Positions 1 to 64,000 of a stretch of 64,000 nt of DNA are shown piece by piece (the first letter of the stretch is position 1; every line of letters begins with the position of its first letter). The position numbers and the translations under genes were made by a program. A model generated the notes under the pieces. It was not told the DNA's origin. It saw only the letters and a list, made by a program, of their open reading frames with translations, and ran no database searches. The stretch is from the NCBI RefSeq assembly GCF_003664995.1, contig NZ_JFHL01000029.1, forward strand, positions 124,001-188,000, in the 5' to 3' direction. The DNA is from Mesotoga sp. BH458_6_3_2_1. Lineage in GTDB: Bacteria; Thermotogota; Thermotogae; Petrotogales; Kosmotogaceae.

Positions 1-1520
1 TTCTCTTGGAACAGCTGAACGAGGACATTGTCAGCATGGCTTCCCGTAGAAAGGCGCTTGTAGAATACAGAGGCTCTCTCGCTGTAGGCATCTGCCCGCT
101 TCTGGATGAGAAATGCAAGAACATCGAAAATAGAAGAGATTATGAAGGATACATCGAAGGCCTTATAAACCAGCTTGCTTCGGGTGAAAGAGAGCTGTCG
201 AAAAAGATTGCAGAGGTGAAGGAAAGCCCGGCGAGACTTGGCAAACTGGCGGAAGAGAGGGCTCTTATCCTCAACACAATAGAAGAGACCGATAGAAAAC
301 TAAAGGAAAAGTCTAATCTAGAAAAAGAGAAGCTTGACCTTACGGAGAGAGTAAAGAGCTTCCTTCTCCAGCTTTCGACGATTTCCGGAGTATCAGGAGA
401 GATAGACGAGATGAGCGAGAGCGTAGAGGAAGATATTCGAAATACCTCCACCGAGCTCGAGCTCCAAAAGAAACACATTTCCACGCTCAAGAATCAGATT
501 GAAGAAAGGGATTCGCGTCTGGAAGAAATAAAGAGCAGGATCAAATCTCTCAACGAACTGAAGAAGAAGACGGAAGAAGAAGTCACTTCCCGGTCGAGCG
601 AAAGCGATGCTCAGAAAAGCAATGTCAAGGAATTTGCGGAGGAACTCCGAAAGCTTCCCGGATTGAGAGCGGAGATCGAAGAGATTCGCAGAGCGATGGT
701 TATTAACAGAAGCGATTATGAAGGATTCAACAAGTATGTGAATCTTGCTGGCTATCTCGAGGAGTACTCAAGTCTCTGCCGGGCCTCGCTCGAAAGATGC
801 AGAAAGAAGGCGGCAGAAGTGACCGGCCTCAGAAAAGAAATTATTGCTCTTGAGAAAAGCTTCGATTACGACCGTCTCGAAAAGTTGAAGGCAGGCGAGA
901 AAAAGGCCGAAGAAAGTTATGCTCTCAAACGAGACGAAACAATATCCATTGGCAGAGATATAGTTTCTCTACGGGCAGAGCTGAAGAACTTCGCAGAGAT
1001 GGAAGAAAAGAAGAAGCTCAAGAAGAGAGCCGGTGAAAAGACTTCCAGGAAAATCAAACTCTCAGAGATGATTAGAGATAATCTCAATCTTACCGGAGAG
1101 AGAATAACCGCCGGATTTCGTGATGCGATAGAGCAAAAGGCGACCCTAGACTATCAGCGAATATCAGGCACCGAAGAGTCAATAAGATGGAACGAAGACT
1201 ACGAAGTCTCAGTCAAAGCATCCGAATACGGCGACGGTAGCGTCAGAAGTTTCTCGAATCTATCTGGAGGAGAGCAAGTGTTGGTCTCTCTTTGTTTGAG
1301 AGCTGCGATGACGGGGGTACTTAGCGGGGCGAGGTTCGCCGTCTTCGATGAGCCGACATCGAATCTCGACAAGGAGAGGAAAGAGTTGCTTGCCCATTCT
1401 CTCAGAGAGCTCTTCGGCGAGCTCGATCAATCAATAATAGTTACTCACGATGACGTCTTCTCTGAAATGGCGCAGAAGGTAATAAGACTGAACGGCAGGG
1501 ATAAAGGCGAATCTGTTTGA
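1..1520 (+). CDS. sbcC: Rad50/SbcC-type DNA repair ATPase, 3' part
   Basis: The reading frame is open at the left window edge, so only the C-terminal ~500 residues are seen. Most of it is charged heptad-type coiled coil. The end carries the ABC/SMC ATPase set: signature motif NLSGGEQVLVSL, Walker B FAVFDEPTSNLD, and the switch histidine in IIVTHDD. This is the C-terminal ATP-binding half of a Rad50/SbcC protein, which with Mre11/SbcD processes DNA ends. A Cys-Pro...Cys pair (CPLLDEKC) near the left edge could be a changed zinc-hook region, but its spacing is six residues between cysteines rather than CxxC, so hook function is uncertain. The next gene starts 16 bases downstream, so the two may be cotranscribed. 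An SMC-like protein of another class is the alternative. Confidence 0.8.
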   Translation, partial: LLEQLNEDIVSMASRRKALVEYRGSLAVGICPLLDEKCKNIENRRDYEGYIEGLINQLASGERELSKKIAEVKESPARLGKLAEERALILNTIEETDRKLKEKSNLEKEKLDLTERVKSFLLQLSTISGVSGEIDEMSESVEEDIRNTSTELELQKKHISTLKNQIEERDSRLEEIKSRIKSLNELKKKTEEEVTSRSSESDAQKSNVKEFAEELRKLPGLRAEIEEIRRAMVINRSDYEGFNKYVNLAGYLEEYSSLCRASLERCRKKAAEVTGLRKEIIALEKSFDYDRLEKLKAGEKKAEESYALKRDETISIGRDIVSLRAELKNFAEMEEKKKLKKRAGEKTSRKIKLSEMIRDNLNLTGERITAGFRDAIEQKATLDYQRISGTEESIRWNEDYEVSVKASEYGDGSVRSFSNLSGGEQVLVSLCLRAAMTGVLSGARFAVFDEPTSNLDKERKELLAHSLRELFGELDQSIIVTHDDVFSEMAQKVIRLNGRDKGESV

Positions 1521-1536
1521 ATCGGAGGTGCAGTGT

Positions 1537-2889
1537 TTGAAAACAGTACTCAAGAACATAGACTATCTTGTGACAATGAATGAAAAGAGAGAGGAGTTGA
1601 AAGGAGCTTATATCGTCGTCGAAGATGGAATAATCGTCGATGTAGGCAGGGGAACTCCTCTCTCGGGCGACGTGGAGATCGACCTCTCTGGACGGATTAT
1701 CACTCCCGGTTTTGTCAACACTCATCATCATTTTTATCAGTCGCTTTTCCGCAGCGTGAAGGAAGTCGCCTCCGCCAAGCTGTTCGACTGGCTGGTCTTC
1801 CTGTACGAGAGGTGGAAGAACCTGGACAACGAAGCGATATATGTCAGCAGCAAAGTGGCGATTTACGAGATGATGGCCTCCGGCGTGACAACAACAACCG
1901 ACATGCTCTACCTTCACCCAACGGGAAGGAAAGAGTTTATCGACAGCGAAATAGAAGCGGCCCGCAGTACCGGGGTGAGATTTCATCCCACCAGGGGCTC
2001 AATGTCTCTCTCCACAAAAGACGGAGGATTACCCCCCGACACGGTCGTGCAGAGTGAAAGAGAGATAATCGAGGACTCCGTAAGACTTATCGTGAAGTAT
2101 CACGATAGAGAGAAACACTCGATGCTGCGGATAGCTCTGGCACCCTGCTCTCCCTTCTCGGTGACTGAAGAGTCGATGGTCAGGACGGCCGAACTCGCCG
2201 GGCAATACGACGTGCTTCTTCACACACATCTCGCCGAAACGAGGGACGAAGACGATTTCTGTATCGAGAAAAAGGGATTGAGACCGGTCGATTTCATGGA
2301 AAAGGTCGGCTGGCTTAACGAGCGAAGCTGGTTCGCCCATCTCGTATGGTTAAGCGACGAAGACATAAAGAAACTTGCCGAGCATGACTGCGGCATGGCT
2401 CACTGCCCTTCCTCAAACATGAGACTTGGATCGGGAATCGCCCGTGTGAAAGAGATGAAGGAAGCTGGAATCAGAATCAGCCTTGCCGTTGACGGAAGCT
2501 CATCGAACGATACAGGAAACATGCTTCTTGAGATACGAAATGCCCTGATGCTTCAGAGAGTTCTCAAAGGAGCCGATGCCCTTTCGCCGAGGGATGTTCT
2601 GGAATTTGCGACGCTGGGTGGAGCGAAGGTCTTGAGAATGGACGACTACATCGGTTCGATCGAGCCGGGAAAGTCTGCCGACTTGGCCGCTTTCAGACTG
2701 GACACTCTCTCGATGGCCGGTGGGCTATCCGATCCGGTGGCTTCTCTCGTTCTCTGCGACCCTCACAAGAGCGACCTGGTTATGATTGACGGAAAGATCC
2801 GCGTCCAGAACGGCAGGATAGTCGATGGCGAACTCTCGGAAGTAATAAAGAGGCACAACGAAATATCTTGCAGATTGATTGAATCCTAA
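1537..2889 (+). CDS. Amidohydrolase, 8-oxoguanine deaminase / AtzB-like
   Basis: A 450-residue metal-dependent deaminase of the ATZ/TRZ (cytosine deaminase-like) amidohydrolase family. Metal-site motifs are in the usual order: NTHHHFYQSLFR (first HxH region), HTHLAETRDE, a later His in WFAHLVWL, and the Asp in AVDGSSSND. The NTHHHFYQ and VDGSxSND signatures resemble 8-oxoguanine deaminases and hydroxydechloroatrazine ethylaminohydrolases, so a purine or other heterocycle is the likely substrate; the exact one is not decided. Start choice: a frame runs from GTG 1528, but the ribosome site GGAGGTG (1524-1530) covers that codon. TTG 1537, six bases after it, is the better start and gives the family-typical beginning. 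The protein is cytosolic. Confidence 0.85.
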   Translation: MKTVLKNIDYLVTMNEKREELKGAYIVVEDGIIVDVGRGTPLSGDVEIDLSGRIITPGFVNTHHHFYQSLFRSVKEVASAKLFDWLVFLYERWKNLDNEAIYVSSKVAIYEMMASGVTTTTDMLYLHPTGRKEFIDSEIEAARSTGVRFHPTRGSMSLSTKDGGLPPDTVVQSEREIIEDSVRLIVKYHDREKHSMLRIALAPCSPFSVTEESMVRTAELAGQYDVLLHTHLAETRDEDDFCIEKKGLRPVDFMEKVGWLNERSWFAHLVWLSDEDIKKLAEHDCGMAHCPSSNMRLGSGIARVKEMKEAGIRISLAVDGSSSNDTGNMLLEIRNALMLQRVLKGADALSPRDVLEFATLGGAKVLRMDDYIGSIEPGKSADLAAFRLDTLSMAGGLSDPVASLVLCDPHKSDLVMIDGKIRVQNGRIVDGELSEVIKRHNEISCRLIES

Positions 2890-3114
2890 AACAAATCGGG
2901 TGAATTATCCAGAAATTATCGAGTGAGTTACACAAGAGGATGGCTCCCGTACACTGTCTTCATGCATTATAGTGTGAGGCCTCGTAACTCGATAGTAACC
3001 GCGATTCTTCAGTGACGATTGATTGACAACCATTAGAAAGCAGTTTTCGGCCGGTATGCGTTTTCGAATCGTTTGCTATCATCTTGAATTTCAGTTCTAA
3101 TCCTGGAGGTATAA

Positions 3115-3768
3115 ATGTCAGAGATTTATTTCTTGCGCCATGGGCAGAGTCAATCGAATGTTGAGAACCGTTTTGCGAATGGAAACGATGGTTATCCTCT
3201 GACAGATCAGGGGAGGAGACAGGCGGAAAAGGCATCCGCATTTCTGCGTTCCAGAGCGATCCGGAAGGTTTACACTTCACCGATTCACAGAGCTGTTCAG
3301 ACGGCAGAGATTGTCTGCACAAAATGGGGACTCACGCCAGTTGTGATAGATGAAATCAGAGAATTCTCAGTAGGCATCTTCGAAGGAAAGAGAATTGCCG
3401 GACAGGCCAGGGAGTTGTACGTGGATCTGAAAAAGAGATGGGCTGCCGGGGAAATGGACACAAGAATCTCGGGAGGCGAAAGCCACCGCGAGATAATCGA
3501 CAGGCTTTGGAAAGGTATTGAGTATGCTCTCGAAGGGGATGAACAGGAGCCAGTTCTCATGGTAAGCCACGGAGGGCTACTTTCCATGGCTCTTCCATAC
3601 ATGTGTGACAACCTGGATTTAACCACCTTCTATGAGCAAGAAGGTGTTTTCATAAGGAACTGCTCGGTTACTTCTGTACAAACTCGTACTGAGAATTCGA
3701 GAATTTCTCTCAGTCTTATGGAATGGGCAGACGACTCTTATCTTGATGTTTCCGAAAGGAGTTTTTAG
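3115..3768 (+). CDS. Histidine phosphatase family protein (phosphoglycerate mutase-like)
   Basis: 217 residues. The N-terminal FLRHGQSQSN holds the RHG phosphohistidine motif of the histidine phosphatase superfamily; the second catalytic His is in LMVSHGGLL near residue 155, and an acid in the SPIHRAVQTAEI to EFSVGIFEG stretch completes the site. This is the small cobalamin-pathway/broad-specificity phosphatase type (CobC/GpmB-like) rather than a glycolytic mutase. A clear ribosome site (GGAGG, about 3105) precedes ATG 3115. It stands alone, with about 225 bases on the left and about 1 kb on the right without a gene, so context gives no substrate. Confidence 0.85.
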   Translation: MSEIYFLRHGQSQSNVENRFANGNDGYPLTDQGRRQAEKASAFLRSRAIRKVYTSPIHRAVQTAEIVCTKWGLTPVVIDEIREFSVGIFEGKRIAGQARELYVDLKKRWAAGEMDTRISGGESHREIIDRLWKGIEYALEGDEQEPVLMVSHGGLLSMALPYMCDNLDLTTFYEQEGVFIRNCSVTSVQTRTENSRISLSLMEWADDSYLDVSERSF

Positions 3769-4701
3769 AGTTCTAAATTCCATTGGGACGATTTTCAGAT
3801 GAAATCATAAGGCGAGGAATCACCTCAATAGAAATTCCTACCTTAGATATTGACCACACGTACTTCTGGCCTCTTTCTTATCTGGCACTTGAATAGAACG
3901 AACATATGTCCATTCTATGTGCTGGCGAATGGGAAAGTCACACGCCCTAAGAATGCACATGATTGAGAGGTAATTATGAAAAGCCAAACAGAGGATAATA
4001 CTTTGGCGTGTCTTTCCTGTTCTTCGCTCTCTCAGAAACTGAGTTATACGAAGATCACTTCCTCTTAGTTAGACATTTCACAAGATTGGATCGGCAATAA
4101 TTGTGTTGCTCAGTTTCCAGAGTCGCAGCGCAAAGAAGAGGAAGAGTGTCTATACAAGAGGCAGGAAGGATCTCTCTTCCTTCCTGCCGTTAGGGTGTGT
4201 GAGTGGAACAGTTGCATGTTCTATGTTGCAAGAAATAAACGTTGCCCGTCAAAGGTCCACCGTCCTCGGGAAAGGCTTTACGCTTAAGAGCGGGGAACTC
4301 GCTGATCGCTGTGAAGAACAGTTCCATGTTGTCTGTTCCAAGTTCCAAGTAATGAGAGTGGCAGTGCCTCTGAGTACCCGCTATTCGGTGTTCGCTGCAA
4401 GCTGACTTCAAGAATTCGTATACGTTAGGAAGCAATGCTAGAACCCTTCATCTCCTCAATCCTGATCCAAACCCCCTTGGGATACTTGCTGTCTCGTTTC
4501 GTTGGCGTCTCTCCCTCCCTCTGCCTTTTCAGCTACCTGTGATCAAGTATTGATTTTGACTCTTCAGTGGAATTGCGATCGATTCAGCTGTAGAGGACAA
4601 AGGACACGGACTGTGTTCTTGGAAGCTTTCTTGCTGCGCATGATACAAGAAGAGTCACTTCAGTTGCTTTTAGATCTCCTCAAAAAATATTTCGGTGAGA
4701 C
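3769..4701. other. Long gene-free stretch with a dispersed-repeat copy
   Basis: About 930 bases without a convincing gene. Short frames at 4103-4405 and 4502-4705 lack ribosome sites and resemble no family. The middle holds a self-complementary GGAAGGATCTCTCTTCCTTCC-like segment near 4163-4183, followed by a sequence shared with 11186-11276 (listed separately). The texture, with several near-repeated gttccatgtt/ttccaagt strings, suggests decayed repeat or gene-remnant DNA. Confidence 0.6.
4184..4266 (+). repeat. Dispersed intergenic repeat, copy A
   Basis: Begins CTGCCGTTAGGGTGTGTGAG and continues with CAGTT, ATGTTGCAAG, AAAT, GTC, AAAG and GTCCAC in the same order as copy B at 11186-11276. 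The match is imperfect, with small gaps. Both copies are preceded by an AGGCAG...CTCTTCC segment and both lie in gene-free DNA in the same orientation. Nature unknown. Confidence 0.6.
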
Positions 4702-4740
4702 TTGACAGGCATACTATATACAAATATACTATTAGTAGAT
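4702..4740 (+). promoter_or_regulatory. Strong sigma-70-type promoter and possible metal-repressor operator before the dtxR-feoAB operon
   Basis: TTGACA at 4702-4707 is separated by exactly 17 bases from TATACT at 4725-4730, a near-consensus sigma-A promoter. Overlapping the -10 is an AT-rich inverted repeat, TACTA-T-TAGTA (4727-4737), with partial extension on both sides. Its place on the -10 of a DtxR-family gene suggests autoregulation by iron or manganese; that is inference. Confidence 0.7.
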
Positions 4741-4780
4741 ATAGCTACATTATCTGCATATGTGAAGGAGTGATTTCAAA

Positions 4781-5437
4781 ATGGGTATTTCCGAGAGTCT
4801 TGAAGATTATCTGAAGTCTGTATATCAAATACAGATTGAGAAGGACTTTGCACGCGTAAAAGATGTAGTTGAAATTCTTGGAGTCAAGACTTCTTCAGTA
4901 ATTTCTGCACTTAAGAAGCTTAGTGAGAATGGACTTGTTGACTACGAGAAGTACAGCTATATTAAGCTAACCCAGGCCGGGTTAGTGCAGGCAAGTTTAT
5001 TGTTTGAGAAACACAATTCGCTTAAGACTTTCCTTGAAGAAGTTCTGTACATTGAATCTCGCAAAGCAGACGAACTTGCGCACGGTCTCGAGCATCATTT
5101 GAATCAGGAATTGCTGACTAAGATGGAAGCTGTGACGAGGTTCTTCGCAGAGAATCCCGATCTGCTTAAGGAGATGCAGGGTTATATAGGTGAACACGAA
5201 AGGGAGTCGCAGGTTACGCTTGACAGACAGAAGAGTGGAAAGATCTACAGGGTTGAGGCTGTTAGGGGAGATCCCGAGCTAAAAAGACGTCTCCTGAGCA
5301 TGGGAGTGCTTCCAGGCACAGATATCTCACTTGAAGCAATTGCTCCGCTGGGAGACCCGATCGAGATAAAGGTGAGGGGTTATAGGTTGAGTCTTCGTAA
5401 GGAGGAGGCGAAGGCCATTGTCGTCGAGCAAATCTAA
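4781..5437 (+). CDS. DtxR/MntR-family metal-dependent repressor with C-terminal FeoA-like domain
   Basis: 218 residues. Residues ~1-65 form the winged helix of DtxR/IdeR-type regulators (ESLEDYLKSVYQI, then KTSSVISALKKLSENGLVDYEKY), followed by a metal-binding dimerisation helix region (ADELAHGLEHHLNQELLTKM). Residues ~143-218 are an SH3-like FeoA domain (VRGDPELKRRLLSMGVLPGTDI...). This three-part build is typical of iron-sensing DtxR homologues. A ribosome site GAAGGAG lies before ATG 4781. It is first in an operon with feoA and feoB, so it probably represses ferrous iron uptake when metal is plentiful, with an operator candidate over its own promoter. Manganese rather than iron sensing cannot be excluded. 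Confidence 0.87.
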   Translation: MGISESLEDYLKSVYQIQIEKDFARVKDVVEILGVKTSSVISALKKLSENGLVDYEKYSYIKLTQAGLVQASLLFEKHNSLKTFLEEVLYIESRKADELAHGLEHHLNQELLTKMEAVTRFFAENPDLLKEMQGYIGEHERESQVTLDRQKSGKIYRVEAVRGDPELKRRLLSMGVLPGTDISLEAIAPLGDPIEIKVRGYRLSLRKEEAKAIVVEQI

Positions 5438-5447
5438 CAGATTCCTT

Positions 5448-5756
5448 ATGAGCAGTATTCGTAAAGGCCAATGCAAAATAGTTGACATTTCTAGATGTGA
5501 AGCGCAGAAATCTAAGCTTCGGAGCGTCGGCCTGATTGAAAACGCTGTTGTTGATGTCATTAGGGGCTCCGCAGAGGGGATGATGATGCTTCTCGTTGGA
5601 AAATCGCGCATGGGCCTCAGTCACTTTCTTGCCAGCAAGATATTGGTTGAACCAGCGGACGAAAGAGTCTGCTTCGTAATAGGAGGGGAGGAGAATAATG
5701 CACCTAAAGGGCACGTTGGTAGAAGAAGACGTTATAGATGTCGTACTGGCTGGTAA
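5448..5756 (+). CDS. feoA: FeoA-like protein
   Basis: About 102 residues, SH3-like FeoA fold: KGQCKIVDISRCEAQKSKLRSVGLIENAVVDVIR, and ILVEPAD at the usual end. The frame also opens at TTG 5418 inside the upstream gene, but ATG 5448 fits the family start. FeoA assists the FeoB ferrous iron permease. Odd point: after the domain the frame runs on for ~20 residues, ending in an arginine-rich tail (GRRRRYRCRTGW) that overlaps the first 59 bases of feoB in another frame. This could be a real basic tail or a shifted stop from a frameshift near 5690. Confidence 0.8.
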   Translation: MSSIRKGQCKIVDISRCEAQKSKLRSVGLIENAVVDVIRGSAEGMMMLLVGKSRMGLSHFLASKILVEPADERVCFVIGGEENNAPKGHVGRRRRYRCRTGW

Positions 5757-7716
5757 TCCAAACGTTGGAAAAACAGCCGTTTTCAATGCCTTGACAGGGT
5801 TGCATCAGAAGACAGGCAACTGGCCTGGAGTAACCATTGAGAAGAAGGAAGGAGTCTTTTCCTGCGGGAGCACTAAGGCAAGAGTGGTTGATCTTCCGGG
5901 GATCTACGGATTGAACGCCTTTTCACTAGATGAAAGAATCTCTCGTGACTATTTGGTATCCAGTAGGCCCGACCTAGTCCTCTCAATAATTGATAGTACA
6001 AATCTACAGAGAAATCTCTATCTGACTTTGGAACTCATCGAAATGGGAGTGAACGTTGTTGTGGTTTTGAATATGCAAGACGAGCTGGAGGCCCAGGGCA
6101 TCTCGATTGATACGGAAGGCATGACCAGGACTCTCGGCTCTCCTGTCTTGTTGATTTCAGCGTTGAAACGCACCGGTATTCAGGAGCTGAAGAGCGAGAT
6201 TATCAAGAATGGAAAAGAGGGTTTGCCAAAGACAGAGAGGAAATTTCACGATCAAAGAATTGAAGAGGCACTCAGAAAGATAGAGTCGCTGATTTCCCTT
6301 TCCGAAATGGGTGATAAGTTGAACGCCCGATGGTTGTCTATAAAATTGATTGAAAGAGACCCCGAGTACAGACTCATTCTTGAGAAAGCTTCAGCCGGAA
6401 TAAAGAGCGCAGTTGATCAAATCATATCAGATCTCGAAAAATCTGTAGGAGACGCTTCCGTAGCGATAGCCCAGGAAAGGTACAGATCCATTCAGGAGAT
6501 CGATGCCAACTTTGTGAAAAAAAACACCGGAAGAATCGACTTAACAGATAGACTGGATAGAGTACTCACAAACAAGTGGCTTGGAATTCCAATCTTCTTC
6601 TTTCTCATGTGGTTAACCTTCCAGGTAACGTTTGCGATCGGGAACTTCTTCCTTGAGCAGATAGAGGCAGGGTTCGAATGGCTCTCTGAATCGGCAACTG
6701 CCTTGCTTGTGGGGAACGTGCCGGAAATCGTAGTCTCTCTTGTCTCAGACGGTATTATCGGGGGCGTGGGAAGCGTCATGGTCTTCGTTCCGAACATCTT
6801 CTTTTTGTTTCTCATGATCGGAATTCTTGAATCGTCTGGATACATGTCCAGGGCCGCCTTTGTGATGGACAGATTGATGCACAAGATAGGTCTGCACGGC
6901 AAATCTTTCATACCTATGATAATCGGTTTCGGATGCACCGTTCCAGCAATCATGGCGACAAGAACACTGGAATCCAGGAAGGACAGGATAATAACAATGC
7001 TTGTCTCGCCGTTTATGTCATGTAGCGCGAGATTGCCGATCTATCTCACCTTCGCTGCAGTATTCTTCTCAAGGCGCCAGGGAACCGTGGTATTCAGTAT
7101 CTATGTTATTGGAATTGTGGCAGCTATCACAATGGCCAGGATATTCAAGAGCACAATCCTTAAGGGAGAGACTTCGCCGTTTGTTCTGGAGCTTCCACCC
7201 TACAGACCGCCGGCAATGAGAGAAACCCTAAGATTCGCGGGAACCAAGAGCCTCATGTTCCTCAAGAGAGCCGGTACAGTGATCTTCGTCGTAGTTATTG
7301 TAATATGGGCCCTGGCCACCTTTCCTGCTGGAGTTGAGTATGGTTCACAAGAAAGCTATGCCGGCATGATCGGGTCAACCATAGCGCCACTGATGAGTCC
7401 AATGGGATTCAATAACTGGGAGAGTGGGGTTGCGGTACTTATGGGTGGTCTTGCAAAGGAGGTTGTGGTCGGAACTTATGAGACGCTGATCGGGGATGGC
7501 AATCTGGAATTGACCTTGCGCGAGTATTTCACTCCACTTTCTGCCTACGCCTTCATGCTCTTTACATTGCTATACATGCCATGCGTTGCTGTCTTTGGAG
7601 CAATCTGGAAAGAAGCTGGCGCCAAATGGGCCTTGTTCACAGTTGTTTACACAACGCTATTCGCATTCTTTGTCGCTTCGATTGTTTTTCAGATAGGCAG
7701 TTTGCTTCTTGGGTGA
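5698..7716 (+). CDS. feoB: Ferrous iron transport protein B
   Basis: 672 residues, full FeoB length. The N-terminal GTPase domain shows G1 GNPNVGKT, G3 DLPGIYGL, G4 NMQDE and G5 SALKRTG; a helical spacer follows to ~residue 285. The membrane part has the two Gate regions (for example GFGCTVPAIMATRTLESRKD, then LVSPFMSCSARLPIY) and many hydrophobic helices to the C-terminus. It is the inner-membrane GTP-dependent Fe(II) permease. A ribosome site GGAGGAG lies just before ATG 5698. It overlaps the end of feoA and is last in the dtxR-feoA-feoB operon; no clear terminator hairpin was seen after it. Confidence 0.95.
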   Translation: MHLKGTLVEEDVIDVVLAGNPNVGKTAVFNALTGLHQKTGNWPGVTIEKKEGVFSCGSTKARVVDLPGIYGLNAFSLDERISRDYLVSSRPDLVLSIIDSTNLQRNLYLTLELIEMGVNVVVVLNMQDELEAQGISIDTEGMTRTLGSPVLLISALKRTGIQELKSEIIKNGKEGLPKTERKFHDQRIEEALRKIESLISLSEMGDKLNARWLSIKLIERDPEYRLILEKASAGIKSAVDQIISDLEKSVGDASVAIAQERYRSIQEIDANFVKKNTGRIDLTDRLDRVLTNKWLGIPIFFFLMWLTFQVTFAIGNFFLEQIEAGFEWLSESATALLVGNVPEIVVSLVSDGIIGGVGSVMVFVPNIFFLFLMIGILESSGYMSRAAFVMDRLMHKIGLHGKSFIPMIIGFGCTVPAIMATRTLESRKDRIITMLVSPFMSCSARLPIYLTFAAVFFSRRQGTVVFSIYVIGIVAAITMARIFKSTILKGETSPFVLELPPYRPPAMRETLRFAGTKSLMFLKRAGTVIFVVVIVIWALATFPAGVEYGSQESYAGMIGSTIAPLMSPMGFNNWESGVAVLMGGLAKEVVVGTYETLIGDGNLELTLREYFTPLSAYAFMLFTLLYMPCVAVFGAIWKEAGAKWALFTVVYTTLFAFFVASIVFQIGSLLLG

Positions 7717-8179
7717 GCGCGTTAGGGACATTCGCCGGTTAATGATAGCTAGTCTTGTACGCAACAAATCTCAAATTACGAGAGTTACTCTTCTGGAGAC
7801 CCAACCGCGTGTTTTCGGTGTAAGTAAAGGAGATTGCGAACCGTGTGATCAAGAAAAATACTCGATCGTTGGAACTGAATTTCCCTTTTCTCGACTTGCA
7901 GGTGAAATCGTTTTCGTGAAAGTTGTTGAGCGAATTCGTATTTGCAGCACGGACCAGTGAGACTATTCGATTGCGTTTCCTGCTTAACGAATACCACCTT
8001 TCAGGCACGATAACAGGCACTCTGCTGCAATCGCTCTTCGCAGGCATTAATTGGATCGTTGGACAGATCAGAAGTGCATGGTTCAAGTCCTCTGGGCAGT
8101 GTCGATGCAATTCCGGTCAAGCGCTGGCATAACATTGCAATGGTTATTGATAGCTACCAAAGTTGGAGGAGAATGCTGA
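7717..8179. other. Gene-free stretch between feoB and the pilin genes
   Basis: About 460 bases. Only short frames without ribosome sites are present. A GGTTCAAGTCC string at ~8079 recalls a tRNA T-loop, but the flanking bases do not pair. The ribosome site GGAGGA at its right end belongs to the next gene. No promoter close to consensus was recognised. Confidence 0.5.
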
Positions 8180-10147
8180 ATGAGTCCAAGAAAAAGGCAG
8201 ACTGGTTACGTCCTTTTCACTGCATTGATTGTTATTCTAGTTCTGTCGGTTCTGACAACGACGGTTCTCACTCTCGTTCTCAACGATTCGATGCAACTCA
8301 ACAGAACAGAGGCAAGACTTGAGGCACATTACAGAGCTTTGTCTGGTGTGGAAGTAGCCAGGGCGATTCTCGAGAAGGATAGCACAAAGAATCTGAGGGG
8401 AATCTTCGGGGGAAGAATTTCAGATTCAGAAGGCGCCGTCTTCGAATTCTTGCAACCCTTCGATTTGGGAGAATATTGGGGAGAAGATACACAAGTTGTA
8501 CGAGATGCAGTTATTGGGGCGATACAAAGTGAGCAGACCGAAATAGCCTTCGCGATATTATCTAGTGACGATGATTCCGAAGTCAAGATAGTCTCATATG
8601 GCAATAGAAATTCCGTACTGGAGAGTATTGTTCTAAATCTTGCTTTTACCGGTGGGGGCTATGAATTCCCTATTTTCGATATGGCAGTATTCTCTGACAG
8701 CTATATCGGACTGGGAGGAAGCGCGAGAATTGAGGGAAGAGCAGGTACGAATTCAGTTACGCCGGGTGCGGTAGATCTGTATGGAGGAGGCGTAATGGTC
8801 ACGGACACTATTTACGTCGGAGTTGATGGTGACGTTCACGTGAATCCCTCGCCAGATCCAGACGCACACTGGATAGCGGTTGAATATCCCGATGCTGTCG
8901 TCACGAGAAGCGGCATATGGAACAATACCTGGCTAAACTCGCATCCAATACAGAATTTGGATCAATACAGAGAGTACGTCTTGCCAGAGTTCCCCGATGC
9001 CCCTCCTTCCATATCTTTTCCATCCTTTCCGGACTTCCCCGGGGGACTTCCTGATGTGGGGAATCTCTCAGTTGGAGGAAATAAGAGCGCTACCGTTTCT
9101 GAGAGTGCCGAGTATGGAAGTATCAGTGTGGGGGGTAGCGCAGAACTGATTTTCAACTTGAGTGGAAGAGACCTCTCGATTAGGGCAAGCTCGCTAAACA
9201 TATCAGGCAGCGGAAAGATAAGCGTTATCGGTCCCGGCACATTGAATATGTATGTCGACGGAAATGTCTCTATTAGTGGAAATGGAATAACTTCGCAGAA
9301 CTCAGGCAGATTCAATCTCTACGTGAATGGCAGTTTCAATTCTTCAGGGAACAACAATGTTGAGCTGGCAAACTTGTACACAAAGGGATTGACTGACCTC
9401 GGCAATAGTGGCCAGATGACTATTGAGAACCTTTATGTAGACTCTAATCAGGGATTCTCGACTTCGGGAAACGGGACGCTCAGAATATCCTCTGAGTTTC
9501 TAGTCAAGGCTTCGTCGGCTTCATTCTCGAGTGGGATTGTTGATTTTATGAATGGTTCCAGACAAGAATTCCAAATCGCAAATACTATGTCTTTGACTGG
9601 AAATGCAGTTGTGAATGGAATAAGCAACGGAGTAATAAATTGTGCATCCCTAAACGTTGGTCAAGGTCATATTAACCTTGCAGAAGAAGGGGACCTAGAA
9701 GTGTATGCCAGCACGGGGTTCAATATGGGTGGAAGCAGCACTCTCAATAATGGCGGTGACAGGGAGTCTGTAAGGGTTGACTATGCAGGCACAAACAATC
9801 TTGATCTGACCGGTAATATTAGATACACAGGTGTTCTCAACATCCTTCAGGCCGACGCTGACCTGGGTGGTTCTGGCGAGATTGACGGACTGGTAATCAG
9901 CGGAGGCCCAAATGTGAATCTTCACGGAAATCCTCTTGCCAAGGTCATTGCGATCTACGCTCCAAACTCCACAGTAAATATGGTCGGAAGTGCCACGGTC
10001 AGGGGAGCCATTGTGGCAGACAGATTCGTGGCCGGAGGGAGCTCGAAAGTGGTTTTTGAGAGTGAAACGGAAGAGCTTTTCCCGCCAGGAACAATCGGTT
10101 TGGGCGACGAAGAGGGACAAGAAGACACGGAATTCTGGAGTAGATAG
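8180..10147 (+). CDS. PilX-like pilus assembly protein with a large repeat-rich passenger
   Basis: 655 residues. The N-terminus (basic RKRQ, then TGYVLFTALIVILVLSVLTTTVLTLVL-type hydrophobic helix and a helical LNRTEARLEAHYRALSGVEVARAIL) matches the PilX/PilW-type N-terminal domain of type IV pilus accessory proteins; the helix lacks the Glu5 of major pilins. From ~residue 160 it is rich in Gly, Ser and Asn with short alternating repeats (for example NISGSGKISVIGPGTLNMYVDGNVSISGNG, in pieces), as in bactofilin-like polymer-forming folds or beta-helices. The last ~60 residues turn acidic. Ribosome site GGAGGAG precedes ATG 8180. It heads a three-gene group with two prepilins, so it probably belongs to a type IV pilus or type II secretion-like machine at the cell surface. 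Confidence 0.75.
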   Translation: MSPRKRQTGYVLFTALIVILVLSVLTTTVLTLVLNDSMQLNRTEARLEAHYRALSGVEVARAILEKDSTKNLRGIFGGRISDSEGAVFEFLQPFDLGEYWGEDTQVVRDAVIGAIQSEQTEIAFAILSSDDDSEVKIVSYGNRNSVLESIVLNLAFTGGGYEFPIFDMAVFSDSYIGLGGSARIEGRAGTNSVTPGAVDLYGGGVMVTDTIYVGVDGDVHVNPSPDPDAHWIAVEYPDAVVTRSGIWNNTWLNSHPIQNLDQYREYVLPEFPDAPPSISFPSFPDFPGGLPDVGNLSVGGNKSATVSESAEYGSISVGGSAELIFNLSGRDLSIRASSLNISGSGKISVIGPGTLNMYVDGNVSISGNGITSQNSGRFNLYVNGSFNSSGNNNVELANLYTKGLTDLGNSGQMTIENLYVDSNQGFSTSGNGTLRISSEFLVKASSASFSSGIVDFMNGSRQEFQIANTMSLTGNAVVNGISNGVINCASLNVGQGHINLAEEGDLEVYASTGFNMGGSSTLNNGGDRESVRVDYAGTNNLDLTGNIRYTGVLNILQADADLGGSGEIDGLVISGGPNVNLHGNPLAKVIAIYAPNSTVNMVGSATVRGAIVADRFVAGGSSKVVFESETEELFPPGTIGLGDEEGQEDTEFWSR

Positions 10148-10159
10148 GGAGTGATCGGA

Positions 10160-10483
10160 GTGATTGTAAATCGCCCGGCAAGAAAGCAAGGATTCTCACT
10201 TGTTGAGGTGGTGTTGAGTCTAGTAATAGTTACGGTGATCATTGCTGCCGTCCTGCCAGCTCTGACCAAAAGCATGCAACTGGCAAACAAGAATCGACAT
10301 CTGACCACAGAGCTGTCAAGAGTTCAGAAAAGTCTTGAAGAGGAGTACTTCGTTCCTGAAAGGAGCGGATCGTATTCGATAGTGCTTAATCTAGATGGTC
10401 AGAATATTGTACTTTCCGGTGAACTCGTGTCGAAGGAGTTCGCTGAGAACAAGAAGATCGATATCTTTCTAAGAGAGAGGTAG
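10160..10483 (+). CDS. Type IV prepilin-like protein
   Basis: About 107 residues. A short basic leader ends in KQG, followed by the prepilin peptidase and methylation motif GFSLVEVVLSLVIV with Glu at +5 and a hydrophobic helix, then a short globular part. The frame opens at GTG 10151, but the ribosome site AGGGAG (10146-10151) covers that codon, so GTG 10160 is the better start and gives an 11-residue leader. At this size it is a minor pseudopilin (GspI/PilV-like). It lies 12 bases after the PilX-like gene and 8 bases before the next prepilin gene, in the same operon. Confidence 0.8.
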   Translation: MIVNRPARKQGFSLVEVVLSLVIVTVIIAAVLPALTKSMQLANKNRHLTTELSRVQKSLEEEYFVPERSGSYSIVLNLDGQNIVLSGELVSKEFAENKKIDIFLRER

Positions 10484-10490
10484 ATACCTC
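10477..10490 (+). promoter_or_regulatory. Hairpin over the ribosome site of the third pilin gene
   Basis: GAGGTA-GA-TACCTC is a perfect inverted repeat that includes the GAGG ribosome site of the gene starting at 10492 and the stop codon (TAG 10481-10483) of the previous one. Ribosomes finishing the upstream gene would open it, so it may couple their translation. Short stem; inference. Confidence 0.4.
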
Positions 10491-10491
10491 G

Positions 10492-11004
10492 GTGAATAGA
10501 AGAAGAGGACTAACACTTACAGAGTTACTGGTTGTTATTCTAACATCAAGCATCATAGCTGCAATCGCTTTGTCCGTCTTTTCTGCGGCATGGAGAGTAT
10601 ACATGACATCTCAGGCCTTATCGTCACTGGGAAAGAATCTCAGGACCGCCGCGGAAAGAATATCTGAAGAGTTGCGATGGGCCACTTCGCTTGAGTTTTC
10701 CAGTTCTCCGGAGGGAGAAGATTGGATTACCATAATTCTTGAAGAAGGGTCAATAAAGAGATATAGAGGAACAACGGAAAGCCGGTCAGGCGAGCACAAC
10801 TTAAGCGATGCTTCCGACGTGCTGGTAACAGACCTCGCCTTCGAGCTGAAAACATTGCAGGACGATAGGGTAATAATGGATATCTCGCTTTCCGGCTCAA
10901 GTACCTTGAACAGCAAGATCGGTGAAAGTGTTAGTACCTCAGTAGTGATCTTCAACGTTCGCGATTATTCAGGAAGCGGCTCTTCGATTAGTTACCGCAA
11001 ATGA
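10492..11004 (+). CDS. Type IV prepilin-like protein (PilW/GspJ-type)
   Basis: 170 residues. The N-terminus RRRGLTLTELLVVILTSSIIAAIALSVF has the leader glycine, then Glu at position +5 after cleavage and a hydrophobic helix, the class III signal of pseudopilins. The rest is a globular domain of ~130 residues without a motif I can name. Start GTG 10492. Together with the two genes before it this forms a minor-pilin set (PilX, PilV and PilW-like), although no pilus ATPase, platform protein or peptidase gene is in the window. Confidence 0.8.
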   Translation: MNRRRGLTLTELLVVILTSSIIAAIALSVFSAAWRVYMTSQALSSLGKNLRTAAERISEELRWATSLEFSSSPEGEDWITIILEEGSIKRYRGTTESRSGEHNLSDASDVLVTDLAFELKTLQDDRVIMDISLSGSSTLNSKIGESVSTSVVIFNVRDYSGSGSSISYRK

Positions 11005-11317
11005 GAATCGAGACACGAGACTTCTTTGCAGAACTTTAGATTGCTAAGAAGTGTGCGTCGAAGAGCTTTCTTCGAGCCGACGTCTTCCACCTGAATCAAG
11101 GATGATCGTTAGCTAGTTCCGTTCACTCCGCAGGATCCATACTAGGCATCATAAAGCAACAGGCAGAACGAAGAGAGCCCTCTTCCTGTCGTTAGGGTGT
11201 GTAAGTAGTGCAGTTCCAAGTTTCATGTTGCAAGTTGCAAGAAATTTGAGTCGGCGTCTAAAGTCCACTGCCTTCCAATGAACTTAGGAGCTCCTATCTG
11301 TTGACTAGAAGTTAAGA
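11005..11317. other. Gene-free stretch after the pilin operon, with stem-loop and repeat
   Basis: Holds a stem-loop at 11056-11082 (TCGAAGA-GCTT-TCTTCGA at its core, with partial further pairing), which may mark the end of the pilin transcript although no T-run follows, and then repeat copy B. The original 5' part of the S24 pseudogene downstream is not recognisable here. Confidence 0.5.
11186..11276 (+). repeat. Dispersed intergenic repeat, copy B
   Basis: Begins CTGTCGTTAGGGTGTGTAAG and carries the same ordered blocks as copy A at 4184-4266 (CAGTT, CATGTTGCAAG, GAAAT, GTC, AAAGTCCAC). Between the blocks it has an extra GTTGCAAG, so that unit is doubled. Both copies are in the same orientation and both lie beside decayed DNA. 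Confidence 0.6.
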
Positions 11318-11662
11318 ATGGAGTCTGTACTCATGGGTTCGGGCCACTCTTCAGTCATTGAGAGTGATACAGTGGACTTTTCCTTTACTGTAAAAGGATA
11401 CAGCATGTTCTCTGAACTGCTTGACGGTGACATTTTCTTCGTTCTAAAACGGCCGGTCGCCAGGAATGGCCAGATCTTGGTTGTGAGAATAAGCGGCCAG
11501 GGAGGCGTCATAAAATACTTCCACAAGAGATCTGACATGGTAATTCTTTCCTCTGAGAACCCTGAATACAAACCTATTAGGGTAGATAGAAATGGACGGT
11601 AGACCGAATATGCTATTTTCGGGGTAGTTGTTGGTTTGAAGAGGAAGTTTTCTGATTCGTGA
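11318..11662 (+). pseudogene. Remnant of a LexA/CI-type S24 autopeptidase regulator
   Basis: The frame shows the S24 peptidase fold of LexA-like repressors: the nucleophile Ser in GYSMFSELLDGD, and the general-base Lys in GGVIKYFHKR about 40 residues later. An in-frame TAG at 11600-11602 cuts the protein, yet the same frame continues for 19 codons with AIFGVVVGLKRKF, which is the normal LexA C-terminal strand, and ends at TGA 11660-11662. The N-terminal DNA-binding domain is missing and stops crowd the frame upstream. It is therefore a 5'-deleted gene with a premature stop: the remains of a host or prophage repressor. Confidence 0.7.
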
Positions 11663-11769
11663 TTACGCCTTCTCGTAATTGGTTAGAGAAGTGTTCAAGG
11701 AAGCTGCATCGAAATTACCCATATCATTTGAGCAATACGTTTTTCATTATTTCCTTTCGACATCTTTCG

Positions 11770-14700
11770 CTAATCATGTGTCCCCCCAAGAGAAATATCA
11801 AGTATGTACGGTTCTACTTTGAAAGCATCATCCGAAATGCTGATCGCCTGTTCTTTATACTTCTCCAAAGCTTGTTCCTTATTCTTATTCTTCCGTAATG
11901 CATCAGAACGTCTATAATCTTCCTTGTCCCAGTTCTCGAAATTGAACCAACTCACCAAATATATCCCTCTGTAAACGGAATTCTTTTTCATGTACTCATC
12001 CAGCAGTTGCCGTTCCATGGCTTCATCGATTTGTTGATTCCAGTTCCCCTTCACCTCGATCACAAGCTCGATCTTGCAGCTCATTCTTGAAGTGATCTCT
12101 TCTACAGCTGTAAGATAAATATCCGCGAATTGCCTCGTGTCGTCCCGCCTTATCTGAACCTCTCGGTTAATCACTATGCTCCTCTCACTAAGATACGACC
12201 GAAGAAACCGGGTGACATAATCTGAAACCCTATCCTCATCTTTTGGCCCGTACTTTGTTGCACTATCTACTTTGCATTCATTCCACAGATCAATTGCGCA
12301 GGGTAAAGATACGCTAACTAAAGCTTTGTTTAGCTCATCAAGCGCTTCGAGGACAACGGCAAGAAACTCATCGCTGTTTCTAACGATTCGTCTTTTCTGG
12401 TTCTCGATCAGAGCAGTCAACGTATCGATTTTCGCTGGAATCCAGTTATTCTTCAAAGCCAGATCATATGCGCTGGAGTATCGCCATTTGAGAGTCGGAT
12501 ATTCTTTCGAAAGCCTTTCTAGAGTTTCGACCGCTTCAAAAGAAGCGAGTTCCTCCAAGCACTTTTCGATATCATATTTCAGCTGAAGCAGATGATTATG
12601 TGTTGTGTACACACCATCATCGAAGTCAGAATTCAGTAACTTTGGAAAGCTCTTAAGGAGAGATTTGTACAAATATTCCAGTTGATGACATTCGATCTGA
12701 TTGAGTATCCTATATCTGTCATTGTCTCTAGCAATGGTGATTAAGAACTCTTTTTGCTGCTGGTTTGTCTCAACAATCTCCCACACTCTGTCCCATTCTT
12801 TGCCCTCAGAGTGTTCCAAAAGTAATAGGCATAGATCCGGTAAGGGTATTGGCAATTCATCCATCCCCGCGTTGCTAATTTGATCGTAGATGAACTCTAT
12901 CGCCCTATTCTTGTCCTCATTCAGAAGAAACTCTATGGCATTTCTCCTAAATCGATCTGAAAGGTCCATGTTCTTTGAGGCTTCAAATAGCAGCCCGGAG
13001 ATCCCCTCGATGTTGAGTTCGCTGAATCTTGAAAGATCAAACCATTGATCTTCAGAAGTCTGCTCCAGGATCATTCGTTCAAGAATCTTCAACGATTCTT
13101 CGGTAAACAAGTCCATGACTATCTTTACAAGATTCTTCAGCAAAAATCGCGAATTCTCTCCAACAGCCGGGAAACTCAGTATGACATCAATGTGTTTCTT
13201 CAGAATATTCGAGTTCTCTGTCAACCAATTACTGTCAAGCATCTCCAGATTTAGAAGCGAAAACATAACAGCGAAGTCATCTACAGTGAATTCTGATGCT
13301 CTTGAGCCCTTTCTAGAAACACAGGATGAACCCAAAACGAACTCCTTAATGGTCCTAATGAAGTCGTCTCTTTCCTCTTCGGAAAGGTCACTCAGTATTT
13401 GTCGCTCCCAGAGATCCCATAAGGTATTTGAGCCATTTCTTCGAACCAGCAGATCAATAAGAGTTCGGATTTCTTGGCTTGCGTTTTCGCGAATTATCTT
13501 CTTCGCTTGTTGAGTGAGCGAGGGTTCTTCTGGTCCGTGGCTAATGCACATCGGTTTGTCTGAATTGTGTTCACGTATTTGCGTTAACCGCTTACGTAGA
13601 GTTTGAGAGACTTGTGGTCTTTCATCAATCTCCGGTAATTTCAGAAGCTCGTTGTAGACGCTTTCCTCATCCAGAACGAACCGTAGAATAGTCCTTATGA
13701 GAAGACCGTCTTCTTCCTCAGCCATGGCGATGTTCTTGAACACGTCTAGAAGCATCTCATGATTCCGATGGAGCTTTGTCCGAAAAGCATTAAACGCTTC
13801 CTCATTGATGAGTGAGCTTTTGCTTCCGTAGAGGAGGACGATCAGGGAAGCAATTTTCGCTGCCATTTTCTCATAATAGATGCTTTCTTCAGTGACTCTC
13901 GAGAGCAGCTTTGGCAAAAGGTAGTTGGGGTAATAATCATCGGAGAAGTGCTTAACATACCAGTCTAACGCTTCTATTGATAAACTTCTGTCTATCTTCT
14001 CAAACAGAACTGTTTCGATAAACGCGTCGTAAGCCCCAATAAGCCGCTTGTCTTTCTTAGGTGTGATGCTCGAAAGAAGCTCGCTTACTGAAATGTGTTT
14101 TGGCCAAAGAGCGTACATACAGAGCCCCTTGATCTCATCATCTTTGTCGGTTGGAATGTCCTCCAGAACAAAGGGAAGAAGTTTTGTTTTCTGATCCATA
14201 TTTTGGGAGTATATGAAAAAGGAAGCGGCGTACTTTCTAACGCTGATGTGCTCCTTTTCGTCCAACAAAACGTTCATTATCTCGTCTTCAATAGCAAAAG
14301 TCCTGCATGACTCAGCGATTCTCAAAGCGAGAACTCTCGAAGGGATGTTCTTCTCTTTGTTGTTGATGTAATCGAGTAAGTCATTTTCTATGCCCGCGTA
14401 CCTCAAGTTGCCTGAGAGATCGGTTATCCTCTCAATATAGATTTCTTTGTCATACAGTTCAAGAAGCTTAGTTACCAAAATCCTTTTCTTGCGATCCTCA
14501 ATAACTGATAAATCGCTGCTAAGCAGAGTAAGTGGAGATATTTCCAGGAGGTAGTCGAAGATTTCGTCACGTTCTGTCGCGATCCAAGCGATAGTCTCCT
14601 TGAGTCGAGGAACTAGATCTTTCGGTCTGCAGTTGTGCGTTATGAGAGAACGCAACTGCATTTCACTGAGCTTCCTGCTGACTATGAAAGAAGCAGCCAA

Positions 14701-15750
14701 GAATTCGGCGTAAGAGCTGTGTGACCAAATCGTTCCTTCATGCGACACTGAGAAAAGAGCGGTCTTCAAGACTTCTTTGATCTGGGCTTCCGTGGCATTG
14801 AAAACATCTCCTCTCTTGGTCTCACAAGTTCCAGCTAACTGAGATACACTGACCATGTTGTTTCTCAACGCAATTTCGCTCTCATCGACAATGATTCCGC
14901 GTCCTGAAAACTCAGTGAAGAAAGCGATTCTACTAGCGATGGCCATTCTTCTCTCAGCGCTCGCTCCTTCTTCAGGAATTTCGCATAGCTTTCTGCAGCT
15001 CGCTTCGAACAGCCCCATCCTTCCTTTCTGGAAGGCCTCCATGTTGCTTCTTCTGTACTGTTCAACTAGCATTACCAAAGTCAGAGGTCTGATCAGGAAA
15101 GACCAGAGATCGTTAGCTTTTGCAACCTGAAGAAATCCTTTCTCATCCACATCACACTCGTTGATCAGGTTATGAACATCTTCGAGACTCAGTACTGTCA
15201 ATTCATAGATCCTTATTTCCTTGTCATGAGTACCATCTAGCTTTTCATACGGCTCAGAAAGACTACTGCCGAGAATATCGGACCAATCCCCAGTTCTACA
15301 TGCCAGGATGAAAGACACCTTTCGGGAAAGCTTCACGGTGTTAATGATGCAATCTCGAATAACTTTAACGCTCTGAACAATCCCGCAAGAGTATTCATCC
15401 AAAGAGTCTACAAAAACAGTCACATTCCTATCTAAATCATGTCCGGAATCCCTCAGCTCGCTTGCTAGATTCTCCAGTGAGAGTTGATTGTCTATCCATA
15501 TCACTTTCTCTCCAGAGGATTCCAGTTTTCTTCTGTAGCGCTTCATCTCAGTTGTTTTTCCCATACCGGGCTCGCCAAGCAGGATCAAACACGAATACTG
15601 ATCAAGATCTTCCATCGCTTTCAAATGGGCGTTCCATAAGCTTCCAGAGAACCCTTTGGGATTAGCTAGAAAACCTGTGCTCTCAGTGTAATATGGTTTG
15701 TCTTTCTCCACCCAGAAACGAGTCCAGCCAACAATACTCAACCATGACAC
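11770..15750 (-). CDS. Giant NACHT-type STAND ATPase with C-terminal PD-(D/E)XK-like domain
   Basis: 1326 residues, far larger than its neighbours. A NACHT-like P-loop ATPase lies near the N-terminus: Walker A GEPGMGKT (~59-66) and Walker B VTVFVDSLDEY (~110-120), then a sensor-like ILACRTGDW. A long alpha-helical, leucine-rich middle (~400-1100) has the look of HEAT/TPR-type repeats. The last ~150 residues hold E-x-D-x-ExK spaced acids (REVQIRRDD, FADIYLTA, LVIEVKGNW), the pattern of a PD-(D/E)XK nuclease. STAND proteins of this plan act as phage sensors (Avs and bNACHT proteins), but usually with the effector at the N-terminus. Start is GTG 15750 or TTG 15741; the latter sits 6 bases after AAGAAGGTG. 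It stands alone beside an IS remnant and an S24 pseudogene. Function as a single-gene defence is inference. Confidence 0.75.
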   Translation of the reverse strand: MSWLSIVGWTRFWVEKDKPYYTESTGFLANPKGFSGSLWNAHLKAMEDLDQYSCLILLGEPGMGKTTEMKRYRRKLESSGEKVIWIDNQLSLENLASELRDSGHDLDRNVTVFVDSLDEYSCGIVQSVKVIRDCIINTVKLSRKVSFILACRTGDWSDILGSSLSEPYEKLDGTHDKEIRIYELTVLSLEDVHNLINECDVDEKGFLQVAKANDLWSFLIRPLTLVMLVEQYRRSNMEAFQKGRMGLFEASCRKLCEIPEEGASAERRMAIASRIAFFTEFSGRGIIVDESEIALRNNMVSVSQLAGTCETKRGDVFNATEAQIKEVLKTALFSVSHEGTIWSHSSYAEFLAASFIVSRKLSEMQLRSLITHNCRPKDLVPRLKETIAWIATERDEIFDYLLEISPLTLLSSDLSVIEDRKKRILVTKLLELYDKEIYIERITDLSGNLRYAGIENDLLDYINNKEKNIPSRVLALRIAESCRTFAIEDEIMNVLLDEKEHISVRKYAASFFIYSQNMDQKTKLLPFVLEDIPTDKDDEIKGLCMYALWPKHISVSELLSSITPKKDKRLIGAYDAFIETVLFEKIDRSLSIEALDWYVKHFSDDYYPNYLLPKLLSRVTEESIYYEKMAAKIASLIVLLYGSKSSLINEEAFNAFRTKLHRNHEMLLDVFKNIAMAEEEDGLLIRTILRFVLDEESVYNELLKLPEIDERPQVSQTLRKRLTQIREHNSDKPMCISHGPEEPSLTQQAKKIIRENASQEIRTLIDLLVRRNGSNTLWDLWERQILSDLSEEERDDFIRTIKEFVLGSSCVSRKGSRASEFTVDDFAVMFSLLNLEMLDSNWLTENSNILKKHIDVILSFPAVGENSRFLLKNLVKIVMDLFTEESLKILERMILEQTSEDQWFDLSRFSELNIEGISGLLFEASKNMDLSDRFRRNAIEFLLNEDKNRAIEFIYDQISNAGMDELPIPLPDLCLLLLEHSEGKEWDRVWEIVETNQQQKEFLITIARDNDRYRILNQIECHQLEYLYKSLLKSFPKLLNSDFDDGVYTTHNHLLQLKYDIEKCLEELASFEAVETLERLSKEYPTLKWRYSSAYDLALKNNWIPAKIDTLTALIENQKRRIVRNSDEFLAVVLEALDELNKALVSVSLPCAIDLWNECKVDSATKYGPKDEDRVSDYVTRFLRSYLSERSIVINREVQIRRDDTRQFADIYLTAVEEITSRMSCKIELVIEVKGNWNQQIDEAMERQLLDEYMKKNSVYRGIYLVSWFNFENWDKEDYRRSDALRKNKNKEQALEKYKEQAISISDDAFKVEPYILDISLGGTHD

Positions 15751-16190
15751 CTTCTTTCAAGTCAAGATTCTACGGATCAACCAAGAGGGGAAATTGTTGA
15801 ACAGAAATGATCTAGATCCTTCATTGAACATTGTAATATATTCATGAATAATTTAATTGATTTTTAACGTGTCGGTGCCCAATAACGTTCCGATTCGGTC
15901 AGCGGCCCAAAAAGAAGTTTCGTCAAGTCTTGTTTCTGAAAATGCTTCTGTTTTCCCTGAAACATTATTATATTGATCAAAGCCACTTTAGGCCTTCAAT
16001 TGCAGGGAATACCTCTCTGCAATTACCGTTACTCATATTCTGCAGCAAACAACTTACTGTAACCACAATCCAAATATCGGCCTCGAAGATGTTAGTTTAG
16101 GCAAAATACTTTCTTTCGGTACTACTATCGCGATAGGTTGATCTGCGTCGAAAATAACAAACGAACAATCGAGCTCCAAAGATTACCGGT
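15751..16190. other. Gene-free stretch upstream of the NACHT gene
   Basis: About 440 AT-rich bases. No gene recognised. It must hold the promoter of the minus-strand NACHT gene, but no good -35/-10 pair was found by eye. The right end runs into an IS21-type transposase remnant. Confidence 0.5.
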
Positions 16191-16503
16191 ATCAAGTATC
16201 AGTACGAAGTGAAGAACAAATCCCTTGACTGAACTCAATCTCAAAGGAAACTGGTTTTGACTTTCGAACTGTTGAGAAGTATGTTGAAAAGCGAGACTGG
16301 AATGAAAGACAGACGAGGAATAAACCTTCGAAAATAGAATCAGTTAAAGAGATCATAGATGAGATTCTGATCCAAGACATGAAGCATCCAAGAAACCAAA
16401 GACCCACAGCAGTAAGAATATACCAAAAACTCTTGGAAGAATATCCTGACAAGCTTCAGGTAAAGGAAAGGACCGTGACAAGATACGTTTCTCAGAAGAA
16501 GAA
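16191..16503 (+). pseudogene. Remnant of an IS21-family transposase (IstA N-terminal part)
   Basis: Two pieces in different frames read like the start of an IstA transposase. IKYQYEVKNKSL comes from 16191. SISKETGFDFRTVEKYVEKRDWNE comes from about 16235 (a helix-turn-helix plus the TVRKYI-like motif), and it continues with the helical PTAVRIYQKLLEEYP and KERTVTRYVSQKKKE near 16500. The frameshift between the pieces, the missing catalytic DDE domain and the absence of istB show a dead fragment. It ends at the 3' end of the HD-GYP gene on the other strand. Confidence 0.6.
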
Positions 16504-16519
16504 GGAGCCTTCGGCTTCC
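16494..16519 (-). terminator. Possible terminator of the HD-GYP gene
   Basis: On the minus strand GGAAGCC-GAA-GGCTCC can form a short hairpin directly after the stop codon (16522), followed by TTCTTCTTCT. The stem has one bulge or mismatch and the T-tract is interrupted, so this is weak. Confidence 0.35.
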
Positions 16520-16521
16520 TC

Positions 16522-17760
16522 TCACGACCTCTCCCAGCACTTCTCCGGGGTTCTCCCGCAAAGTGCATTCTCAAGGTCAGGAAGGATCTCTATCAGAGCA
16601 GATACTATGCCCTGGTCAAGTGGCATTTCAGTCATCATGACGACAGCTTGCGCAAAGGAGTAAGCTTCTCGGTAAGGTCTGTCAGCCGTGAGGGCTTCGA
16701 AGACATCGGCCACGGCAATGATCTTAGCCTCAAGCGGTATCTTGTCCGTCTTCAGTCCGTTTGGATAACCAGAACCGTCTTCTCTTTCGTGGTGCATATA
16801 AGCGTAAGGAATGAACTTCTTCAGATATTTGAAGTGTTCGAGGATGTCTTTTCCATGCGTAGGATGATTGCGAATAACCTCCATTTCAATCTCATCTAGA
16901 GGACCGTGCTTCCTCAGTATCCTAGATGAAATACCGACTTTGCCAATGTCATGCAGCGTTGCTCCGTTAACGAGCTCCCTAACCTTCTTTCTGCTCAAGC
17001 CAAGTCTCTTCCCCACCAGTCCGGCGATTATTGCCACATTCTTCGAGTGAAATCCGGTATATGGATCACCTGTTTCCCATAAATACATAATCTCTTGAAG
17101 ACCGTGCATTTCATAGTATCCGGAAAGTCCAAGAGTGAGCACTTCCATCATGAGCAATACGCCGATTATTCCAGCAATCAGAGAGTGGACTACCATCCAC
17201 TTCATTAGATCATATCCTCTTATTTCAGTCCTTAGGCCATATGCGAAGCCCTTTGATCCGTCCGGTGAAAAGGTGATTCTCTCTGCCAGATGCATCTCTG
17301 AAAGGAGGGCATCCTTATCAATGCTCACTAGAGCGACCTTACCGGGGATTTCTTTCTCCATGTTGTTATCAAATATGTTGAAGTAGAGATAGAGCTCCTG
17401 ATTCACAGTCGACAGTTTGTGAGTATTCATAACGGGTATTTCTGGGGGCCTGTCTATGAGCCTGGCGGATTTTACCGCTGGAAACTCTTGCCGCACTTCC
17501 TGAAGCATTTCTTCAATGAACGCATCGTCACCAGATACCACAGCATAGTACATCCCATGCCATTGGAAATACCCCTTGGAAAGTGTGGTTGCAAGATTCT
17601 CGACAGATGTCTCGAAGATTCCCGAGTAAATCTCCTGAGTGTAGCTTATCGCTTCGTTCTGAAAGACGTGATACGGCAACATCATTAGAAGAATCGTAAC
17701 TAACAAAATGAATATAACCAGAGTAGGCCGGATGTATCTAAGCTCATCAAATCCTCTCAT
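16522..17760 (-). CDS. Membrane HD-GYP domain protein, probable c-di-GMP phosphodiesterase
   Basis: 412 residues. Two hydrophobic helices (~12-32 and ~185-215) enclose an extracytoplasmic sensor-like region of ~150 residues. The cytosolic part is an HD-GYP domain: first His in FHSKNVA, HDIGKVG, then HHEREDGSGYPNGL (the GYP signature), and ADVFEALTADRPYREA. The metal-binding His/Asp set looks complete, so hydrolysis of cyclic di-GMP at the membrane in response to an outside signal is likely. Ribosome site AAGGGGAT precedes ATG 17760 and a promoter candidate lies at 17810-17837. It is a single gene; no diguanylate cyclase is nearby. Confidence 0.88.
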   Translation of the reverse strand: MRGFDELRYIRPTLVIFILLVTILLMMLPYHVFQNEAISYTQEIYSGIFETSVENLATTLSKGYFQWHGMYYAVVSGDDAFIEEMLQEVRQEFPAVKSARLIDRPPEIPVMNTHKLSTVNQELYLYFNIFDNNMEKEIPGKVALVSIDKDALLSEMHLAERITFSPDGSKGFAYGLRTEIRGYDLMKWMVVHSLIAGIIGVLLMMEVLTLGLSGYYEMHGLQEIMYLWETGDPYTGFHSKNVAIIAGLVGKRLGLSRKKVRELVNGATLHDIGKVGISSRILRKHGPLDEIEMEVIRNHPTHGKDILEHFKYLKKFIPYAYMHHEREDGSGYPNGLKTDKIPLEAKIIAVADVFEALTADRPYREAYSFAQAVVMMTEMPLDQGIVSALIEILPDLENALCGRTPEKCWERS

Positions 17761-17809
17761 TCAGAATCCCCTTATGTTCAGTTTGGCTTCATCTATCTAT
17801 TGCTAAGTA

Positions 17810-17837
17810 ATCATATCACCTAATCTTTCGATGTAAA
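17810..17837 (-). promoter_or_regulatory. Promoter candidate for the HD-GYP gene
   Basis: On the minus strand TTTACA (17837-17832), 16 bases, then TATGAT (17815-17810). It lies about 50 bases upstream of the start codon. Confidence 0.5.
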
Positions 17838-17994
17838 CAAAAGCTTTATCTCCTGCTTATGTTGAAGACTTGACAAGACAATAGAGACAATTATCCGATC
17901 ATATTTGTGCGTTTTGTCATTGATGTTTGCTGGTGTAATATGTCAACGTCGTGTGCCCCGCGTGGTAGCGGATGGCAGGTAGCAGGTTGGTAAG

Positions 17995-18026
17995 AACAGG
18001 ATCGGGGAGAAATCCCCGTCCTGTTT
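17995..18026 (-). terminator. Long stem-loop terminator of the S23-like gene
   Basis: AACAGGA-T-CGGGGA, loop GAAA, TCCCCG-TCCTGTT: a 13-pair stem with one bulged base, touching the stop codon of the minus-strand gene at 18025. There is no long T-run on the minus side, but the strength and position suggest transcription termination or mRNA end protection. Confidence 0.65.
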
Positions 18027-18390
18027 ACTTAACGGTCTTCTTCAAAGAGAAGATAAGTCCATTCAAGAGCTTGTGGACTCTGTTCGACAGGGATTCGAAC
18101 TGTTTGAGATCACCTTCAGACAGGTAACCAAGTTTCACACTTATCTCCATCTGAGTGGAAAGTTCCATGAGGGAACCGCGGGAAACGTAAAGAAACTTGA
18201 TCAACTCTTTAGTGTGTTCTCTGCCATATCCCTCTGCAATGTTTGATGGTACTGAAACAGCAGCCCTCTGCATCTGTGAAACAAGACCGAATCTCTCGTG
18301 CTCTGGGAGCTTTCTAGTCAAAGTATAGACTTCAACCACAAGTTCCATAGAACACTTCCACAAATCGAGTTCTCTGAATCTGCCGAACAA
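18025..18390 (-). CDS. Four-helix-bundle protein (S23 / 23S rRNA-intervening-sequence family)
   Basis: About 121 residues: LFGRFRELDLWKCSMELVVEVYTLTRKLP, then FGLVSQMQRAAVSVPSNIAEGYGRE, the hallmark of the S23-like four-helix-bundle family, and a closing helix pair. Members occur inside 23S rRNA intervening sequences or as free genes; their molecular role is not settled. The frame opens at ATG 18414, but the ribosome site AAGGAGGT lies inside it and one base from ATG 18396. TTG 18390, six bases after the site, is the likelier start. Stop at the foot of a strong hairpin. It is divergent from the small gene at 18427. Confidence 0.8.
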   Translation of the reverse strand: MFGRFRELDLWKCSMELVVEVYTLTRKLPEHERFGLVSQMQRAAVSVPSNIAEGYGREHTKELIKFLYVSRGSLMELSTQMEISVKLGYLSEGDLKQFESLSNRVHKLLNGLIFSLKKTVK

Positions 18391-18426
18391 GTTCATACCT
18401 CCTTGATCGTACAAAGGAGTGATAAT

Positions 18427-18669
18427 ATGTCGTGGATAAAAGAGTTACTATCCCTAATCACAGTCTTCGCAAGCTACGTCGAATCCCCCGGCAACGGACC
18501 GGAGAAGAAAGAGAAAGTAAAACAGATGATAAAGGATGCGCTTCCCGATGAACAATGGAAGATCGATCCCGAGTTCTTCGACTTCATCCTGGATGTCCTG
18601 ATAGACCTTGTCGTCATGTTCCTGAACAGAGGGCTTTGGAAGACAGCGATGAAGGTGCTGGTGAAATGA
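18427..18669 (+). CDS. Small protein of unknown function
   Basis: 80 residues from ATG 18427, with ribosome site AAAGGAG at spacing ~8. The N-terminal SWIKELLSLITVFASYVES is amphipathic, the middle is charged (GPEKKEKVKQMIKDALPDEQ), and the C-terminal FFDFILDVLIDLVVMFLNRGLWKTAM is strongly hydrophobic and could lie in or on the membrane. A clean terminator follows. I do not recognise a family; a holin-like or small membrane-active peptide is possible, but nothing proves it. It is divergently arranged with the S23-like gene, sharing a ~36-base intergenic region. Confidence 0.6.
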   Translation: MSWIKELLSLITVFASYVESPGNGPEKKEKVKQMIKDALPDEQWKIDPEFFDFILDVLIDLVVMFLNRGLWKTAMKVLVK

Positions 18670-18757
18670 TAGCTATTTGCAGATAGCGATTGAGAAACGT
18701 AATGTTTATGAGCGACTCCAAAACAAAAAAACGCACTGTATTTCACCTTCTTTTTTG

Positions 18758-18783
18758 CCCGGCCTTAATGCCGGGTTCTTTTA
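18758..18783 (+). terminator. Intrinsic terminator
   Basis: CCCGGC, loop CTTAAT, GCCGGG, then TTCTTTT. A classic hairpin with T-run about 90 bases after the small gene ending at 18669. Confidence 0.8.
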
Positions 18784-19350
18784 ATGTGAACTACCCTATA
18801 ATGATATTCGAGAACTAAGCAAACTAGAAGTTAGAAATTTAACAATCTGTCTCTCTCCTCTTGAACGGAAATCTGATCTACAATTGCTCAATTCCGAACT
18901 CGTATCACAAAAACTGTGTTTGTTACTAAGCAAGCAAGAGAGATCACAAACTAACTAATTCACGTGGACTAACCATAGAGAATTCGGTTAATGGCCTAGC
19001 TGGTTCTTTCATCAGTTAGGATAGACAGGCAGAGTATTTTCTCCGGATGGGTGCCGCATGAATCATGAACCCAATGTTTCCGTAAACTTTTCGCAATCTA
19101 TTGAACTGCATTTGGTTTTTTTAGAAATTATTACTATAATAATCGTGAAAAGTACTAGAAACGCAAGAAAAGATTGTTTGGGTAGTTGAGCCTACTGTCT
19201 CTGAAAGAAGACTCCAAATAAAGTTCTTCGATATACTTCAATCGCTCAACTAGGAAAGATCTACACTTCCAGATGGAACACTTCCCTACCCGAAACAGTT
19301 TGCTCGATAGACTCTTTTGGCCCTAAATCATGCCTATGGAGGTAGACTAT
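18784..19350. other. Gene-free stretch before the restriction-modification operon
   Basis: About 565 AT-rich bases, unlike the GC-richer operon that follows, so the left border of the imported DNA lies close to 19330. A possible hsdM promoter is TTGGTT (19112-19117), 17 bases, TATAAT (19135-19140). Nothing else recognised. Confidence 0.5.
19112..19140 (+). promoter_or_regulatory. Promoter candidate for the hsd operon
   Basis: Perfect -10 TATAAT (19135-19140) with a weak -35 TTGGTT at 17 bases. The leader to hsdM would be about 200 bases. Confidence 0.4.
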
Positions 19351-20898
19351 ATGGCAAAAGAAACCAACGGAGCGAATCTCGGCTTTGAGAACCAGATGTG
19401 GGCCGCTGCCGACAAGTTGAGGGGGCATATGGATGCCTCCGAGTACAAGCATGTGGTTCTTGGATTGATTTTTCTCAAATACATCTCGGACGCCTTCCAG
19501 GCCAAGTACAAGCAGCTGGAGGCTACCAAGGATACTGAATATTCAGATCCTGAAGATCGTGACGAATACGCGGCTGCCAACATTTTCTGGGTGCCGAAGG
19601 AGGCCCGCTGGTCCAAACTCCAATCCAGCGCCAAGCAACCGACCATCGGCAAAATCATTGATGACGCTATGGTGGCCATTGAGAAAGAGAATCCTACCCT
19701 CAAGGGTGTTCTGCCCAAAGACTATTCGCGTCCGACTCTGGACAAATACCTGTTGGGTGAGCTCATCGATATCGTCAGCAAGATCGGACTTGGAGACGAT
19801 GAATCCCGCTCAAAAGATATTCTCGGCCGGGTGTACGAGTATTTCCTCGGTCGTTTCGCCGCGGCGGAAGGCAAAGGCGGCGGTGAATTTTACACACCCC
19901 GGTGCGTGGTCAATCTGCTCGTCAGAATGATCGAGCCATATAAGGGTCGCGTGTTTGACCCGTGCTGCGGCTCGGGTGGCATGTTCGTTCAAAGCGAGGG
20001 CTTTGTTGAGGAGCGTGGCGGCCGCCTGGGTGATATCGCTATCTACGGTCAGGAGTCCAATCCTACAACCTGGCGGCTGGCGATGATGAACCTGGCCATC
20101 AGAGGACTGGACGCCAACCTTGGCGGTCAACATGCGGACAGCTTTCATAATGACCTGCACAAGGACCTGCGAGCTGATTTCATCCTCGCCAATCCGCCCT
20201 TCAACATGAGCGACTGGGGCGGCGAACGCCTACGGGAAGACGCCCGCTGGAAGTACGGCATTCCGCCGGTGAACAACGCCAACTACGCTTGGATTCAGCA
20301 CTTCATCCATCACCTCTCACCCACTGGTATTGCCGGTTTCGTTATGGCCAATGGCTCCATGTCCACCAGCACCACCAGTGAAGGGGAAATCCGCAAGAAT
20401 ATAATTGAGAAGGACCTGGTGGATTGCATGATCGCCCTGCCCGGGCAGCTTTTCTATACGACTCAGATTCCGGTGTGCCTCTGGTTTCTCGCTCGAAACA
20501 AGAAGAACGGCAAATTTCGAGACCGGCGCGGACAAACGCTCTTTATCGACGCCCGCAAATTGGGAAACCTTATCGATCGAACCCACAAAGATTTTTCCGA
20601 AGAAGAGATCGACAAGGTTGCCGGGACTTACCATGCCTGGCGTGGAGAAGAAGAGGTTGGCGAATACAAGGATGTGCCGGGTTTCTGCATGAGCGTTACC
20701 ACCGAAGAGATCAGAAACCACGGCTATATCCTGACCCCTGGCCGCTACGTAGGCATGGAAGAGATCGAAGGCGATGGCATTCCATTCGAAGAAAAAATGG
20801 CCGAACTGTCAGCAACGCTCTACGAGCAGTTCGCTGAGGCTCACCAGCTCGAAGCCGCTATCAAAAAGAACCTGGAGAGCTTGGGCTATGGCCAATAA
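19351..20898 (+). CDS. hsdM: Type I restriction-modification DNA methyltransferase subunit
   Basis: 515 residues from ATG 19351 (ribosome site GGAGGT; an upstream in-frame ATG at 19330 precedes that site and is unlikely). The N-terminal helical domain reads [19 protein letters not shown]...FLKYISDAF. The methylase core has [13 protein letters not shown]-type motif ([15 protein letters not shown]), SAM-binding [11 protein letters not shown] and the catalytic NPPF ([12 protein letters not shown]), so it is an N6-adenine methylase. It forms the M2S enzyme with HsdS and the restriction complex with HsdR. Base composition is visibly GC-richer than genes on either side of the island. The last 76 bases have a diverged second copy at 22015-22090 (see findings). 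Confidence 0.95.
20815..20890 (+). repeat. hsdM 3' end, first copy of a diverged direct repeat
   Basis: Runs from ACGCTCTACGAGCAG to TTGGGCTATG. It aligns without gaps to 22015-22090, about 60 of 76 bases identical by hand count; both encode TLYEQF.EA..LEA.IK.NLE.LGY. Confidence 0.85.
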
Positions 20899-22003
20899 CC
20901 AGGAAGGCTTCAACTTCAGCACCCTGGTCACTGCTATTCACCAGGTAGACGAAAACATGGCTGCGCAGGCCGGGCGGGCGGTCAATGTCAGCCTGACCCT
21001 TCGAAACTGGATGATCGGCGCCTATATTGTCAAATATGAACTGAACGGTTCGGACCGGGCGGATTACGGTGATAAGCTCCTTTCAGAACTGGCAAAGCGG
21101 CTGACAGGCATCAATGTGAGTAATTGCAATCGCCGCCAGCTCTATCGTTACCTACGTTTTTACCGGCTTTATCCTCAAATTGTGGGGACACTGTCCGCAC
21201 AATTGAAGACTATGCTGCCTGCGGATTTACATGGAATTGAAAAAGTGGGGACACCGTCCCCACAATTGAAAATCCCACCGGAAAAACTCGTATATCGGCT
21301 TTCATACAGCCATCTGGAATTGATCGTGGATCTTGACGATCCTCTCAAACGGACCTTTTACGAGATCGAGTGCATCCGGGGAAACTGGTCGGTGCGGGAG
21401 CTCAAACGGCAGATCGGCAGCCTCTACTATGAGCGTTCCGAGTTATCGGAAAACAAAGAAAAACTGGCAGAACTGGTCCAATCAGGGACGGAAAAGAGCG
21501 AACCGAAACTGGCTGTCCGCGATCCCTATGTTTTCGAGTTTCTCGGGATAAAGTCCTGTGAGGCCATGAGGGAGTCCGATCTGGAGGATCAGCTCCTGAA
21601 CGAACTACAGGATTTCCTTTTGGAGCTTGGCCACGGATTCTGCTTCGAAACCCGCCAGAAGCGGATCCTGATCGGTGATACACACGGTTTCGTTGACCTG
21701 GTTTTCTACCACCGCATCCTTAAATGCCATGTGCTGGTGGAGTTGAAGGTCGAGTCCATTAACCACGAAAACCTCGGACAGTTCAACACCTATGTGAGCT
21801 GGTACCGGAAAAACATGATGGCCGACGGAGACAAGCCGCCCGTGGGCATTCTGCTCTGCACGCAAAAAGACCATGCCCTGGTGGAATACGCCTTGGCAGG
21901 TATGGACAACCACCTGTTCGTCTCCAAGTACCAGCTCGAACTGCCCCGCAAGGAAGAAATACAGAAATTTCTGGAAGAGAAGATACGGGAGGTCGGGGAG
22001 TGA
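20888..22003 (+). CDS. DUF1016/YhcG-family PD-(D/E)XK nuclease
   Basis: 371 residues from ATG 20888, overlapping the hsdM stop by 11 bases. The N-terminal DUF1016_N domain reads [30 protein letters not shown]...LLSELAKRL, then [16 protein letters not shown]. The C-terminal YhcG nuclease part reads [12 protein letters not shown]...[25 protein letters not shown]...[22 protein letters not shown], with the D...ELK catalytic pattern. YhcG proteins often sit in or near type I restriction operons; their exact role is poorly known. The middle (~100-125) is a linker coded by two palindromic units. It is probably a later insertion between hsdM and hsdS, as shown by the duplicated hsdM end that follows it. 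Confidence 0.88.
21182..21263 (+). repeat. Two REP-like palindromes inside the yhcG-type gene
   Basis: GTGGGGACACTGTCCGCAC at 21182-21200 and GTGGGGACACCGTCCCCAC at 21245-21263, each followed by AATTGAA, 63 bases (21 codons) apart and in the same frame. The second is a perfect 8-pair hairpin with an ACC loop. They encode VGTLSAQL and VGTPSPQL. Confidence 0.8.
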
Positions 22004-22098
22004 AAAGAGTAGACACGCTCTACGAGCAGTTTATTGAAGCGGATCGGCTAGAAGCCACCATCAAAAGTAACTTGGAGGTCTTGGGCTATGAGCGGTGA
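22000..22098 (+). pseudogene. Orphan hsdM C-terminal segment
   Basis: From GTG 22000 (overlapping the yhcG-type stop) a 32-codon frame reads [17 protein letters not shown]... to LGYER and stops at 22096-22098, overlapping hsdS by 11 bases. It matches the end of the intact HsdM but is diverged. This is the original hsdM-hsdS junction, left behind when the yhcG-type gene and a different hsdM 3' end came in. Confidence 0.7.
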
Positions 22099-23449
22099 TT
22101 GGGTAAATCACCGAGTTGATGATATTGCTAATGTAACAGACTACGTGGCAAATGGCAGTTTTGCCACTCTAAAAAAGAATGTTTCTTATTCATCTACCCC
22201 TGATTTTGCGATATTGGTCCGGCTTGTTGATTTCAATAACGGTTGGAATGGAAATTATGTATATCTCCCTGAGAATTCTTACCGCTTCTTGAAGAAGAGC
22301 TCTTTAGATGTTGGTGATGTTATCATTTCGAATGTTGGCGCGAATGCGGGTACAGTTTTCCGTGTACCCGACCTTGGAAAACCAGCAACCTTGGGCCCAA
22401 ATTCGATTGTCATTAAAACCGAAGGGAAGGAATCACTCCGCGACTTTCTATACTATTATTTCGCCGGTCCAATTGGCCAAAATCAAATTCAAAGTATAAT
22501 TACTGGAAGTGCTCAACCCAAGTTCAACAAAACTGATTTTAGAGCTATTACTATCAAAATACCTAGCAATGAGCATGAACAACGTGCCATAGTCCACATC
22601 CTCGGATCGCTGGATGACAAGATCGAATTGAATCGCCGGATGAACCAGACGCTGGAGGCCACTGCCCGGGCAGTCTTCAAGTCCTGGTTCGTGGATTTTG
22701 ACCCGGTGCGCGCCAAAGCCGAAGGCCGCCCGACAGGTCTGCCGGATGAAATTGCCGCGCTCTTTCCCGACAGTTTCGAAAACTCGGAGATTGGTGAGAT
22801 CCCAAAGGGGTGGGAGGTTAGTACCATAGGTGAAAATGCTGAAAAGTTGTCTAAAGGAACAACACCCCGCATGAATGACGTTCTTAATGCACAGGACACA
22901 CCATCTATTCCATTTCTAAAAGTAAGAAATATATCTGAAGAAGGGGAGATTGACTTATCAAACTTAGATAGAATCCCACGATCAATACACGAAGGTTTTT
23001 TGAAAAGATCGATATTGAAAACTAATGATGTTCTTTTTTCAATTGCTGGTACCATTGGAAGAGTATCCATATTGCCTGAGGAATTGAATGATTCAAACGT
23101 AAATCAAGCGATTGCTTTTGTTAGGCCAAAAAAGAATGAGCTACCATCGACCTTTCTCAGATTGATATTGATTTCAGATAGAATCCAAGATGAAGCCAGT
23201 TCGCGGGTTGTCCAGGGTGTCCAAGCTAATGTCAGTCTGACAGTGCTGTCCGATCTTAGATTTGCGAACCCTCCACAGTCAATTATTGATATTTGGCTAA
23301 GATATTTTGGCGATAGTTTCAGTCGTCAGGAATTGCTGTTAAGAGAATCACGTTCCCTTTCCTCTCTTCGCGACACCCTCCTTCCCAAACTCATTTCTGG
23401 TGAGTTGCGGGTCCCGAATGCCGAGGCAATAGCCGAAGGAGTGAACTAA
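22088..23449 (+). CDS. hsdS: Type I restriction-modification specificity subunit
   Basis: 453 residues with two target recognition domains. TRD1 is ~1-165; the central conserved helix is ~170-240 (HEQRAIVHILGSLDDKIELNRRMNQTLEATARAVFKSWF, then DFDPVRAKAEGRPTGLP). TRD2 is ~245-410 (GWEVSTIGENAEKLSKGTTPR...); the distal helix LLLRESRSLSSLRDTLLPKLISGEL follows. It determines the bipartite DNA target of the methylase and nuclease. Both TRDs are AT-rich while the conserved helices are GC-rich, which points to domain exchange. ATG 22088 overlaps the orphan hsdM end; the stop (TAA 23447-23449) overlaps the next ATG by one base. Confidence 0.93.
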   Translation: MSGDWVNHRVDDIANVTDYVANGSFATLKKNVSYSSTPDFAILVRLVDFNNGWNGNYVYLPENSYRFLKKSSLDVGDVIISNVGANAGTVFRVPDLGKPATLGPNSIVIKTEGKESLRDFLYYYFAGPIGQNQIQSIITGSAQPKFNKTDFRAITIKIPSNEHEQRAIVHILGSLDDKIELNRRMNQTLEATARAVFKSWFVDFDPVRAKAEGRPTGLPDEIAALFPDSFENSEIGEIPKGWEVSTIGENAEKLSKGTTPRMNDVLNAQDTPSIPFLKVRNISEEGEIDLSNLDRIPRSIHEGFLKRSILKTNDVLFSIAGTIGRVSILPEELNDSNVNQAIAFVRPKKNELPSTFLRLILISDRIQDEASSRVVQGVQANVSLTVLSDLRFANPPQSIIDIWLRYFGDSFSRQELLLRESRSLSSLRDTLLPKLISGELRVPNAEAIAEGVN

Positions 23450-25659
23450 TGAATAGTGCAGCACCTGATCGAATTACGATTCGCACGTTTTCCAGTATCT
23501 TCGAGAAAATGTGCAACTTTATTGCGATTGCGAAGACAGGCGATCCGCATGCGACAATCCGTGGTCTGGTGACTCTTTGTCTATTCGAATTTCCGGATGA
23601 ACAATTCTACGTGTCGGGTCAGTTTCACAAAACCATCGAGACGCTGTTTGGCCTTGTCATACCCCAAGACCAGATCGAGTCGGCGCTTGATGAGCTGGAA
23701 AAGCAGAATGTCATTATTCGGCCAGGCAACACAAACTATCGACTTGACCCAGCGGCGATGGAGGAGCTGAAGCAGTCTATTGAGGAAGCCCAATCTCTTG
23801 AGGAACGGGTCAGAGTGGATTGGTTCCAGCAGTTGGGGGACAGCTATCCTAACTTACCAGTCGAGGATGCGTGGGAAGTACTACGTGCCTACCTTCAGAA
23901 GACTTTTCGACGCCACGGTATTCAGGCGGCAGCCTTACTTGACCCGACGGTGAACACTCCACCAGAGCACGAAGCCAGCCTGACGGCTATCCTGCACAAG
24001 GCTATCGACGAGCACGGTTTCCTCGATAAGAATTTACGGGCAAGAGTGGAAGCTGCGGTTTCCGGGTTTATGGCGGCACTTGGACGTGATACTGACCGTA
24101 TCAAGTATATCGCTCAACTTGCGGATGCGGCGTTCAACTTCTACACGCTCGAAGTGCCCGCCGATCTGTCGGAGCATCTGCGCAAGGAGCTTCGCGAACT
24201 GACGCTATTTCTTGATACAAACTTCCTGTTCGGCATTCTGGACCTGCATTACAATACACAGGTTCAGGTATCCCACGACCTGATGCGAGCGATCAGCGAA
24301 CATAAGCTCCCCTTCAAGCTGCGGTTTCACGAAGAGACCCAGAAGGAGATATCAAACACCATCTCTCACTACGGGAGCATCCTACGTTCTCGGCCGTGGA
24401 CGAACTCTCTAAGCCGCGCCGCATCGACCTCCCGGAACTTGTCCGGGATTGAGCAGAAGTTTCATGAACGTAACGCTGCTGGCCCGATAGATGTTGACGA
24501 GTTTCTCCGTCCGTTTGAGCACGTCGATAGCCTCCTGGCCACGAAGGACATTAAGATATACCGGCCACATTCCGAACGGCCTAACGATCAGAACGATCTG
24601 TTTCATGAGTATCGGGAGTTCCTGGATAAAAACGGACGTGGCGACAAGCCATATGAAACGGTGATGCACGACGTGAAGGTGCTGGAGGAGACACGAAATC
24701 TTAGAACGAACGCTGCATCGAGTCTGGAAGCTGGGGCTCTGCTGATCTCTTGTGACTACTACCTGTATCGCTTTGACTGGGAAGCATCCCGCAAAGTCGG
24801 ACGGCGCGCTTGCGTTCTGTTGCCGAACATATTTTGGCAGATATTGCGGCCATTTGTGCCAACAGACCAGGACTTCGAGAAGGCATTTGCAGAGACATTT
24901 GCCCTGCCTGAGTTCCGGGTGATCGGAAGCGGTGGGAGCCGCGCATGCTCGAAGATGCTGCAGATTCTCGCTACATACAAAGAAGTACCCGAGCAAACCG
25001 CAATGAAGATGCTCGCTAACGACCTACTCCTGGACCGGCTGCGCTCCGAGCACGACGACGCCAAATTCAAGGAGCAGGTCGAACAGGCGTTTGTTGAGGA
25101 AAATAGAAACCTCCTTGAAGAAAAGATGTCACTTGAACAGGAACTCCAACGACAGAAAGTGCGTGCGGAGGAAGAGGCCCGGAAGCGACAAGAGGATAAG
25201 GCAGCATACGAGGCAAACACCAATGAGCTGAACAAAGGGATTGAAGAAGCAGGGCAGCAATTGGAAGCCGCCAGCCGAGCGCTTAAGGAACACGACCAAG
25301 CGAAGATTGGTGCCGAAGAATTGGCTAAAGCAGCCGGGAAATCCGCTGCGGAAGCCCAGAGGAAAGCCGAAGAGGAATCGGACCATAAGAGAAAGGCTGA
25401 GCGTAAGGCCTTCTGTATGAGTGTTTTCGCAGGCATAGCGTTTGGTGGAATCGCTGTCATTATATTCCTTGCGCTGACTCACATGTTGCCGTGGCCATGG
25501 CTGGTGTCGCACAAGAACACGATCCCTCTTCAGATCGCGTTTTGGGCGGCGTTCATGTGCGCATCTCTGGGACTGTTTGTGGGTGCTTGGCGCAAGTGGT
25601 GTTGGGGCGGCGGTTTGGTGGCATTCGTTATTTCCCTGCTTTCATTGATGGGGACCTGA
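23449..25659 (+). CDS. PIN-like nuclease domain / coiled-coil / membrane protein inside the hsd operon
   Basis: 736 residues. Parts in order: a winged-helix-like region (~15-105, HATIRGLVTLCLFEFPDEQF...ALDELEKQNVIIR); a PIN-like domain (~250-450) opening with ELTLFLDTNFLFGILDL, with further acids in RFHEETQKEIS and VKVLEETRNLR and closing on ALLISCDYYLYRF; a long Glu/Lys/Ala coiled coil (~530-650); and three hydrophobic helices (~655-733) ending LVAFVISLLSLMGT. It is translationally coupled to hsdS (TAATG) and ends 3 bases before hsdR. PIN domains are usually Mg-dependent RNases. In the E. coli prr locus the anticodon nuclease gene prrC holds the same place between hsdS and hsdR. A membrane-anchored suicide RNase watched by the restriction enzyme is a reasonable but untested reading. 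Confidence 0.75.
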   Translation: MNSAAPDRITIRTFSSIFEKMCNFIAIAKTGDPHATIRGLVTLCLFEFPDEQFYVSGQFHKTIETLFGLVIPQDQIESALDELEKQNVIIRPGNTNYRLDPAAMEELKQSIEEAQSLEERVRVDWFQQLGDSYPNLPVEDAWEVLRAYLQKTFRRHGIQAAALLDPTVNTPPEHEASLTAILHKAIDEHGFLDKNLRARVEAAVSGFMAALGRDTDRIKYIAQLADAAFNFYTLEVPADLSEHLRKELRELTLFLDTNFLFGILDLHYNTQVQVSHDLMRAISEHKLPFKLRFHEETQKEISNTISHYGSILRSRPWTNSLSRAASTSRNLSGIEQKFHERNAAGPIDVDEFLRPFEHVDSLLATKDIKIYRPHSERPNDQNDLFHEYREFLDKNGRGDKPYETVMHDVKVLEETRNLRTNAASSLEAGALLISCDYYLYRFDWEASRKVGRRACVLLPNIFWQILRPFVPTDQDFEKAFAETFALPEFRVIGSGGSRACSKMLQILATYKEVPEQTAMKMLANDLLLDRLRSEHDDAKFKEQVEQAFVEENRNLLEEKMSLEQELQRQKVRAEEEARKRQEDKAAYEANTNELNKGIEEAGQQLEAASRALKEHDQAKIGAEELAKAAGKSAAEAQRKAEEESDHKRKAERKAFCMSVFAGIAFGGIAVIIFLALTHMLPWPWLVSHKNTIPLQIAFWAAFMCASLGLFVGAWRKWCWGGGLVAFVISLLSLMGT

Positions 25660-25662
25660 CCG

Positions 25663-28600
25663 GTGCGCAAATACCTCGACGAAGCCCAGGTTGAAATCCT
25701 GACCATAAACTACCTCCGAGATATCGGATATGATTATGTCTTTGGTCCTGATATCAGCCCCGACGGCCCGGCCTGTGAACGTAATGATTACGATCAGGTC
25801 ATCTTGGTCGGAAGGCTGCAGACCGCCCTTGAGAATATCAATCCAAACATCCCACCGGATGCCATTGAGGAGGCCGTCCGGAAAATCGCAAGGACCGACT
25901 CGCCAAGCTTGATCGAAAACAACAGACGTTTTCACCGTATGCTGACTGACGGCGTGGATGTCTCCTATATGAAGGATGGTAGAGAGGTCCACGACAAGGT
26001 ATGGCTGCTCGATCTTGAAGACTTGGAGAATAACGACTGGCTCGCCGTCAATCAGTTCACTGTCATTGAAGATCGGAGATGCCGCCGGCCCGACATCGTG
26101 GTTTTTGTCAATGGCCTGCCCCTGTGCGTGATCGAGCTCAAGAATCCTGCGGATGAGAAGGCTACCATCCGCCATGCATTCAACCAGCTTCAGACCTACA
26201 AGAACGACATACCCGCCCTCTTCATCTATAACGAGTTGCTTGTCATTTCAGACGGTCTGGAGGCCCGCGGTGGGACGCTCACAAGCGGCTGGGACCGTTT
26301 CATGCCATGGCGCACAATTGACGGCAAAGAAGTCGCCCCGCGAGGCTCTGTGGAACTTGAAGTGCTACTCAAGGGGGTTTTTGAAAAGCGGCGATTTCTC
26401 GACCTTGTATTGAATTTTGTCGTGTTCGACGATGATGGAGTCGTGGTTGCCAAAAAAGCGGCGGCCTATCATCAATTCTATGCGGTTAACAAAGCGGTTG
26501 AATGTACCCTGTCGGCATGCGGTATTGATGCAGACCCCGGTATGCTGTATGCCCGTTTCCCGGGGCTTGACGAGCACAACCCTTTTGAAGTGCGGGAGCC
26601 GCAGGCCGCTTATGGCACTGGCACCGATCACTTCGGTGGTCACCGTATCGGAGTGATCTGGCATACCCAGGGAAGCGGTAAGAGCCTTTTGATGGCGTTT
26701 TTCGCCGGTAAGATCATCCGTCATCCGGCCATGGAAAACCCAACATTGCTGATGATAACCGACCGGAACGACCTGGACGATCAGCTCTTTGGCACGTTTT
26801 CATCCTGCCGTGACCTTCTTCGTCAAACACCCATTCAGGCAGAAAGCCGGGAACATTTGAAGGAGCTGCTTCAAGTTGCTTCGGGTGGGGTGATTTTCAC
26901 GACGATTCAGAAATTCCTGCCTGACGAGAAGGGCCAGCAATACCCCGAACTATCCTCTCGCAGAAATATCGTGGTCATTGCCGACGAAGCGCACCGCAGT
27001 CAGTATGACTTCATCGACGGATTTGCTCGTCACATGCACGACGCTCTGCCAAATGCGTCCTTTATTGGATTTACAGGTACGCCCATCGAACGTGACGACA
27101 GAAGCACGCCGGCCGTCTTCGGCGACTACATCGATAAATACGACATCCTGCGGGCGGTCGAGGATGGCGCCACCGTTCCCATATTTTACGAAGGTAGGCT
27201 GGCAAAGATCGACTTGCGGGAAGAGGAAAAACCGACAATCGATCCGGAGTTTGAAGAGATCACCGAGGGGGAGGAAGAGACCTACAAGCAGAAGCTGCGC
27301 ACCAAGTGGGCCGCTCTTGAAGCTATGGTCGGCACGGAAAAGCGAATCTCGATTGTGGCGGAGGACCTCGTTCACCATTTTGATGATCGCTTGCTGGCAT
27401 TAGACGGCAAGGCGATGGTCGTTTGCATGAGTCGTCGAATCTGTGTGGATATGTACAACGCCATCGTGAAGCTGCGGCCGGATTGGCATAGCGAGGATGA
27501 CGACAAGGGCGTGCTGAAGATTGTCATGTCCGGTTCCGCATCGGATCGTGCCGAGTGGCAGCCCCATATTCGCAGTAAGCCGCGACGTGAGGCCCTGGCC
27601 AAGAGGTTCAAAGACCCGAGCGATCCGATGAAGGTGGTGATCGTGCGGGATATGTGGTTGACGGGGTTTGATTGCCCGTCGCTTCATACGATGTACGTAG
27701 ACAAGCCGATGCGGGGGCACGGCCTGATGCAGGCGATAGCCCGTGTTAACCGCGTGTTCAAAGATAAGCCGGGCGGATTGGTCGTTGACTACCTCGGCCT
27801 TGTGGACCAGCTGAAAAGAGCCCTTGCGGACTACACCGAAGCGGGGGGCCGCGGGAAGGCAGCCATGAACCATGAAGTAGCCGTTGCGGTAATGTTGGAG
27901 AAGTTCGATATTGTCGTCTCCATGTTCCACGGTTTCAATTACACTTCTCTTCTCAGAGCAGAACCGGCAAAGCGTATCGGCGGCATTGCGGCTGCCATGG
28001 AACACATTCTTCAGTTGGAGGATGGCAAGAATCGCTATCTGGCAGAGGTGACTGCTCTGTCCAAGGCTTTTGCTCTTGCTGTTCCGCATGAGGAAGCTAT
28101 TAAGATTCGTGATGAAGTGGGATTTTTCCAAGAGGTCCGAGCTGGGCTGGCTAAAGCAACGGTTGAAGGCGAAGGCAAGAGTCCCGAAGAGATGGATACC
28201 GCGATTCGCCAGCTGGTATCGCGCGCCGTAGCCTCAGAAGAGGTCATCGACATTTTCGCTACGGCGGGATTAAAGAAACCGGATATCTCGATTCTCTCAG
28301 ACGACTTCCTCCAAGAAGTGCGGCAGCTTCCTCACCGGAACCTTGCGGTGGAATTGCTGAGAAAACTCTTGAACGATGAGATCAAGACAAGCTCCCGCAA
28401 AAACGTAGTACAGGCACGATCTTTTGCAGAGATGCTTGAAAAGGCCATACGAAAATACCAGAACCGGGCGATTGAAACCGCGCAGGTCATCGAGGAACTG
28501 ATCAAATTGGCCAAGGAAATGCGCGAGGCTCAGCAGCGTGGCGAAAACCTTGGCATGAACGATGACGAAATCGCCTTCTACGATGCGCTTGAGGTTAACG

Positions 28601-28845
28601 ACAGTGCGGTGAAGGTTTTGGGTGATAAAATGCTGAAGACGATTGCGCACGAACTGGTTGAAGCGGTTAGGCGGAGCGTGAGCATAGACTGGACTGTTCG
28701 TGAAAATGCCCGTGCCCAGATACGGGTGATTGTGAAACGGATTCTGCGCAAATACGGTTATCCGCCCGACAAACAGGAAAAAGCAACTCAAACCGTTCTG
28801 GAGCAGGCGGAGGTCGTTTGCCGAGAGTGGGCTGAAAAGGTATAG
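25663..28845 (+). CDS. hsdR: Type I restriction endonuclease subunit R
   Basis: 1060 residues, full length. The N-terminal nuclease domain has the PD-(D/E)XK acids in [22 protein letters not shown]. The motor has Walker [10 protein letters not shown], the DEAH box in [12 protein letters not shown], motif III FTGTPIE and later helicase motifs ([32 protein letters not shown]). The C-terminal helical domain binds the methylase core. The complex translocates and cleaves unmodified DNA. Start GTG 25663, three bases after the previous stop and without a strong ribosome site of its own, so it depends on coupling. Same GC-rich composition as hsdM. Confidence 0.96.
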
Positions 28846-29387
28846 GAGCACCTAACAAATCGATGCACTTGACAGCTATTTCACTGGAATTTTTGCGACA
28901 AGTGAGCTTTAGTGATATGCACATAGAAGAAAGTCTTTTGTGGCAGACGCGATTTTCAACAGTTAGCAATATAAAGTCTACACATTACCTATTACCTGGT
29001 TCATTAGGAGCATCTCTGGAATGTTCTTGCCTGAGAAATGAAGTGAAATTTTGAAGTCACGGGATTTATTGCTAAAGTAGCTTGTTGCATCTAGAAGATG
29101 GTTGAAGAATGTTATTAGTTTAGCAGAATTGGATAGTATCAGTCACTATTAATTGGTTGTTGCGTCCTAGAGTGTCACAAACCGGGCAACATATGTGAAT
29201 GGTTTCATCATTGTTTAAGAAATACCGGAGCTGGGACTCCGGACCTCAAGAACGAGTTTCGTGCAAACAAAGCTGTTCTACAAGTGTACTGGATATCCTT
29301 CTCCAAATCACTCCCTTTCCACACACTTCTCAAAGACTCAAATTAATCTAACCTGCATGAAACTACTGAATAGGGAGTGGTTAGTAA
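28846..29387. other. Gene-free stretch between the hsd operon and the AT-rich accessory block
   Basis: About 540 bases. It starts with an attC-like segment (separate entry) and then becomes AT-rich, marking the right edge of the imported GC-rich DNA. A small hairpin, CCGGAG-CTGGGA-CTCCGG, lies at 29225-29242. No gene recognised. Confidence 0.5.
28850..28914 (+). other. Possible integron attC-like site after hsdR
   Basis: ACCTAAC (28850-28856) fits the RYYYAAC core and is followed by AAATCG.TGCACTTG, the common opening of chromosomal attC sites. CACTTG (28866-28871) pairs with CAAGTG (28899-28904), and AGCTTTAG follows where GTTAGG-like bases are expected. The right core is not intact, so at best it is a decayed site. 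It begins five bases after the hsdR stop. Confidence 0.35.
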
Positions 29388-30179
29388 GTGTACATCAAGC
29401 CCCGAGAACCCGAAGAAAATGAGAGCATAGCATGTCATTATCAGTCTTTCATACCTGGCTCTCTAGTCTGCAGAGCAGCAAGACCGAAAGGAAAAGACAG
29501 TACAAATGAAGTGAGCCCATCAATTTGTGCTGAATGCCCCGTTGGAAAAATATTCAGAGAAATAGGTTGTGACTCTGTTTCCCCTAGAATACGTATACTT
29601 GACTTCGGTGAAGATTCTTTCGCAGAAGTCGACGCTCTCTTTTGTTTAAAGAGAAACAGAGATACCACAATCGAGTACTGCAGGGAATGCACTCTAGTCA
29701 TTGCCGAAACTACTCGCCAGATAGTAAATACCTCTCGATCTTTGTTTGAGAGGTATGAGTTCTATTCCGCCTTCAAGTTCCTTGAGAAGGCAAGAAAGGA
29801 AATTCGTGACGGAGATTTGGAAGGTGTTATTACTTCGAGTATAGCCATCTTCGAATCGGTAATGAAGTCCTGTCATGAAAAGAAAGGCGTTCCTCTTCCA
29901 GATTCCAAACAAGTCACTGGTCTGTGGAAGTCGACACGAAAAATCCTTGATCTCGATGAATCTGGTGGACAAGGTAAGATACTAGATCTGCTGAATGCGC
30001 TTTACGGTGTGGTGTCAGGACTAGGGAGATTGAGAAACGAACTTGGTGATGCTCATGGAAAGGGAGAATCTCTGCCGGTCGTCACAGAGATGATGGCCGA
30101 ACTCTCACTGAACACGGCAGCAACACTTGCTACAGCTGTGATCCGCAGATATGCAGAACTGAAGGAGGATAAAGAATGA
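29388..30179 (+). CDS. Abortive-infection C-terminal (Abi_C-like) protein with cysteine-rich N-terminus
   Basis: 263 residues. The N-terminal ~105 residues carry many cysteines in pairs (CAECPVGK, YCREC and others), suggesting zinc binding. The C-terminal part fits the Abi_C family seen in abortive-infection proteins: a helical stretch, then GVVSGLGRLRNELGDAHGKGE with the conserved LRN...HGKG core and a final helix NTAATLATAVIRRY. Start GTG 29388 with AGGGAG ten bases upstream. The stop overlaps the next ATG (ATGA), so this is the first gene of a coupled trio. The family is linked to phage exclusion, but its chemistry is unknown; the role here is inference from family and neighbours. Confidence 0.65.
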   Translation: MYIKPREPEENESIACHYQSFIPGSLVCRAARPKGKDSTNEVSPSICAECPVGKIFREIGCDSVSPRIRILDFGEDSFAEVDALFCLKRNRDTTIEYCRECTLVIAETTRQIVNTSRSLFERYEFYSAFKFLEKARKEIRDGDLEGVITSSIAIFESVMKSCHEKKGVPLPDSKQVTGLWKSTRKILDLDESGGQGKILDLLNALYGVVSGLGRLRNELGDAHGKGESLPVVTEMMAELSLNTAATLATAVIRRYAELKEDKE

Positions 30180-30733
30180 ACACAATTCAAGTCTTTCTTC
30201 CGCTTGACACAGATCGTTTTCTCAGACGTGAATGTCCTTACTGCAAAAGGGAGTTCAAAATCGAAGTGCCAGATGAATTGCTGAGGCAAGAAGGCGAAAA
30301 GTTTACTGCAGAATACATGGTTGAAGCTGAAGAACAAACTCAAATAATTGAAACAAATGAAAAGGAAATACATTGCCCTTATTGTGGACAGGTAGCCCCA
30401 GCAAATTATTGGTTCACTGTTGAGCAACTGAACTACATACAGGCGCTTGCAATGAACTGGTGCATAGAGAATCTGAACAGAGAAGTCTTCGAAAAAATGA
30501 AAAAGTACCTCAGCAGCAAGAATCAGGGGAAAGCAATTAGATCCAGTCAACAAAGACTGAAGACAGCCAACGCTTGGATCAATCGCGAAAGTAATGATAT
30601 GAGACTCATACAGCTACCTTGCTGCCATATTAGGCTCAAAATCAAGGAAAACTGGAAAGAGAAGATACATTGTATTGAATGTGGTTTTCCTCACGAGAAT
30701 TCGAGAATAGTCGATTATCAGGAGGGACAGTAG
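30176..30733 (+). CDS. Multi-zinc-knuckle protein of unknown function
   Basis: 185 residues. It has CPYC near residue 20, CPYC near 67, then CC near 145 and CIEC near 162, so up to two zinc ribbons, one at each end of a helical middle (TVEQLNYIQALAMNWCIENLN, in pieces). I do not recognise a named family. ATG 30176 overlaps the upstream stop by four bases and its TAG stop overlaps the next GTG start by one base, so the product is made in step with the Abi_C-like and cyclase-like proteins. It could be a nucleic-acid-binding or scaffold partner. Confidence 0.6.
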   Translation: MNTIQVFLPLDTDRFLRRECPYCKREFKIEVPDELLRQEGEKFTAEYMVEAEEQTQIIETNEKEIHCPYCGQVAPANYWFTVEQLNYIQALAMNWCIENLNREVFEKMKKYLSSKNQGKAIRSSQQRLKTANAWINRESNDMRLIQLPCCHIRLKIKENWKEKIHCIECGFPHENSRIVDYQEGQ

Positions 30734-31623
30734 TGAGCAGGTTCAAAGTGAAGCGAAATCAAGGAGGCTCTTCAAGAGTAATTTCCAGCAAATCAACCAA
30801 AGAAGTATCTTCCGGGAGAAAGGTCACAGGTTTCTTCGGTCTCTTCGATATACTCGGCTATCGTTCATTGATAGAGAATAACTCTCTGGAAGAGCTCATA
30901 AAGATCTATAATTCTGTTGTCTCTGGCATTGATAAAGCAGCAGTAACAATCAATCACACAGATGAAGATCAGTCGCTTTCTTTCGACACAGTCGGTAGTT
31001 TCATGTTTTCCGACACGATAGTTCTCTTCCAAGAGTATTCCACGATAAACTTACCAGGAGGCACTTTCATCTTGAAGGCCGCTTTACTCATGAGGTTGGC
31101 ATTTGAGAAAGGAATTCCCTTGCGTGGAGCGATTAGTTACGGAGAATACTACATAGACGAGAACTGCTATCTAGGCAAGCCGATTGTCGAGGCTTACGAG
31201 ACGGAGAAGATGCAAGAGTGGTCAGGAGCAGTTCTATGCAATTCGGCTGAGCAAGAATATGCTTTGGATCTTGATAGAAGAAGCAGCGCGAAGACCATGA
31301 ACTTTCATGGAATTGAGATAAACCCTGCTGTAATGATGTCCCAATTCATGGAGAATCTGATTGTTCAGTATGATGTACCGACTAAGAGTGGCATTGAAAT
31401 TAGATCAGCGCTTTGTTGGGATGATTATGTCTCAATTTTCTGCAAAGTCGATGTCCCTTTTTTGGAGCCGCATATCTTCGAAGAAAGAGTGCGCGAAAAC
31501 TTTTCAAGACACAACAAGAAAATTGACAACGATTCAGTGAGACAGAAGATGGAAAATACCGTGGGGTTTCTGAGGTTTTTGGAGACTCGCCCAATTAGCA
31601 CGCGAATTGCAAATAAGGGATAA
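30733..31623 (+). CDS. Class III nucleotide-cyclase-like protein
   Basis: 296 residues from GTG 30733, overlapping the previous stop by one base. After a basic, disordered-looking N-terminus, GLFDILGYRSLIENNSLEEL resembles the first metal-Asp region of class III adenylate/guanylate cyclases (Asp39). VGSFMFSDTIVLFQ supplies the second Asp (Asp94) 55 residues later. IPLRGAISYGEYYI and GKPIVEAYETEKMQEWSGAVL follow, as in cyclase-fold proteins of defence islands (Pycsar PycC-type). The C-terminal ~100 residues are unassigned. Substrate choice (ATP, GTP, UTP or CTP) cannot be read. Coupled to an Abi_C-like and a zinc protein, it may make a signal nucleotide upon infection; this is inference. Confidence 0.55.
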   Translation: MSRFKVKRNQGGSSRVISSKSTKEVSSGRKVTGFFGLFDILGYRSLIENNSLEELIKIYNSVVSGIDKAAVTINHTDEDQSLSFDTVGSFMFSDTIVLFQEYSTINLPGGTFILKAALLMRLAFEKGIPLRGAISYGEYYIDENCYLGKPIVEAYETEKMQEWSGAVLCNSAEQEYALDLDRRSSAKTMNFHGIEINPAVMMSQFMENLIVQYDVPTKSGIEIRSALCWDDYVSIFCKVDVPFLEPHIFEERVRENFSRHNKKIDNDSVRQKMENTVGFLRFLETRPISTRIANKG

Positions 31624-31698
31624 TATTCATCTTCGTAACTGTTTGTACTGTGCTGTCATGAGTATTGAGTGATGAATTATCGAACGGAGGTATTTTCT

Positions 31699-32175
31699 TT
31701 GACCGAAATTTACGATCGCATCTATGTTGGTTCTGAAGTGGATTGCTTCCATTCCAGACCGGGATGGGCTGTGGTCCATGCGTGCAAGCATCCATGTCAC
31801 GTCAATGCAGTCGGCTACAAAGGTTCGCTACCGAAGGACCACCCCAATTACCTGAGTTTTGAGAGAGGAGCTAATCTCTATCCGAACATTGTTGATCCAG
31901 ATATTCCTCTTTTCATGCCACAGACCTTTGTTGATTTCATGATCTTTGCCCAGAAGCATTATGGCGAAGGGAAGAATCTACTGATTCACTGTAATCTCGG
32001 TGAATCAAGAGCTCCCTCTCTAGCACTGCTTTTCATGGCTAAGGGTCTGCACGTGATCTCCGATAGAAGTTATGAAGAAGCACGAAAGGAATTTCAGCTG
32101 ATCTATCCCGAATACATGCCCGGCTTGGGTATCTCCAGGTATTTTACCGAGAACTGGAACGAACTTGGTGAGTAG
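31699..32175 (+). CDS. Tyrosine/dual-specificity-phosphatase-like protein
   Basis: About 158 residues. The P-loop LLIHCNLGESRAPSLALL gives the C-x5-R signature (HCNLGESR) of cysteine phosphatases, and MPQTFVDFMIFAQKHYGEGK before it fits the dual-specificity fold. The general acid Asp is probably in NIVDPDIPLFM. The frame opens at GTG 31669, but the ribosome site GGAGGT (31686-31691) points to TTG 31699. Phage and plasmid islands carry similar small phosphatases; whether it acts on protein or on a small molecule is unknown. It lies 75 bases after the cyclase-like gene, possibly in the same transcript. Confidence 0.7.
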   Translation: MTEIYDRIYVGSEVDCFHSRPGWAVVHACKHPCHVNAVGYKGSLPKDHPNYLSFERGANLYPNIVDPDIPLFMPQTFVDFMIFAQKHYGEGKNLLIHCNLGESRAPSLALLFMAKGLHVISDRSYEEARKEFQLIYPEYMPGLGISRYFTENWNELGE

Positions 32176-32284
32176 TTGCAAGTGCCGAAGCATTTATCAA
32201 GTGAGTATTTCACCTGTGAGAACTAATTGTTTGAGTTGTCTTGGAAACTGCTGTACGTGAAGTGACATTGAGGGGTGATTAAGA

Positions 32285-33367
32285 TTGAAAGTAATTCTTG
32301 ATAGTACTGTCTTCTGTGCCGATTTCCGAATGTCTGGCAGCAGCTTTTTCACATTGTTCGAAGCAGTCAGAGCAGCGCTCATAGAGCTGAAAGTTCCTGA
32401 TGTTGTCATTGATGAGGTTGTGAACCGTTTTAGAGAAGACTTAGAAGAAACGCTTCAGAAGAAGCGCAAGTTGGACAGTAAGTTGGATTCTCTCTTGAAG
32501 AAAGAAACTAGTAATTCTTCTCCCGATATCTGTGTGGAAAAGGAAGTAATCGATTATCGCAATTTCCTTCATTCTCAATTGAAGAAGCTCAATGCGGAGG
32601 TTTTGCCCTACCCGGAAACTCCGCACAAACTGATCGTGGAACGATGCCTTAGAAGGCGTGCACCTTTTAAGAAAGATGGGAAGGGCTATCGTGACTCTCT
32701 TATTTGGGAGAGCATAGTTCAACTTTCAAAATCAACTGAGGAGCCGGTAGTTTTCGTTACGAGCAACACTACAGATTTCGGCTCAGGGCCATATGTTACG
32801 GATGATCTTCAGAAAGACTTGACCAGTCCGAAGGGCGTTGAACTCCTTATTGGCTTGAGGGCCTTCAACGAGAAGTACTTAGAGCCGAAGTTTGCGATGA
32901 TCCGTGAATTCCAAGACAGAATAATGAGAAATGGTGTTGTGATTATACCGAGCCCAGAATGGATAAGGAAAAACTTCCTTGACACGCTTGAATCGGAGGA
33001 CATTAAGGCAGTCGTATTCAATCTTCCATCGGGTGCAGGTTCGTTATATATTGGAGGTGCCGCGCTGAAGAATCCACCTCAGATTGAGAGCATAAGAGCG
33101 CTTTCTGAAGAAGAAGTGCTTGTGAGGGTTCTCATGAAAGTTGATGTGGACTACAGTATCGACTTTGATTGGGATGACTACGCTGAATATGAGGACGTGC
33201 GAGAATTGCTTGGAAGCTGCGACGAAAGCTTTTTGTTTACGTCGTTGTCGGGCAAAGAGACGATTACTGTTGAATTTGATCTAATAATACACAGGATAAC
33301 AAAGGAAATCATCACTTATGAGCTTTCTCTTATTGAAGGACCCTCTGCTTCACTGTTTCTACGCTAA
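32285..33367 (+). CDS. PIN-domain protein (DUF4935-like)
   Basis: 360 residues. The N-terminus MKVILDSTVFCADFRM has the first PIN aspartate. A charged helical insertion spans ~60-110, then KKDGKGYRDSLIWESIVQL (second acid cluster, the GYRDSLIW motif of the DUF4935 group) and VVFVTSNTTDF (third acid) complete a PIN-like active site by ~residue 165. The C-terminal ~190 residues are beta-rich and unassigned. PIN proteins of this group are predicted RNases found in toxin-like and defence settings. Start is TTG 32285 with a GAGGGGTGAT site before it. It is a single gene closing the accessory block. Confidence 0.75.
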   Translation: MKVILDSTVFCADFRMSGSSFFTLFEAVRAALIELKVPDVVIDEVVNRFREDLEETLQKKRKLDSKLDSLLKKETSNSSPDICVEKEVIDYRNFLHSQLKKLNAEVLPYPETPHKLIVERCLRRRAPFKKDGKGYRDSLIWESIVQLSKSTEEPVVFVTSNTTDFGSGPYVTDDLQKDLTSPKGVELLIGLRAFNEKYLEPKFAMIREFQDRIMRNGVVIIPSPEWIRKNFLDTLESEDIKAVVFNLPSGAGSLYIGGAALKNPPQIESIRALSEEEVLVRVLMKVDVDYSIDFDWDDYAEYEDVRELLGSCDESFLFTSLSGKETITVEFDLIIHRITKEIITYELSLIEGPSASLFLR

Positions 33368-33397
33368 TCATTAGGAATTGAAACTGGGCTTCAAGAC

Positions 33398-33449
33398 TGG
33401 CAGCCCCATGGGGGACCGAACCCCGACCTTCGGACTGAGAATCCGGTGG
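33398..33449 (-). pseudogene. 3' fragment of a tRNA-Glu (CUC) gene
   Basis: Read on the minus strand: anticodon arm CCGGA-TTCTCAG-TCCGA (anticodon CTC, with T33 and A37 in place), variable AGGTC, T-arm CGGGG-TTCGGTC-CCCCA (four G-C pairs), the acceptor 3' strand TGGGGCT, G and an encoded CCA ending at 33398. The matching acceptor 5' strand (AGCCCCA) and a D-arm are not found upstream, so only the 3' part is preserved. Such 3' ends are typical integrase attachment duplicates, but simple decay of a tRNA copy is also possible. Confidence 0.6.
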
Positions 33450-33752
33450 ATCAACTCGATTGGATTGTTATAGTTCTTTCGACGACAGATAAACCTTCTT
33501 GCGGCGAACTATCTTCAGATGAAAGGAATATCCCGCTCAGGGTTCCAGCGTACATAATGAGTATTATCAGCGTTGAAGCTATTCACTCGTCAGAACAAGC
33601 TGCAGCTCGACAGTCCATCAAACTAGCTAGATCCCGTTCATTACTTCCATTCTCCGAATTCCGAAGAACTTCATTGCTAAAGAGTCGCCAGTGTGAATAA
33701 TCCGACCAGGCGGAGGATCATCGGGTTTCTTCGATCTGGTTGAGATTTGGTA

Positions 33753-33793
33753 TTATCATCACTGGGTTATATCGATATATTGTTATAACAATA
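33753..33793 (+). promoter_or_regulatory. Promoter with perfect palindromic operator before the GntR gene
   Basis: TTATCA (33753-33758), 17 bases, TATATT (33776-33781). A perfect 16-base palindrome, TATTGTTATAACAATA (33778-33793), covers the -10 and the expected transcription start. A dyad in this place just before a GntR-family gene is the likely site of autoregulation. Confidence 0.65.
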
Positions 33794-33821
33794 CAAAAAT
33801 TCCTGTAGAGAAGGTGAATCC

Positions 33822-34577
33822 ATGTACAGTTGGACGAAAGTGAGGCTAGATGTCTCTTCTTCTGTTCCGTTATTTCAGCAGATCGCTGACTGGATCACTA
33901 ATGCAATATCAAAGGGAATTCTCGAGGAAGGCGATAAACTGCCGAACGAAATGGAGCTTTGCAAGGTATTCGACGTCAGTCGAATCACCGTCAGAAATGC
34001 TTTGATGAAGCTCCAGAGGGATGGGTATCTATCGAGGCAGCGGGCAAAGGGGACCTTCGTTTCTTCCCGGTCAATCACGTTCCAGTACGTCAGTGAAACG
34101 ATGGGTCTTGGAGAGGAGCTAGTGAAGAAAAACATTGGCATTAAGGACAAGGTTCTGCGGTGCGAGATTATCGGAGCAAATGAGACGGTTGCGGAAAATC
34201 TGGGAATACCGTGCGGAGCAAGGGTCTTCGCTCTGGAGAGACTGCGAGTAATAAACAATGAGCCTTTGATTATCTCAAGAAACTTCATTTCTTACGACCT
34301 GGTACCTGGTATTGAGGAAAACGACTTCAGCAAAGAGTTTCTATATTCTGTGCTCGGAAGACGATACGGAATTGTGATGCAGGAGTTTGTGAGATCCTTT
34401 GTCCCAATCATTCTGAATGATTCCGAAATGAAGATCTTCGGTTTGAAGAAGGACTGTTATCCCGCATTCAAGATAGAGAGCGTTACCTACGACAGTAACA
34501 GGAGATTGATTGAATACTACGAGGGTATTCAGCTTGGAAAATATGGAAAGCTGACTGTGCGTTCAAAGGGTATCTGA
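33822..34577 (+). CDS. GntR-family regulator with UTRA ligand domain
   Basis: 251 residues. Residues ~14-78 are the GntR winged helix (PLFQQIADWITNAISKGIL, KLPNEMELCKVFDVSRITVRNALMKL). Residues ~90-245 are a UTRA effector-binding domain (HutC/TreR type) ending IEYYEGIQLGKYGKL. ATG 33822 has ribosome site GAAGGTG. It is first of a long same-strand group for sugar or polyol uptake and breakdown and probably represses it, with the palindrome at 33778-33793 as operator and a pathway sugar phosphate as inducer (inferred). Confidence 0.88.
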   Translation: MYSWTKVRLDVSSSVPLFQQIADWITNAISKGILEEGDKLPNEMELCKVFDVSRITVRNALMKLQRDGYLSRQRAKGTFVSSRSITFQYVSETMGLGEELVKKNIGIKDKVLRCEIIGANETVAENLGIPCGARVFALERLRVINNEPLIISRNFISYDLVPGIEENDFSKEFLYSVLGRRYGIVMQEFVRSFVPIILNDSEMKIFGLKKDCYPAFKIESVTYDSNRRLIEYYEGIQLGKYGKLTVRSKGI

Positions 34578-34600
34578 GAATATGGAGGGGGTTTTGCTTT

Positions 34601-36088
34601 ATGAGTCGTGATTTGGTAATGGCGATCGATATCGGGAGCACCGGGACGAAAGTAATCTGTGTTGATGCTTCTGGGTCTATCGTTGCCAGTGCTAACACTC
34701 CTATTGATTCCTTCAGTCCCAGAGATGGATGGGTTGAGCATGATCCTATCCAATTGTGGGATTCGGTAGTGAATTGTCTGGGAGAAATCCGGAATAATGT
34801 TTCGAGCAGTAGAGTAGCTGCGGTTGGGATAACAAATCAGCGCGAGACCACGGTAATTTGGGACAGGAAGACTGGGGTTCCCGTTTACAATGCCATCAGC
34901 TGGCAGTGCAAGCGCTCGGCCGAGATATGCAAGAGATACGGGCACCTTGAAGCAGAGATTGAGAGAAAGACAGGGTCACTACTTGATGCTTATTATTCTG
35001 CCACGAAAATTGTCTGGCTTTTCGAGAACGTGCCTGATGTGAGGGAGCGCGCTCTGAAGGGGGAGTTGCTTTTCGGCACCGTCGATTCATGGATCATCTG
35101 GAAACTCACAGATGGGACCTCTCATAAGACAGACAGTTCAAATGCTTCTCGAACTCTCCTGTTCAACATAATCACAAATGACTGGGATGACGCGCTTCTT
35201 AAGGAATTTGACATACCCGAGCGGATTCTTCCTGCGGTCGGCGATTCCGATTCACTCTTTGGAGAAGCGGTGGCACCGGCCGAGTTTTTCGTCAAACCTA
35301 TTCCAATAATGAGCTGCTTGGGGGACCAGCAATCGGCGCTTTTTGGACAAACTTGCTTTGAAGAGAATGAAGCAAAGTGCACATTTGGAACCTGTCTTAA
35401 TCTGGGAATCAACACCGGCAAGATCATAAGATCTGAAGCGAGAGGTTTGACTCCAACAATCGCCTGGAGGATTGGCGGTGAAATGACTTACAAAGTCGAA
35501 GGTGGAGTCTACGTCGCAGGTTCTCTTCTAAATTGGCTGGTCAAGAAGGCTCGGCTCGCATCGAGCGTTTCCGAGCTCACTGATTTGGCCCAAAGCGTTG
35601 ACTCGACCGAAGGGATAGCTTTCGTTCCCGCATTCGTAGGACTTGCCGCTCCTCACTGGGACATGACTGCAAGAGGGATTCTAGCGGGTCTGTCTTTCAA
35701 CCATGATATTGCTCACATTTCCAGGGCCGCACTGGAGTCGGTCGCCTTTCAGACCTATGATGTTCTTAGAACTGCCCGCGACGGGCTTGGAATATCTGTT
35801 CAGAAATTGAATGTCGATGGTGGAATGGCTAAGAACGACTTCTTGATGCAATTGGTTTCGGATATCTGCTCCTGTTCTCTTGACAGAGCGGAATACCTGG
35901 AGAGTACATCCATGGGTGCGGCGTATCTTGCCGGTGTGTCTACAGGATTCTGGAAGGATCTTTCGGAGGTGAAAAGACTCCGGAAGACTGAGAGAGTATT
36001 CGAACCGCAATTAAGCGAAAGTAGAAGGGAAAGCATGATCTCTGTCTGGAACAGAGCCGTTGAAAGATCCAAAGGATGGAGTCAGTAG
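34601..36088 (+). CDS. FGGY-family carbohydrate kinase (glycerol-kinase-like)
   Basis: 495 residues, two actin-like ATPase domains. The N-terminal phosphate loop is MAIDIGSTGTKVI. GITNQRETTVIWDRKTG and YYSATKIVWLFENV are close to glycerol-kinase signatures, and LNVDGGMAKNDFLMQLVSDI is the adenosine motif in the C-terminal domain. It phosphorylates a polyol or sugar with ATP in the cytosol. Because it is embedded with a ribose-type transporter, an SDR and DeoC, the substrate is more likely the transported sugar or polyol than glycerol. Ribosome site GGAGGGGG lies before ATG 34601. Confidence 0.85.
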   Translation: MSRDLVMAIDIGSTGTKVICVDASGSIVASANTPIDSFSPRDGWVEHDPIQLWDSVVNCLGEIRNNVSSSRVAAVGITNQRETTVIWDRKTGVPVYNAISWQCKRSAEICKRYGHLEAEIERKTGSLLDAYYSATKIVWLFENVPDVRERALKGELLFGTVDSWIIWKLTDGTSHKTDSSNASRTLLFNIITNDWDDALLKEFDIPERILPAVGDSDSLFGEAVAPAEFFVKPIPIMSCLGDQQSALFGQTCFEENEAKCTFGTCLNLGINTGKIIRSEARGLTPTIAWRIGGEMTYKVEGGVYVAGSLLNWLVKKARLASSVSELTDLAQSVDSTEGIAFVPAFVGLAAPHWDMTARGILAGLSFNHDIAHISRAALESVAFQTYDVLRTARDGLGISVQKLNVDGGMAKNDFLMQLVSDICSCSLDRAEYLESTSMGAAYLAGVSTGFWKDLSEVKRLRKTERVFEPQLSESRRESMISVWNRAVERSKGWSQ

Positions 36089-36094
36089 TGGAGA

Positions 36095-37621
36095 GTGATG
36101 ATTTTGACTAACACAAGTCTACTTGAATTCTCAGGAATAGACATGAGATTTCCGGGGGTGCACGCTCTAAAGAATGTGAGTTTCGAGGTGAAAGAAGGAG
36201 AGGTCCATGCGCTTCTCGGAGCCAATGGCGCCGGAAAGTCAACTCTGATAAAGATACTTGCCAGGGTATATCAGCAGACAGACGGAGAGATTTTTCTTAA
36301 TGGAAAGAGCCTCAATGCTGCAACCGCACAGAACATAAGGCAATACGGGATCGACTTCATATTCCAGGAACTCGAGCTCGTCTCCAGCTTCACTGTGGCA
36401 CAGAATGTCCTTCTGGGGGATGAGGTAACAAAAGGCGCTCTCTTGAACCAAAGGGAGATGTCGAAGAAAGCTCAAGAAACTCTTGATCAGCTGATTCCAG
36501 GATTCATAGATGCTAGATCGCTTGCTAGAGATCTGACCGTAGCTCAGCAGCAACTCGTATGTATTGCGAGATCGCTTTACAGGAATCCAAAGATCCTCGT
36601 TCTGGATGAGCCGACTTCAAGACTTAGTTCATCGGAAGTAGACGCTCTATTTTCCGTAATTGACCGTCTGAAAAAGGAGAGAAATATTACTGCGATTTAC
36701 ATATCCCACAGACTGGAAGAGATCTACAGGATTGCCGACACTCTCACTGTTCTGAGAGATGGGGAGAAAGTCGTGACCTGCAAGGTGAACGAAATTACGA
36801 CCAAGGAAATTATTCGGAGCATGATGGGCAAAGAAATCGATGTTACTAAGAAGATGGAGAATCTTGCTCCCGGTTACGGTGAAACACCTGCTCTTGAGGT
36901 AAAGGAGTTAAGCGACGGCAAGACTTTCGGCCCCATAGATTTCGATGTTTTCAAAGGCGAAGTCTTCTGTATTACAGGAGCAGTCGGAAGCGGGAAAACG
37001 GAACTAATAGAGACTATCTTCGGCCTGAGAAAAGCTGCAAGTGGAACGCTCAAGATAAATGGCAAGAGCTGGGTTCCCAAGAGTCCTTTGCATGCCAAGA
37101 ACAAGAAATTGTCGCTTGTGCCGGAAGATAGAAGACTCAATGGTGTAGTGTATGACTTCTCGGTCAGAAAAAACATCTCTCTGGTGTCATTGAAGAAGCT
37201 CTCCAGGTTTGGATTCGTTGTCAACGTTAAAAAGGAAAAGGAAGTGGCAAAGAAGCTGGTAGAAGAGCTTTCCATAAAGACTGCCGGTCTAGAAACGGCG
37301 TCGAAATTCTTGAGCGGAGGTAATCAGCAGAAGGTAGTGTTTGCCAAGTGGCTTGTCGGCAACTCCGAGATCTACTTCTTTGATGAGCCTACAGTTGGGA
37401 TAGACGTGAAAGGGAAAGAAGAGATATACGAAATCATACATAGTCTTGCAAAGGAAGGGAAGTCTGTTATTGTCACTACCAGCGATTTCGATGAAGCTCT
37501 AAGGGCATCGACCAGGATAATGGTGCTCTTTGCGGGGAAGGAGAAAGGACTACTTGATTCCAAGACTGCAGTTAAAGATGAGCTTCTATTGTTGACGATG
37601 GGGGGAAAAGTTAATGAGTGA
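36095..37621 (+). CDS. Ribose/AI-2-type sugar ABC transporter ATP-binding protein
   Basis: 508 residues, double ABC module as in RbsA/LsrA. First half: Walker A GANGAGKST, Walker B LVLDEPTSRL, with a degenerate signature (LTVAQQQLVCIA). Second half: degenerate P-loop GAVGSGKTE, good signature LSGGNQQKVVFAKWL, Walker B FFDEPTVGID. It energises sugar import with the two permeases that follow. The GTG 36095 frame start overlaps the ribosome site GGAGAG; ATG 36098 or TTG 36104 are possible real starts. Its last bases overlap the next ATG. Confidence 0.93.
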   Translation: MMILTNTSLLEFSGIDMRFPGVHALKNVSFEVKEGEVHALLGANGAGKSTLIKILARVYQQTDGEIFLNGKSLNAATAQNIRQYGIDFIFQELELVSSFTVAQNVLLGDEVTKGALLNQREMSKKAQETLDQLIPGFIDARSLARDLTVAQQQLVCIARSLYRNPKILVLDEPTSRLSSSEVDALFSVIDRLKKERNITAIYISHRLEEIYRIADTLTVLRDGEKVVTCKVNEITTKEIIRSMMGKEIDVTKKMENLAPGYGETPALEVKELSDGKTFGPIDFDVFKGEVFCITGAVGSGKTELIETIFGLRKAASGTLKINGKSWVPKSPLHAKNKKLSLVPEDRRLNGVVYDFSVRKNISLVSLKKLSRFGFVVNVKKEKEVAKKLVEELSIKTAGLETASKFLSGGNQQKVVFAKWLVGNSEIYFFDEPTVGIDVKGKEEIYEIIHSLAKEGKSVIVTTSDFDEALRASTRIMVLFAGKEKGLLDSKTAVKDELLLLTMGGKVNE

Positions 37622-38594
37622 GTTGGCTTTATCAAGAAAGAGTAAGGGCTTCGGCTGGTGGCTTGACAGAAGCGGTACAATCATGGCTTTCGTGTTCATG
37701 ATTGTCATATTTGGCATACTTTCTCCATACTTCCTCCAGCCAGATAATGTTGTTAACATAATGATTCAGGTTTCCCCTCTCCTGGTCACGGCACTTGGAA
37801 TAGTCTTCGTAAATATGGCAGGTGAGAGCGATCTTTCTCTCGGAGGAGTTCTTGGGCTGGGTGCCACTCTGTACTGTGGATTCCTGAAATCAGGGATGCA
37901 CCCTGCGGCATCTCTCGCTGCAGTAATCGGGATCTGTGTTTTGTTTGGGATTCTGAATGGTTTCCTGGTTGCATATCTGAGGTTGTCTTCATTCATAGTC
38001 ACTACGGCAGTCATGTTCATTGCTATGGGTCTTGAAAAATCTTACAACAATGGATTCAGTATATGGATCAGAGACGATCGAGTAACCGTGTTCGCTAACG
38101 GGAGCTTCTTGGGGATCCCGAATCTCGTTCTTCTGGCCGCTATCATTTATTTGCTGACGCATCTGCTTCTCCATATGACAAGATTTGGGGTTCATACACA
38201 GTCAGTTGGAGAGAGTTTCGAGACGGCTACACTTATGGGTATAGCCGTTAAGAGGCTAAAGTTTTCTTCCTTTGTTATAGCGAGCGCTTTCTACGCGCTG
38301 GGCGGGATTATGTACGCCATGAGGAGTTCAGGAGCGATTATCTACTCCGGACAGAAGGTATTGCTTCCAGCCTTAGCAGTGACTTTCGTTGCTAGAACAG
38401 TCCTGGGTGCAAAGCGACCAAATACCTTTGGAATAATTATCGGGGCACTTCTCTTAGGGGTCATAAACAACGCGTTCACGCTCATGGGGGCAGAGTTCTA
38501 CTTGATTCCGATAGCTCAAGGGATTGTTCTGGTTGCCGCAGCTGCGATAGCTACCATAAACAAGAGAGACATTCAGCAGGAGAAGCTCGACTAG
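37614..38594 (+). CDS. Ribose-type ABC transporter permease
   Basis: 326 residues, RbsC/LsrC family: about nine or ten hydrophobic helices, with the family segment NMAGESDLSLGGVLGLGA near residue 65 and LGAKRPNTFGIIIGALLLGVINN near the end. It overlaps the ATPase gene by eight bases. It pairs with the next permease as the membrane channel. Confidence 0.9.
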   Translation: MSELALSRKSKGFGWWLDRSGTIMAFVFMIVIFGILSPYFLQPDNVVNIMIQVSPLLVTALGIVFVNMAGESDLSLGGVLGLGATLYCGFLKSGMHPAASLAAVIGICVLFGILNGFLVAYLRLSSFIVTTAVMFIAMGLEKSYNNGFSIWIRDDRVTVFANGSFLGIPNLVLLAAIIYLLTHLLLHMTRFGVHTQSVGESFETATLMGIAVKRLKFSSFVIASAFYALGGIMYAMRSSGAIIYSGQKVLLPALAVTFVARTVLGAKRPNTFGIIIGALLLGVINNAFTLMGAEFYLIPIAQGIVLVAAAAIATINKRDIQQEKLD

Positions 38595-38607
38595 GAGGGG
38601 TCTGTAA

Positions 38608-39627
38608 ATGAAAGAGAATGGAATTACATACGATGGGAGCCAAAGAGACAGCTTGCAGAATAAAATCAGAGTCTTCCTGATGAAGTATCTGATTGTGGTC
38701 ATATTCTTCGCGATGGTCATAGTATTTTCGATTGCTTCTCCTTCGTTCTTGAGAGTGTCTAATCTCAGATCAATAATGGTACAGACAAGCATGCTTTCGA
38801 TCGTCGCTTTCGGAATGACTCTGGTAATGATAGGTGGAGGGGTCGATCTCTCGATCGGTTCCATTGCAGGTCTTGCAACGATTTTCGGAGTCACCATGAT
38901 GGTCTACTCTGGCCTGCCGGCTATTCTCGGAATTCTTCTTGGCCTGCTCATAGGTGGTTTTGTCGGCTTCTTCAATGGGCTTCTGGTCTCGAGATTCAAT
39001 GTTGCACCGTTTGTTGCAACTCTGAGCACGATGTTCATTGCTCAAGGGCTTCAGTTTGCGATCAGACACGGGGAGAGTATAGGCTACGGATTCCCGGCTG
39101 CTTATATAAGTATGGGAAGTGGGAGAGGCGGTTTTCTCTCCATTCCCACTCCAATCTGGATATTCATAATGGTCCTGGGAATCATGCTCTTCATAACCGA
39201 GTTCTCCACCTACGGGAGATATGTGCGCGCCATAGGCCTCAACCAATACGCTTCAAAGTATTCGGGCGTAAGAGTCAGGCTTCTTACACTTTCTACCTAT
39301 GCCATCGCAGGAATTCTGGCGGCCCTTTCTGGATTGATTTTAGGAGCCAGTCAGTCTTATATTCAGCCTTATATAGGAGAAAGCTTCTTGCTTGATTCTC
39401 TGGTTGTGGCGCTTCTCGGAAAGGCAGCGTTTGCCGGCTACGCATCCATTCTTGGAACAGTCTTCGGGGCGCTCTTCCTAAAGAGCCTGGAAACAGGAAT
39501 GGCTATGCTTGGCGCGCCGGGAATGGTCCTGAACATCTCGAAAGGGGTGCTGCTTCTGGCCGTCCTGCTTCTGAGCATTGTTCAGCGTCAATCCTTGTCA
39601 GCAAGGAGGGTTGCACATGAACACTAG
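38608..39627 (+). CDS. Ribose-type ABC transporter permease, second
   Basis: 339 residues, RbsC/LsrD family: GGGVDLSIGSIAGLATI and NGLLVSRFNVAPFVATLSTMFIAQG are the family hallmarks, with about ten membrane helices. Ribosome site AGGAGGGG lies before ATG 38608. Two different permease genes, as in the lsr and some polyol systems, suggest a heterodimeric channel. It overlaps the following kinase gene by 11 bases. Confidence 0.9.
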   Translation: MKENGITYDGSQRDSLQNKIRVFLMKYLIVVIFFAMVIVFSIASPSFLRVSNLRSIMVQTSMLSIVAFGMTLVMIGGGVDLSIGSIAGLATIFGVTMMVYSGLPAILGILLGLLIGGFVGFFNGLLVSRFNVAPFVATLSTMFIAQGLQFAIRHGESIGYGFPAAYISMGSGRGGFLSIPTPIWIFIMVLGIMLFITEFSTYGRYVRAIGLNQYASKYSGVRVRLLTLSTYAIAGILAALSGLILGASQSYIQPYIGESFLLDSLVVALLGKAAFAGYASILGTVFGALFLKSLETGMAMLGAPGMVLNISKGVLLLAVLLLSIVQRQSLSARRVAHEH

Positions 39628-41179
39628 TTTCATACTAGCAGTTGACTGCGGAACCAGTAGCGCAAGAACAATTATCTTTGACGCCGTAACGGGAAAGCAG
39701 GTGAGCGTCGCTCAGATTCCCTGGCAAAGAACCGAGGACGATCACGGGGCCACCAGATTTGACACGGAGGGCAACTGGAAGATTATTTGCAGTTGCATCA
39801 GAAAGAACCTTGAGGATTTCGATGCAAGAAAAGTTATTGCCGTTACCACGACAAGTTTCAGGCATGGACTTGTTTGCATAGACAGGGACGGTTCGGTTGT
39901 TTTTGCGTGTCACAATGCGGATCCTCGATCTGATGAGCAAGTCAAGAGATTGAACGAGACTGGTCTTGCAGAAACAGTTTTTCGAATTACTGGCGACTCC
40001 CCAACTATAAATGCTTTGCCCATTCTGATGTGGTTGCGAGAGAACCACCCTGAAAGCTTCTCGAAGATCTGGAAGGCACTTTCAGTTGCAGGGTGGGCGT
40101 CATACAAGCTCAGTGGAAAAACGGCAGTGGAACCTTCGATGGCTTCAGCAACATGTCTGTTCGATGTAAAGAAATTAGAGTGGTCGGACGAGGTTCTGAA
40201 GATTGCTGGATTTGGCCCCGAGATACTCCCAGACCTAGTGCCGTCGGACTCCAGAGTCGGTTCCATTACGAAGGAAGTGGCGTTCGAGACAGGACTTCTG
40301 GAAGGGACGCCGGTATTTGTACCTCTTGGAGATACACAGGCCGCGATGATTGCTACAGGAGACATTGCTCCGGGGAGATCTTCGCTTATCGGAGGTACTT
40401 TCTGGCTGGAGGCTCAGACAACCGGTGAACCTATTACCGACGAAGCACTCTTTTTGAGAACGCAATGTCACTGCGTCAAAGATGTATGGTTCAACGAAGG
40501 TTGCAGCTTCTATGTCGGACCGTTTATAAGTTGGTTTGTCAAAACATTCGGATGTGGAAATTCGGAAAGTGAAGGAGTCTATGCCAAAGATTTCGATGAA
40601 CTAACCAGAAAAGCAGCCCTCGTTCCTCCGGGAGCTTATGGATTGCAGGCGATCTGGTCGAATCTGACTAATGTAAGTAACTGGAGGCATTGTGCGCCGG
40701 CCTTTCTTGATTGGGACATACTGGAACCTTCCCGGTCATCGAAGGAAGTGTTTTTCAGAGCAATTCTTGAAATGGCAGCGATGCTTGCCTTTGGCGATTT
40801 CGAAAGGATCAGGAACATCACTGGTCTTTGGCCCAGTTCGATGAGCTTTTCCGGAGGAGCAGCTTCAAATGAACTGTTGGCTCAGATACTAAGCGATGTC
40901 ATGAAATCAAAAATCACTGTCTTCGATTCACGCGAATGTTCTGCTCTGGGAGGAGTAATGATTGCCAGTGCGGCGAGCGGGATTTACGATTCGCTGGAGT
41001 CTTCTGTGAAGTCAATGTCGAGTATCAAGACCGAATATCTCCCTTCCGTTGAAGCCAACGAAGTTTACATGGCTAAGTACAGAAGATGGAGATCAATCTA
41101 TGATAGTCTTCTTGAACTATCCGATGATGGAACGACAAAGCACTTGTGGATAGCAGCTGGTGCAAGAAAACACACTTGA
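39617..41179 (+). CDS. FGGY-family kinase resembling autoinducer-2 kinase LsrK
   Basis: 520 residues from ATG 39617 (ribosome site AAGGAGGG; the frame opens further upstream inside the permease gene). FILAVDCGTSSARTIIFD is the phosphate loop. Many stretches recall E. coli LsrK from memory: ACHNADPRSDEQV, GGTFWLEAQTTGEP, PPGAYGLQAIWSN, NITGLWPSSMSFSGGAASNELLAQILSDV, and a C-terminal DDGTTKHLWIAAGA that matches LsrK's ending pattern. LsrK phosphorylates DPD (AI-2). The neighbouring binding protein is not clearly LsrB, so another small polyol or ketose is equally possible. Confidence 0.75.
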   Translation: MNTSFILAVDCGTSSARTIIFDAVTGKQVSVAQIPWQRTEDDHGATRFDTEGNWKIICSCIRKNLEDFDARKVIAVTTTSFRHGLVCIDRDGSVVFACHNADPRSDEQVKRLNETGLAETVFRITGDSPTINALPILMWLRENHPESFSKIWKALSVAGWASYKLSGKTAVEPSMASATCLFDVKKLEWSDEVLKIAGFGPEILPDLVPSDSRVGSITKEVAFETGLLEGTPVFVPLGDTQAAMIATGDIAPGRSSLIGGTFWLEAQTTGEPITDEALFLRTQCHCVKDVWFNEGCSFYVGPFISWFVKTFGCGNSESEGVYAKDFDELTRKAALVPPGAYGLQAIWSNLTNVSNWRHCAPAFLDWDILEPSRSSKEVFFRAILEMAAMLAFGDFERIRNITGLWPSSMSFSGGAASNELLAQILSDVMKSKITVFDSRECSALGGVMIASAASGIYDSLESSVKSMSSIKTEYLPSVEANEVYMAKYRRWRSIYDSLLELSDDGTTKHLWIAAGARKHT

Positions 41180-41191
41180 GGAGGTGTTTTA

Positions 41192-41599
41192 GTGAAGAAG
41201 TTCGAAATTGGAAAGTTACCGGTTTATCGTGCGGCCCCGCCAAATGTAAGAGATAACCAAATTCTTATTGATAAAGAGGTGGGCGCTGAGAATCTCTCAG
41301 TAGGTATAGGAATTTACCGTAAGGGACAGGCTTCAGAGTTCCATACTCATGTGACTGAAGAAGAGGTAATGATCTACCTCAAAGGAAAAGGAATCATGAA
41401 GACAGCCGATGGAGAGGAGGTGGAACTTGCTGCGGGAGACGTTACCTATGTTCCTGGAAACGAGAGTCACAAGTTGATCAACACCGGTGATGAAGACTTT
41501 GTATTTCTGTTCATTTATTCCCCTATGGGACCCGAGAGAAACATCCGAAAGTGGGACATTGTGAAAGACCTGAACTATTCTTTGGAGGATCTCCGATAA
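41192..41599 (+). CDS. Cupin-domain protein
   Basis: 135 residues, single cupin barrel. Motif 1 is EFHTHVTEEEVMIYLKGKG (two His and Glu metal ligands) and motif 2 is GDVTYVPGNESHKLINTG (third His). Probably a sugar-related isomerase, lyase or binding protein of this operon; no closer family is recognised. GTG 41192 follows GAGGAGGTG. Confidence 0.8.
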   Translation: MKKFEIGKLPVYRAAPPNVRDNQILIDKEVGAENLSVGIGIYRKGQASEFHTHVTEEEVMIYLKGKGIMKTADGEEVELAAGDVTYVPGNESHKLINTGDEDFVFLFIYSPMGPERNIRKWDIVKDLNYSLEDLR

Positions 41600-41701
41600 T
41601 CCCCTTAGAATTGCAATGTCCGCCATTCTCACGGGCCCACAGAGGAAGACTGCGATATGTGTAGGAATTATACCACAGGGAAAAAAAGGGAGGTATCTTA
41701 G

Positions 41702-42670
41702 GTGAAAAAGACAATTTCTCTACTGATAGCAGTGATGCTTGCAGCAAGTATTTTCTTGGCTTCCGGTCCAATAATCGGGGCGGCAAGTCAGCATCTGAAC
41801 AATGACTGGAACAGAGGAGTAGTTAAGGGCTTGAAAGACGCTTTTGAAGCATATGGTTATGAGTTCATCCACACAAATGCCAGAGGTGATACTGGTCAGC
41901 AAGTGGCAGATGTAGAAAACTTCTTAGCCAGGAAAGTAGATGCAGTCATTATTGCCGGCGGCGAAGGCCCCGCTTTCGAACCAGTTATGAAGAAGCTCCA
42001 GGAAGCAGGTATCCCTGTCATAACAATCGATATCCCTTCTCAGTACACTTTGTGTAATGTTACTTCAGACAATTTCAATGCCGGTGAGAAACTTGCTCTC
42101 TACACAATAAACAAGCTCGGCAAGAAGGGAAACATTGTTGTTTTTGACACCCCCGGCTGGTATAGCTTGTTGGTCAGAAGCAGAATGCTTGATACGGTTG
42201 CAATGGACTACCCCGACATCAAGATTGTCGCGAGATTCGAATGCTCCGTCATCGACTCGGTCAATAGCAGTTACGAACAGATGAGAAGCTATCTTCTTTC
42301 GAATCCGAATGTCAATTCTGTTTACTGCACCTGGGGTCTTCCGGCACTTGGAGCTTCTAAAGCAATAAAGGAGCTAGGCCTCGAAGATAAGATTTTTGTG
42401 ACGTGTGTCGATGCGGACCAGGCAGTAGTTCAGGAAATGATGCTTCCCAACTCTCCGCTCACAGGAGTAGTTGGTCAATACCCGGAGAAGTTAGGACAGA
42501 TAGCAGTCCAGATGGCGGACTTGGCGATTAAGGGCGAAGCCGACAAGCTCCCTGTCGAAGCCTATGCTCCAATCATCCTAATAGAGAAGGACGCCCCCGA
42601 AATCTGGTTTGCAGGTTTAGAGAGAATGCTTCCTCCACAGGCATGGGAGGCACTTTACCCGGCGGATTAA
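41702..42670 (+). CDS. Sugar ABC transporter substrate-binding protein (ribose-type)
   Basis: 322 residues, periplasmic-binding-protein type 1 fold. An N-terminal signal peptide (MKKTISLLIAVMLAASIFLA) is followed by AASQHLNNDWNRGVVKGLKDAFEAYGYE, VENFLARKVDAVIIAGGEG, AGIPVITIDIP and GIVG-like (TGVVGQYPEKLGQIAV) segments as in RbsB-like proteins. The mature protein starts unusually close to the first strand. It captures the sugar outside the membrane for the ABC permeases 3-4 kb upstream. GTG 41702 follows GGGAGGT. A strong stem-loop follows the stop. Confidence 0.88.
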   Translation: MKKTISLLIAVMLAASIFLASGPIIGAASQHLNNDWNRGVVKGLKDAFEAYGYEFIHTNARGDTGQQVADVENFLARKVDAVIIAGGEGPAFEPVMKKLQEAGIPVITIDIPSQYTLCNVTSDNFNAGEKLALYTINKLGKKGNIVVFDTPGWYSLLVRSRMLDTVAMDYPDIKIVARFECSVIDSVNSSYEQMRSYLLSNPNVNSVYCTWGLPALGASKAIKELGLEDKIFVTCVDADQAVVQEMMLPNSPLTGVVGQYPEKLGQIAVQMADLAIKGEADKLPVEAYAPIILIEKDAPEIWFAGLERMLPPQAWEALYPAD

Positions 42671-42681
42671 TGCACTATTTT

Positions 42682-42706
42682 GGCTTCCGGCACTCAGCCG
42701 GAAGCC
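42682..42706 (+). promoter_or_regulatory. Stem-loop after the binding-protein gene
   Basis: GGCTTCCGG, loop CACTCAG, CCGGAAGCC: a perfect 9-pair stem 12 bases after the stop, with no T-run. It probably protects or partly ends the upstream mRNA so that binding protein is made in excess over the genes downstream. Confidence 0.6.
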
Positions 42707-42732
42707 ATTAATATCGTTAGGAGAGAAGAATT

Positions 42733-43476
42733 GTGGACAAAAGACTCGCAAGAGCTGCAGTTGTAACAGGTGCAGCGAGAGGAATTGGACTGGCTATTGC
42801 AAACAGTCTGCTCAGAGATGGATTTCTTGTCTTGGCGACAGACATCGACGAAACTGCATTGAATCAGGCTGACTATGAGTCTCAAGAAGCAGACAGGATT
42901 CTCAGGATCCCGTGTGACGTTTCAAGGGAAAGAGATGTTCTTCTTCTTTTCAAGGAAATCGAATCCAGGTTTGATTCTCTCGGTGTACTTGTTAACAATG
43001 CAGGCATTCAGACTCATGAACTGGTCGAAGAAATGGATGAGAATTCCTGGGACAGGACTATCCAGGTAAATCTCAAGAGTGTCTTTCTTTGCACTAGAAG
43101 TGCTATTCCGCTTATGAAAAAAACTCGTTGGGGAAGAATTATCAACATTTCTTCCATGTCATCTGTGCGAGGTTCATACAGGCATGCGCATTACTGTGCA
43201 TCAAAGGCCGGTGTTGTGGGATTTACAAAGGCTGTTGCTTTAGAGGTTGGAGAGTACAATATTACTTCCAACGCAATCTGCCCAGGAACTATTGAAACCA
43301 GAATGATTGAAGAAACAATGAAGATCAAGAGGGAAAAATGGTTGGAAGAAATCCCCATGAAGAGATTTGGAAAGCCTGAGTACATAGCGGATATGGCCTC
43401 ATTCTTAGCGTCTGACAAGGCATCATGGATTACTGGCCAATCAATACACGTTAATGGAGGAATAGTCACACCTTGA
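42733..43476 (+). CDS. Short-chain dehydrogenase/reductase (SDR)
   Basis: 247 residues, classical SDR. Cofactor motif VTGAARGIGLAIA, Asp after beta-2 in ATDIDETAL (favours NAD), NNAGIQ, catalytic Ser in INISSMSSV, YCASKAG with the Tyr-x3-Lys pair, and ITGQSIHVNGG at the end. It oxidises or reduces a sugar or polyol intermediate of this operon. GTG 42733 is preceded by AGGAGAG. Confidence 0.9.
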   Translation: MDKRLARAAVVTGAARGIGLAIANSLLRDGFLVLATDIDETALNQADYESQEADRILRIPCDVSRERDVLLLFKEIESRFDSLGVLVNNAGIQTHELVEEMDENSWDRTIQVNLKSVFLCTRSAIPLMKKTRWGRIINISSMSSVRGSYRHAHYCASKAGVVGFTKAVALEVGEYNITSNAICPGTIETRMIEETMKIKREKWLEEIPMKRFGKPEYIADMASFLASDKASWITGQSIHVNGGIVTP

Positions 43477-43492
43477 AAGGGGATGAGTTGCA

Positions 43493-44164
43493 TTGAGTGA
43501 AGAAAGCTTGACAAGAATGATTGATTCAACGATGTTGAAACCCGACGCAACAAAAAAGGACATCGAAGAAGTTTGCAGGCTGGCAATTGAGTACAAGTTC
43601 AAGACCGTTGCTATTGGGGCTTCCTGGATTGAGTACGCGTCGGAAATATTGAAGGATTCAGAAGTTGGAGTTGATGCACCGGTAGGCTTTCCGAATGGTT
43701 ATTCTACGACTGAATCTAAAGTCTTTGAAACAAAGGATGTCCTGTTGAAGGGTGCAAGTGAAATAGATATGGTAATAAACATAGGTTGGCTGAAGAGCCA
43801 GATGTACGATGAAGTGAAGAATGAGATATTGGCCGTAAGAGATGCGGCTAAGGGCGTAATCATGAAAGTCATTCTGGAAGTTCATTACCTAACAGATGAA
43901 GAGAAAAGGATAGGAGCTAACATAGTTGCAGATACTGGGGCGGATTTCGTAAAAACATCTACTGGTTTTGCCGATACCGGCTGCACTGAATCTGACGTAA
44001 AGCTCCTGCTGGATGAGGTAGGAAACAGGATACAGGTCAAAGCATCAGGCGGCATAAGAAAGCTTAGGGACATTCTTAGATACCATGAGCTCGGTGCTAC
44101 GCGTTTTGGGGCAAGTAATGCACATCTCCTGATCGATGAATTGAGGAAGACGCCTTTTTATTGA
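43493..44164 (+). CDS. deoC: Deoxyribose-phosphate aldolase family protein
   Basis: 223 residues, class I aldolase TIM barrel. The Schiff-base Lys is in GADFVKTSTGF, the second Lys in VKASGGIRKL, and the catalytic Asp region is ASEIDMVINIGW. It normally cleaves 2-deoxyribose 5-phosphate to acetaldehyde and glyceraldehyde 3-phosphate. In this operon it may cleave another phosphorylated sugar, as LsrF does in the AI-2 pathway. TTG 43493 start after GGGGATGAG. Confidence 0.9.
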   Translation: MSEESLTRMIDSTMLKPDATKKDIEEVCRLAIEYKFKTVAIGASWIEYASEILKDSEVGVDAPVGFPNGYSTTESKVFETKDVLLKGASEIDMVINIGWLKSQMYDEVKNEILAVRDAAKGVIMKVILEVHYLTDEEKRIGANIVADTGADFVKTSTGFADTGCTESDVKLLLDEVGNRIQVKASGGIRKLRDILRYHELGATRFGASNAHLLIDELRKTPFY

Positions 44165-44324
44165 TGTGTAACACAAGGAACAATTGCTTGAAGTGTTTTG
44201 AGAAATGCAAGGATTATTGGGTTGGTTTTCAGAGTTTCGTACAAAGAACAAGCGTCTCGTTTTTTGCACGAAAGCAGGTAAGATGGAGATGAAAGCCAAC
44301 CTTTTTTGCTTAGGAGTGGGGAAG

Positions 44325-45431
44325 ATGCTTTTAGAAGAGTTTAGAAATAGGGTTGAAAGCCTGAGAAAACTAATAGTTGCCAGAAATGCTGGAGCCCTTT
44401 TATTAAGCAGATGCTGTAATTTCGCATGGTTCACTTTTGGAGCCAGGAGTCATATTACCCTGAACTCAACCGAGGGAGAAGCGTCGATACTCATAACCGG
44501 GGACCGAGTCTATATGATCACCAACAACATTGAAAAGCAGAGAATCCAGCAGATCGAGCTTGACGAAAGCCTTCTTGGAGAATTCGGGTTTCTTGAATAC
44601 AGCTGGTTTGAGCCCTTCGGAGAGAGGAGATTGGTCGATGGACTGGTAAAAGGAAAGATCCTTTCAGATACTGGTAGGTATTCCAGCGAGCAAGTAGACA
44701 TTACTCCTATGCGAACTCTCTTGAGCCAGTCAGAGATAGATACTTACAGGATTTTGGGCAGAGAATGCGACGAAATTTTCTCCGCAATAGTGCCGAATTT
44801 GAAGAGTGAGATGACCGAACTGGAAGTTCAAGGTTTCTTCTATGAAGCAATGGCGAAGAGGGATATCGAACCCTTGTTGACGCTTGTTTTCTCGGAGGAT
44901 AGCACTCTCAGATACAGGCACAATCTATCAAGAGACGTTAAGCTTGGAAGAAGAGGATTTGCGAGCATCTGTGCCAGGAGAAGGGGCTTGATTGCTTCTT
45001 CCAGCAGGTCTTTCACGTTTGAAGAGGCAGACGATGTAATGCGCCAGCACGAACAGAACTGCTACGTCGATGCTGTGGCGATTGGCTCCTCTAGGCCAGG
45101 AGTGAAGCTCTCGGAAGCCTTCGAGAGGTTGATAGAGGCTTATGAAAAGGTGGGCAAGGCCGGTGAGTGGAAGTTCCATCATCAAGGAGGAATCGCCGGA
45201 TATCTCCCAAGGGAAGTACATGCCAATCTGAAGAGCGATGTCTCTCTTCGTGAGGGAAATGCCGTTGCGTGGAATCCTACAATAAGAGGTACGAAGTCAG
45301 AAGATACTGTCTTGATAGGCAATGAAGAGAATTCGATCCTATCATTTCCTGAAGAAAGCACGTGGCCGTCATTGGAGTTTGAAGTCAATGACAAAGTAGT
45401 TAGGAGACCTGCACTCCTAGTTATTGGCTAG
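44325..45431 (+). CDS. M24 (aminopeptidase P/creatinase-like) family protein, probably degenerate
   Basis: 368 residues from ATG 44325 (AGGAG eight bases upstream; the frame opens earlier without a site). The N-terminal half resembles the creatinase/prolidase N domain. The C-terminal half has the pita-bread outline: LLSQSEIDTYRILGRECDEIFSAI, EMTELEVQGFFYEAMAKR, and FHHQGGIAGYLPREVHAN at the substrate His region. However, the two metal-binding Asp residues expected after the first strand (here CARRRGLIASSSRSF) and the usual Glu pair are not apparent. It may be a non-catalytic or changed-function member. Last gene of the sugar group; a terminator follows. Confidence 0.65.
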   Translation: MLLEEFRNRVESLRKLIVARNAGALLLSRCCNFAWFTFGARSHITLNSTEGEASILITGDRVYMITNNIEKQRIQQIELDESLLGEFGFLEYSWFEPFGERRLVDGLVKGKILSDTGRYSSEQVDITPMRTLLSQSEIDTYRILGRECDEIFSAIVPNLKSEMTELEVQGFFYEAMAKRDIEPLLTLVFSEDSTLRYRHNLSRDVKLGRRGFASICARRRGLIASSSRSFTFEEADDVMRQHEQNCYVDAVAIGSSRPGVKLSEAFERLIEAYEKVGKAGEWKFHHQGGIAGYLPREVHANLKSDVSLREGNAVAWNPTIRGTKSEDTVLIGNEENSILSFPEESTWPSLEFEVNDKVVRRPALLVIG

Positions 45432-45558
45432 CCGATTATCGTTTTTGTGATTAATCTGTTTTTCACAATCGACGTGTAGAATTTCCATTTCTTTTCGAAA
45501 AAGAAGTTATAATTCTTTGGGCATGGTTTTCTCTTGTCTATAATAGAGAGCAGACCAT

Positions 45559-45588
45559 AAAAGGGATCTTGATTAAGATCCCTTTTTT
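45559..45588 (+). terminator. Intrinsic terminator before smpB
   Basis: AAGGGATCTT, loop GATT, AAGATCCCTT followed by TTTT: a perfect 10-pair stem with a T-run. It ends the sugar operon and separates it from smpB. Confidence 0.88.
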
Positions 45589-45646
45589 AAAATGCATTAA
45601 AACTTGTGCTAAAATGAATTCCGTTCAGCGGGACGGAGGGATCTAA

Positions 45647-46090
45647 ATGAAAACGGTAGTTACGAACAAAAAGGCACGTTTCCAGTACCACCTCATGGAT
45701 TCATACGAAGCCGGGATAGAGCTTGTCGGTACGGAAGTCAAATCTCTGCGCCTTGGTGGCGCTTCTCTGATTGATGCCTACTGCAAGATCGAAAATGGAG
45801 AGATTTTTCTGATGGAATGTAATATCAGTCAGTATACACATGGAAATGTCTGGAATCACGAGCCGCGCAGAAAGCGAAGGCTCCTTATGCATAGGAAGGA
45901 GATACTGAGGCTCGATCAAAAGATCAAGGAAAAGGGATTGACCATTATCCCTCTGAGAATATACTTCAACGACAAGGGAAAGGCGAAGGTTGAGATTTCA
46001 CTTGCAAAGGGGAAGAGGCTTTTCGACAAGCGGGAAGATATAGCGAAGAGGGATGTTGAAAGAAGGATGCGTCAACGGACAGACTTGTGA
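45647..46090 (+). CDS. smpB: SsrA-binding protein SmpB
   Basis: 147 residues, standard length. TNKKARFQYHLMDSYEAGIELVGTEVKSLR is the family opening, then SLIDAYCKIENGE, and the basic tail LFDKREDIAKRDVERRMR. It binds tmRNA and brings it to stalled ribosomes. Ribosome site GGAGG lies before ATG 45647. The tmRNA gene itself is not in the window. Confidence 0.96.
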   Translation: MKTVVTNKKARFQYHLMDSYEAGIELVGTEVKSLRLGGASLIDAYCKIENGEIFLMECNISQYTHGNVWNHEPRRKRRLLMHRKEILRLDQKIKEKGLTIIPLRIYFNDKGKAKVEISLAKGKRLFDKREDIAKRDVERRMRQRTDL

Positions 46091-46144
46091 ATAATCTTGA
46101 TTCCTGGACGTTTTCTTCTTCCGAATAGAGCAGCAAAAATGGCT

Positions 46145-46172
46145 TTGAACCTCAATACTGTTGTGGTATAAT
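46145..46172 (+). promoter_or_regulatory. Promoter of the barrel-like protein gene
   Basis: TTGAAC (46145-46150), 16 bases, TATAAT (46167-46172), with TGG directly before the -10 (extended -10). Confidence 0.7.
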
Positions 46173-46234
46173 CAATCTGTCTTATACTGCCAATAACGCC
46201 AATAGCTTTGCAATTATTAAGGGGAGGTGTATTT

Positions 46235-46798
46235 ATGAAGAAAGTCGCTTTAGTAGCTTTGCTCCTTTTTGCGGTCTCACTGGGTTTCTCTACGCCTAAA
46301 GCGCTTATAGGTGGTGCTTTTGGGATTAATGCCACTAATCCAGTTTATCAGCCCGAGAGATGGGGCGCCGGTGCCTTGGATCTCTCTCTTCAGCTTCCAT
46401 TTACTGATAAGATTGGAGCCATGTTGAGTGCACAGGCGGCCATCAGGTATCCAAGCAATAAGATAGGTTTGTTCAATGCAGATATCTACTTCCAGGTTTT
46501 CGAGACAATGAATCTGACCGTAAGGCTACTTGTTAGTGTGGGCTCGGTACAGGACTCGAACTTTGGTGAACAAGGTTGGGAAATCGGAATTCTTGATCTT
46601 GGAGCACCACATCTTGCAGTTGGTGGTGGGTTCCAGGTTATGACACCGATTTCCGATGGGGTAATTCTCAATGGTTATGCAAGGGGTTACAGAGTAAAAG
46701 ACTATCAGACTCGCCAGGAGGGAGACTTCCCCGGTGGAGATTACTGGCCCCTTCCCGAGTTCTTCTCTGCAGGACTTGGAGTGCTCTACGAATTCTAA
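46235..46798 (+). CDS. Small secreted beta-barrel-like protein
   Basis: 187 residues from ATG 46235 (GGGGAGGTG upstream). A signal peptide (KKVALVALLLFAVSLGFS) is followed by alternating hydrophobic strands and a C-terminal GLGVLYEF ending in Phe, the outer-membrane sorting pattern. No family is named with confidence; probably an outer sheath ('toga') protein. It has its own extended -10 promoter. Confidence 0.65.
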   Translation: MKKVALVALLLFAVSLGFSTPKALIGGAFGINATNPVYQPERWGAGALDLSLQLPFTDKIGAMLSAQAAIRYPSNKIGLFNADIYFQVFETMNLTVRLLVSVGSVQDSNFGEQGWEIGILDLGAPHLAVGGGFQVMTPISDGVILNGYARGYRVKDYQTRQEGDFPGGDYWPLPEFFSAGLGVLYEF

Positions 46799-46819
46799 TC
46801 AGGAGTCAAAGAGACTTTT

Positions 46820-47137
46820 TTGAGAAGATTATTTTTGGTTCTGTTTGTTCTACTTTTTTCTTTTGCAAGTTTAGCGGTAACGGGTTACGACAAATTCTTA
46901 CATTATTCTGTTAGTTATACCGCCTTTGGCCTTTCAAGTTTTATTCTTGGGGACACAGGCGGTTTTCTGTTCTCAGCATTTCTTGGCGTCGGGAAGGAAG
47001 TCTGGGACCTTTTTTCCAGGAAAGGTTCGGCAGAGATTGAAGATCTGATAGCGGACTTTGCCGGAATAGCCTCTGCATACAGTTTTGTCCACAGTTTGCC
47101 ATTCAGGCCGATTGTGGTTTTCATGTTGGTGTTCTAG
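46820..47137 (+). CDS. Small membrane protein (DUF2279/YfiM-like)
   Basis: 105 residues from TTG 46820. A signal-like N-terminal helix is followed by YDKFLHYSVSYTAFGLSSFIL, GKEVWDLF and EIEDLIADFAGIASAY. The DK..H, KE..D and D..AD..G pattern recalls small YfiM/DUF2279 envelope proteins. It lies 21 bases after the barrel-like gene; the ribosome site (AGGAG at 46801) is rather far from this TTG, so the exact start is unsure. Convergent with the minus-strand operon. Confidence 0.55.
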   Translation: MRRLFLVLFVLLFSFASLAVTGYDKFLHYSVSYTAFGLSSFILGDTGGFLFSAFLGVGKEVWDLFSRKGSAEIEDLIADFAGIASAYSFVHSLPFRPIVVFMLVF

Positions 47138-47160
47138 ACAACAATTTCAGTATCAGAAGG

Positions 47161-48240
47161 CTAAAGGAGTTCCTTCGGAGTCGGTATGGCGTGCTTCCCA
47201 GCTAGTGATGCGATCGAGTTTCTGGTTTTCTGATCAAGATCTATGCCGATTCTCATTGATCTTTCTCTTGCATTTGCCTCTTTTTCTCCGTGGTAGTAGA
47301 TCTTTTCATAGCCCTCTGCTCTTTCGCTGGCAACAACTCCATTTACAATGCGCTCAAGATGGCCTATGAGAGCTGAAGGTTCACCGAACAACTCGAGACT
47401 TATACAACCAAAGAAGTGGCAGACACCGGCTTCCGAACCGGAATAAGTCTCTGCGCTCCATTTTCCCAGCGAAAGGCCGGCGGATAGTAGATCTACGAGA
47501 ATTGCCATCCCGTAACCTTTGTGGCCGCCAAAGGCTTCACCTGAGCCCCCAAGTGGAAGAATCCCCCCAGAGTTTCTCTCATTGAAGTTTGTGAGCACCT
47601 TTCTTGGTGAGGAGGTATCCCCACCGGTTTCATCGACAGCCCATCCTAGTGGAATCTCTTTCTCCAGCCTATCGTAGACCTCAAGCTTTCCCCTTGTGAC
47701 AACGCTTGTGGCCATATCGAGAATGAAATCTCTATTCTCTCCCGGGATAGCTATCGAGAATGGATTTGTGCCGAGAACCGCCTCTTTGCCGAAGGTGGGA
47801 ACGACGAGCGGATAGCTGTTCGTCATGGCAATTCCTATCATTCCTTCTGAAAGTGCCCTCTCCGAGTAGAAGGCAGAGATCCCGTAATGGTTCGAATTTC
47901 TTACCGAAACGAGCCCTATCATCGAGTTTCGGGCCTTCTGTATTGAAAGATCCATAGCATACTTGGAAACACATTGTCCCGGACCGCCCATGCCGTCAAC
48001 TAATGCTGAAATGGGTGTGTTATGGATTGTTTGTGGTTCTGAATCTAAGCGGATGTTTCCACGTTCTCTCTCTTTTATATAACGGCCAAGCCTGGCTATA
48101 CCGTGAGAGGGAATATCTCGAAGATCGGCCTCCAGCAAGATCTCTACAATATCTGAGGCTGTTAATTCAGGGAAGCCTTCGGCATGGAGGATCTCTTCAC
48201 ACAAAGTCTTGAGGTCTTTATATGTCACATTCAGTCCCAT
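47161..48240 (-). CDS. Malate/L-lactate dehydrogenase family (Ldh2-type) oxidoreductase
   Basis: 359 residues of the Ldh2/MDG2 family (YlbC, AllD, ComC relatives), which reduce 2-oxo acids with NAD(P)H or run the reverse. Family marks: RDIPSHGIARL (catalytic His), VRNSNHYGISAFYSE, AMTNSYPLVVPTFGKEAVLGTNPFSIAIP and GGHKGYGMAILVDLL. Last gene of the minus-strand operon; its ATG overlaps the M20 gene stop by one base. It likely interconverts a 2-hydroxy and a 2-oxo acid in the same pathway as the LarA-like racemase. Confidence 0.88.
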   Translation of the reverse strand: MGLNVTYKDLKTLCEEILHAEGFPELTASDIVEILLEADLRDIPSHGIARLGRYIKERERGNIRLDSEPQTIHNTPISALVDGMGGPGQCVSKYAMDLSIQKARNSMIGLVSVRNSNHYGISAFYSERALSEGMIGIAMTNSYPLVVPTFGKEAVLGTNPFSIAIPGENRDFILDMATSVVTRGKLEVYDRLEKEIPLGWAVDETGGDTSSPRKVLTNFNERNSGGILPLGGSGEAFGGHKGYGMAILVDLLSAGLSLGKWSAETYSGSEAGVCHFFGCISLELFGEPSALIGHLERIVNGVVASERAEGYEKIYYHGEKEANARERSMRIGIDLDQKTRNSIASLAGKHAIPTPKELL

Positions 48241-49346
48241 TACGATTCCGTCCTTTCAAAGAATTGTTTTGCAATCTCGGAGTACAGTCTTCTAGCAGTT
48301 CGAACTTCTTCCAGATCGACGTACTCATTAGATTTGTGAGCCATGGAGGCGGCTCCCGGTCCCAGTATTACCGTCTCGATACCGTGAGCTGCGGTGAAGG
48401 CACCGTCTGTGAAATACGTCATTGTGAGCTCATCGGAGTTTAAGGCCTGCTTCCTCAGAACATCCTTCACTGTCAGAGTTAGCGGTCCTGACGAACTGAA
48501 CGACTCTCTGCTAAGAAGAGTCACTCTTTCTGAGTCCTCATGTTTGCAGATAACATCGTCTGCAAGTTTTTCCAGAGCGGAGGAACTGGTATTATCGGCA
48601 AAGCGGATATCTATGATACACTCGGCCTCGTCCGGTACTGTATTCTCTTTCGATCCGCCACGGATAATATTGAGACTTTGGGTAAGTCCTTCTATTCTGC
48701 CGAAAGCGTCTGAAAGTTCACTGTATGCTTTAAAAAGTCTCAGAATGGCGTTGACACCATTTTGCGGCTGTGAGCCGTGAGCTGATTTACCCCTAAATTT
48801 CAGTTTAAGCCAGAGCGCTCCCTTCTCTCCGGTGGCAAGTCCTAAAGAAGTCGGCTCACCAATCACCACAGCTGAAATGTCGAATGGTTTGTGTTCAAGA
48901 AAGTACCGTATTCCCGAGCAACCGACTTCTTCATCGCACGTGGCGAGAAGAGCCACATTACCGCAGAACTCGCTATCCTCCGAAAGATCGACAAGTGCCG
49001 CAATTAAGGCCGAAAGACCACCCTTCATATCTGCAGAACCTCTGGCGTAGAGCTTCCCGCCTATCTGGTCAGGTTTGAAAGGGTCGGTATTCCAGTTTGA
49101 GCCTGCCGGTACAACATCCATATGGCCGGAGAAGAGCAAATATGGCTTCCCGGGATTGCGTTCGATCCTTGCAAGGAGATTTGAACGGTTGTCGGCAACT
49201 CGCTCAGTTTCTATGCTCACTTCTTTCGGCGCGAGAGTTCTCTCGATTATAGATACGGCGAGATCTTCATTGCCCGGAGGATTTGTTGTGTTAGCAGAGC
49301 ATAACTCAAAGAGAAGACTTTCGAGTTGAGAATCACTGTAACTCAT
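48240..49346 (-). CDS. M20-family metallopeptidase/deacylase (ArgE/DapE-like)
   Basis: 368 residues. Metal ligands: LLFSGHMDVVPAG, GSADMKGG, CDEEVGCSG, VVIGEPTS, and the late His in ILGPGAASMAHKSNEY. The dimerisation domain is inserted in the middle (FRGKSAHGSQPQNGVNA). The family cleaves N-acyl or peptide amide bonds. In this operon it may release an acid from an amide conjugate. ATG overlaps the upstream UxaA-type stop by four bases. Confidence 0.88.
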   Translation of the reverse strand: MSYSDSQLESLLFELCSANTTNPPGNEDLAVSIIERTLAPKEVSIETERVADNRSNLLARIERNPGKPYLLFSGHMDVVPAGSNWNTDPFKPDQIGGKLYARGSADMKGGLSALIAALVDLSEDSEFCGNVALLATCDEEVGCSGIRYFLEHKPFDISAVVIGEPTSLGLATGEKGALWLKLKFRGKSAHGSQPQNGVNAILRLFKAYSELSDAFGRIEGLTQSLNIIRGGSKENTVPDEAECIIDIRFADNTSSSALEKLADDVICKHEDSERVTLLSRESFSSSGPLTLTVKDVLRKQALNSDELTMTYFTDGAFTAAHGIETVILGPGAASMAHKSNEYVDLEEVRTARRLYSEIAKQFFERTES

Positions 49347-50518
49347 AGTTTTATCCCCACATTCCAGATTGAGAAGTCGTCCTGTCCCAGAACTTCCGAT
49401 TTAGTCTGCTCTCCTTCGGCAATCCTTAGAACAAGATCGAAAAGTCTTCTTCCACTCTCCTCAAGTGTTTCCTCACCTGATATCACAGCGCTACAATCGA
49501 AGTCGATATTCTCGCTCATTTTCCTGGCAGTCTCGTGATTCCCGGTTATCTTAATGACCGGGGCTATAGCATTACCCGTGGGTGTTCCCTGACCCGTCGT
49601 GAAGAGCACAACGGTCGCACCGCCGGCCACCATGCCGGTAACCGATTCAACGTCATATCCAGGGGTATCCATGAGGTAGAGTCCTGGGCATGAAGCTATC
49701 GCTTCACCGTACTCGTTCACGCCCACAACGGGGACCTTTCCACCCTTAATCATAGCTCCAAGGGATTTCTCTTCAAGTGTGGTCAAACCCCCTCTGACAT
49801 TTCCCGGGGAAATATTGTTTGGAACGTTTTCCTTGTCAACCACGTCTCGACTATTCTTCATGCTTTCATTTATCATTCTCTCCAGCATGGCAGCGAATCG
49901 CCGCTTCATCTCTTCGTCCTTCATTCTCTCAAAGAGGAGGTGTTCTGCGCCGACCAGTTCAGTAGTCTCGGAGAGTATCACACGGCCTTCTTCCTTCCAT
50001 AGAATGTCGGCAGTCTGGCCGACAACAGGATTGGCCGACAAACCCGAGGAGAAGTCGGAACCACCGCATTCCATACCCAGGACCAGTCTCGAAAGAGGAA
50101 CTTGCTTTCTTTCAATCTTCGAGGCTTCCTCCACCATTTTCCTGACTATTGCGGTTCCCCTTTCTACCGCTTCTATGGTTCCGTAGTCTTGAACCATTAT
50201 TAGTTCGGCAGGCTTTCCGCTGTCTAGAATCACGTCCCGAAGTTCATGTGGGGACACCCTTTCACAGCCGAGCCCAACTACAAGAACGGCTGCCACATTA
50301 GGGTTTAGCGCAGTGTTAATCAACGTTCTTCTGGTCTGCTGAAAATCGTCCCCCAGTTGAGCGCAACCTTGATTGTGGCTGGCCACTACCGATCCGGGAA
50401 CAGCGGCCGAAATCTTTCTGGCAACGTTCGAAGAGCAAAGAACACTGGGGAGAACGAGGACATGGTTTCTCACTCCAACACTTCCGTCACTTCTTAAATA
50501 ACCCATCATGGTCTTCAT
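49343..50518 (-). CDS. UxaA-family dehydratase, large C-terminal part
   Basis: About 391 residues from ATG 50518; the frame opens at GTG 50542, but that codon lies in a GGGAGG site. Family core GYLRSDGSVGVRNHVLVLPS, SHNQGCAQLGDD, VVGLGCERV and LGMECGGSDFSSGLSANPVVG, with the Cys residues used for the iron centre in altronate/galactarate dehydratases. Together with the SAF protein before it, this forms a two-subunit sugar-acid dehydratase, a split form of UxaA/GarD. The substrate is a hydroxy acid of the operon, not identified. Confidence 0.87.
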   Translation of the reverse strand: MKTMMGYLRSDGSVGVRNHVLVLPSVLCSSNVARKISAAVPGSVVASHNQGCAQLGDDFQQTRRTLINTALNPNVAAVLVVGLGCERVSPHELRDVILDSGKPAELIMVQDYGTIEAVERGTAIVRKMVEEASKIERKQVPLSRLVLGMECGGSDFSSGLSANPVVGQTADILWKEEGRVILSETTELVGAEHLLFERMKDEEMKRRFAAMLERMINESMKNSRDVVDKENVPNNISPGNVRGGLTTLEEKSLGAMIKGGKVPVVGVNEYGEAIASCPGLYLMDTPGYDVESVTGMVAGGATVVLFTTGQGTPTGNAIAPVIKITGNHETARKMSENIDFDCSAVISGEETLEESGRRLFDLVLRIAEGEQTKSEVLGQDDFSIWNVGIKL

Positions 50519-50528
50519 AATATCTGGC

Positions 50529-50828
50529 CTAAGCCCTGTCACCTCCCTCTTTGATCTCCGTTCGTTCGCTTACAACATTTTGGACGTGAACATGCTGGCC
50601 CGCCGAGATGTCCGAAGTTGCAATCCCTATCTTGTTATTGTATTTGATTATTCTATCGTTTCTCTTGATGTCCCTTACAGCGACTTTGTGACCGAAAGGT
50701 ATTTCTTCCTTCGCAACTAGCATCTGCAATCCGGAAACGCCTTTCACCTCTATCTCTTCACCGATATCCACTTTCTCAAGCACCGTTGCGACATTGTCAT
50801 TTAAAGACAGCAAAATAGCATGCTTCAT
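50529..50828 (-). CDS. UxaA-family dehydratase, small SAF-domain subunit
   Basis: 99 residues from ATG 50828 (GGAGG six to seven bases upstream). The SAF domain reads KHAILLSLNDNVATVLEKVDIGEEI, IPFGHKVAVRDIKRND and IGIATSDISAGQHVHVQNV, as in the N-terminal module of altronate dehydratases. Two bases separate it from the regulator gene upstream and its end overlaps the region before the large subunit. Confidence 0.85.
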   Translation of the reverse strand: MKHAILLSLNDNVATVLEKVDIGEEIEVKGVSGLQMLVAKEEIPFGHKVAVRDIKRNDRIIKYNNKIGIATSDISAGQHVHVQNVVSERTEIKEGGDRA

Positions 50829-50830
50829 TT

Positions 50831-51556
50831 CTAATCCTCCAATCGGGCGAAGCTTTCTTTGGCAGCATAATCGATATGGTTGGAACTGAGTATAGAACAT
50901 ATGATATTCATTGAATGCTTTAGATGAACTTCCAGGGCAGCAGAAGCCTTCTCCAGGTCTCCTTCCAGGATGCCCTGAGCGATTTTGAAGTGTTCCTCCA
51001 TCTCGTTAATTATCCAGTCCTTCTGCTGTTCAAGAAGATAGTATTTGATCACGTTCCGCATTCTGGCGAGCAGTATCGAGATCTTCGACATCATTTCGAT
51101 TAGATATTCATTATTGCAGTTATTCAGAATCTCCCTGTGTAGCTTGTAGTCAATATCGTAAGGGACTTTGTTCTTTGTCTCCTCCGGTTCCGAGAGGTGT
51201 CTTCTCATCCTCACGATCAGATTCGATATGATCTCTCTGTCGATCCGATTAATTGATTCACTCAATGCAAGTTTCTCTAGCACCAGTCTTATGGGGAAGA
51301 GCTTTCTTACGTCATTTTCGAGAATCTCCTTTACGTAAAAACTCTTGGCGGCTCCCGGAGCGACAAGACCATCTTCCTTCAGTTTGTGGAGAGCTCCCCT
51401 TACCGGAGTAGAAGAAACGCCGTAGATTCTCTTCAGCTTCTCTATCGTCAATCTCGCTCCGGGAGGGATTTCCAGTTCTACGATGCTATCCCTTATTGAT
51501 CTATAGAGTTGCTGCTGGATTCCCTGAAAGTGATTCGTGTCTGCCGATCTGTTCAA
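50831..51556 (-). CDS. GntR-family regulator with FCD domain
   Basis: 241 residues. N-terminal winged helix (QQQLYRSIRDSIVELEIPPGARLTIEKLKRIYGVSSTPVRGALHKLKEDGLV, in order) and a C-terminal all-helical FCD domain with His/Asp candidates for metal and acid binding (DIDYKLHREILNNCNNEYL; HLKHSM). FCD regulators sense organic acids. Start TTG 51556 after GGAGGGATC. Being inside the operon, it likely controls it in response to the transported acid. Confidence 0.88.
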   Translation of the reverse strand: MNRSADTNHFQGIQQQLYRSIRDSIVELEIPPGARLTIEKLKRIYGVSSTPVRGALHKLKEDGLVAPGAAKSFYVKEILENDVRKLFPIRLVLEKLALSESINRIDREIISNLIVRMRRHLSEPEETKNKVPYDIDYKLHREILNNCNNEYLIEMMSKISILLARMRNVIKYYLLEQQKDWIINEMEEHFKIAQGILEGDLEKASAALEVHLKHSMNIICSILSSNHIDYAAKESFARLED

Positions 51557-52383
51557 AGTGATCCCTCCAGGAAGTGCGGGAAAGCTTTCAAAAATGAAGC
51601 AGTATCCCTTAGAGTTTCTATCTGATCTTCGTCGCAGAAAACTTCGACACTGTAGTCACCGACATAACCGGATATGCTCAGCATATTCAAGAAGCTCTGA
51701 AAATCAATTGCTCCCCGTCCAAGAGGTTTGTGATTCGAATCTGCAAGGTGAACATGTTTTATTAGCTCAATGTTCGAATTTACAAAGAAGGAATCCTCTA
51801 TCTCATCAAAATGGTCAGAATCAAGGAGAATTCCAAAACTGTTCAGCTCTCTCTCAGAAAGAAAAGAGGCGGTTTCGGCACAGTTATTAAGAATCGGGCA
51901 GACAACCTTCCTCAATGGTTCTATTAAGACGGACAACCCCTCGAGTTCACTCCTTACATACGAATCGATTCTCTCCAGCGATTCGCCAAGTCTCTCGAGT
52001 GACCTCTGGAGACCATCGGACCAAATCACTCCCCTTAATCTGCCTATATTAAGGTTCACTCCTAGATCATGAGCCTTTTTTGCTGCCAGCAAGAAGGAAT
52101 TCAGCGCTCTCTTTCTTTCGTTCGCATCTATGTGATTCAGATAGAGGCCGGCAGTTCCAGCCATCTCACCGGTGCAGAGAAATACGCACTTCAAAGAGAA
52201 CTGTTTCTCAAGGCGTTCAACCTTTCCAACATCCACTTTTTCGGGGTCGGCGATCATCAGCTCAAAGGAGTTGAAACCCGCACCCGCCACAGCAGCGATT
52301 GTATCTTCCAACTTACCGGTTAGGCCTGTGACCTTTGCACCGGCCGGAATATCCTCGTTGGCGATCATAAAACTTACTGCCAT
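51553..52383 (-). CDS. Sugar-phosphate isomerase/epimerase-like TIM barrel
   Basis: About 276 residues from ATG 52383 (GAGGTG six bases upstream). AP-endonuclease-2/xylose-isomerase-type barrel: GFNSFELMIADPEKVD, NLNIGRLRGVIWSDG, SVLIEPL (Glu ligand), GILLDSDHFDE (Asp/His), KHVHLADSNHKPLGRGAIDF (His ligands) and VEVFCDED. A metal-dependent isomerase or epimerase of a small sugar or hydroxy acid; the exact reaction is unknown. It overlaps the regulator gene by four bases. Confidence 0.8.
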   Translation of the reverse strand: MAVSFMIANEDIPAGAKVTGLTGKLEDTIAAVAGAGFNSFELMIADPEKVDVGKVERLEKQFSLKCVFLCTGEMAGTAGLYLNHIDANERKRALNSFLLAAKKAHDLGVNLNIGRLRGVIWSDGLQRSLERLGESLERIDSYVRSELEGLSVLIEPLRKVVCPILNNCAETASFLSERELNSFGILLDSDHFDEIEDSFFVNSNIELIKHVHLADSNHKPLGRGAIDFQSFLNMLSISGYVGDYSVEVFCDEDQIETLRDTASFLKAFPHFLEGSL

Positions 52384-52393
52384 ATCTTTCACC

Positions 52394-53296
52394 TCAGCTC
52401 GCCGCACTCACTAATGCCATTGAGAGCGACACCTCTTTTGCGAATTCATTGTCACTCCTCGACGTGAGAACAACGGGAAATCCTGCTCCCAAAAGAAGCC
52501 CGGCCGTCTTTGCTTTTCCTAGATGTACGAGGCCTTTAATGAGGTTGGCTGCAGATTCCAGATTAGAACAGACTAGTATGTCGGCCTCACCTCCGACCTT
52601 TGACGTAATCCCCTTCTTCAGGGCCGCGTCCCTTTTCAGGGCAGTATCTATGGGCATTGGCCCGTCTGCGAGACACATTCCAAATTGCCCTCTTTCTGCC
52701 ATTTTCGATAACACCGCTCCTTCAACGAGGTCGCGATTCGTTACCGATACTCGCTCGTTTATGCCAATTATCGCCACCTTTGGTTCATTGATCCCGATCG
52801 ATCTTGCAAACTCTACGGCATTCTTGAGTATCTCCACCTTATCCTTCAAATCCGGAGCGATGTTGACCGTCCCATCCGTTATGAAAAGTAGTCTTGGATA
52901 CTCCGGGATCTCCATACAGGAAATGTGACTTATAAGCCTCCCGCTAGCCTTCACTCTGCCGCTCTTGAAGAGTGCTCTTAAAAACACAGTGGTATTGATG
53001 TCACCCTTCATTAGCACGGCGGGTATATCTCCCTCCAAAGCAGTGACTGCATTTGAAGCATTCTCCTCTTCGGATTCCCCTTCGACTACGCGAGTCATGT
53101 TCAGAAACCTTTCAGACGCTGCCTCATTTATCTCTTCTAATCTTCCGAATAGAGTGAATTCAAAATTGCCGTTAGAGGAGGCAACTGACTCTATGGCCTC
53201 CATTGTCTTACGATCATGCGGTTGCACGCAATTTATTCTCACGCGCTTCTGCAACTTGCTTGCTTCATGAATGAACTCAGAAAGGGAATTAATCAT
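52394..53296 (-). CDS. ptb: Phosphate butyryl/acetyltransferase
   Basis: 300 residues of the Pta/Ptb family. SGRLISHISCMEIPEYPRLLFITDGTVNIAPDL, ADGPMPIDTAL and GEADILVCSNLESAANLIKGLVHLGKAKTAGLLLGA (in pieces) are the typical blocks. It converts an acyl-CoA and phosphate to an acyl phosphate. Placed just after buk, so the pair makes ATP from an acyl-CoA released in the pathway. Confidence 0.88.
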   Translation of the reverse strand: MINSLSEFIHEASKLQKRVRINCVQPHDRKTMEAIESVASSNGNFEFTLFGRLEEINEAASERFLNMTRVVEGESEEENASNAVTALEGDIPAVLMKGDINTTVFLRALFKSGRVKASGRLISHISCMEIPEYPRLLFITDGTVNIAPDLKDKVEILKNAVEFARSIGINEPKVAIIGINERVSVTNRDLVEGAVLSKMAERGQFGMCLADGPMPIDTALKRDAALKKGITSKVGGEADILVCSNLESAANLIKGLVHLGKAKTAGLLLGAGFPVVLTSRSDNEFAKEVSLSMALVSAAS

Positions 53297-53307
53297 CGAT
53301 TATCACC

Positions 53308-54348
53308 TCAGTATTCCAGGGGCTCTTCTATTCCCCGTATTACTCTGTGCACTCCGTCTGCAAGGCTTTCCATCTCGAACTCTCCAGGGAATAGAAGAAC
53401 TCTGATACCCTTCAGTTTCGCAAGTAGTCTCTCTCTGACGTAGTCACACTTCACTACTCCGCCCGTAATGGCAAGGGCATCGGGAACTCCGTCAAATACG
53501 GCAAGCAGACTGTATGAGTATTTTGTAATGTTATAAATGTACGCTTCAAGAGGCATGGAATCGATTTCTCCATTCTTGACACCTTCGGCGATCCGTTCAA
53601 CGTCACGCATTCCGAAGTGGGAAAACAGACCACCCCTGTGAGCCAAATAGTCTAGATAATCGTCTCTTGAGCGAGCAAACTCTGCCAATTCGTGAGTCGG
53701 GAGTGCGCCAGCTCTCTCCACAGAAAATGGGCCTTCCTTGTCACTGTTGTATAGATCGACCATCTTTCCGTTTAGATGGGCACTTACCGACGAGCCGCCT
53801 CCCAGATGAGCCACTATGAGCTTCGCTTCTTCGTAGCTCTTTCCCAGTTCAGTCGCAGCTTTCTTCGCGACCGCCTTCATGTTCAACGCGTGGGAGAGTG
53901 AATTTCTTCTGATCTCCTGTATTCCCGTTACTCTTGCCCACTCGGCCAGTTCGTCCACACTGATCGGGTCGACTGTGAAAGCCTGCATTCCGAATTCTCG
54001 AGCCAGTTCAAAAGCTATCACGACCGCCGTATTTGCAGGGTGAATACCCTGAAGACCCTTTCTCGCGTCATCGACCATCTCTCTGTTAATGCGGTAAACT
54101 CCGGAATTCAGAGGTTTCAATCTCCCTCCTCTGGCTGCCACGGCAGTTAGTTGGGATGGTCTTATCCCGTTTCTGTCGAGTTCTCTGAGGATCTGATCCT
54201 TCCTTATTGTGTACTGATCGGGAAAAAGGGGAAGGTCGAGCATGTCATCGTCAAGGGGAAGCGTCTTCTTGAACACTTCATTTCCATCTCCGAAGACGGC
54301 TACCTTGGTTGATGTTGAACCGGGATTTATGACGAGAATCAGACTCAT
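53308..54348 (-). CDS. buk: Butyrate kinase
   Basis: 346 residues, acetate/butyrate kinase fold. Phosphate loop LVINPGSTSTKVAVF, AARGGRLKPL, IVAHLGGGSSVSAHLNG, and the C-terminal ALAITGGVVKCDYVRERL. It makes ATP and a short-chain acid from an acyl phosphate. Overlaps the HMGL-like gene by four bases (ATGA) and precedes ptb by 11 bases. The acid may be branched (isobutyrate-type) or butyrate. Confidence 0.92.
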   Translation of the reverse strand: MSLILVINPGSTSTKVAVFGDGNEVFKKTLPLDDDMLDLPLFPDQYTIRKDQILRELDRNGIRPSQLTAVAARGGRLKPLNSGVYRINREMVDDARKGLQGIHPANTAVVIAFELAREFGMQAFTVDPISVDELAEWARVTGIQEIRRNSLSHALNMKAVAKKAATELGKSYEEAKLIVAHLGGGSSVSAHLNGKMVDLYNSDKEGPFSVERAGALPTHELAEFARSRDDYLDYLAHRGGLFSHFGMRDVERIAEGVKNGEIDSMPLEAYIYNITKYSYSLLAVFDGVPDALAITGGVVKCDYVRERLLAKLKGIRVLLFPGEFEMESLADGVHRVIRGIEEPLEY

Positions 54349-55598
54349 TTCATGTAATCTCCGACAATCCTCTTGAATTCGTCAAGTTCGAGGACAGTGT
54401 TTCTTATTCGTCCTTCCTTTCGCACAATTTCCGTCAGTTCTTCAAGCTGGTCTTCTGTCGCCTCTATGCCCAATTTCTTAAGCCAGTATTTTATGCTTGC
54501 CTGGCCGCTGAAGGCACCTAGTTTCACGTCTATATCGCCCATTCCTACTAGCGAAGGAAGGTACGGAGTCATGGCGGCGTTAATCCCGGCCGCATTCAAC
54601 TTGTCGATTGCGTCAACAACGATGCCCGATTCGACCCAGAAGAGGCGCTTCCCAACGACCGGCTTGTTGTTCGCCACCTGGATTTTCGAAATATCTTCTA
54701 CCAGTCGCGAAGTGTATCCGATCTTCGTCAGATCGACGCCGGTATCTATCCCCATCAGGAGTTTCAGGCCAGCGGCCACCTCTTCAGTAGCCACGTTGCC
54801 CGTCCTTTCGCCAAGTCCGTTGATCGAGCTGTGAATGCCTGACACACCGGCTCTTACAGCTGCAAAAACCGATCCCATTGCAAGACCGAATTCATTGTGA
54901 ACATGAAATTCGAGCGGGATGTCCGGTATGGCCTTTCTGAGCTCAGTGAATATGAACTCTATTGCAAATGGAGAAGCGACTCCAAAGCTATCTACAAAGA
55001 CAATGCTCTCCGGTTTTGCTTGCTTTGCCACTTCTGTGAAGACTCTCAGGACATAATCGGGGGTAGATCTTGTTGCGTCCCAGCCCATGAAGGTCGGCTT
55101 CATACCCTGTTCCTTAGCGTAGAGAATTGCAGAAACTACTCTGTCAATAAGTTTTTCAGGAGACACACCGTAGACAAGCTCGTTATCGTATGGATTTACT
55201 GCGTGTTCAACCACCACTCGTGTGGCGCCGCAGTCAACTGATTCATCAATATCCTTCTTCAAAGACCTCGCGAATGGAACGATTTCCGAATCGAGATTCA
55301 TGTCAACGAGTCTACGTATCGCCCTCTTGTTCTCATCTGAGACTATCGGCATTCCGACCTCAATTGACTTCACACCCAAATCATTCAACGCAACTCCGAT
55401 TCTTACCCTCTGGTCTTCGCTCCAGGTAAGACCACAAGTCTGTTCTCCATCTCTCAGCGTAACGTCGTGTATGTAGATACTGTCTTTTGCGTTTTCACCC
55501 CGGATTTCTCTCTCATAGTTGAGAGGACTCACCCAGCGGGATTCATCAAAATACGGTGTTCCATTTAGCTTCATGTAATCAAGATCCTTCGGTTTCAT
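54345..55598 (-). CDS. HMGL/LeuA-superfamily acyl-CoA-dependent lyase or synthase
   Basis: 417 residues. Catalytic DVTLRDGEQTCGL, IEVGMP, FHVHNEFGLAMG (two metal His), GIHSSINGLGERTGNVATEEV. The barrel is followed by a short subdomain, without the long regulatory domain of full LeuA, so it resembles homocitrate/citramalate-type synthases or a lyase. In an operon with Ptb and Buk, running in the cleavage direction to give an acyl-CoA and an oxo acid would make sense, but direction cannot be read from sequence. Confidence 0.82.
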   Translation of the reverse strand: MKPKDLDYMKLNGTPYFDESRWVSPLNYEREIRGENAKDSIYIHDVTLRDGEQTCGLTWSEDQRVRIGVALNDLGVKSIEVGMPIVSDENKRAIRRLVDMNLDSEIVPFARSLKKDIDESVDCGATRVVVEHAVNPYDNELVYGVSPEKLIDRVVSAILYAKEQGMKPTFMGWDATRSTPDYVLRVFTEVAKQAKPESIVFVDSFGVASPFAIEFIFTELRKAIPDIPLEFHVHNEFGLAMGSVFAAVRAGVSGIHSSINGLGERTGNVATEEVAAGLKLLMGIDTGVDLTKIGYTSRLVEDISKIQVANNKPVVGKRLFWVESGIVVDAIDKLNAAGINAAMTPYLPSLVGMGDIDVKLGAFSGQASIKYWLKKLGIEATEDQLEELTEIVRKEGRIRNTVLELDEFKRIVGDYMK

Positions 55599-56845
55599 TA
55601 TTGTGCCTCCTTATTCGATATTTCCGGCAACACAAGTGAGTTCTGAAGAACCGCGATGCTCTTGCCGGCCGGCGCCACCCGGTCAACAACCGATTGAATA
55701 TCTGGATGGACCGTTAACCCGAGTTCATTGAACTGATCTGCAAATTTTGTGTCACTCACGATGTGAATCCTTTTCTTCTCAATAACTTTCCTTACTGCAT
55801 AGGCCGCCACATACGCTAGCGGGTCTTCGGTGGTAATCATGTCCAGTCTTTCTAGGATCTTTTCTGCCTCCAACTTGAGTAATGAGGCGAATAGAGGATG
55901 GTCGCCAAAGCCTTCGTCGAGTGACGAGACCATAACGATGTCTCCTCCATTTCTGGTAACAAGATCGGATGTGTACAGCGCTTTGCCGCACTGCCAGAAA
56001 TCGGTCACAGAGGGGAATGAAGATATCACGGTGACATCGGCTTTTTCCGGGAACTCTCGGAGCAGCTCTTCTCTCGCGACTTTGACGCCTTCTCTGTGCG
56101 CAGTTACATGATTGCCCGATACACATCCGGCGACTCTTCCTTCGATATCGTAGTAGAAATTTATAATGTAATCAAGTCCCACTCGTTTTCCGGTTTCATC
56201 TATAAGTTCCCTGAACTCATTGTCAAGAACTCCGACATCGGCCCTGCTCTTCAGTATTGCCATCCTGTGTGACTTAAAGACAGTTTCATATGCAGAGACG
56301 CCTGGAATTACAATTTTAGCTCCACCCGACCATCCGGAGAACCTGTGAGGAACGATCGAACCCACTCCAATTGTGAGGTCGGCTTCAACCGCTTCGTTTA
56401 TCCTGATCGGAACTCCAAGGAATTCTCCATAGTCTTTCATCCTGCTGGCTGCTTCTGCATCGTGCTGGAGGATTCTGGTATCGCGAGAAAAACTGCCGAA
56501 CTTCTCGGTTAGCTCATCGACCGTCATTTGTCTGTGAGTTCCAGTCGCAACCAGCAAGGAGACTTTGCTCCAGGGAATCTTGTTTTCGACGAAAAGCGAT
56601 TTCATGAAAGAGAGAGTCTCAAAGATTGGAGAGTGCCTTGTATGATCCTCTACGATCAGGACTATCTCTTTCGCAGATTTCGCAAGCTCCAGGATCGGAG
56701 CAGCATCAAACGGCTTCAGTAGCGATTCGCGCAGAGAGCTGCCCTCTCCGCTTCTCTCAACAGGTGAAGTCGGAAGAAGTACTCTTCCCGCCGGAACTTC
56801 CAGCTGAAGTCTCTCCTTCTCTCTATAGTCAAGCGAGAATTTCAT
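55598..56845 (-). CDS. LarA-like nickel-dependent racemase family protein (DUF2088)
   Basis: About 415 residues from ATG 56845 (GGTGG eight bases upstream; the frame opens further up inside livF). LarA-family blocks: IVLIVEDHTRHSP, LLVATGTHRQMTVDEL, HRFSGWSGGAKIVIPGVSAYETV (the HxxSGxSGGxK region) and KSRADVGVLDNEF. LarA racemises lactate, and homologues act on malate and other 2-hydroxy acids using a nickel-pincer nucleotide. The LarBCE cofactor genes are not in the window. It likely sets the stereochemistry of a hydroxy acid for the Ldh2-type enzyme. Confidence 0.85.
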   Translation of the reverse strand: MKFSLDYREKERLQLEVPAGRVLLPTSPVERSGEGSSLRESLLKPFDAAPILELAKSAKEIVLIVEDHTRHSPIFETLSFMKSLFVENKIPWSKVSLLVATGTHRQMTVDELTEKFGSFSRDTRILQHDAEAASRMKDYGEFLGVPIRINEAVEADLTIGVGSIVPHRFSGWSGGAKIVIPGVSAYETVFKSHRMAILKSRADVGVLDNEFRELIDETGKRVGLDYIINFYYDIEGRVAGCVSGNHVTAHREGVKVAREELLREFPEKADVTVISSFPSVTDFWQCGKALYTSDLVTRNGGDIVMVSSLDEGFGDHPLFASLLKLEAEKILERLDMITTEDPLAYVAAYAVRKVIEKKRIHIVSDTKFADQFNELGLTVHPDIQSVVDRVAPAGKSIAVLQNSLVLPEISNKEAQ

Positions 56846-56846
56846 C

Positions 56847-57563
56847 TTACTTACCACCGAAATACATTTCTCGGATTCGCTCATCGCTTTTCACTTCGTC
56901 AACAGAGCCTTCGAGTTTTATTTGACCTTGCGATACGATGTAAACTCTGTCGCTCATCGGGAGCGAGAGCTTCGCGTTCTGTTCCACAATCAACATTGTA
57001 AGACCCGTATCCTTGACGTAATTTTTCAGAGTCTCGAATATTCTCTTAACGATAACAGGAGCCAGTCCCATGGAAGGTTCGTCTATCATCATGATCATTG
57101 GATCGGAAACGATGGCTCTTCCAATTGCGAGCATCTGTTGCTCTCCGCCGGAAAGCGTGCCGGCCATCTGGTTTTTCCGGGACTTCAGTTCCGAGAAAAG
57201 CTCATAAACTTTCTCGATGTTTGGGCGAGCCTTTGCGAGTCCAATTCTAGTAGCCGCAACTTCAAGGTTTTCCTGAACGGAGAGTTCCGCGAATACCTGT
57301 CTTCCTTCGGGAACGTGAATAACCCCAAGTCTGGTTATTTTGTGCGGGGCAAGATGCTGGATCTCTTCTCCGTTCAGAAGGACTTTGCTTCCGGCTTCAG
57401 AAGATACGAGTCCCGAGATGCTCTTCAGAAGAGTCGTCTTTCCAGCTCCATTGGGACCGAGCACGGAGACGACTTCCCCTTTGGAGGCCTTTATTGATAC
57501 TTTTCTGAGAGCGGGAACCTCGTTATATGAAACTGAGAGTTCACGGGTTTCAAGCAAGAACAT
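56847..57563 (-). CDS. livF: Branched-chain-amino-acid-type ABC transporter ATP-binding protein
   Basis: 238 residues from ATG 57563 (GGGGGAGG upstream; an in-frame TTG lies two codons earlier). Walker A GPNGAGKTT, LivF-type VPEGRQVFAELSVQENLEVAA, signature LSGGEQQMLAIGRA, Walker B MMIDEPSMGLAP, and switch VEQN. One of two ATPases of the LIV-type importer. Confidence 0.93.
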   Translation of the reverse strand: MFLLETRELSVSYNEVPALRKVSIKASKGEVVSVLGPNGAGKTTLLKSISGLVSSEAGSKVLLNGEEIQHLAPHKITRLGVIHVPEGRQVFAELSVQENLEVAATRIGLAKARPNIEKVYELFSELKSRKNQMAGTLSGGEQQMLAIGRAIVSDPMIMMIDEPSMGLAPVIVKRIFETLKNYVKDTGLTMLIVEQNAKLSLPMSDRVYIVSQGQIKLEGSVDEVKSDERIREMYFGGK

Positions 57564-57565
57564 AA

Positions 57566-58324
57566 TCAATCCTCCCCCAGATAGGCTTTTAGAACTAGCG
57601 GGTCCTTTTCGATGTCATCGAACTTCCCCCTGGCAATTACCTGACCAAAGTTCAGAACATAGACCCAATCTGCAACGGCCTTGATAAAGTCCATAGTGTG
57701 TTCGACAAGAAGAGTCGTAATTCCTCTTTCCTTGAGAATCATCATCAGATCCATAATTACTTTGAATTCGTCTCTGGTCATTCCGGCAGCAGGTTCGTCC
57801 AGGAACATCAGCTGAGGTTCGAGTGCAAGAGCTCTCGCGATTTCCAGGCAACGCCGAAGTCCATATGCCATACCTGTCGGAGAGTCGTATGCCCTATCTT
57901 CAAGACCCACGAGCTTGAGAAGTTCCATGGCCTTCTCTTTGTTTTCTTTTTCTTCTCTTCTGAATTTGGGAGTTCCGAGAACTACACTCAAAGGTCCGGA
58001 CTTGTAGAAGGGCTTTCTGGCTACAAGAACGTTTTCAATCACCGAGAGATTCTCGAAAAGCCTGATCTTCTGGAAGGTCCTCGCAATGCCCAACCTGCTT
58101 ATCTTGTTTATATCCATTCCCGATATATCCTGATCTTTGAAATATACCTTTCCACTTGTGATAGGGTGGACTCCCGTTACAACATTTATGAACGTCGTCT
58201 TGCCCGAGCCGTTAGGACCGATCAAGGCTGTAATCTGCCCTTCGGCAATTCCAATCGACAGATCATTGTTTGCCACAACTCCACCGAATCTCTTGGTCAT
58301 GTTTTCAGTTCTAAGAATGTCCAT
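57566..58324 (-). CDS. livG: Branched-chain-amino-acid-type ABC transporter ATP-binding protein
   Basis: 252 residues from ATG 58324 (AAGGTGG six bases upstream; an in-frame TTG lies two codons earlier). Walker A GPNGSGKTT, LivG-type GIARTFQKIRLFENLSVIENVLVARK, signature region AYGLRRCLEIARALA (the LSGGQ is replaced by AYGLR, which is common in LivG), Walker B LMFLDEPAAGM, and switch VEHTMDF. Confidence 0.93.
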   Translation of the reverse strand: MDILRTENMTKRFGGVVANNDLSIGIAEGQITALIGPNGSGKTTFINVVTGVHPITSGKVYFKDQDISGMDINKISRLGIARTFQKIRLFENLSVIENVLVARKPFYKSGPLSVVLGTPKFRREEKENKEKAMELLKLVGLEDRAYDSPTGMAYGLRRCLEIARALALEPQLMFLDEPAAGMTRDEFKVIMDLMMILKERGITTLLVEHTMDFIKAVADWVYVLNFGQVIARGKFDDIEKDPLVLKAYLGED

Positions 58325-58336
58325 CTTCAACCCACC

Positions 58337-59299
58337 TTACAACGTCTTTGTGTTGCTTCTCTTGATCCTGAAAACCTTTCTCAGAAGGGTTTCAAGAATG
58401 GGCCCAAGTCCCATAGGCACGAATATGATAATCAGGATGACAATCATCGAAGTCACCATGAGATAGTAGTTCTCCCAGCCTCCGAATCTTAGAAATTCGG
58501 GAAGAAGCGTAAGGCCAATTCCACCCACGACTCCGCCGCTCATGTGTCTTAGGCCACCAACGACTGCCATTGCGACGAAATTCGATGATTCAAAGAATGT
58601 GAATGGTTCCGGTGAGAGAAAGCCTGCCAGATGAGCGTACAGTGCTCCTGCCAGTCCTGCCAGGCCCGCAGAAAAGCCAAAAGCCGCCATCTTTAGTCTC
58701 TTTGTTGAAATTCCGCAGGTCTCAGTGGCCACATCATCATCATTCATTGCAAGCATGGCTCGACCAATGTGCGAATGCTTTATGCGGTACATTATGAATA
58801 CCGATAGGAAGAGCAGCCCACCGAAGAGCCAGAAGACCTGCCCGAAAGAAAGCATGTTGTTTCCCACCGAGTAGAATGGTATGCCAAAAAAGCCGGACGG
58901 CCCACCGGTAATCGGAGTGAGGTTTATCACAAGCATCCAGACTATCTGTCCGAAAGCAATTGTCACAAGTGAGAGGAAGAAAGCCTTGAGCTTGAACGAG
59001 GGAATACTTAGAAGAAATCCTGCGACGACACTGATGACAATTCCCGCGATTACTCCGACTGTAATTGGCATTCCGAGCTTCACAGTGAAGTATGCCGAAG
59101 TGTAGGCCCCTATCGCGTAGAAGCCGGCCTGTCCGAGCGATATCTGGCCGGCGAAGCCAGTCAGAAAGACCAGTCCGGTAGCGAGAATCGCGTGGATTAG
59201 GGCTCTGTTCATCAGGTAGAGATGGTACGAATTTTTGGTGAAAATGGGAAACAGTATTATGAGTAGAATTGCCCCGAGAATGAATATCAACTTCTTCAT
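58337..59299 (-). CDS. livM: LIV-type ABC transporter permease (LivM-like)
   Basis: 320 residues, about nine or ten hydrophobic helices. LivM marks: GFAGQISLGQAGFYAIGAYTSAY, GPSGFFGIPFY, and RIKHSHIGRAMLAMNDDDVATETCGI (the EAA-type coupling loop). Forms the channel with the LivH-like protein. ATG 59299. Confidence 0.92.
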   Translation of the reverse strand: MKKLIFILGAILLIILFPIFTKNSYHLYLMNRALIHAILATGLVFLTGFAGQISLGQAGFYAIGAYTSAYFTVKLGMPITVGVIAGIVISVVAGFLLSIPSFKLKAFFLSLVTIAFGQIVWMLVINLTPITGGPSGFFGIPFYSVGNNMLSFGQVFWLFGGLLFLSVFIMYRIKHSHIGRAMLAMNDDDVATETCGISTKRLKMAAFGFSAGLAGLAGALYAHLAGFLSPEPFTFFESSNFVAMAVVGGLRHMSGGVVGGIGLTLLPEFLRFGGWENYYLMVTSMIVILIIIFVPMGLGPILETLLRKVFRIKRSNTKTL

Positions 59300-59309
59300 C
59301 TTGCACCCC

Positions 59310-60200
59310 CTATATCTTCTTTCTCTTCCAGTTGAATATTCCGGAAGGTTTCAGTATCAGAACGGCAACAAGAACCGAGAAGGATATTATGTCTCTGTAT
59401 GTGGAGGATATGTAGAGGGTTGAAAAGTTTTCAAGGAGGCCAAGAGATATTCCCCCGAGTATCGTTCCGTAAGGATTGGTCAATCCTCCAAGTACGGCCG
59501 AAGCAAAGCCTTTAACCCCTATCGAGCCTCCCCCAAGTTCGAGAGAGACGAAGTAAATGGGCGCAAGAAGTATTCCGGCAATTCCCACTACTACTGTCGC
59601 GAGAATGAAGGATAGAGAGGTCGTTACCTTCACGTCAATTCCCATGAGAGCAGCCGCTTCCCTGTTCTGAGCAGCTGCGCGGAATGATTTCCCGATAAGC
59701 GTTTTGTTTAGAATGAAATAGATGAAGACCATAAGGATTGCAATTACGAGATATATGTTCAAGTAGAGCGAGGGAATTCTTATTCCTCCGAGCGAAATGA
59801 AGTCGTTGCTTCCCCCGAATACCGGCGGAAATGGCTTCGGTAGAGCCCCGTAAGTAACAATTATCAAGTTGAGCCAGAAGGTGCACAGCATAAGCGTGGC
59901 GACCACGAATTCGAGACGTCCGCCTCCCCGCTTCCTTATGGGCTCATATATGAAGGCTCTCAATCCCAACCCATAGAGCGCTATAACGGCTATAGACAAA
60001 ACGAAAGAGATGAAAAAACCCAGGTTCAGTTGAGTATAGAAACTGTAGAAGAGATAGGCTCCCAACATCGCAGACGATATGTTGGCAAAGTTTATTCTTG
60101 AGATCGTCAACCAGAGGAAAACTACTCCCAGTCCTACGAGTCCATATGTGGCACCGATTGAAGCCCCTGAAACTATATTCTGGAGAATGTCTTGAAGCAT
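59310..60200 (-). CDS. livH: LIV-type ABC transporter permease (LivH-like)
   Basis: 296 residues, about eight hydrophobic helices. GASIGATYGLVGLGVVFLW, GKSFRAAAQNREAAALMGIDV (coupling loop) and VKGFASAVLGGLTNPYGTILGG are LivH signatures. ATG 60200, 66 bases after the binding-protein gene with a stem-loop in between. Confidence 0.92.
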   Translation of the reverse strand: MLQDILQNIVSGASIGATYGLVGLGVVFLWLTISRINFANISSAMLGAYLFYSFYTQLNLGFFISFVLSIAVIALYGLGLRAFIYEPIRKRGGGRLEFVVATLMLCTFWLNLIIVTYGALPKPFPPVFGGSNDFISLGGIRIPSLYLNIYLVIAILMVFIYFILNKTLIGKSFRAAAQNREAAALMGIDVKVTTSLSFILATVVVGIAGILLAPIYFVSLELGGGSIGVKGFASAVLGGLTNPYGTILGGISLGLLENFSTLYISSTYRDIISFSVLVAVLILKPSGIFNWKRKKI

Positions 60201-60228
60201 TGTTCACACTCCTTGTAAGGAAAGTAAA

Positions 60229-60256
60229 CGGGAGGCAGGCAGAGCGCCCCCTCCCG
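60229..60256 (-). promoter_or_regulatory. Stem-loop after the LIV-type binding-protein gene
   Basis: CGGGAGG (60229-60235) pairs with CCTCCCG (60250-60256), loop 14 bases. It lies between the binding-protein gene and livH without a T-run, like the stem-loop at 42682-42706, and may hold back downstream expression or protect the upstream message. Confidence 0.5.
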
Positions 60257-60265
60257 CAAAGAGGC

Positions 60266-61384
60266 TTAGTACAACTTAGTGATTATCTGCCAGTCTTTTC
60301 CGTCGAACTGTGAAATCAGACATACATTGGTGAAATTATGGTGTTCATCGCACTTCAGTTCACCCTGCACACCGACAATTGTGGCTTCATTTGCAAGGTA
60401 TTCCGCAAGCTTTGTTCCGTCAGTTCCTACATTTCTTATTGCATCTGCGAGCAAATACATTCCGTCATAGTAAGCCTGTCCCGGGTCACTAGGTTCCTTG
60501 CCGTCCCATCTGGCCTTGTAGGCTTCAACAAAAGCCTGAACAGCAGGATCGGGATCGACCGGGTTGAATCCCTGTACTGAATACACACCTACAGCCGCTT
60601 CAGGAGCTAGGTCTGTGAATGCGGGAACACCCCATGCAGAGAATCCGATAATCGGCACATCGATCTGTAACTGTCTCAGCTGATTAACAGACACCGCTGC
60701 TTCTGATTCGTGTGTAAGTCCTATTAGTCCATCGAATCCAGCGTTCTTCATCTTCAACAACTGTCCGGTTGCATCCTTGTCGCCTTCTTTGATCTGTTCC
60801 AATGCCACTATTTCGATTCCGTACTTCGGGAACTCCTCTTTGGCAACTTCAAGAGCAGCAATACAGTAGTCGGTTGAGCCGTATATAATTCCAGGTTTCT
60901 CGATTCCAAGAACCTCAACTGCGTACTTCACCAGCTGAATAACCTTGACCTTGTCGTCGGCTCTGAGTCTGAAAAGGAAATCGTTGGGAATTACCGAGTA
61001 CCTGAATGAAGGAGAGGTCGCTCCGACCAGCATTGGAACCTTTGCCTGCTGCGCCAGTTGGTGAACGCCAATAACTGAACTGCTCATGTTCGGTCCAAAT
61101 ACGGCCACAACGTTGTCCTGAAAGAGAGCTCTTCTTATGACATTTGCAGCCGTGCTTGGATTTGCAGCGTCGTCATACACGACCATTTCTAGCAGATCAC
61201 CGTTGACTCCGCCTGCAGCGTTGATCTCTTCAAGCGCCAACTGTGCGCCCATCTTGATGTAGTCGCCAAGAATAGAACCCAGTCCTGTGAATGGTGCAAC
61301 CAATGCTACCTTGATCGTTGCGCCAAGTGCAGAAACCCCAATTAGCATGACCATTGCGACTACGAGTGCCTTGTTTAACTTCAT
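60266..61384 (-). CDS. LIV-type ABC transporter substrate-binding protein
   Basis: About 372 residues from ATG 61384 (GGAGGTG eight bases upstream). Signal peptide KLNKALVVAMVMLIGVSALG; mature part starts TIKVALVAPFTGLGSILGDYIKMGAQLALEEINAAGGVNG, the LivJ/LivK-type opening, then VVAVFGPNMSSSV and DGMYLLADAIRNVGTDG. It catches an amino acid or organic acid outside the membrane. First gene of the fifteen-gene minus-strand operon. The neighbouring catabolic genes suggest a carboxylic acid rather than leucine. Confidence 0.9.
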   Translation of the reverse strand: MKLNKALVVAMVMLIGVSALGATIKVALVAPFTGLGSILGDYIKMGAQLALEEINAAGGVNGDLLEMVVYDDAANPSTAANVIRRALFQDNVVAVFGPNMSSSVIGVHQLAQQAKVPMLVGATSPSFRYSVIPNDFLFRLRADDKVKVIQLVKYAVEVLGIEKPGIIYGSTDYCIAALEVAKEEFPKYGIEIVALEQIKEGDKDATGQLLKMKNAGFDGLIGLTHESEAAVSVNQLRQLQIDVPIIGFSAWGVPAFTDLAPEAAVGVYSVQGFNPVDPDPAVQAFVEAYKARWDGKEPSDPGQAYYDGMYLLADAIRNVGTDGTKLAEYLANEATIVGVQGELKCDEHHNFTNVCLISQFDGKDWQIITKLY

Positions 61385-61826
61385 CCAAACACCTCCATAT
61401 GCGGGACTGTCGTAGAACATCCCGTTCTTTGGGAAGAAAGATTAACAAATAATGAACACGATGCATTATACATCATGCAAAGTGTACCATCTCTTTCGTC
61501 CAGATCGTCAATGCCGTTATAGCCAACCACGATCAAAGAGGAGAAAATAGCACTGATTATCTGGCTATAGTTCGACTGTTCGCAACTGCGAATTGTTTTC
61601 CGGGGAAGCCTATCAGTGATAACGGCTTCGCTTTTCAGCGAGAAAAGAAGAATCGACTGCATCCGCAAGTGCTTTCTGAAAGCCATCGCCGCTATTGCTC
61701 GGTTTGTGGTGAAAAGAAGGGAGGATTCATCGTATGATTTCTTCTTGCTCTTCCTTGCGCTTGGTTTATAATAGGTTATGTATTCGGTTGTTGTGTCTGA
61801 AACGTTCTCATCTGGGGGTGTTGTCT
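61385..61826. other. Divergent intergenic region
   Basis: About 440 bases between two divergent units. A perfect minus-strand -10 TATAAT (61470-61465) lies about 80 bases before the transporter operon, without a convincing -35. On the plus strand TTGCTC (61745-61750), 16 bases, TATAAT (61767-61772) fits a promoter for the next gene. No gene recognised between. Confidence 0.55.
61745..61772 (+). promoter_or_regulatory. Promoter candidate for the barrel-like protein gene
   Basis: TTGCTC, 16-base spacer, perfect TATAAT. About 55 bases before the GTG start at 61827. Confidence 0.55.
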
Positions 61827-62306
61827 GTGAGAGGGTTCTTTCTGGTGATTCTTGCTCTAATTTTGGTTTCAACTATGATTGCTGTGGAGATAGATCTGGG
61901 GATAGGCGTTGACGTTACTCAATCTGATCAAAGCAGCCTTAGCTGTGCCAGACTTTCGCTTCTCGGCAGTATCGGGCCTATCTCTCTGGATATACCTTTC
62001 GCTCAAGTGTGGCCCTCGGAAAGAAGGATTGAATTTGCAGATCCGTTTTTGAGTTATGCAGGCCTGAATCTCAAACTTCCCATAACTGTTTTATATATAA
62101 AGGCGGGCTTGGGGGTTCAGGTCAGGGGATTGATTGACGTACTTGGAGCCAAAATCGAAGGCTGGGATCTCCCGGCCAGAGTTCGGGCCGGCTTAGGTGT
62201 GTCTGATTCCGGCCTGTTTCTTGAGGGTGGCCTGAATCTCGATTTCACGCCTTCACTCGAGAATATGGAGTTCTGTCCCTATATTGCGGCGGGATTGGTT
62301 TTTTAG
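61827..62306 (+). CDS. Small secreted barrel-like envelope protein
   Basis: 159 residues from GTG 61827 (GGGGGTG six bases upstream; longer in-frame starts lack a site). Signal peptide RGFFLVILALILVSTMIA, then strand-rich sequence with glycine turns and a C-terminal PYIAAGLVF ending in Phe. Similar in plan to the protein at 46235. Function unknown; probably outer-membrane. Its stop abuts the stop of the convergent radical SAM gene. Confidence 0.6.
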   Translation: MRGFFLVILALILVSTMIAVEIDLGIGVDVTQSDQSSLSCARLSLLGSIGPISLDIPFAQVWPSERRIEFADPFLSYAGLNLKLPITVLYIKAGLGVQVRGLIDVLGAKIEGWDLPARVRAGLGVSDSGLFLEGGLNLDFTPSLENMEFCPYIAAGLVF

Positions 62307-63092
62307 CTAATCAACCTGGAATAATCGGGAGAATTCTTCCCTAACATTTTGGTAAGCCTCGGCACTGAGCCATCTCTGCCAGCCGAAATCTCTGTAGATG
62401 TCTCTAACCTGAAAAGTGTAGTTCATTGGATCTATGTGTACTTCTTCGACCCTTTTTGAAAGCTCATAGGCAACTCTTGTCGCGTTCATCGGGAGAACCG
62501 GGCCGACGAAAACACCAACCTTGATTCCGTTGGCAATAAGCATGTCGATTGTCTCGAGCCTTTCTTCAAAGGAAGATGAACCTGGTTCGAGGACCTTTCT
62601 GACATCGTCTATGTCCGTAGTTACTGTTATCAAAACCCTAGCTTCTCCTTCAGAGGCTCTCAGCAGGTCCATATCTCTTCTGACCAAAATGGACTTTGAC
62701 ATTACGAATACAGGAATCCGATGAGAGACAAGTATTCTCAGTATTTCACGAGTGATCCCATACCTCTCTTCTATATGCTGATATGGATCACAGGCCGTGC
62801 TGAGAAACACGGCGCGCTTGGGATGGTAAGTGATCTCTTTTCTTAGAAGAGAGACAATATTCTTACGAACCTGAACGTCTCTTCCCCATATGCCGTGGCA
62901 GTACTTGAAAGAGCCGATGAACCTTGCAAAACAGTATTTGCAGCCAATTGTGCATCCAACATAAGGATTGACAGTGAAATCCGTCAAAGGAATGTTTGAT
63001 TTTACAAGGGCTTTGCTTGCTCTTATCTCTTCAATCATATACAGATCGATTCTACATTGTTTCTCTTCACGAATGCGTTTTTGAAAGTGCAT
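62307..63092 (-). CDS. SPL-family radical SAM protein
   Basis: 261 residues. The radical SAM cluster motif is in NPYVGCTIGCKYCFARF (Cx3Cx2C), followed by STACDPYQHIEERYGITREIL and FVGPVLPMN, as in the spore-photoproduct-lyase-like (SplB-related) group of radical SAM proteins found in non-sporulating bacteria. The substrate is unknown; a DNA-repair role is not proven for this group. ATG 63092; stop back-to-back with the envelope protein gene. Confidence 0.82.
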   Translation of the reverse strand: MHFQKRIREEKQCRIDLYMIEEIRASKALVKSNIPLTDFTVNPYVGCTIGCKYCFARFIGSFKYCHGIWGRDVQVRKNIVSLLRKEITYHPKRAVFLSTACDPYQHIEERYGITREILRILVSHRIPVFVMSKSILVRRDMDLLRASEGEARVLITVTTDIDDVRKVLEPGSSSFEERLETIDMLIANGIKVGVFVGPVLPMNATRVAYELSKRVEEVHIDPMNYTFQVRDIYRDFGWQRWLSAEAYQNVREEFSRLFQVD

Positions 63093-63117
63093 ATGCGTCG
63101 CTTCATCTATTCTGTAA

Positions 63118-63126
63118 TGATATAAT
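63118..63126 (+). promoter_or_regulatory. Extended -10 promoter for ridA-thrS
   Basis: TGATATAAT, a perfect -10 with the TGn extension, 23 bases before the ridA start codon; no matching -35. Confidence 0.6.
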
Positions 63127-63149
63127 TAACCAAAATAGGAGGTGTTACT

Positions 63150-63527
63150 GTGTTGAGGGTTATCAGTACTGACAAGGCACCGGCGGCGGTTGGACCATAT
63201 TCTCAAGCAATTGCGGCGGGTGGTTTTCTCTTTGTTTCTGGACAGATCCCCCTCAACCCGTTGACCGGTGAGCTGGTGACAGATTTCGAAGGAGCATGCA
63301 GACAGTCACTGGAGAATTTATTCGCGGTTGTCGCCGCCGGCGGGTCGAGTCTGGACAATATCGTGAAAGTGAACATCTATGTTAGAGATATGGGGAAATT
63401 CTCGATACTAAATGAAATCTACATGACGTATTTCAAGGAACACAAGCCCGCGAGAGCTGTCGTTGAAGTCTCTAACTTGCCCAAGAATGCGCCGGTAGAA
63501 ATGGAAGCCGTGGCGATAATACCGTAA
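63150..63527 (+). CDS. ridA: RidA family enamine/imine deaminase
   Basis: 125 residues, usual size. [49 protein letters not shown], the active-site Arg in [25 protein letters not shown]. It removes reactive enamines formed by PLP enzymes. AGGAGG seven bases before GTG 63150. Thirteen bases before thrS, so probably cotranscribed. Confidence 0.94.
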
Positions 63528-63540
63528 TCAGGAGGATATT

Positions 63541-64000
63541 ATGGGTATTTCTATAAAATTGCCCGACGGTTCTATCAGAGAATACGGGCGAAGAGTGACA
63601 CCAGCGGAGATTGCAAGAGAGATCTCCGAGGGACTGGCCAGGCGAACTTTCGGTGCGATAGTTGATGAAGAACTGTGGGATCTGGAAAGACCTATTGAGA
63701 GTGACGCTTCGGTAAGATTGGTACTGGATAAGGATCCTGAAGCGGCAGTATTTTTTAGACATACAATGTCGCATATTCTTGCTCAGGCAGTAATGAGAAT
63801 TTATGGTAAGGAGAGAGTCAAGCTTGCCATAGGGCCTACAATTGAGAATGGATTTTACTACGACATAGATCTGGGCGATACAAGAATAACTGAAGAGGAT
63901 TTGTCGAAGATCGAATCTGAGATGAACAAGATAATCAAAGAAGATCTCACCGTGGAGAGGTTCGAGTTGCCCGTGAGTGATGCAGTTGCTCTCATGAAGA
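63541..64000 (+). CDS. thrS: Threonyl-tRNA synthetase, 5' part
   Basis: Runs off the right edge; 153 codons seen. The N-terminal TGS domain reads [26 protein letters not shown]; the editing (SAD) domain begins with [18 protein letters not shown] (the HxxxH pair) and [15 protein letters not shown]. It charges tRNA-Thr. AGGAGG lies just before ATG 63541. Confidence 0.93.

Follow-up and report, generated by a model that had tools for sequence, protein, structure and literature searches.

An AbiJ-type HEPN protein, a PDC-M14A zinc-ribbon protein and a cyclase-fold protein encoded in a candidate abortive-infection cassette of Mesotoga

Layout of the locus and its exchange with CBASS

Three genes on the + strand of a Mesotoga genome, P1, P2 and P3, are joined by overlapping stop and start codons, which raises the question of whether their products act together and, if they do, whether the system works through a nucleotide signal. 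The genes lie in a stretch of 64,000 nucleotides (here called the window; G000:C29:124001-188000) of the 3.2 Mb genome of Mesotoga sp. BH458_6_3_2_1. A preliminary description, made from the DNA letters, had proposed that a cyclase-like product makes a signal read by one of the other two proteins. The gene overlaps on which it was built, ATGA at 30176 and TAGTG at 30731, were confirmed by the ORF calls and the sequence, and every residue that it quoted for the three products was found. The coordinates are shown in Table 1.

Table 1. Position of the cassette genes, their junctions and the compared features
Feature	Position	Strand	Remarks
P1-P2-P3 cassette	29388-31623	+	ORF calls, sequence
P1	29388-30179	+	GTG start
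P1/P2 junction	30163-30179	+	Shine-Dalgarno AGGAGG 30163-30168; ATGA stop/start overlap 30176-30179
P2	30176-30733	+	ORF calls, sequence
P2/P3 junction	30720-30735	+	Shine-Dalgarno AGGAGG 30720-30725; TAGTG stop/start overlap 30731-30735
P3	30733-31623	+	ORF calls, sequence
P1 N-terminal Cys-rich region	residues C16, C28, C48, C51, C61, C86, C98, C101		Eight Cys in the N-terminal 110 residues
HsdR, type I restriction-modification	25663-28845	+	Pfam/PADLOC; upstream of the cassette, context only
Left slot arm, mostly non-coding	29194-29382	.	84% identity to the left arm of the G004 CBASS cassette
Right slot arm, outside the cassette	31714-32168	+	93% identity in G004
Dual-specificity-phosphatase-like gene containing the right arm	31669-32175	+	
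G004 CBASS and 333-aa gene	L176 (G004:C28:38000-54000), 6446-9893	reverse complement	
L142, PDC-M14A then M14B-N/C-terminal TIR protein	L142, 3605-5095	-	

That the trio forms a single defence cassette is argued most strongly by its exchange with a CBASS operon. In a sister species of the same genus (G004), the two arms that flank the trio in the window enclose a CBASS operon in place of P1-P2-P3, with genes for a 2TM/NUDIX effector (E 2.7e-63), a CD-NTase (E 4.6e-110) and an E2 protein (E 7.9e-46), and a fourth gene for a 333-aa protein with the Rx5H motif RDDYSAH. The exchanged segment comprises exactly P1, P2 and P3 and no other whole gene. This swap is documented by one complete genome pair, the window and G004, and by partial contigs: contig C305 of G007 (L177) carries the CBASS cassette, including the 333-aa gene, next to the phosphatase-like gene, and on a contig of G002 HsdR is followed by PDC-S45 and ApeA/PDC-S58. 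With a CBASS operon between the matching flanks of the sister species, the trio behaves as a single defence cassette and is probably an unrecognised variant of bacterial immunity.

The trio resembles type II short CBASS (CD-NTase, E2 and effector) in its genomic slot but has no CD-NTase, E2 or CBASS effector. Membership in CBASS was rejected, as Pfam and PADLOC searches found no CD-NTase in the trio; the G004 slot does contain one. The 333-aa protein of that slot had no PADLOC match; its HEPN-like motif makes it a possible additional CBASS-associated effector.

The HEPN protein P1 and the zinc-ribbon protein P2

The Abi_C core that had been read by eye in P1 was borne out by profile searches. 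Residues 179-249 matched Pfam Abi_C above the cut-off (E 1.7e-10), and residues 130-249 matched the AbiJ model of PADLOC (E 2.5e-16). P1 carries LRNELGDAHGKG, and its RNELGDAH is an R-x6-H that fits the HEPN pattern R-x4-6-H; by Pfam, PADLOC and motif, P1 has an AbiJ-type HEPN domain. With AbiJ-NTD1 to 5 as the criterion, the Pfam and PADLOC matches span the C-terminal half of P1 only. The N-terminal 120 aa, which include the Cys-rich region, gave no plasmid match at E<=1, and an AlphaFold2 model of P1 from its single sequence (pLDDT 43) was too poor for use.

AbiJ, a Lactococcus Abi protein, belongs to the HEPN superfamily, and members of the AbiJ type are counted among the predicted HEPN RNases of abortive-infection systems (PMC3710099). 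P1 is like AbiJ in its C-terminal AbiJ/Abi_C-type Rx6H HEPN domain and in lying near a restriction-modification operon, as described for AbiJ (PMC3710099). It differs in the unrecognised Cys-rich N-terminal region and in the two partner genes coupled to it. On these sequence features, we propose P1 as an RNase effector, likely an RNA-cutting suicide enzyme.

P2 is a zinc-ribbon protein of the PADLOC candidate defence family PDC-M14A (E 1.2e-20). It has four Cys pairs (C20/C23, C67/C70, C149/C150, C166/C169), and C20, C23, C67, C70, C166 and C169 are invariant in eight aligned sequences that include plasmid relatives. The preliminary description had counted up to four cysteine knuckles; the four pairs are present, but they probably make about two zinc sites.

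The P2 family was surveyed at 35 loci from plasmids and from genomes sampled across several bacterial and archaeal phyla. An effector partner or fusion could be identified at 24 loci, and 11 had no clear partner. Nine relatives carry a fused domain at the C-terminus in which RHxxxHxxG is invariant, and at one further locus (L151) a domain of this RHxxxH type is encoded by a separate gene beside the P2 relative. This domain is HEPN-like by motif and helix pattern; Pfam was silent on both fusions scanned (n=2), and a profile comparison of the fused C-termini with P1 for HEPN homology was null. Five relatives lie directly downstream of a CAP12/PycTIR-type TIR gene (PF10137), four of these assigned by Pfam and the fifth by similarity to those four. 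PDC-M14B follows the P2 relative at five loci, and at three a PDC-S05 protein directly precedes it; PADLOC assigns PDC-S05 alone, and "PLD-like" is our reading of its HxxxD-type motif. At the remaining locus, L142, the P2 relative is followed by a protein that combines an M14B-like N-terminus with a TIR domain. The L142 arrangement suggests that the M14B N-terminus is a docking part and the C-terminus a swappable effector.

Since the effectors of P2 relatives vary (HEPN-like, TIR, PLD-like, PDC-M14B), P2 and P1 look like a sensor/adaptor-effector pair. P1 lies directly upstream of P2, the position held by the TIR and PLD-like partners elsewhere. P2 thus looks like the constant component and the effector like the one that is exchanged, with P1 apparently filling the effector position in the window and P3 looking like an extra enzyme beside the pair. 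An Abi_C partner detectable with P1 occurred at none of the 35 P2 loci besides the window.

The candidate system PDC-M14 (PDC-M14A and PDC-M14B) is among the closest known systems: P2 is a PDC-M14A protein by HMM, and an effector gene adjoins it, as at L010, L127-L129 and L152. The window departs from it in having no PDC-M14B, in the upstream Abi_C/AbiJ HEPN effector and in the added cyclase-fold gene; PADLOC found no PDC-M14B match among P1, P3 and the genes at 31669 and 32285. We found no description of PDC-M14 or of zinc-ribbon/TIR/HEPN modules in the literature searched, where coverage of subscription papers and preprints was thin.

HEPN proteins also act in toxin-antitoxin pairs, and this role would fit an operon that serves regulation, of a stress or toxin-antitoxin-like kind, instead of defence and whose place in the slot is fortuitous. 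We consider such an operon highly improbable here, given the PDC-M14A and AbiJ assignments, the swapping of effectors, the occurrence of CBASS and ApeA in the slot and the neighbouring type I restriction-modification genes.

The cyclase-fold protein P3 and its place in the trio

P3 matched no family of Pfam, NCBIfam or PADLOC; its sole match was phrog_23933 (E 4.6e-8). Its AlphaFold2 model (pLDDT 85.4, pTM 0.84) has the class III cyclase fold that the preliminary description had supposed: the 50 PDB matches listed by Foldseek comprise class III adenylate or guanylate cyclases without exception, the best being 3uvj (E 2.3e-6), and the target-normalised TM score to 1azs is 0.60. The two Asp regions and the GAISYGE/GKPI block reported earlier are present, with D39 and D94 55 residues apart. 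Relatives of P3 were found by genome scan at 80 loci across many phyla, and in an alignment of 76 sequences of the family (A4) D39 is kept in 75 of the 75 ungapped rows and D94 in all 76. On this conservation, the P3 motifs stand well above chance.

When the P3 family was aligned by profile with bona fide class III cyclases from three genomes (E 2e-5), D39 and D94 coincided with the two metal-binding Asp of these enzymes. The columns of the transition-state Asn/Arg pair (N-x3-R) are V152 and E156 in P3; across the 76 sequences the first is I or V and the second is variable. P3 therefore has the fold of class III adenylate/guanylate cyclases (PF00211) and their metal Asp in register, but differs from them in the lack of a Pfam match, in this V and E and in a helical C-terminal extension. 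The replacement of the Asn/Arg pair makes canonical cyclisation chemistry doubtful, although the fold and the metal site are right.

The comparison with Pycsar (PycC cyclase with PycTM/PycTIR), on which the earlier proposal leaned, stood in part. P3 is a class III cyclase-fold protein with two conserved Asp beside a potential effector. However, it matched no PycC model of PADLOC at E<=1, no member of the 76-sequence family (0/76) did so at E<=0.01, and the transition-state pair is lost. The trio also has no TM or TIR effector and no cNMP-binding domain: Pfam and PADLOC, applied to P1, to P2 and to the next two genes downstream, found no PycTM/PycTIR effector with a cyclic-nucleotide-binding domain, in line with the earlier remark that no TIR or membrane effector typical of Pycsar is present. 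Membership in Pycsar was rejected on the lack of a PycC match and of a PycTM/PycTIR-type effector. The signal receptor that had been placed in P1 or P2 did not find support either, as Pfam and PADLOC detected no cyclic-nucleotide receptor domain in these proteins.

The three genes had been presented as a set, and the co-occurrence search ran against this. No P2 relative was found beside a P3 relative at the 80 P3 loci (0/80), nor a P3 relative beside a P2 relative at the 35 P2 loci (0/35), and only one of 18 P3-bearing genomes had P2 elsewhere. Within the sampled phylum P1, P2 and P3 occur together only in the window, and the exact trio is present in one genome among those sampled; the samples were a few hundred genomes per phylum and the search used pattern scans, by which distant relatives can be missed. 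P3-family loci are mostly solo with heterogeneous neighbours, and an all-against-all neighbour comparison with a Pfam tally over the 80 loci revealed no conserved partner. At two of them (L047, L078) a gene for Ymh, a HEPN family (PMC3710099), lies immediately upstream of the P3 relative, and one of the two Ymh proteins has a Cys-rich N-terminus like that of P1.

This distribution would suit a two-gene defence module of P1 and P2 beside which P3, an independent solo gene, has landed with an incidental overlap. Members of the P3 family occur widely and mostly alone, have no recurrent partner and never lie beside P2 relatives at the loci examined, and the island is pieced together from various defence genes. 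The TAGTG overlap with its good Shine-Dalgarno sequence and the limits of the cassette, which include P3 exactly, speak against an independent P3, and we regard it as unlikely.

Nucleotide signalling would also account for P3: on infection, a cyclic or linear product of P3 would be bound by P2 or by the Cys-rich N-terminus of P1 and turn on the P1 RNase, much as in Pycsar or CBASS, though the cyclase-fold enzyme would be another one and the read-out would be of zinc/HEPN type. The class III fold, in which the two metal Asp are strictly conserved, is consistent with this, as are the place of P3 in the same exchange cassette, its translational coupling, the CBASS operon in the same slot of the sister species and the Ymh genes at L047 and L078. 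It is opposed by the absence of the transition-state Asn/Arg from P3 and the variation of these positions in its family, by the lack of a detectable known nucleotide-receptor domain in P1 and P2, by the P2 relatives that have effectors without P3 and by the orphan state of P3 at most of the 80 loci. The closest analogues of P2 act with an effector and without a cyclase, so that the reading of a P3 signal by P1 or P2 is at best possible; we hold signalling of this kind to be rather unlikely.

Two further observations concern the distribution of these families. At L057 (2213-3780) a P3 relative overlaps a gene whose product, on visual inspection, looks like a nucleoside-deoxyribosyltransferase/TIR-like effector. 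Nine viral or prophage contigs (L180-L188) encode P3-family cyclase-fold proteins according to the scan with the P3 alignment; viral contigs gave no hits when scanned with P1, P2 or P3 as single proteins or with the P2 alignment, and phage records contained no P2 relatives. Sequence searches of the PDB yielded nothing of use.

Proposed function and the surrounding defence island

The likeliest reading of the trio is a PDC-M14A-type abortive-infection module whose effector is a HEPN RNase. With slightly better than even confidence, we read it as a horizontally exchanged anti-phage cassette in which P2 is the sensor/adaptor, P1 the effector and P3 an added enzyme. P2 would sense infection or hold P1, whose RNase would be kept inactive until infection; once released, P1 would cut RNA and stop both the cell and the phage. 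P3 may bind a nucleotide through its two metal-holding Asp, and could make a signal, consume one or sense NTPs. The defence function, the RNase activity, the gating of P1 by P2 and any enzymatic role of P3 are what we infer from the computed features described above.

The cassette links PDC-M14A zinc proteins, AbiJ-type HEPN effectors and a cyclase-fold family, which are unlinked in the databases and literature searched. PDC-M14A proteins swap effectors in the manner of a general sensor/adaptor. The P3 family lies outside the Pfam, NCBIfam and PycC models where tested, combining strict metal Asp with absent cyclisation residues; if P3 is active, it would bring new nucleotide chemistry to the class III fold. 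We think it decidedly unlikely that P3 represents a large unrecognised family that keeps the two metal Asp but has lost the cyclisation residues, and that in this cassette it makes a non-canonical nucleotide signal relayed by the PDC-M14A adaptor to the HEPN RNase. If this were true, nucleotide-signalled abortive infection would have a third architecture in addition to those of CBASS and Pycsar. As the trio shares its slot with CBASS of the sister species, it makes a compact, testable three-gene cassette.

Upstream of the cassette lie HsdM, a DUF1016/YhcG nuclease (PDC-S02), HsdS and HsdR, with a STAND NTPase on the opposite strand. The nuclease gene (20774-22003) is embedded between HsdM and HsdS, and a 736-aa protein encoded between HsdS and HsdR (23449-25659) had no Pfam or PADLOC match. 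The STAND NTPase (nSTAND_NTPase5/nSTAND3; 1326 aa; 11770-15750, - strand), likewise with no PADLOC match, is a possible Avs-like defence protein. Downstream of the phosphatase-like gene, a PIN_12 nuclease-domain protein is encoded at 32285-33367 (E 5e-30). ARAGORN reported no tRNA within the window; a 53-bp tRNA-Glu fragment (33397-33450, - strand) is 94% identical to a portion of the tRNA-Glu(CTC) genes of sister genomes, and is probably the attachment-site scar of an integrated element, marking where the defence island ends on the right.
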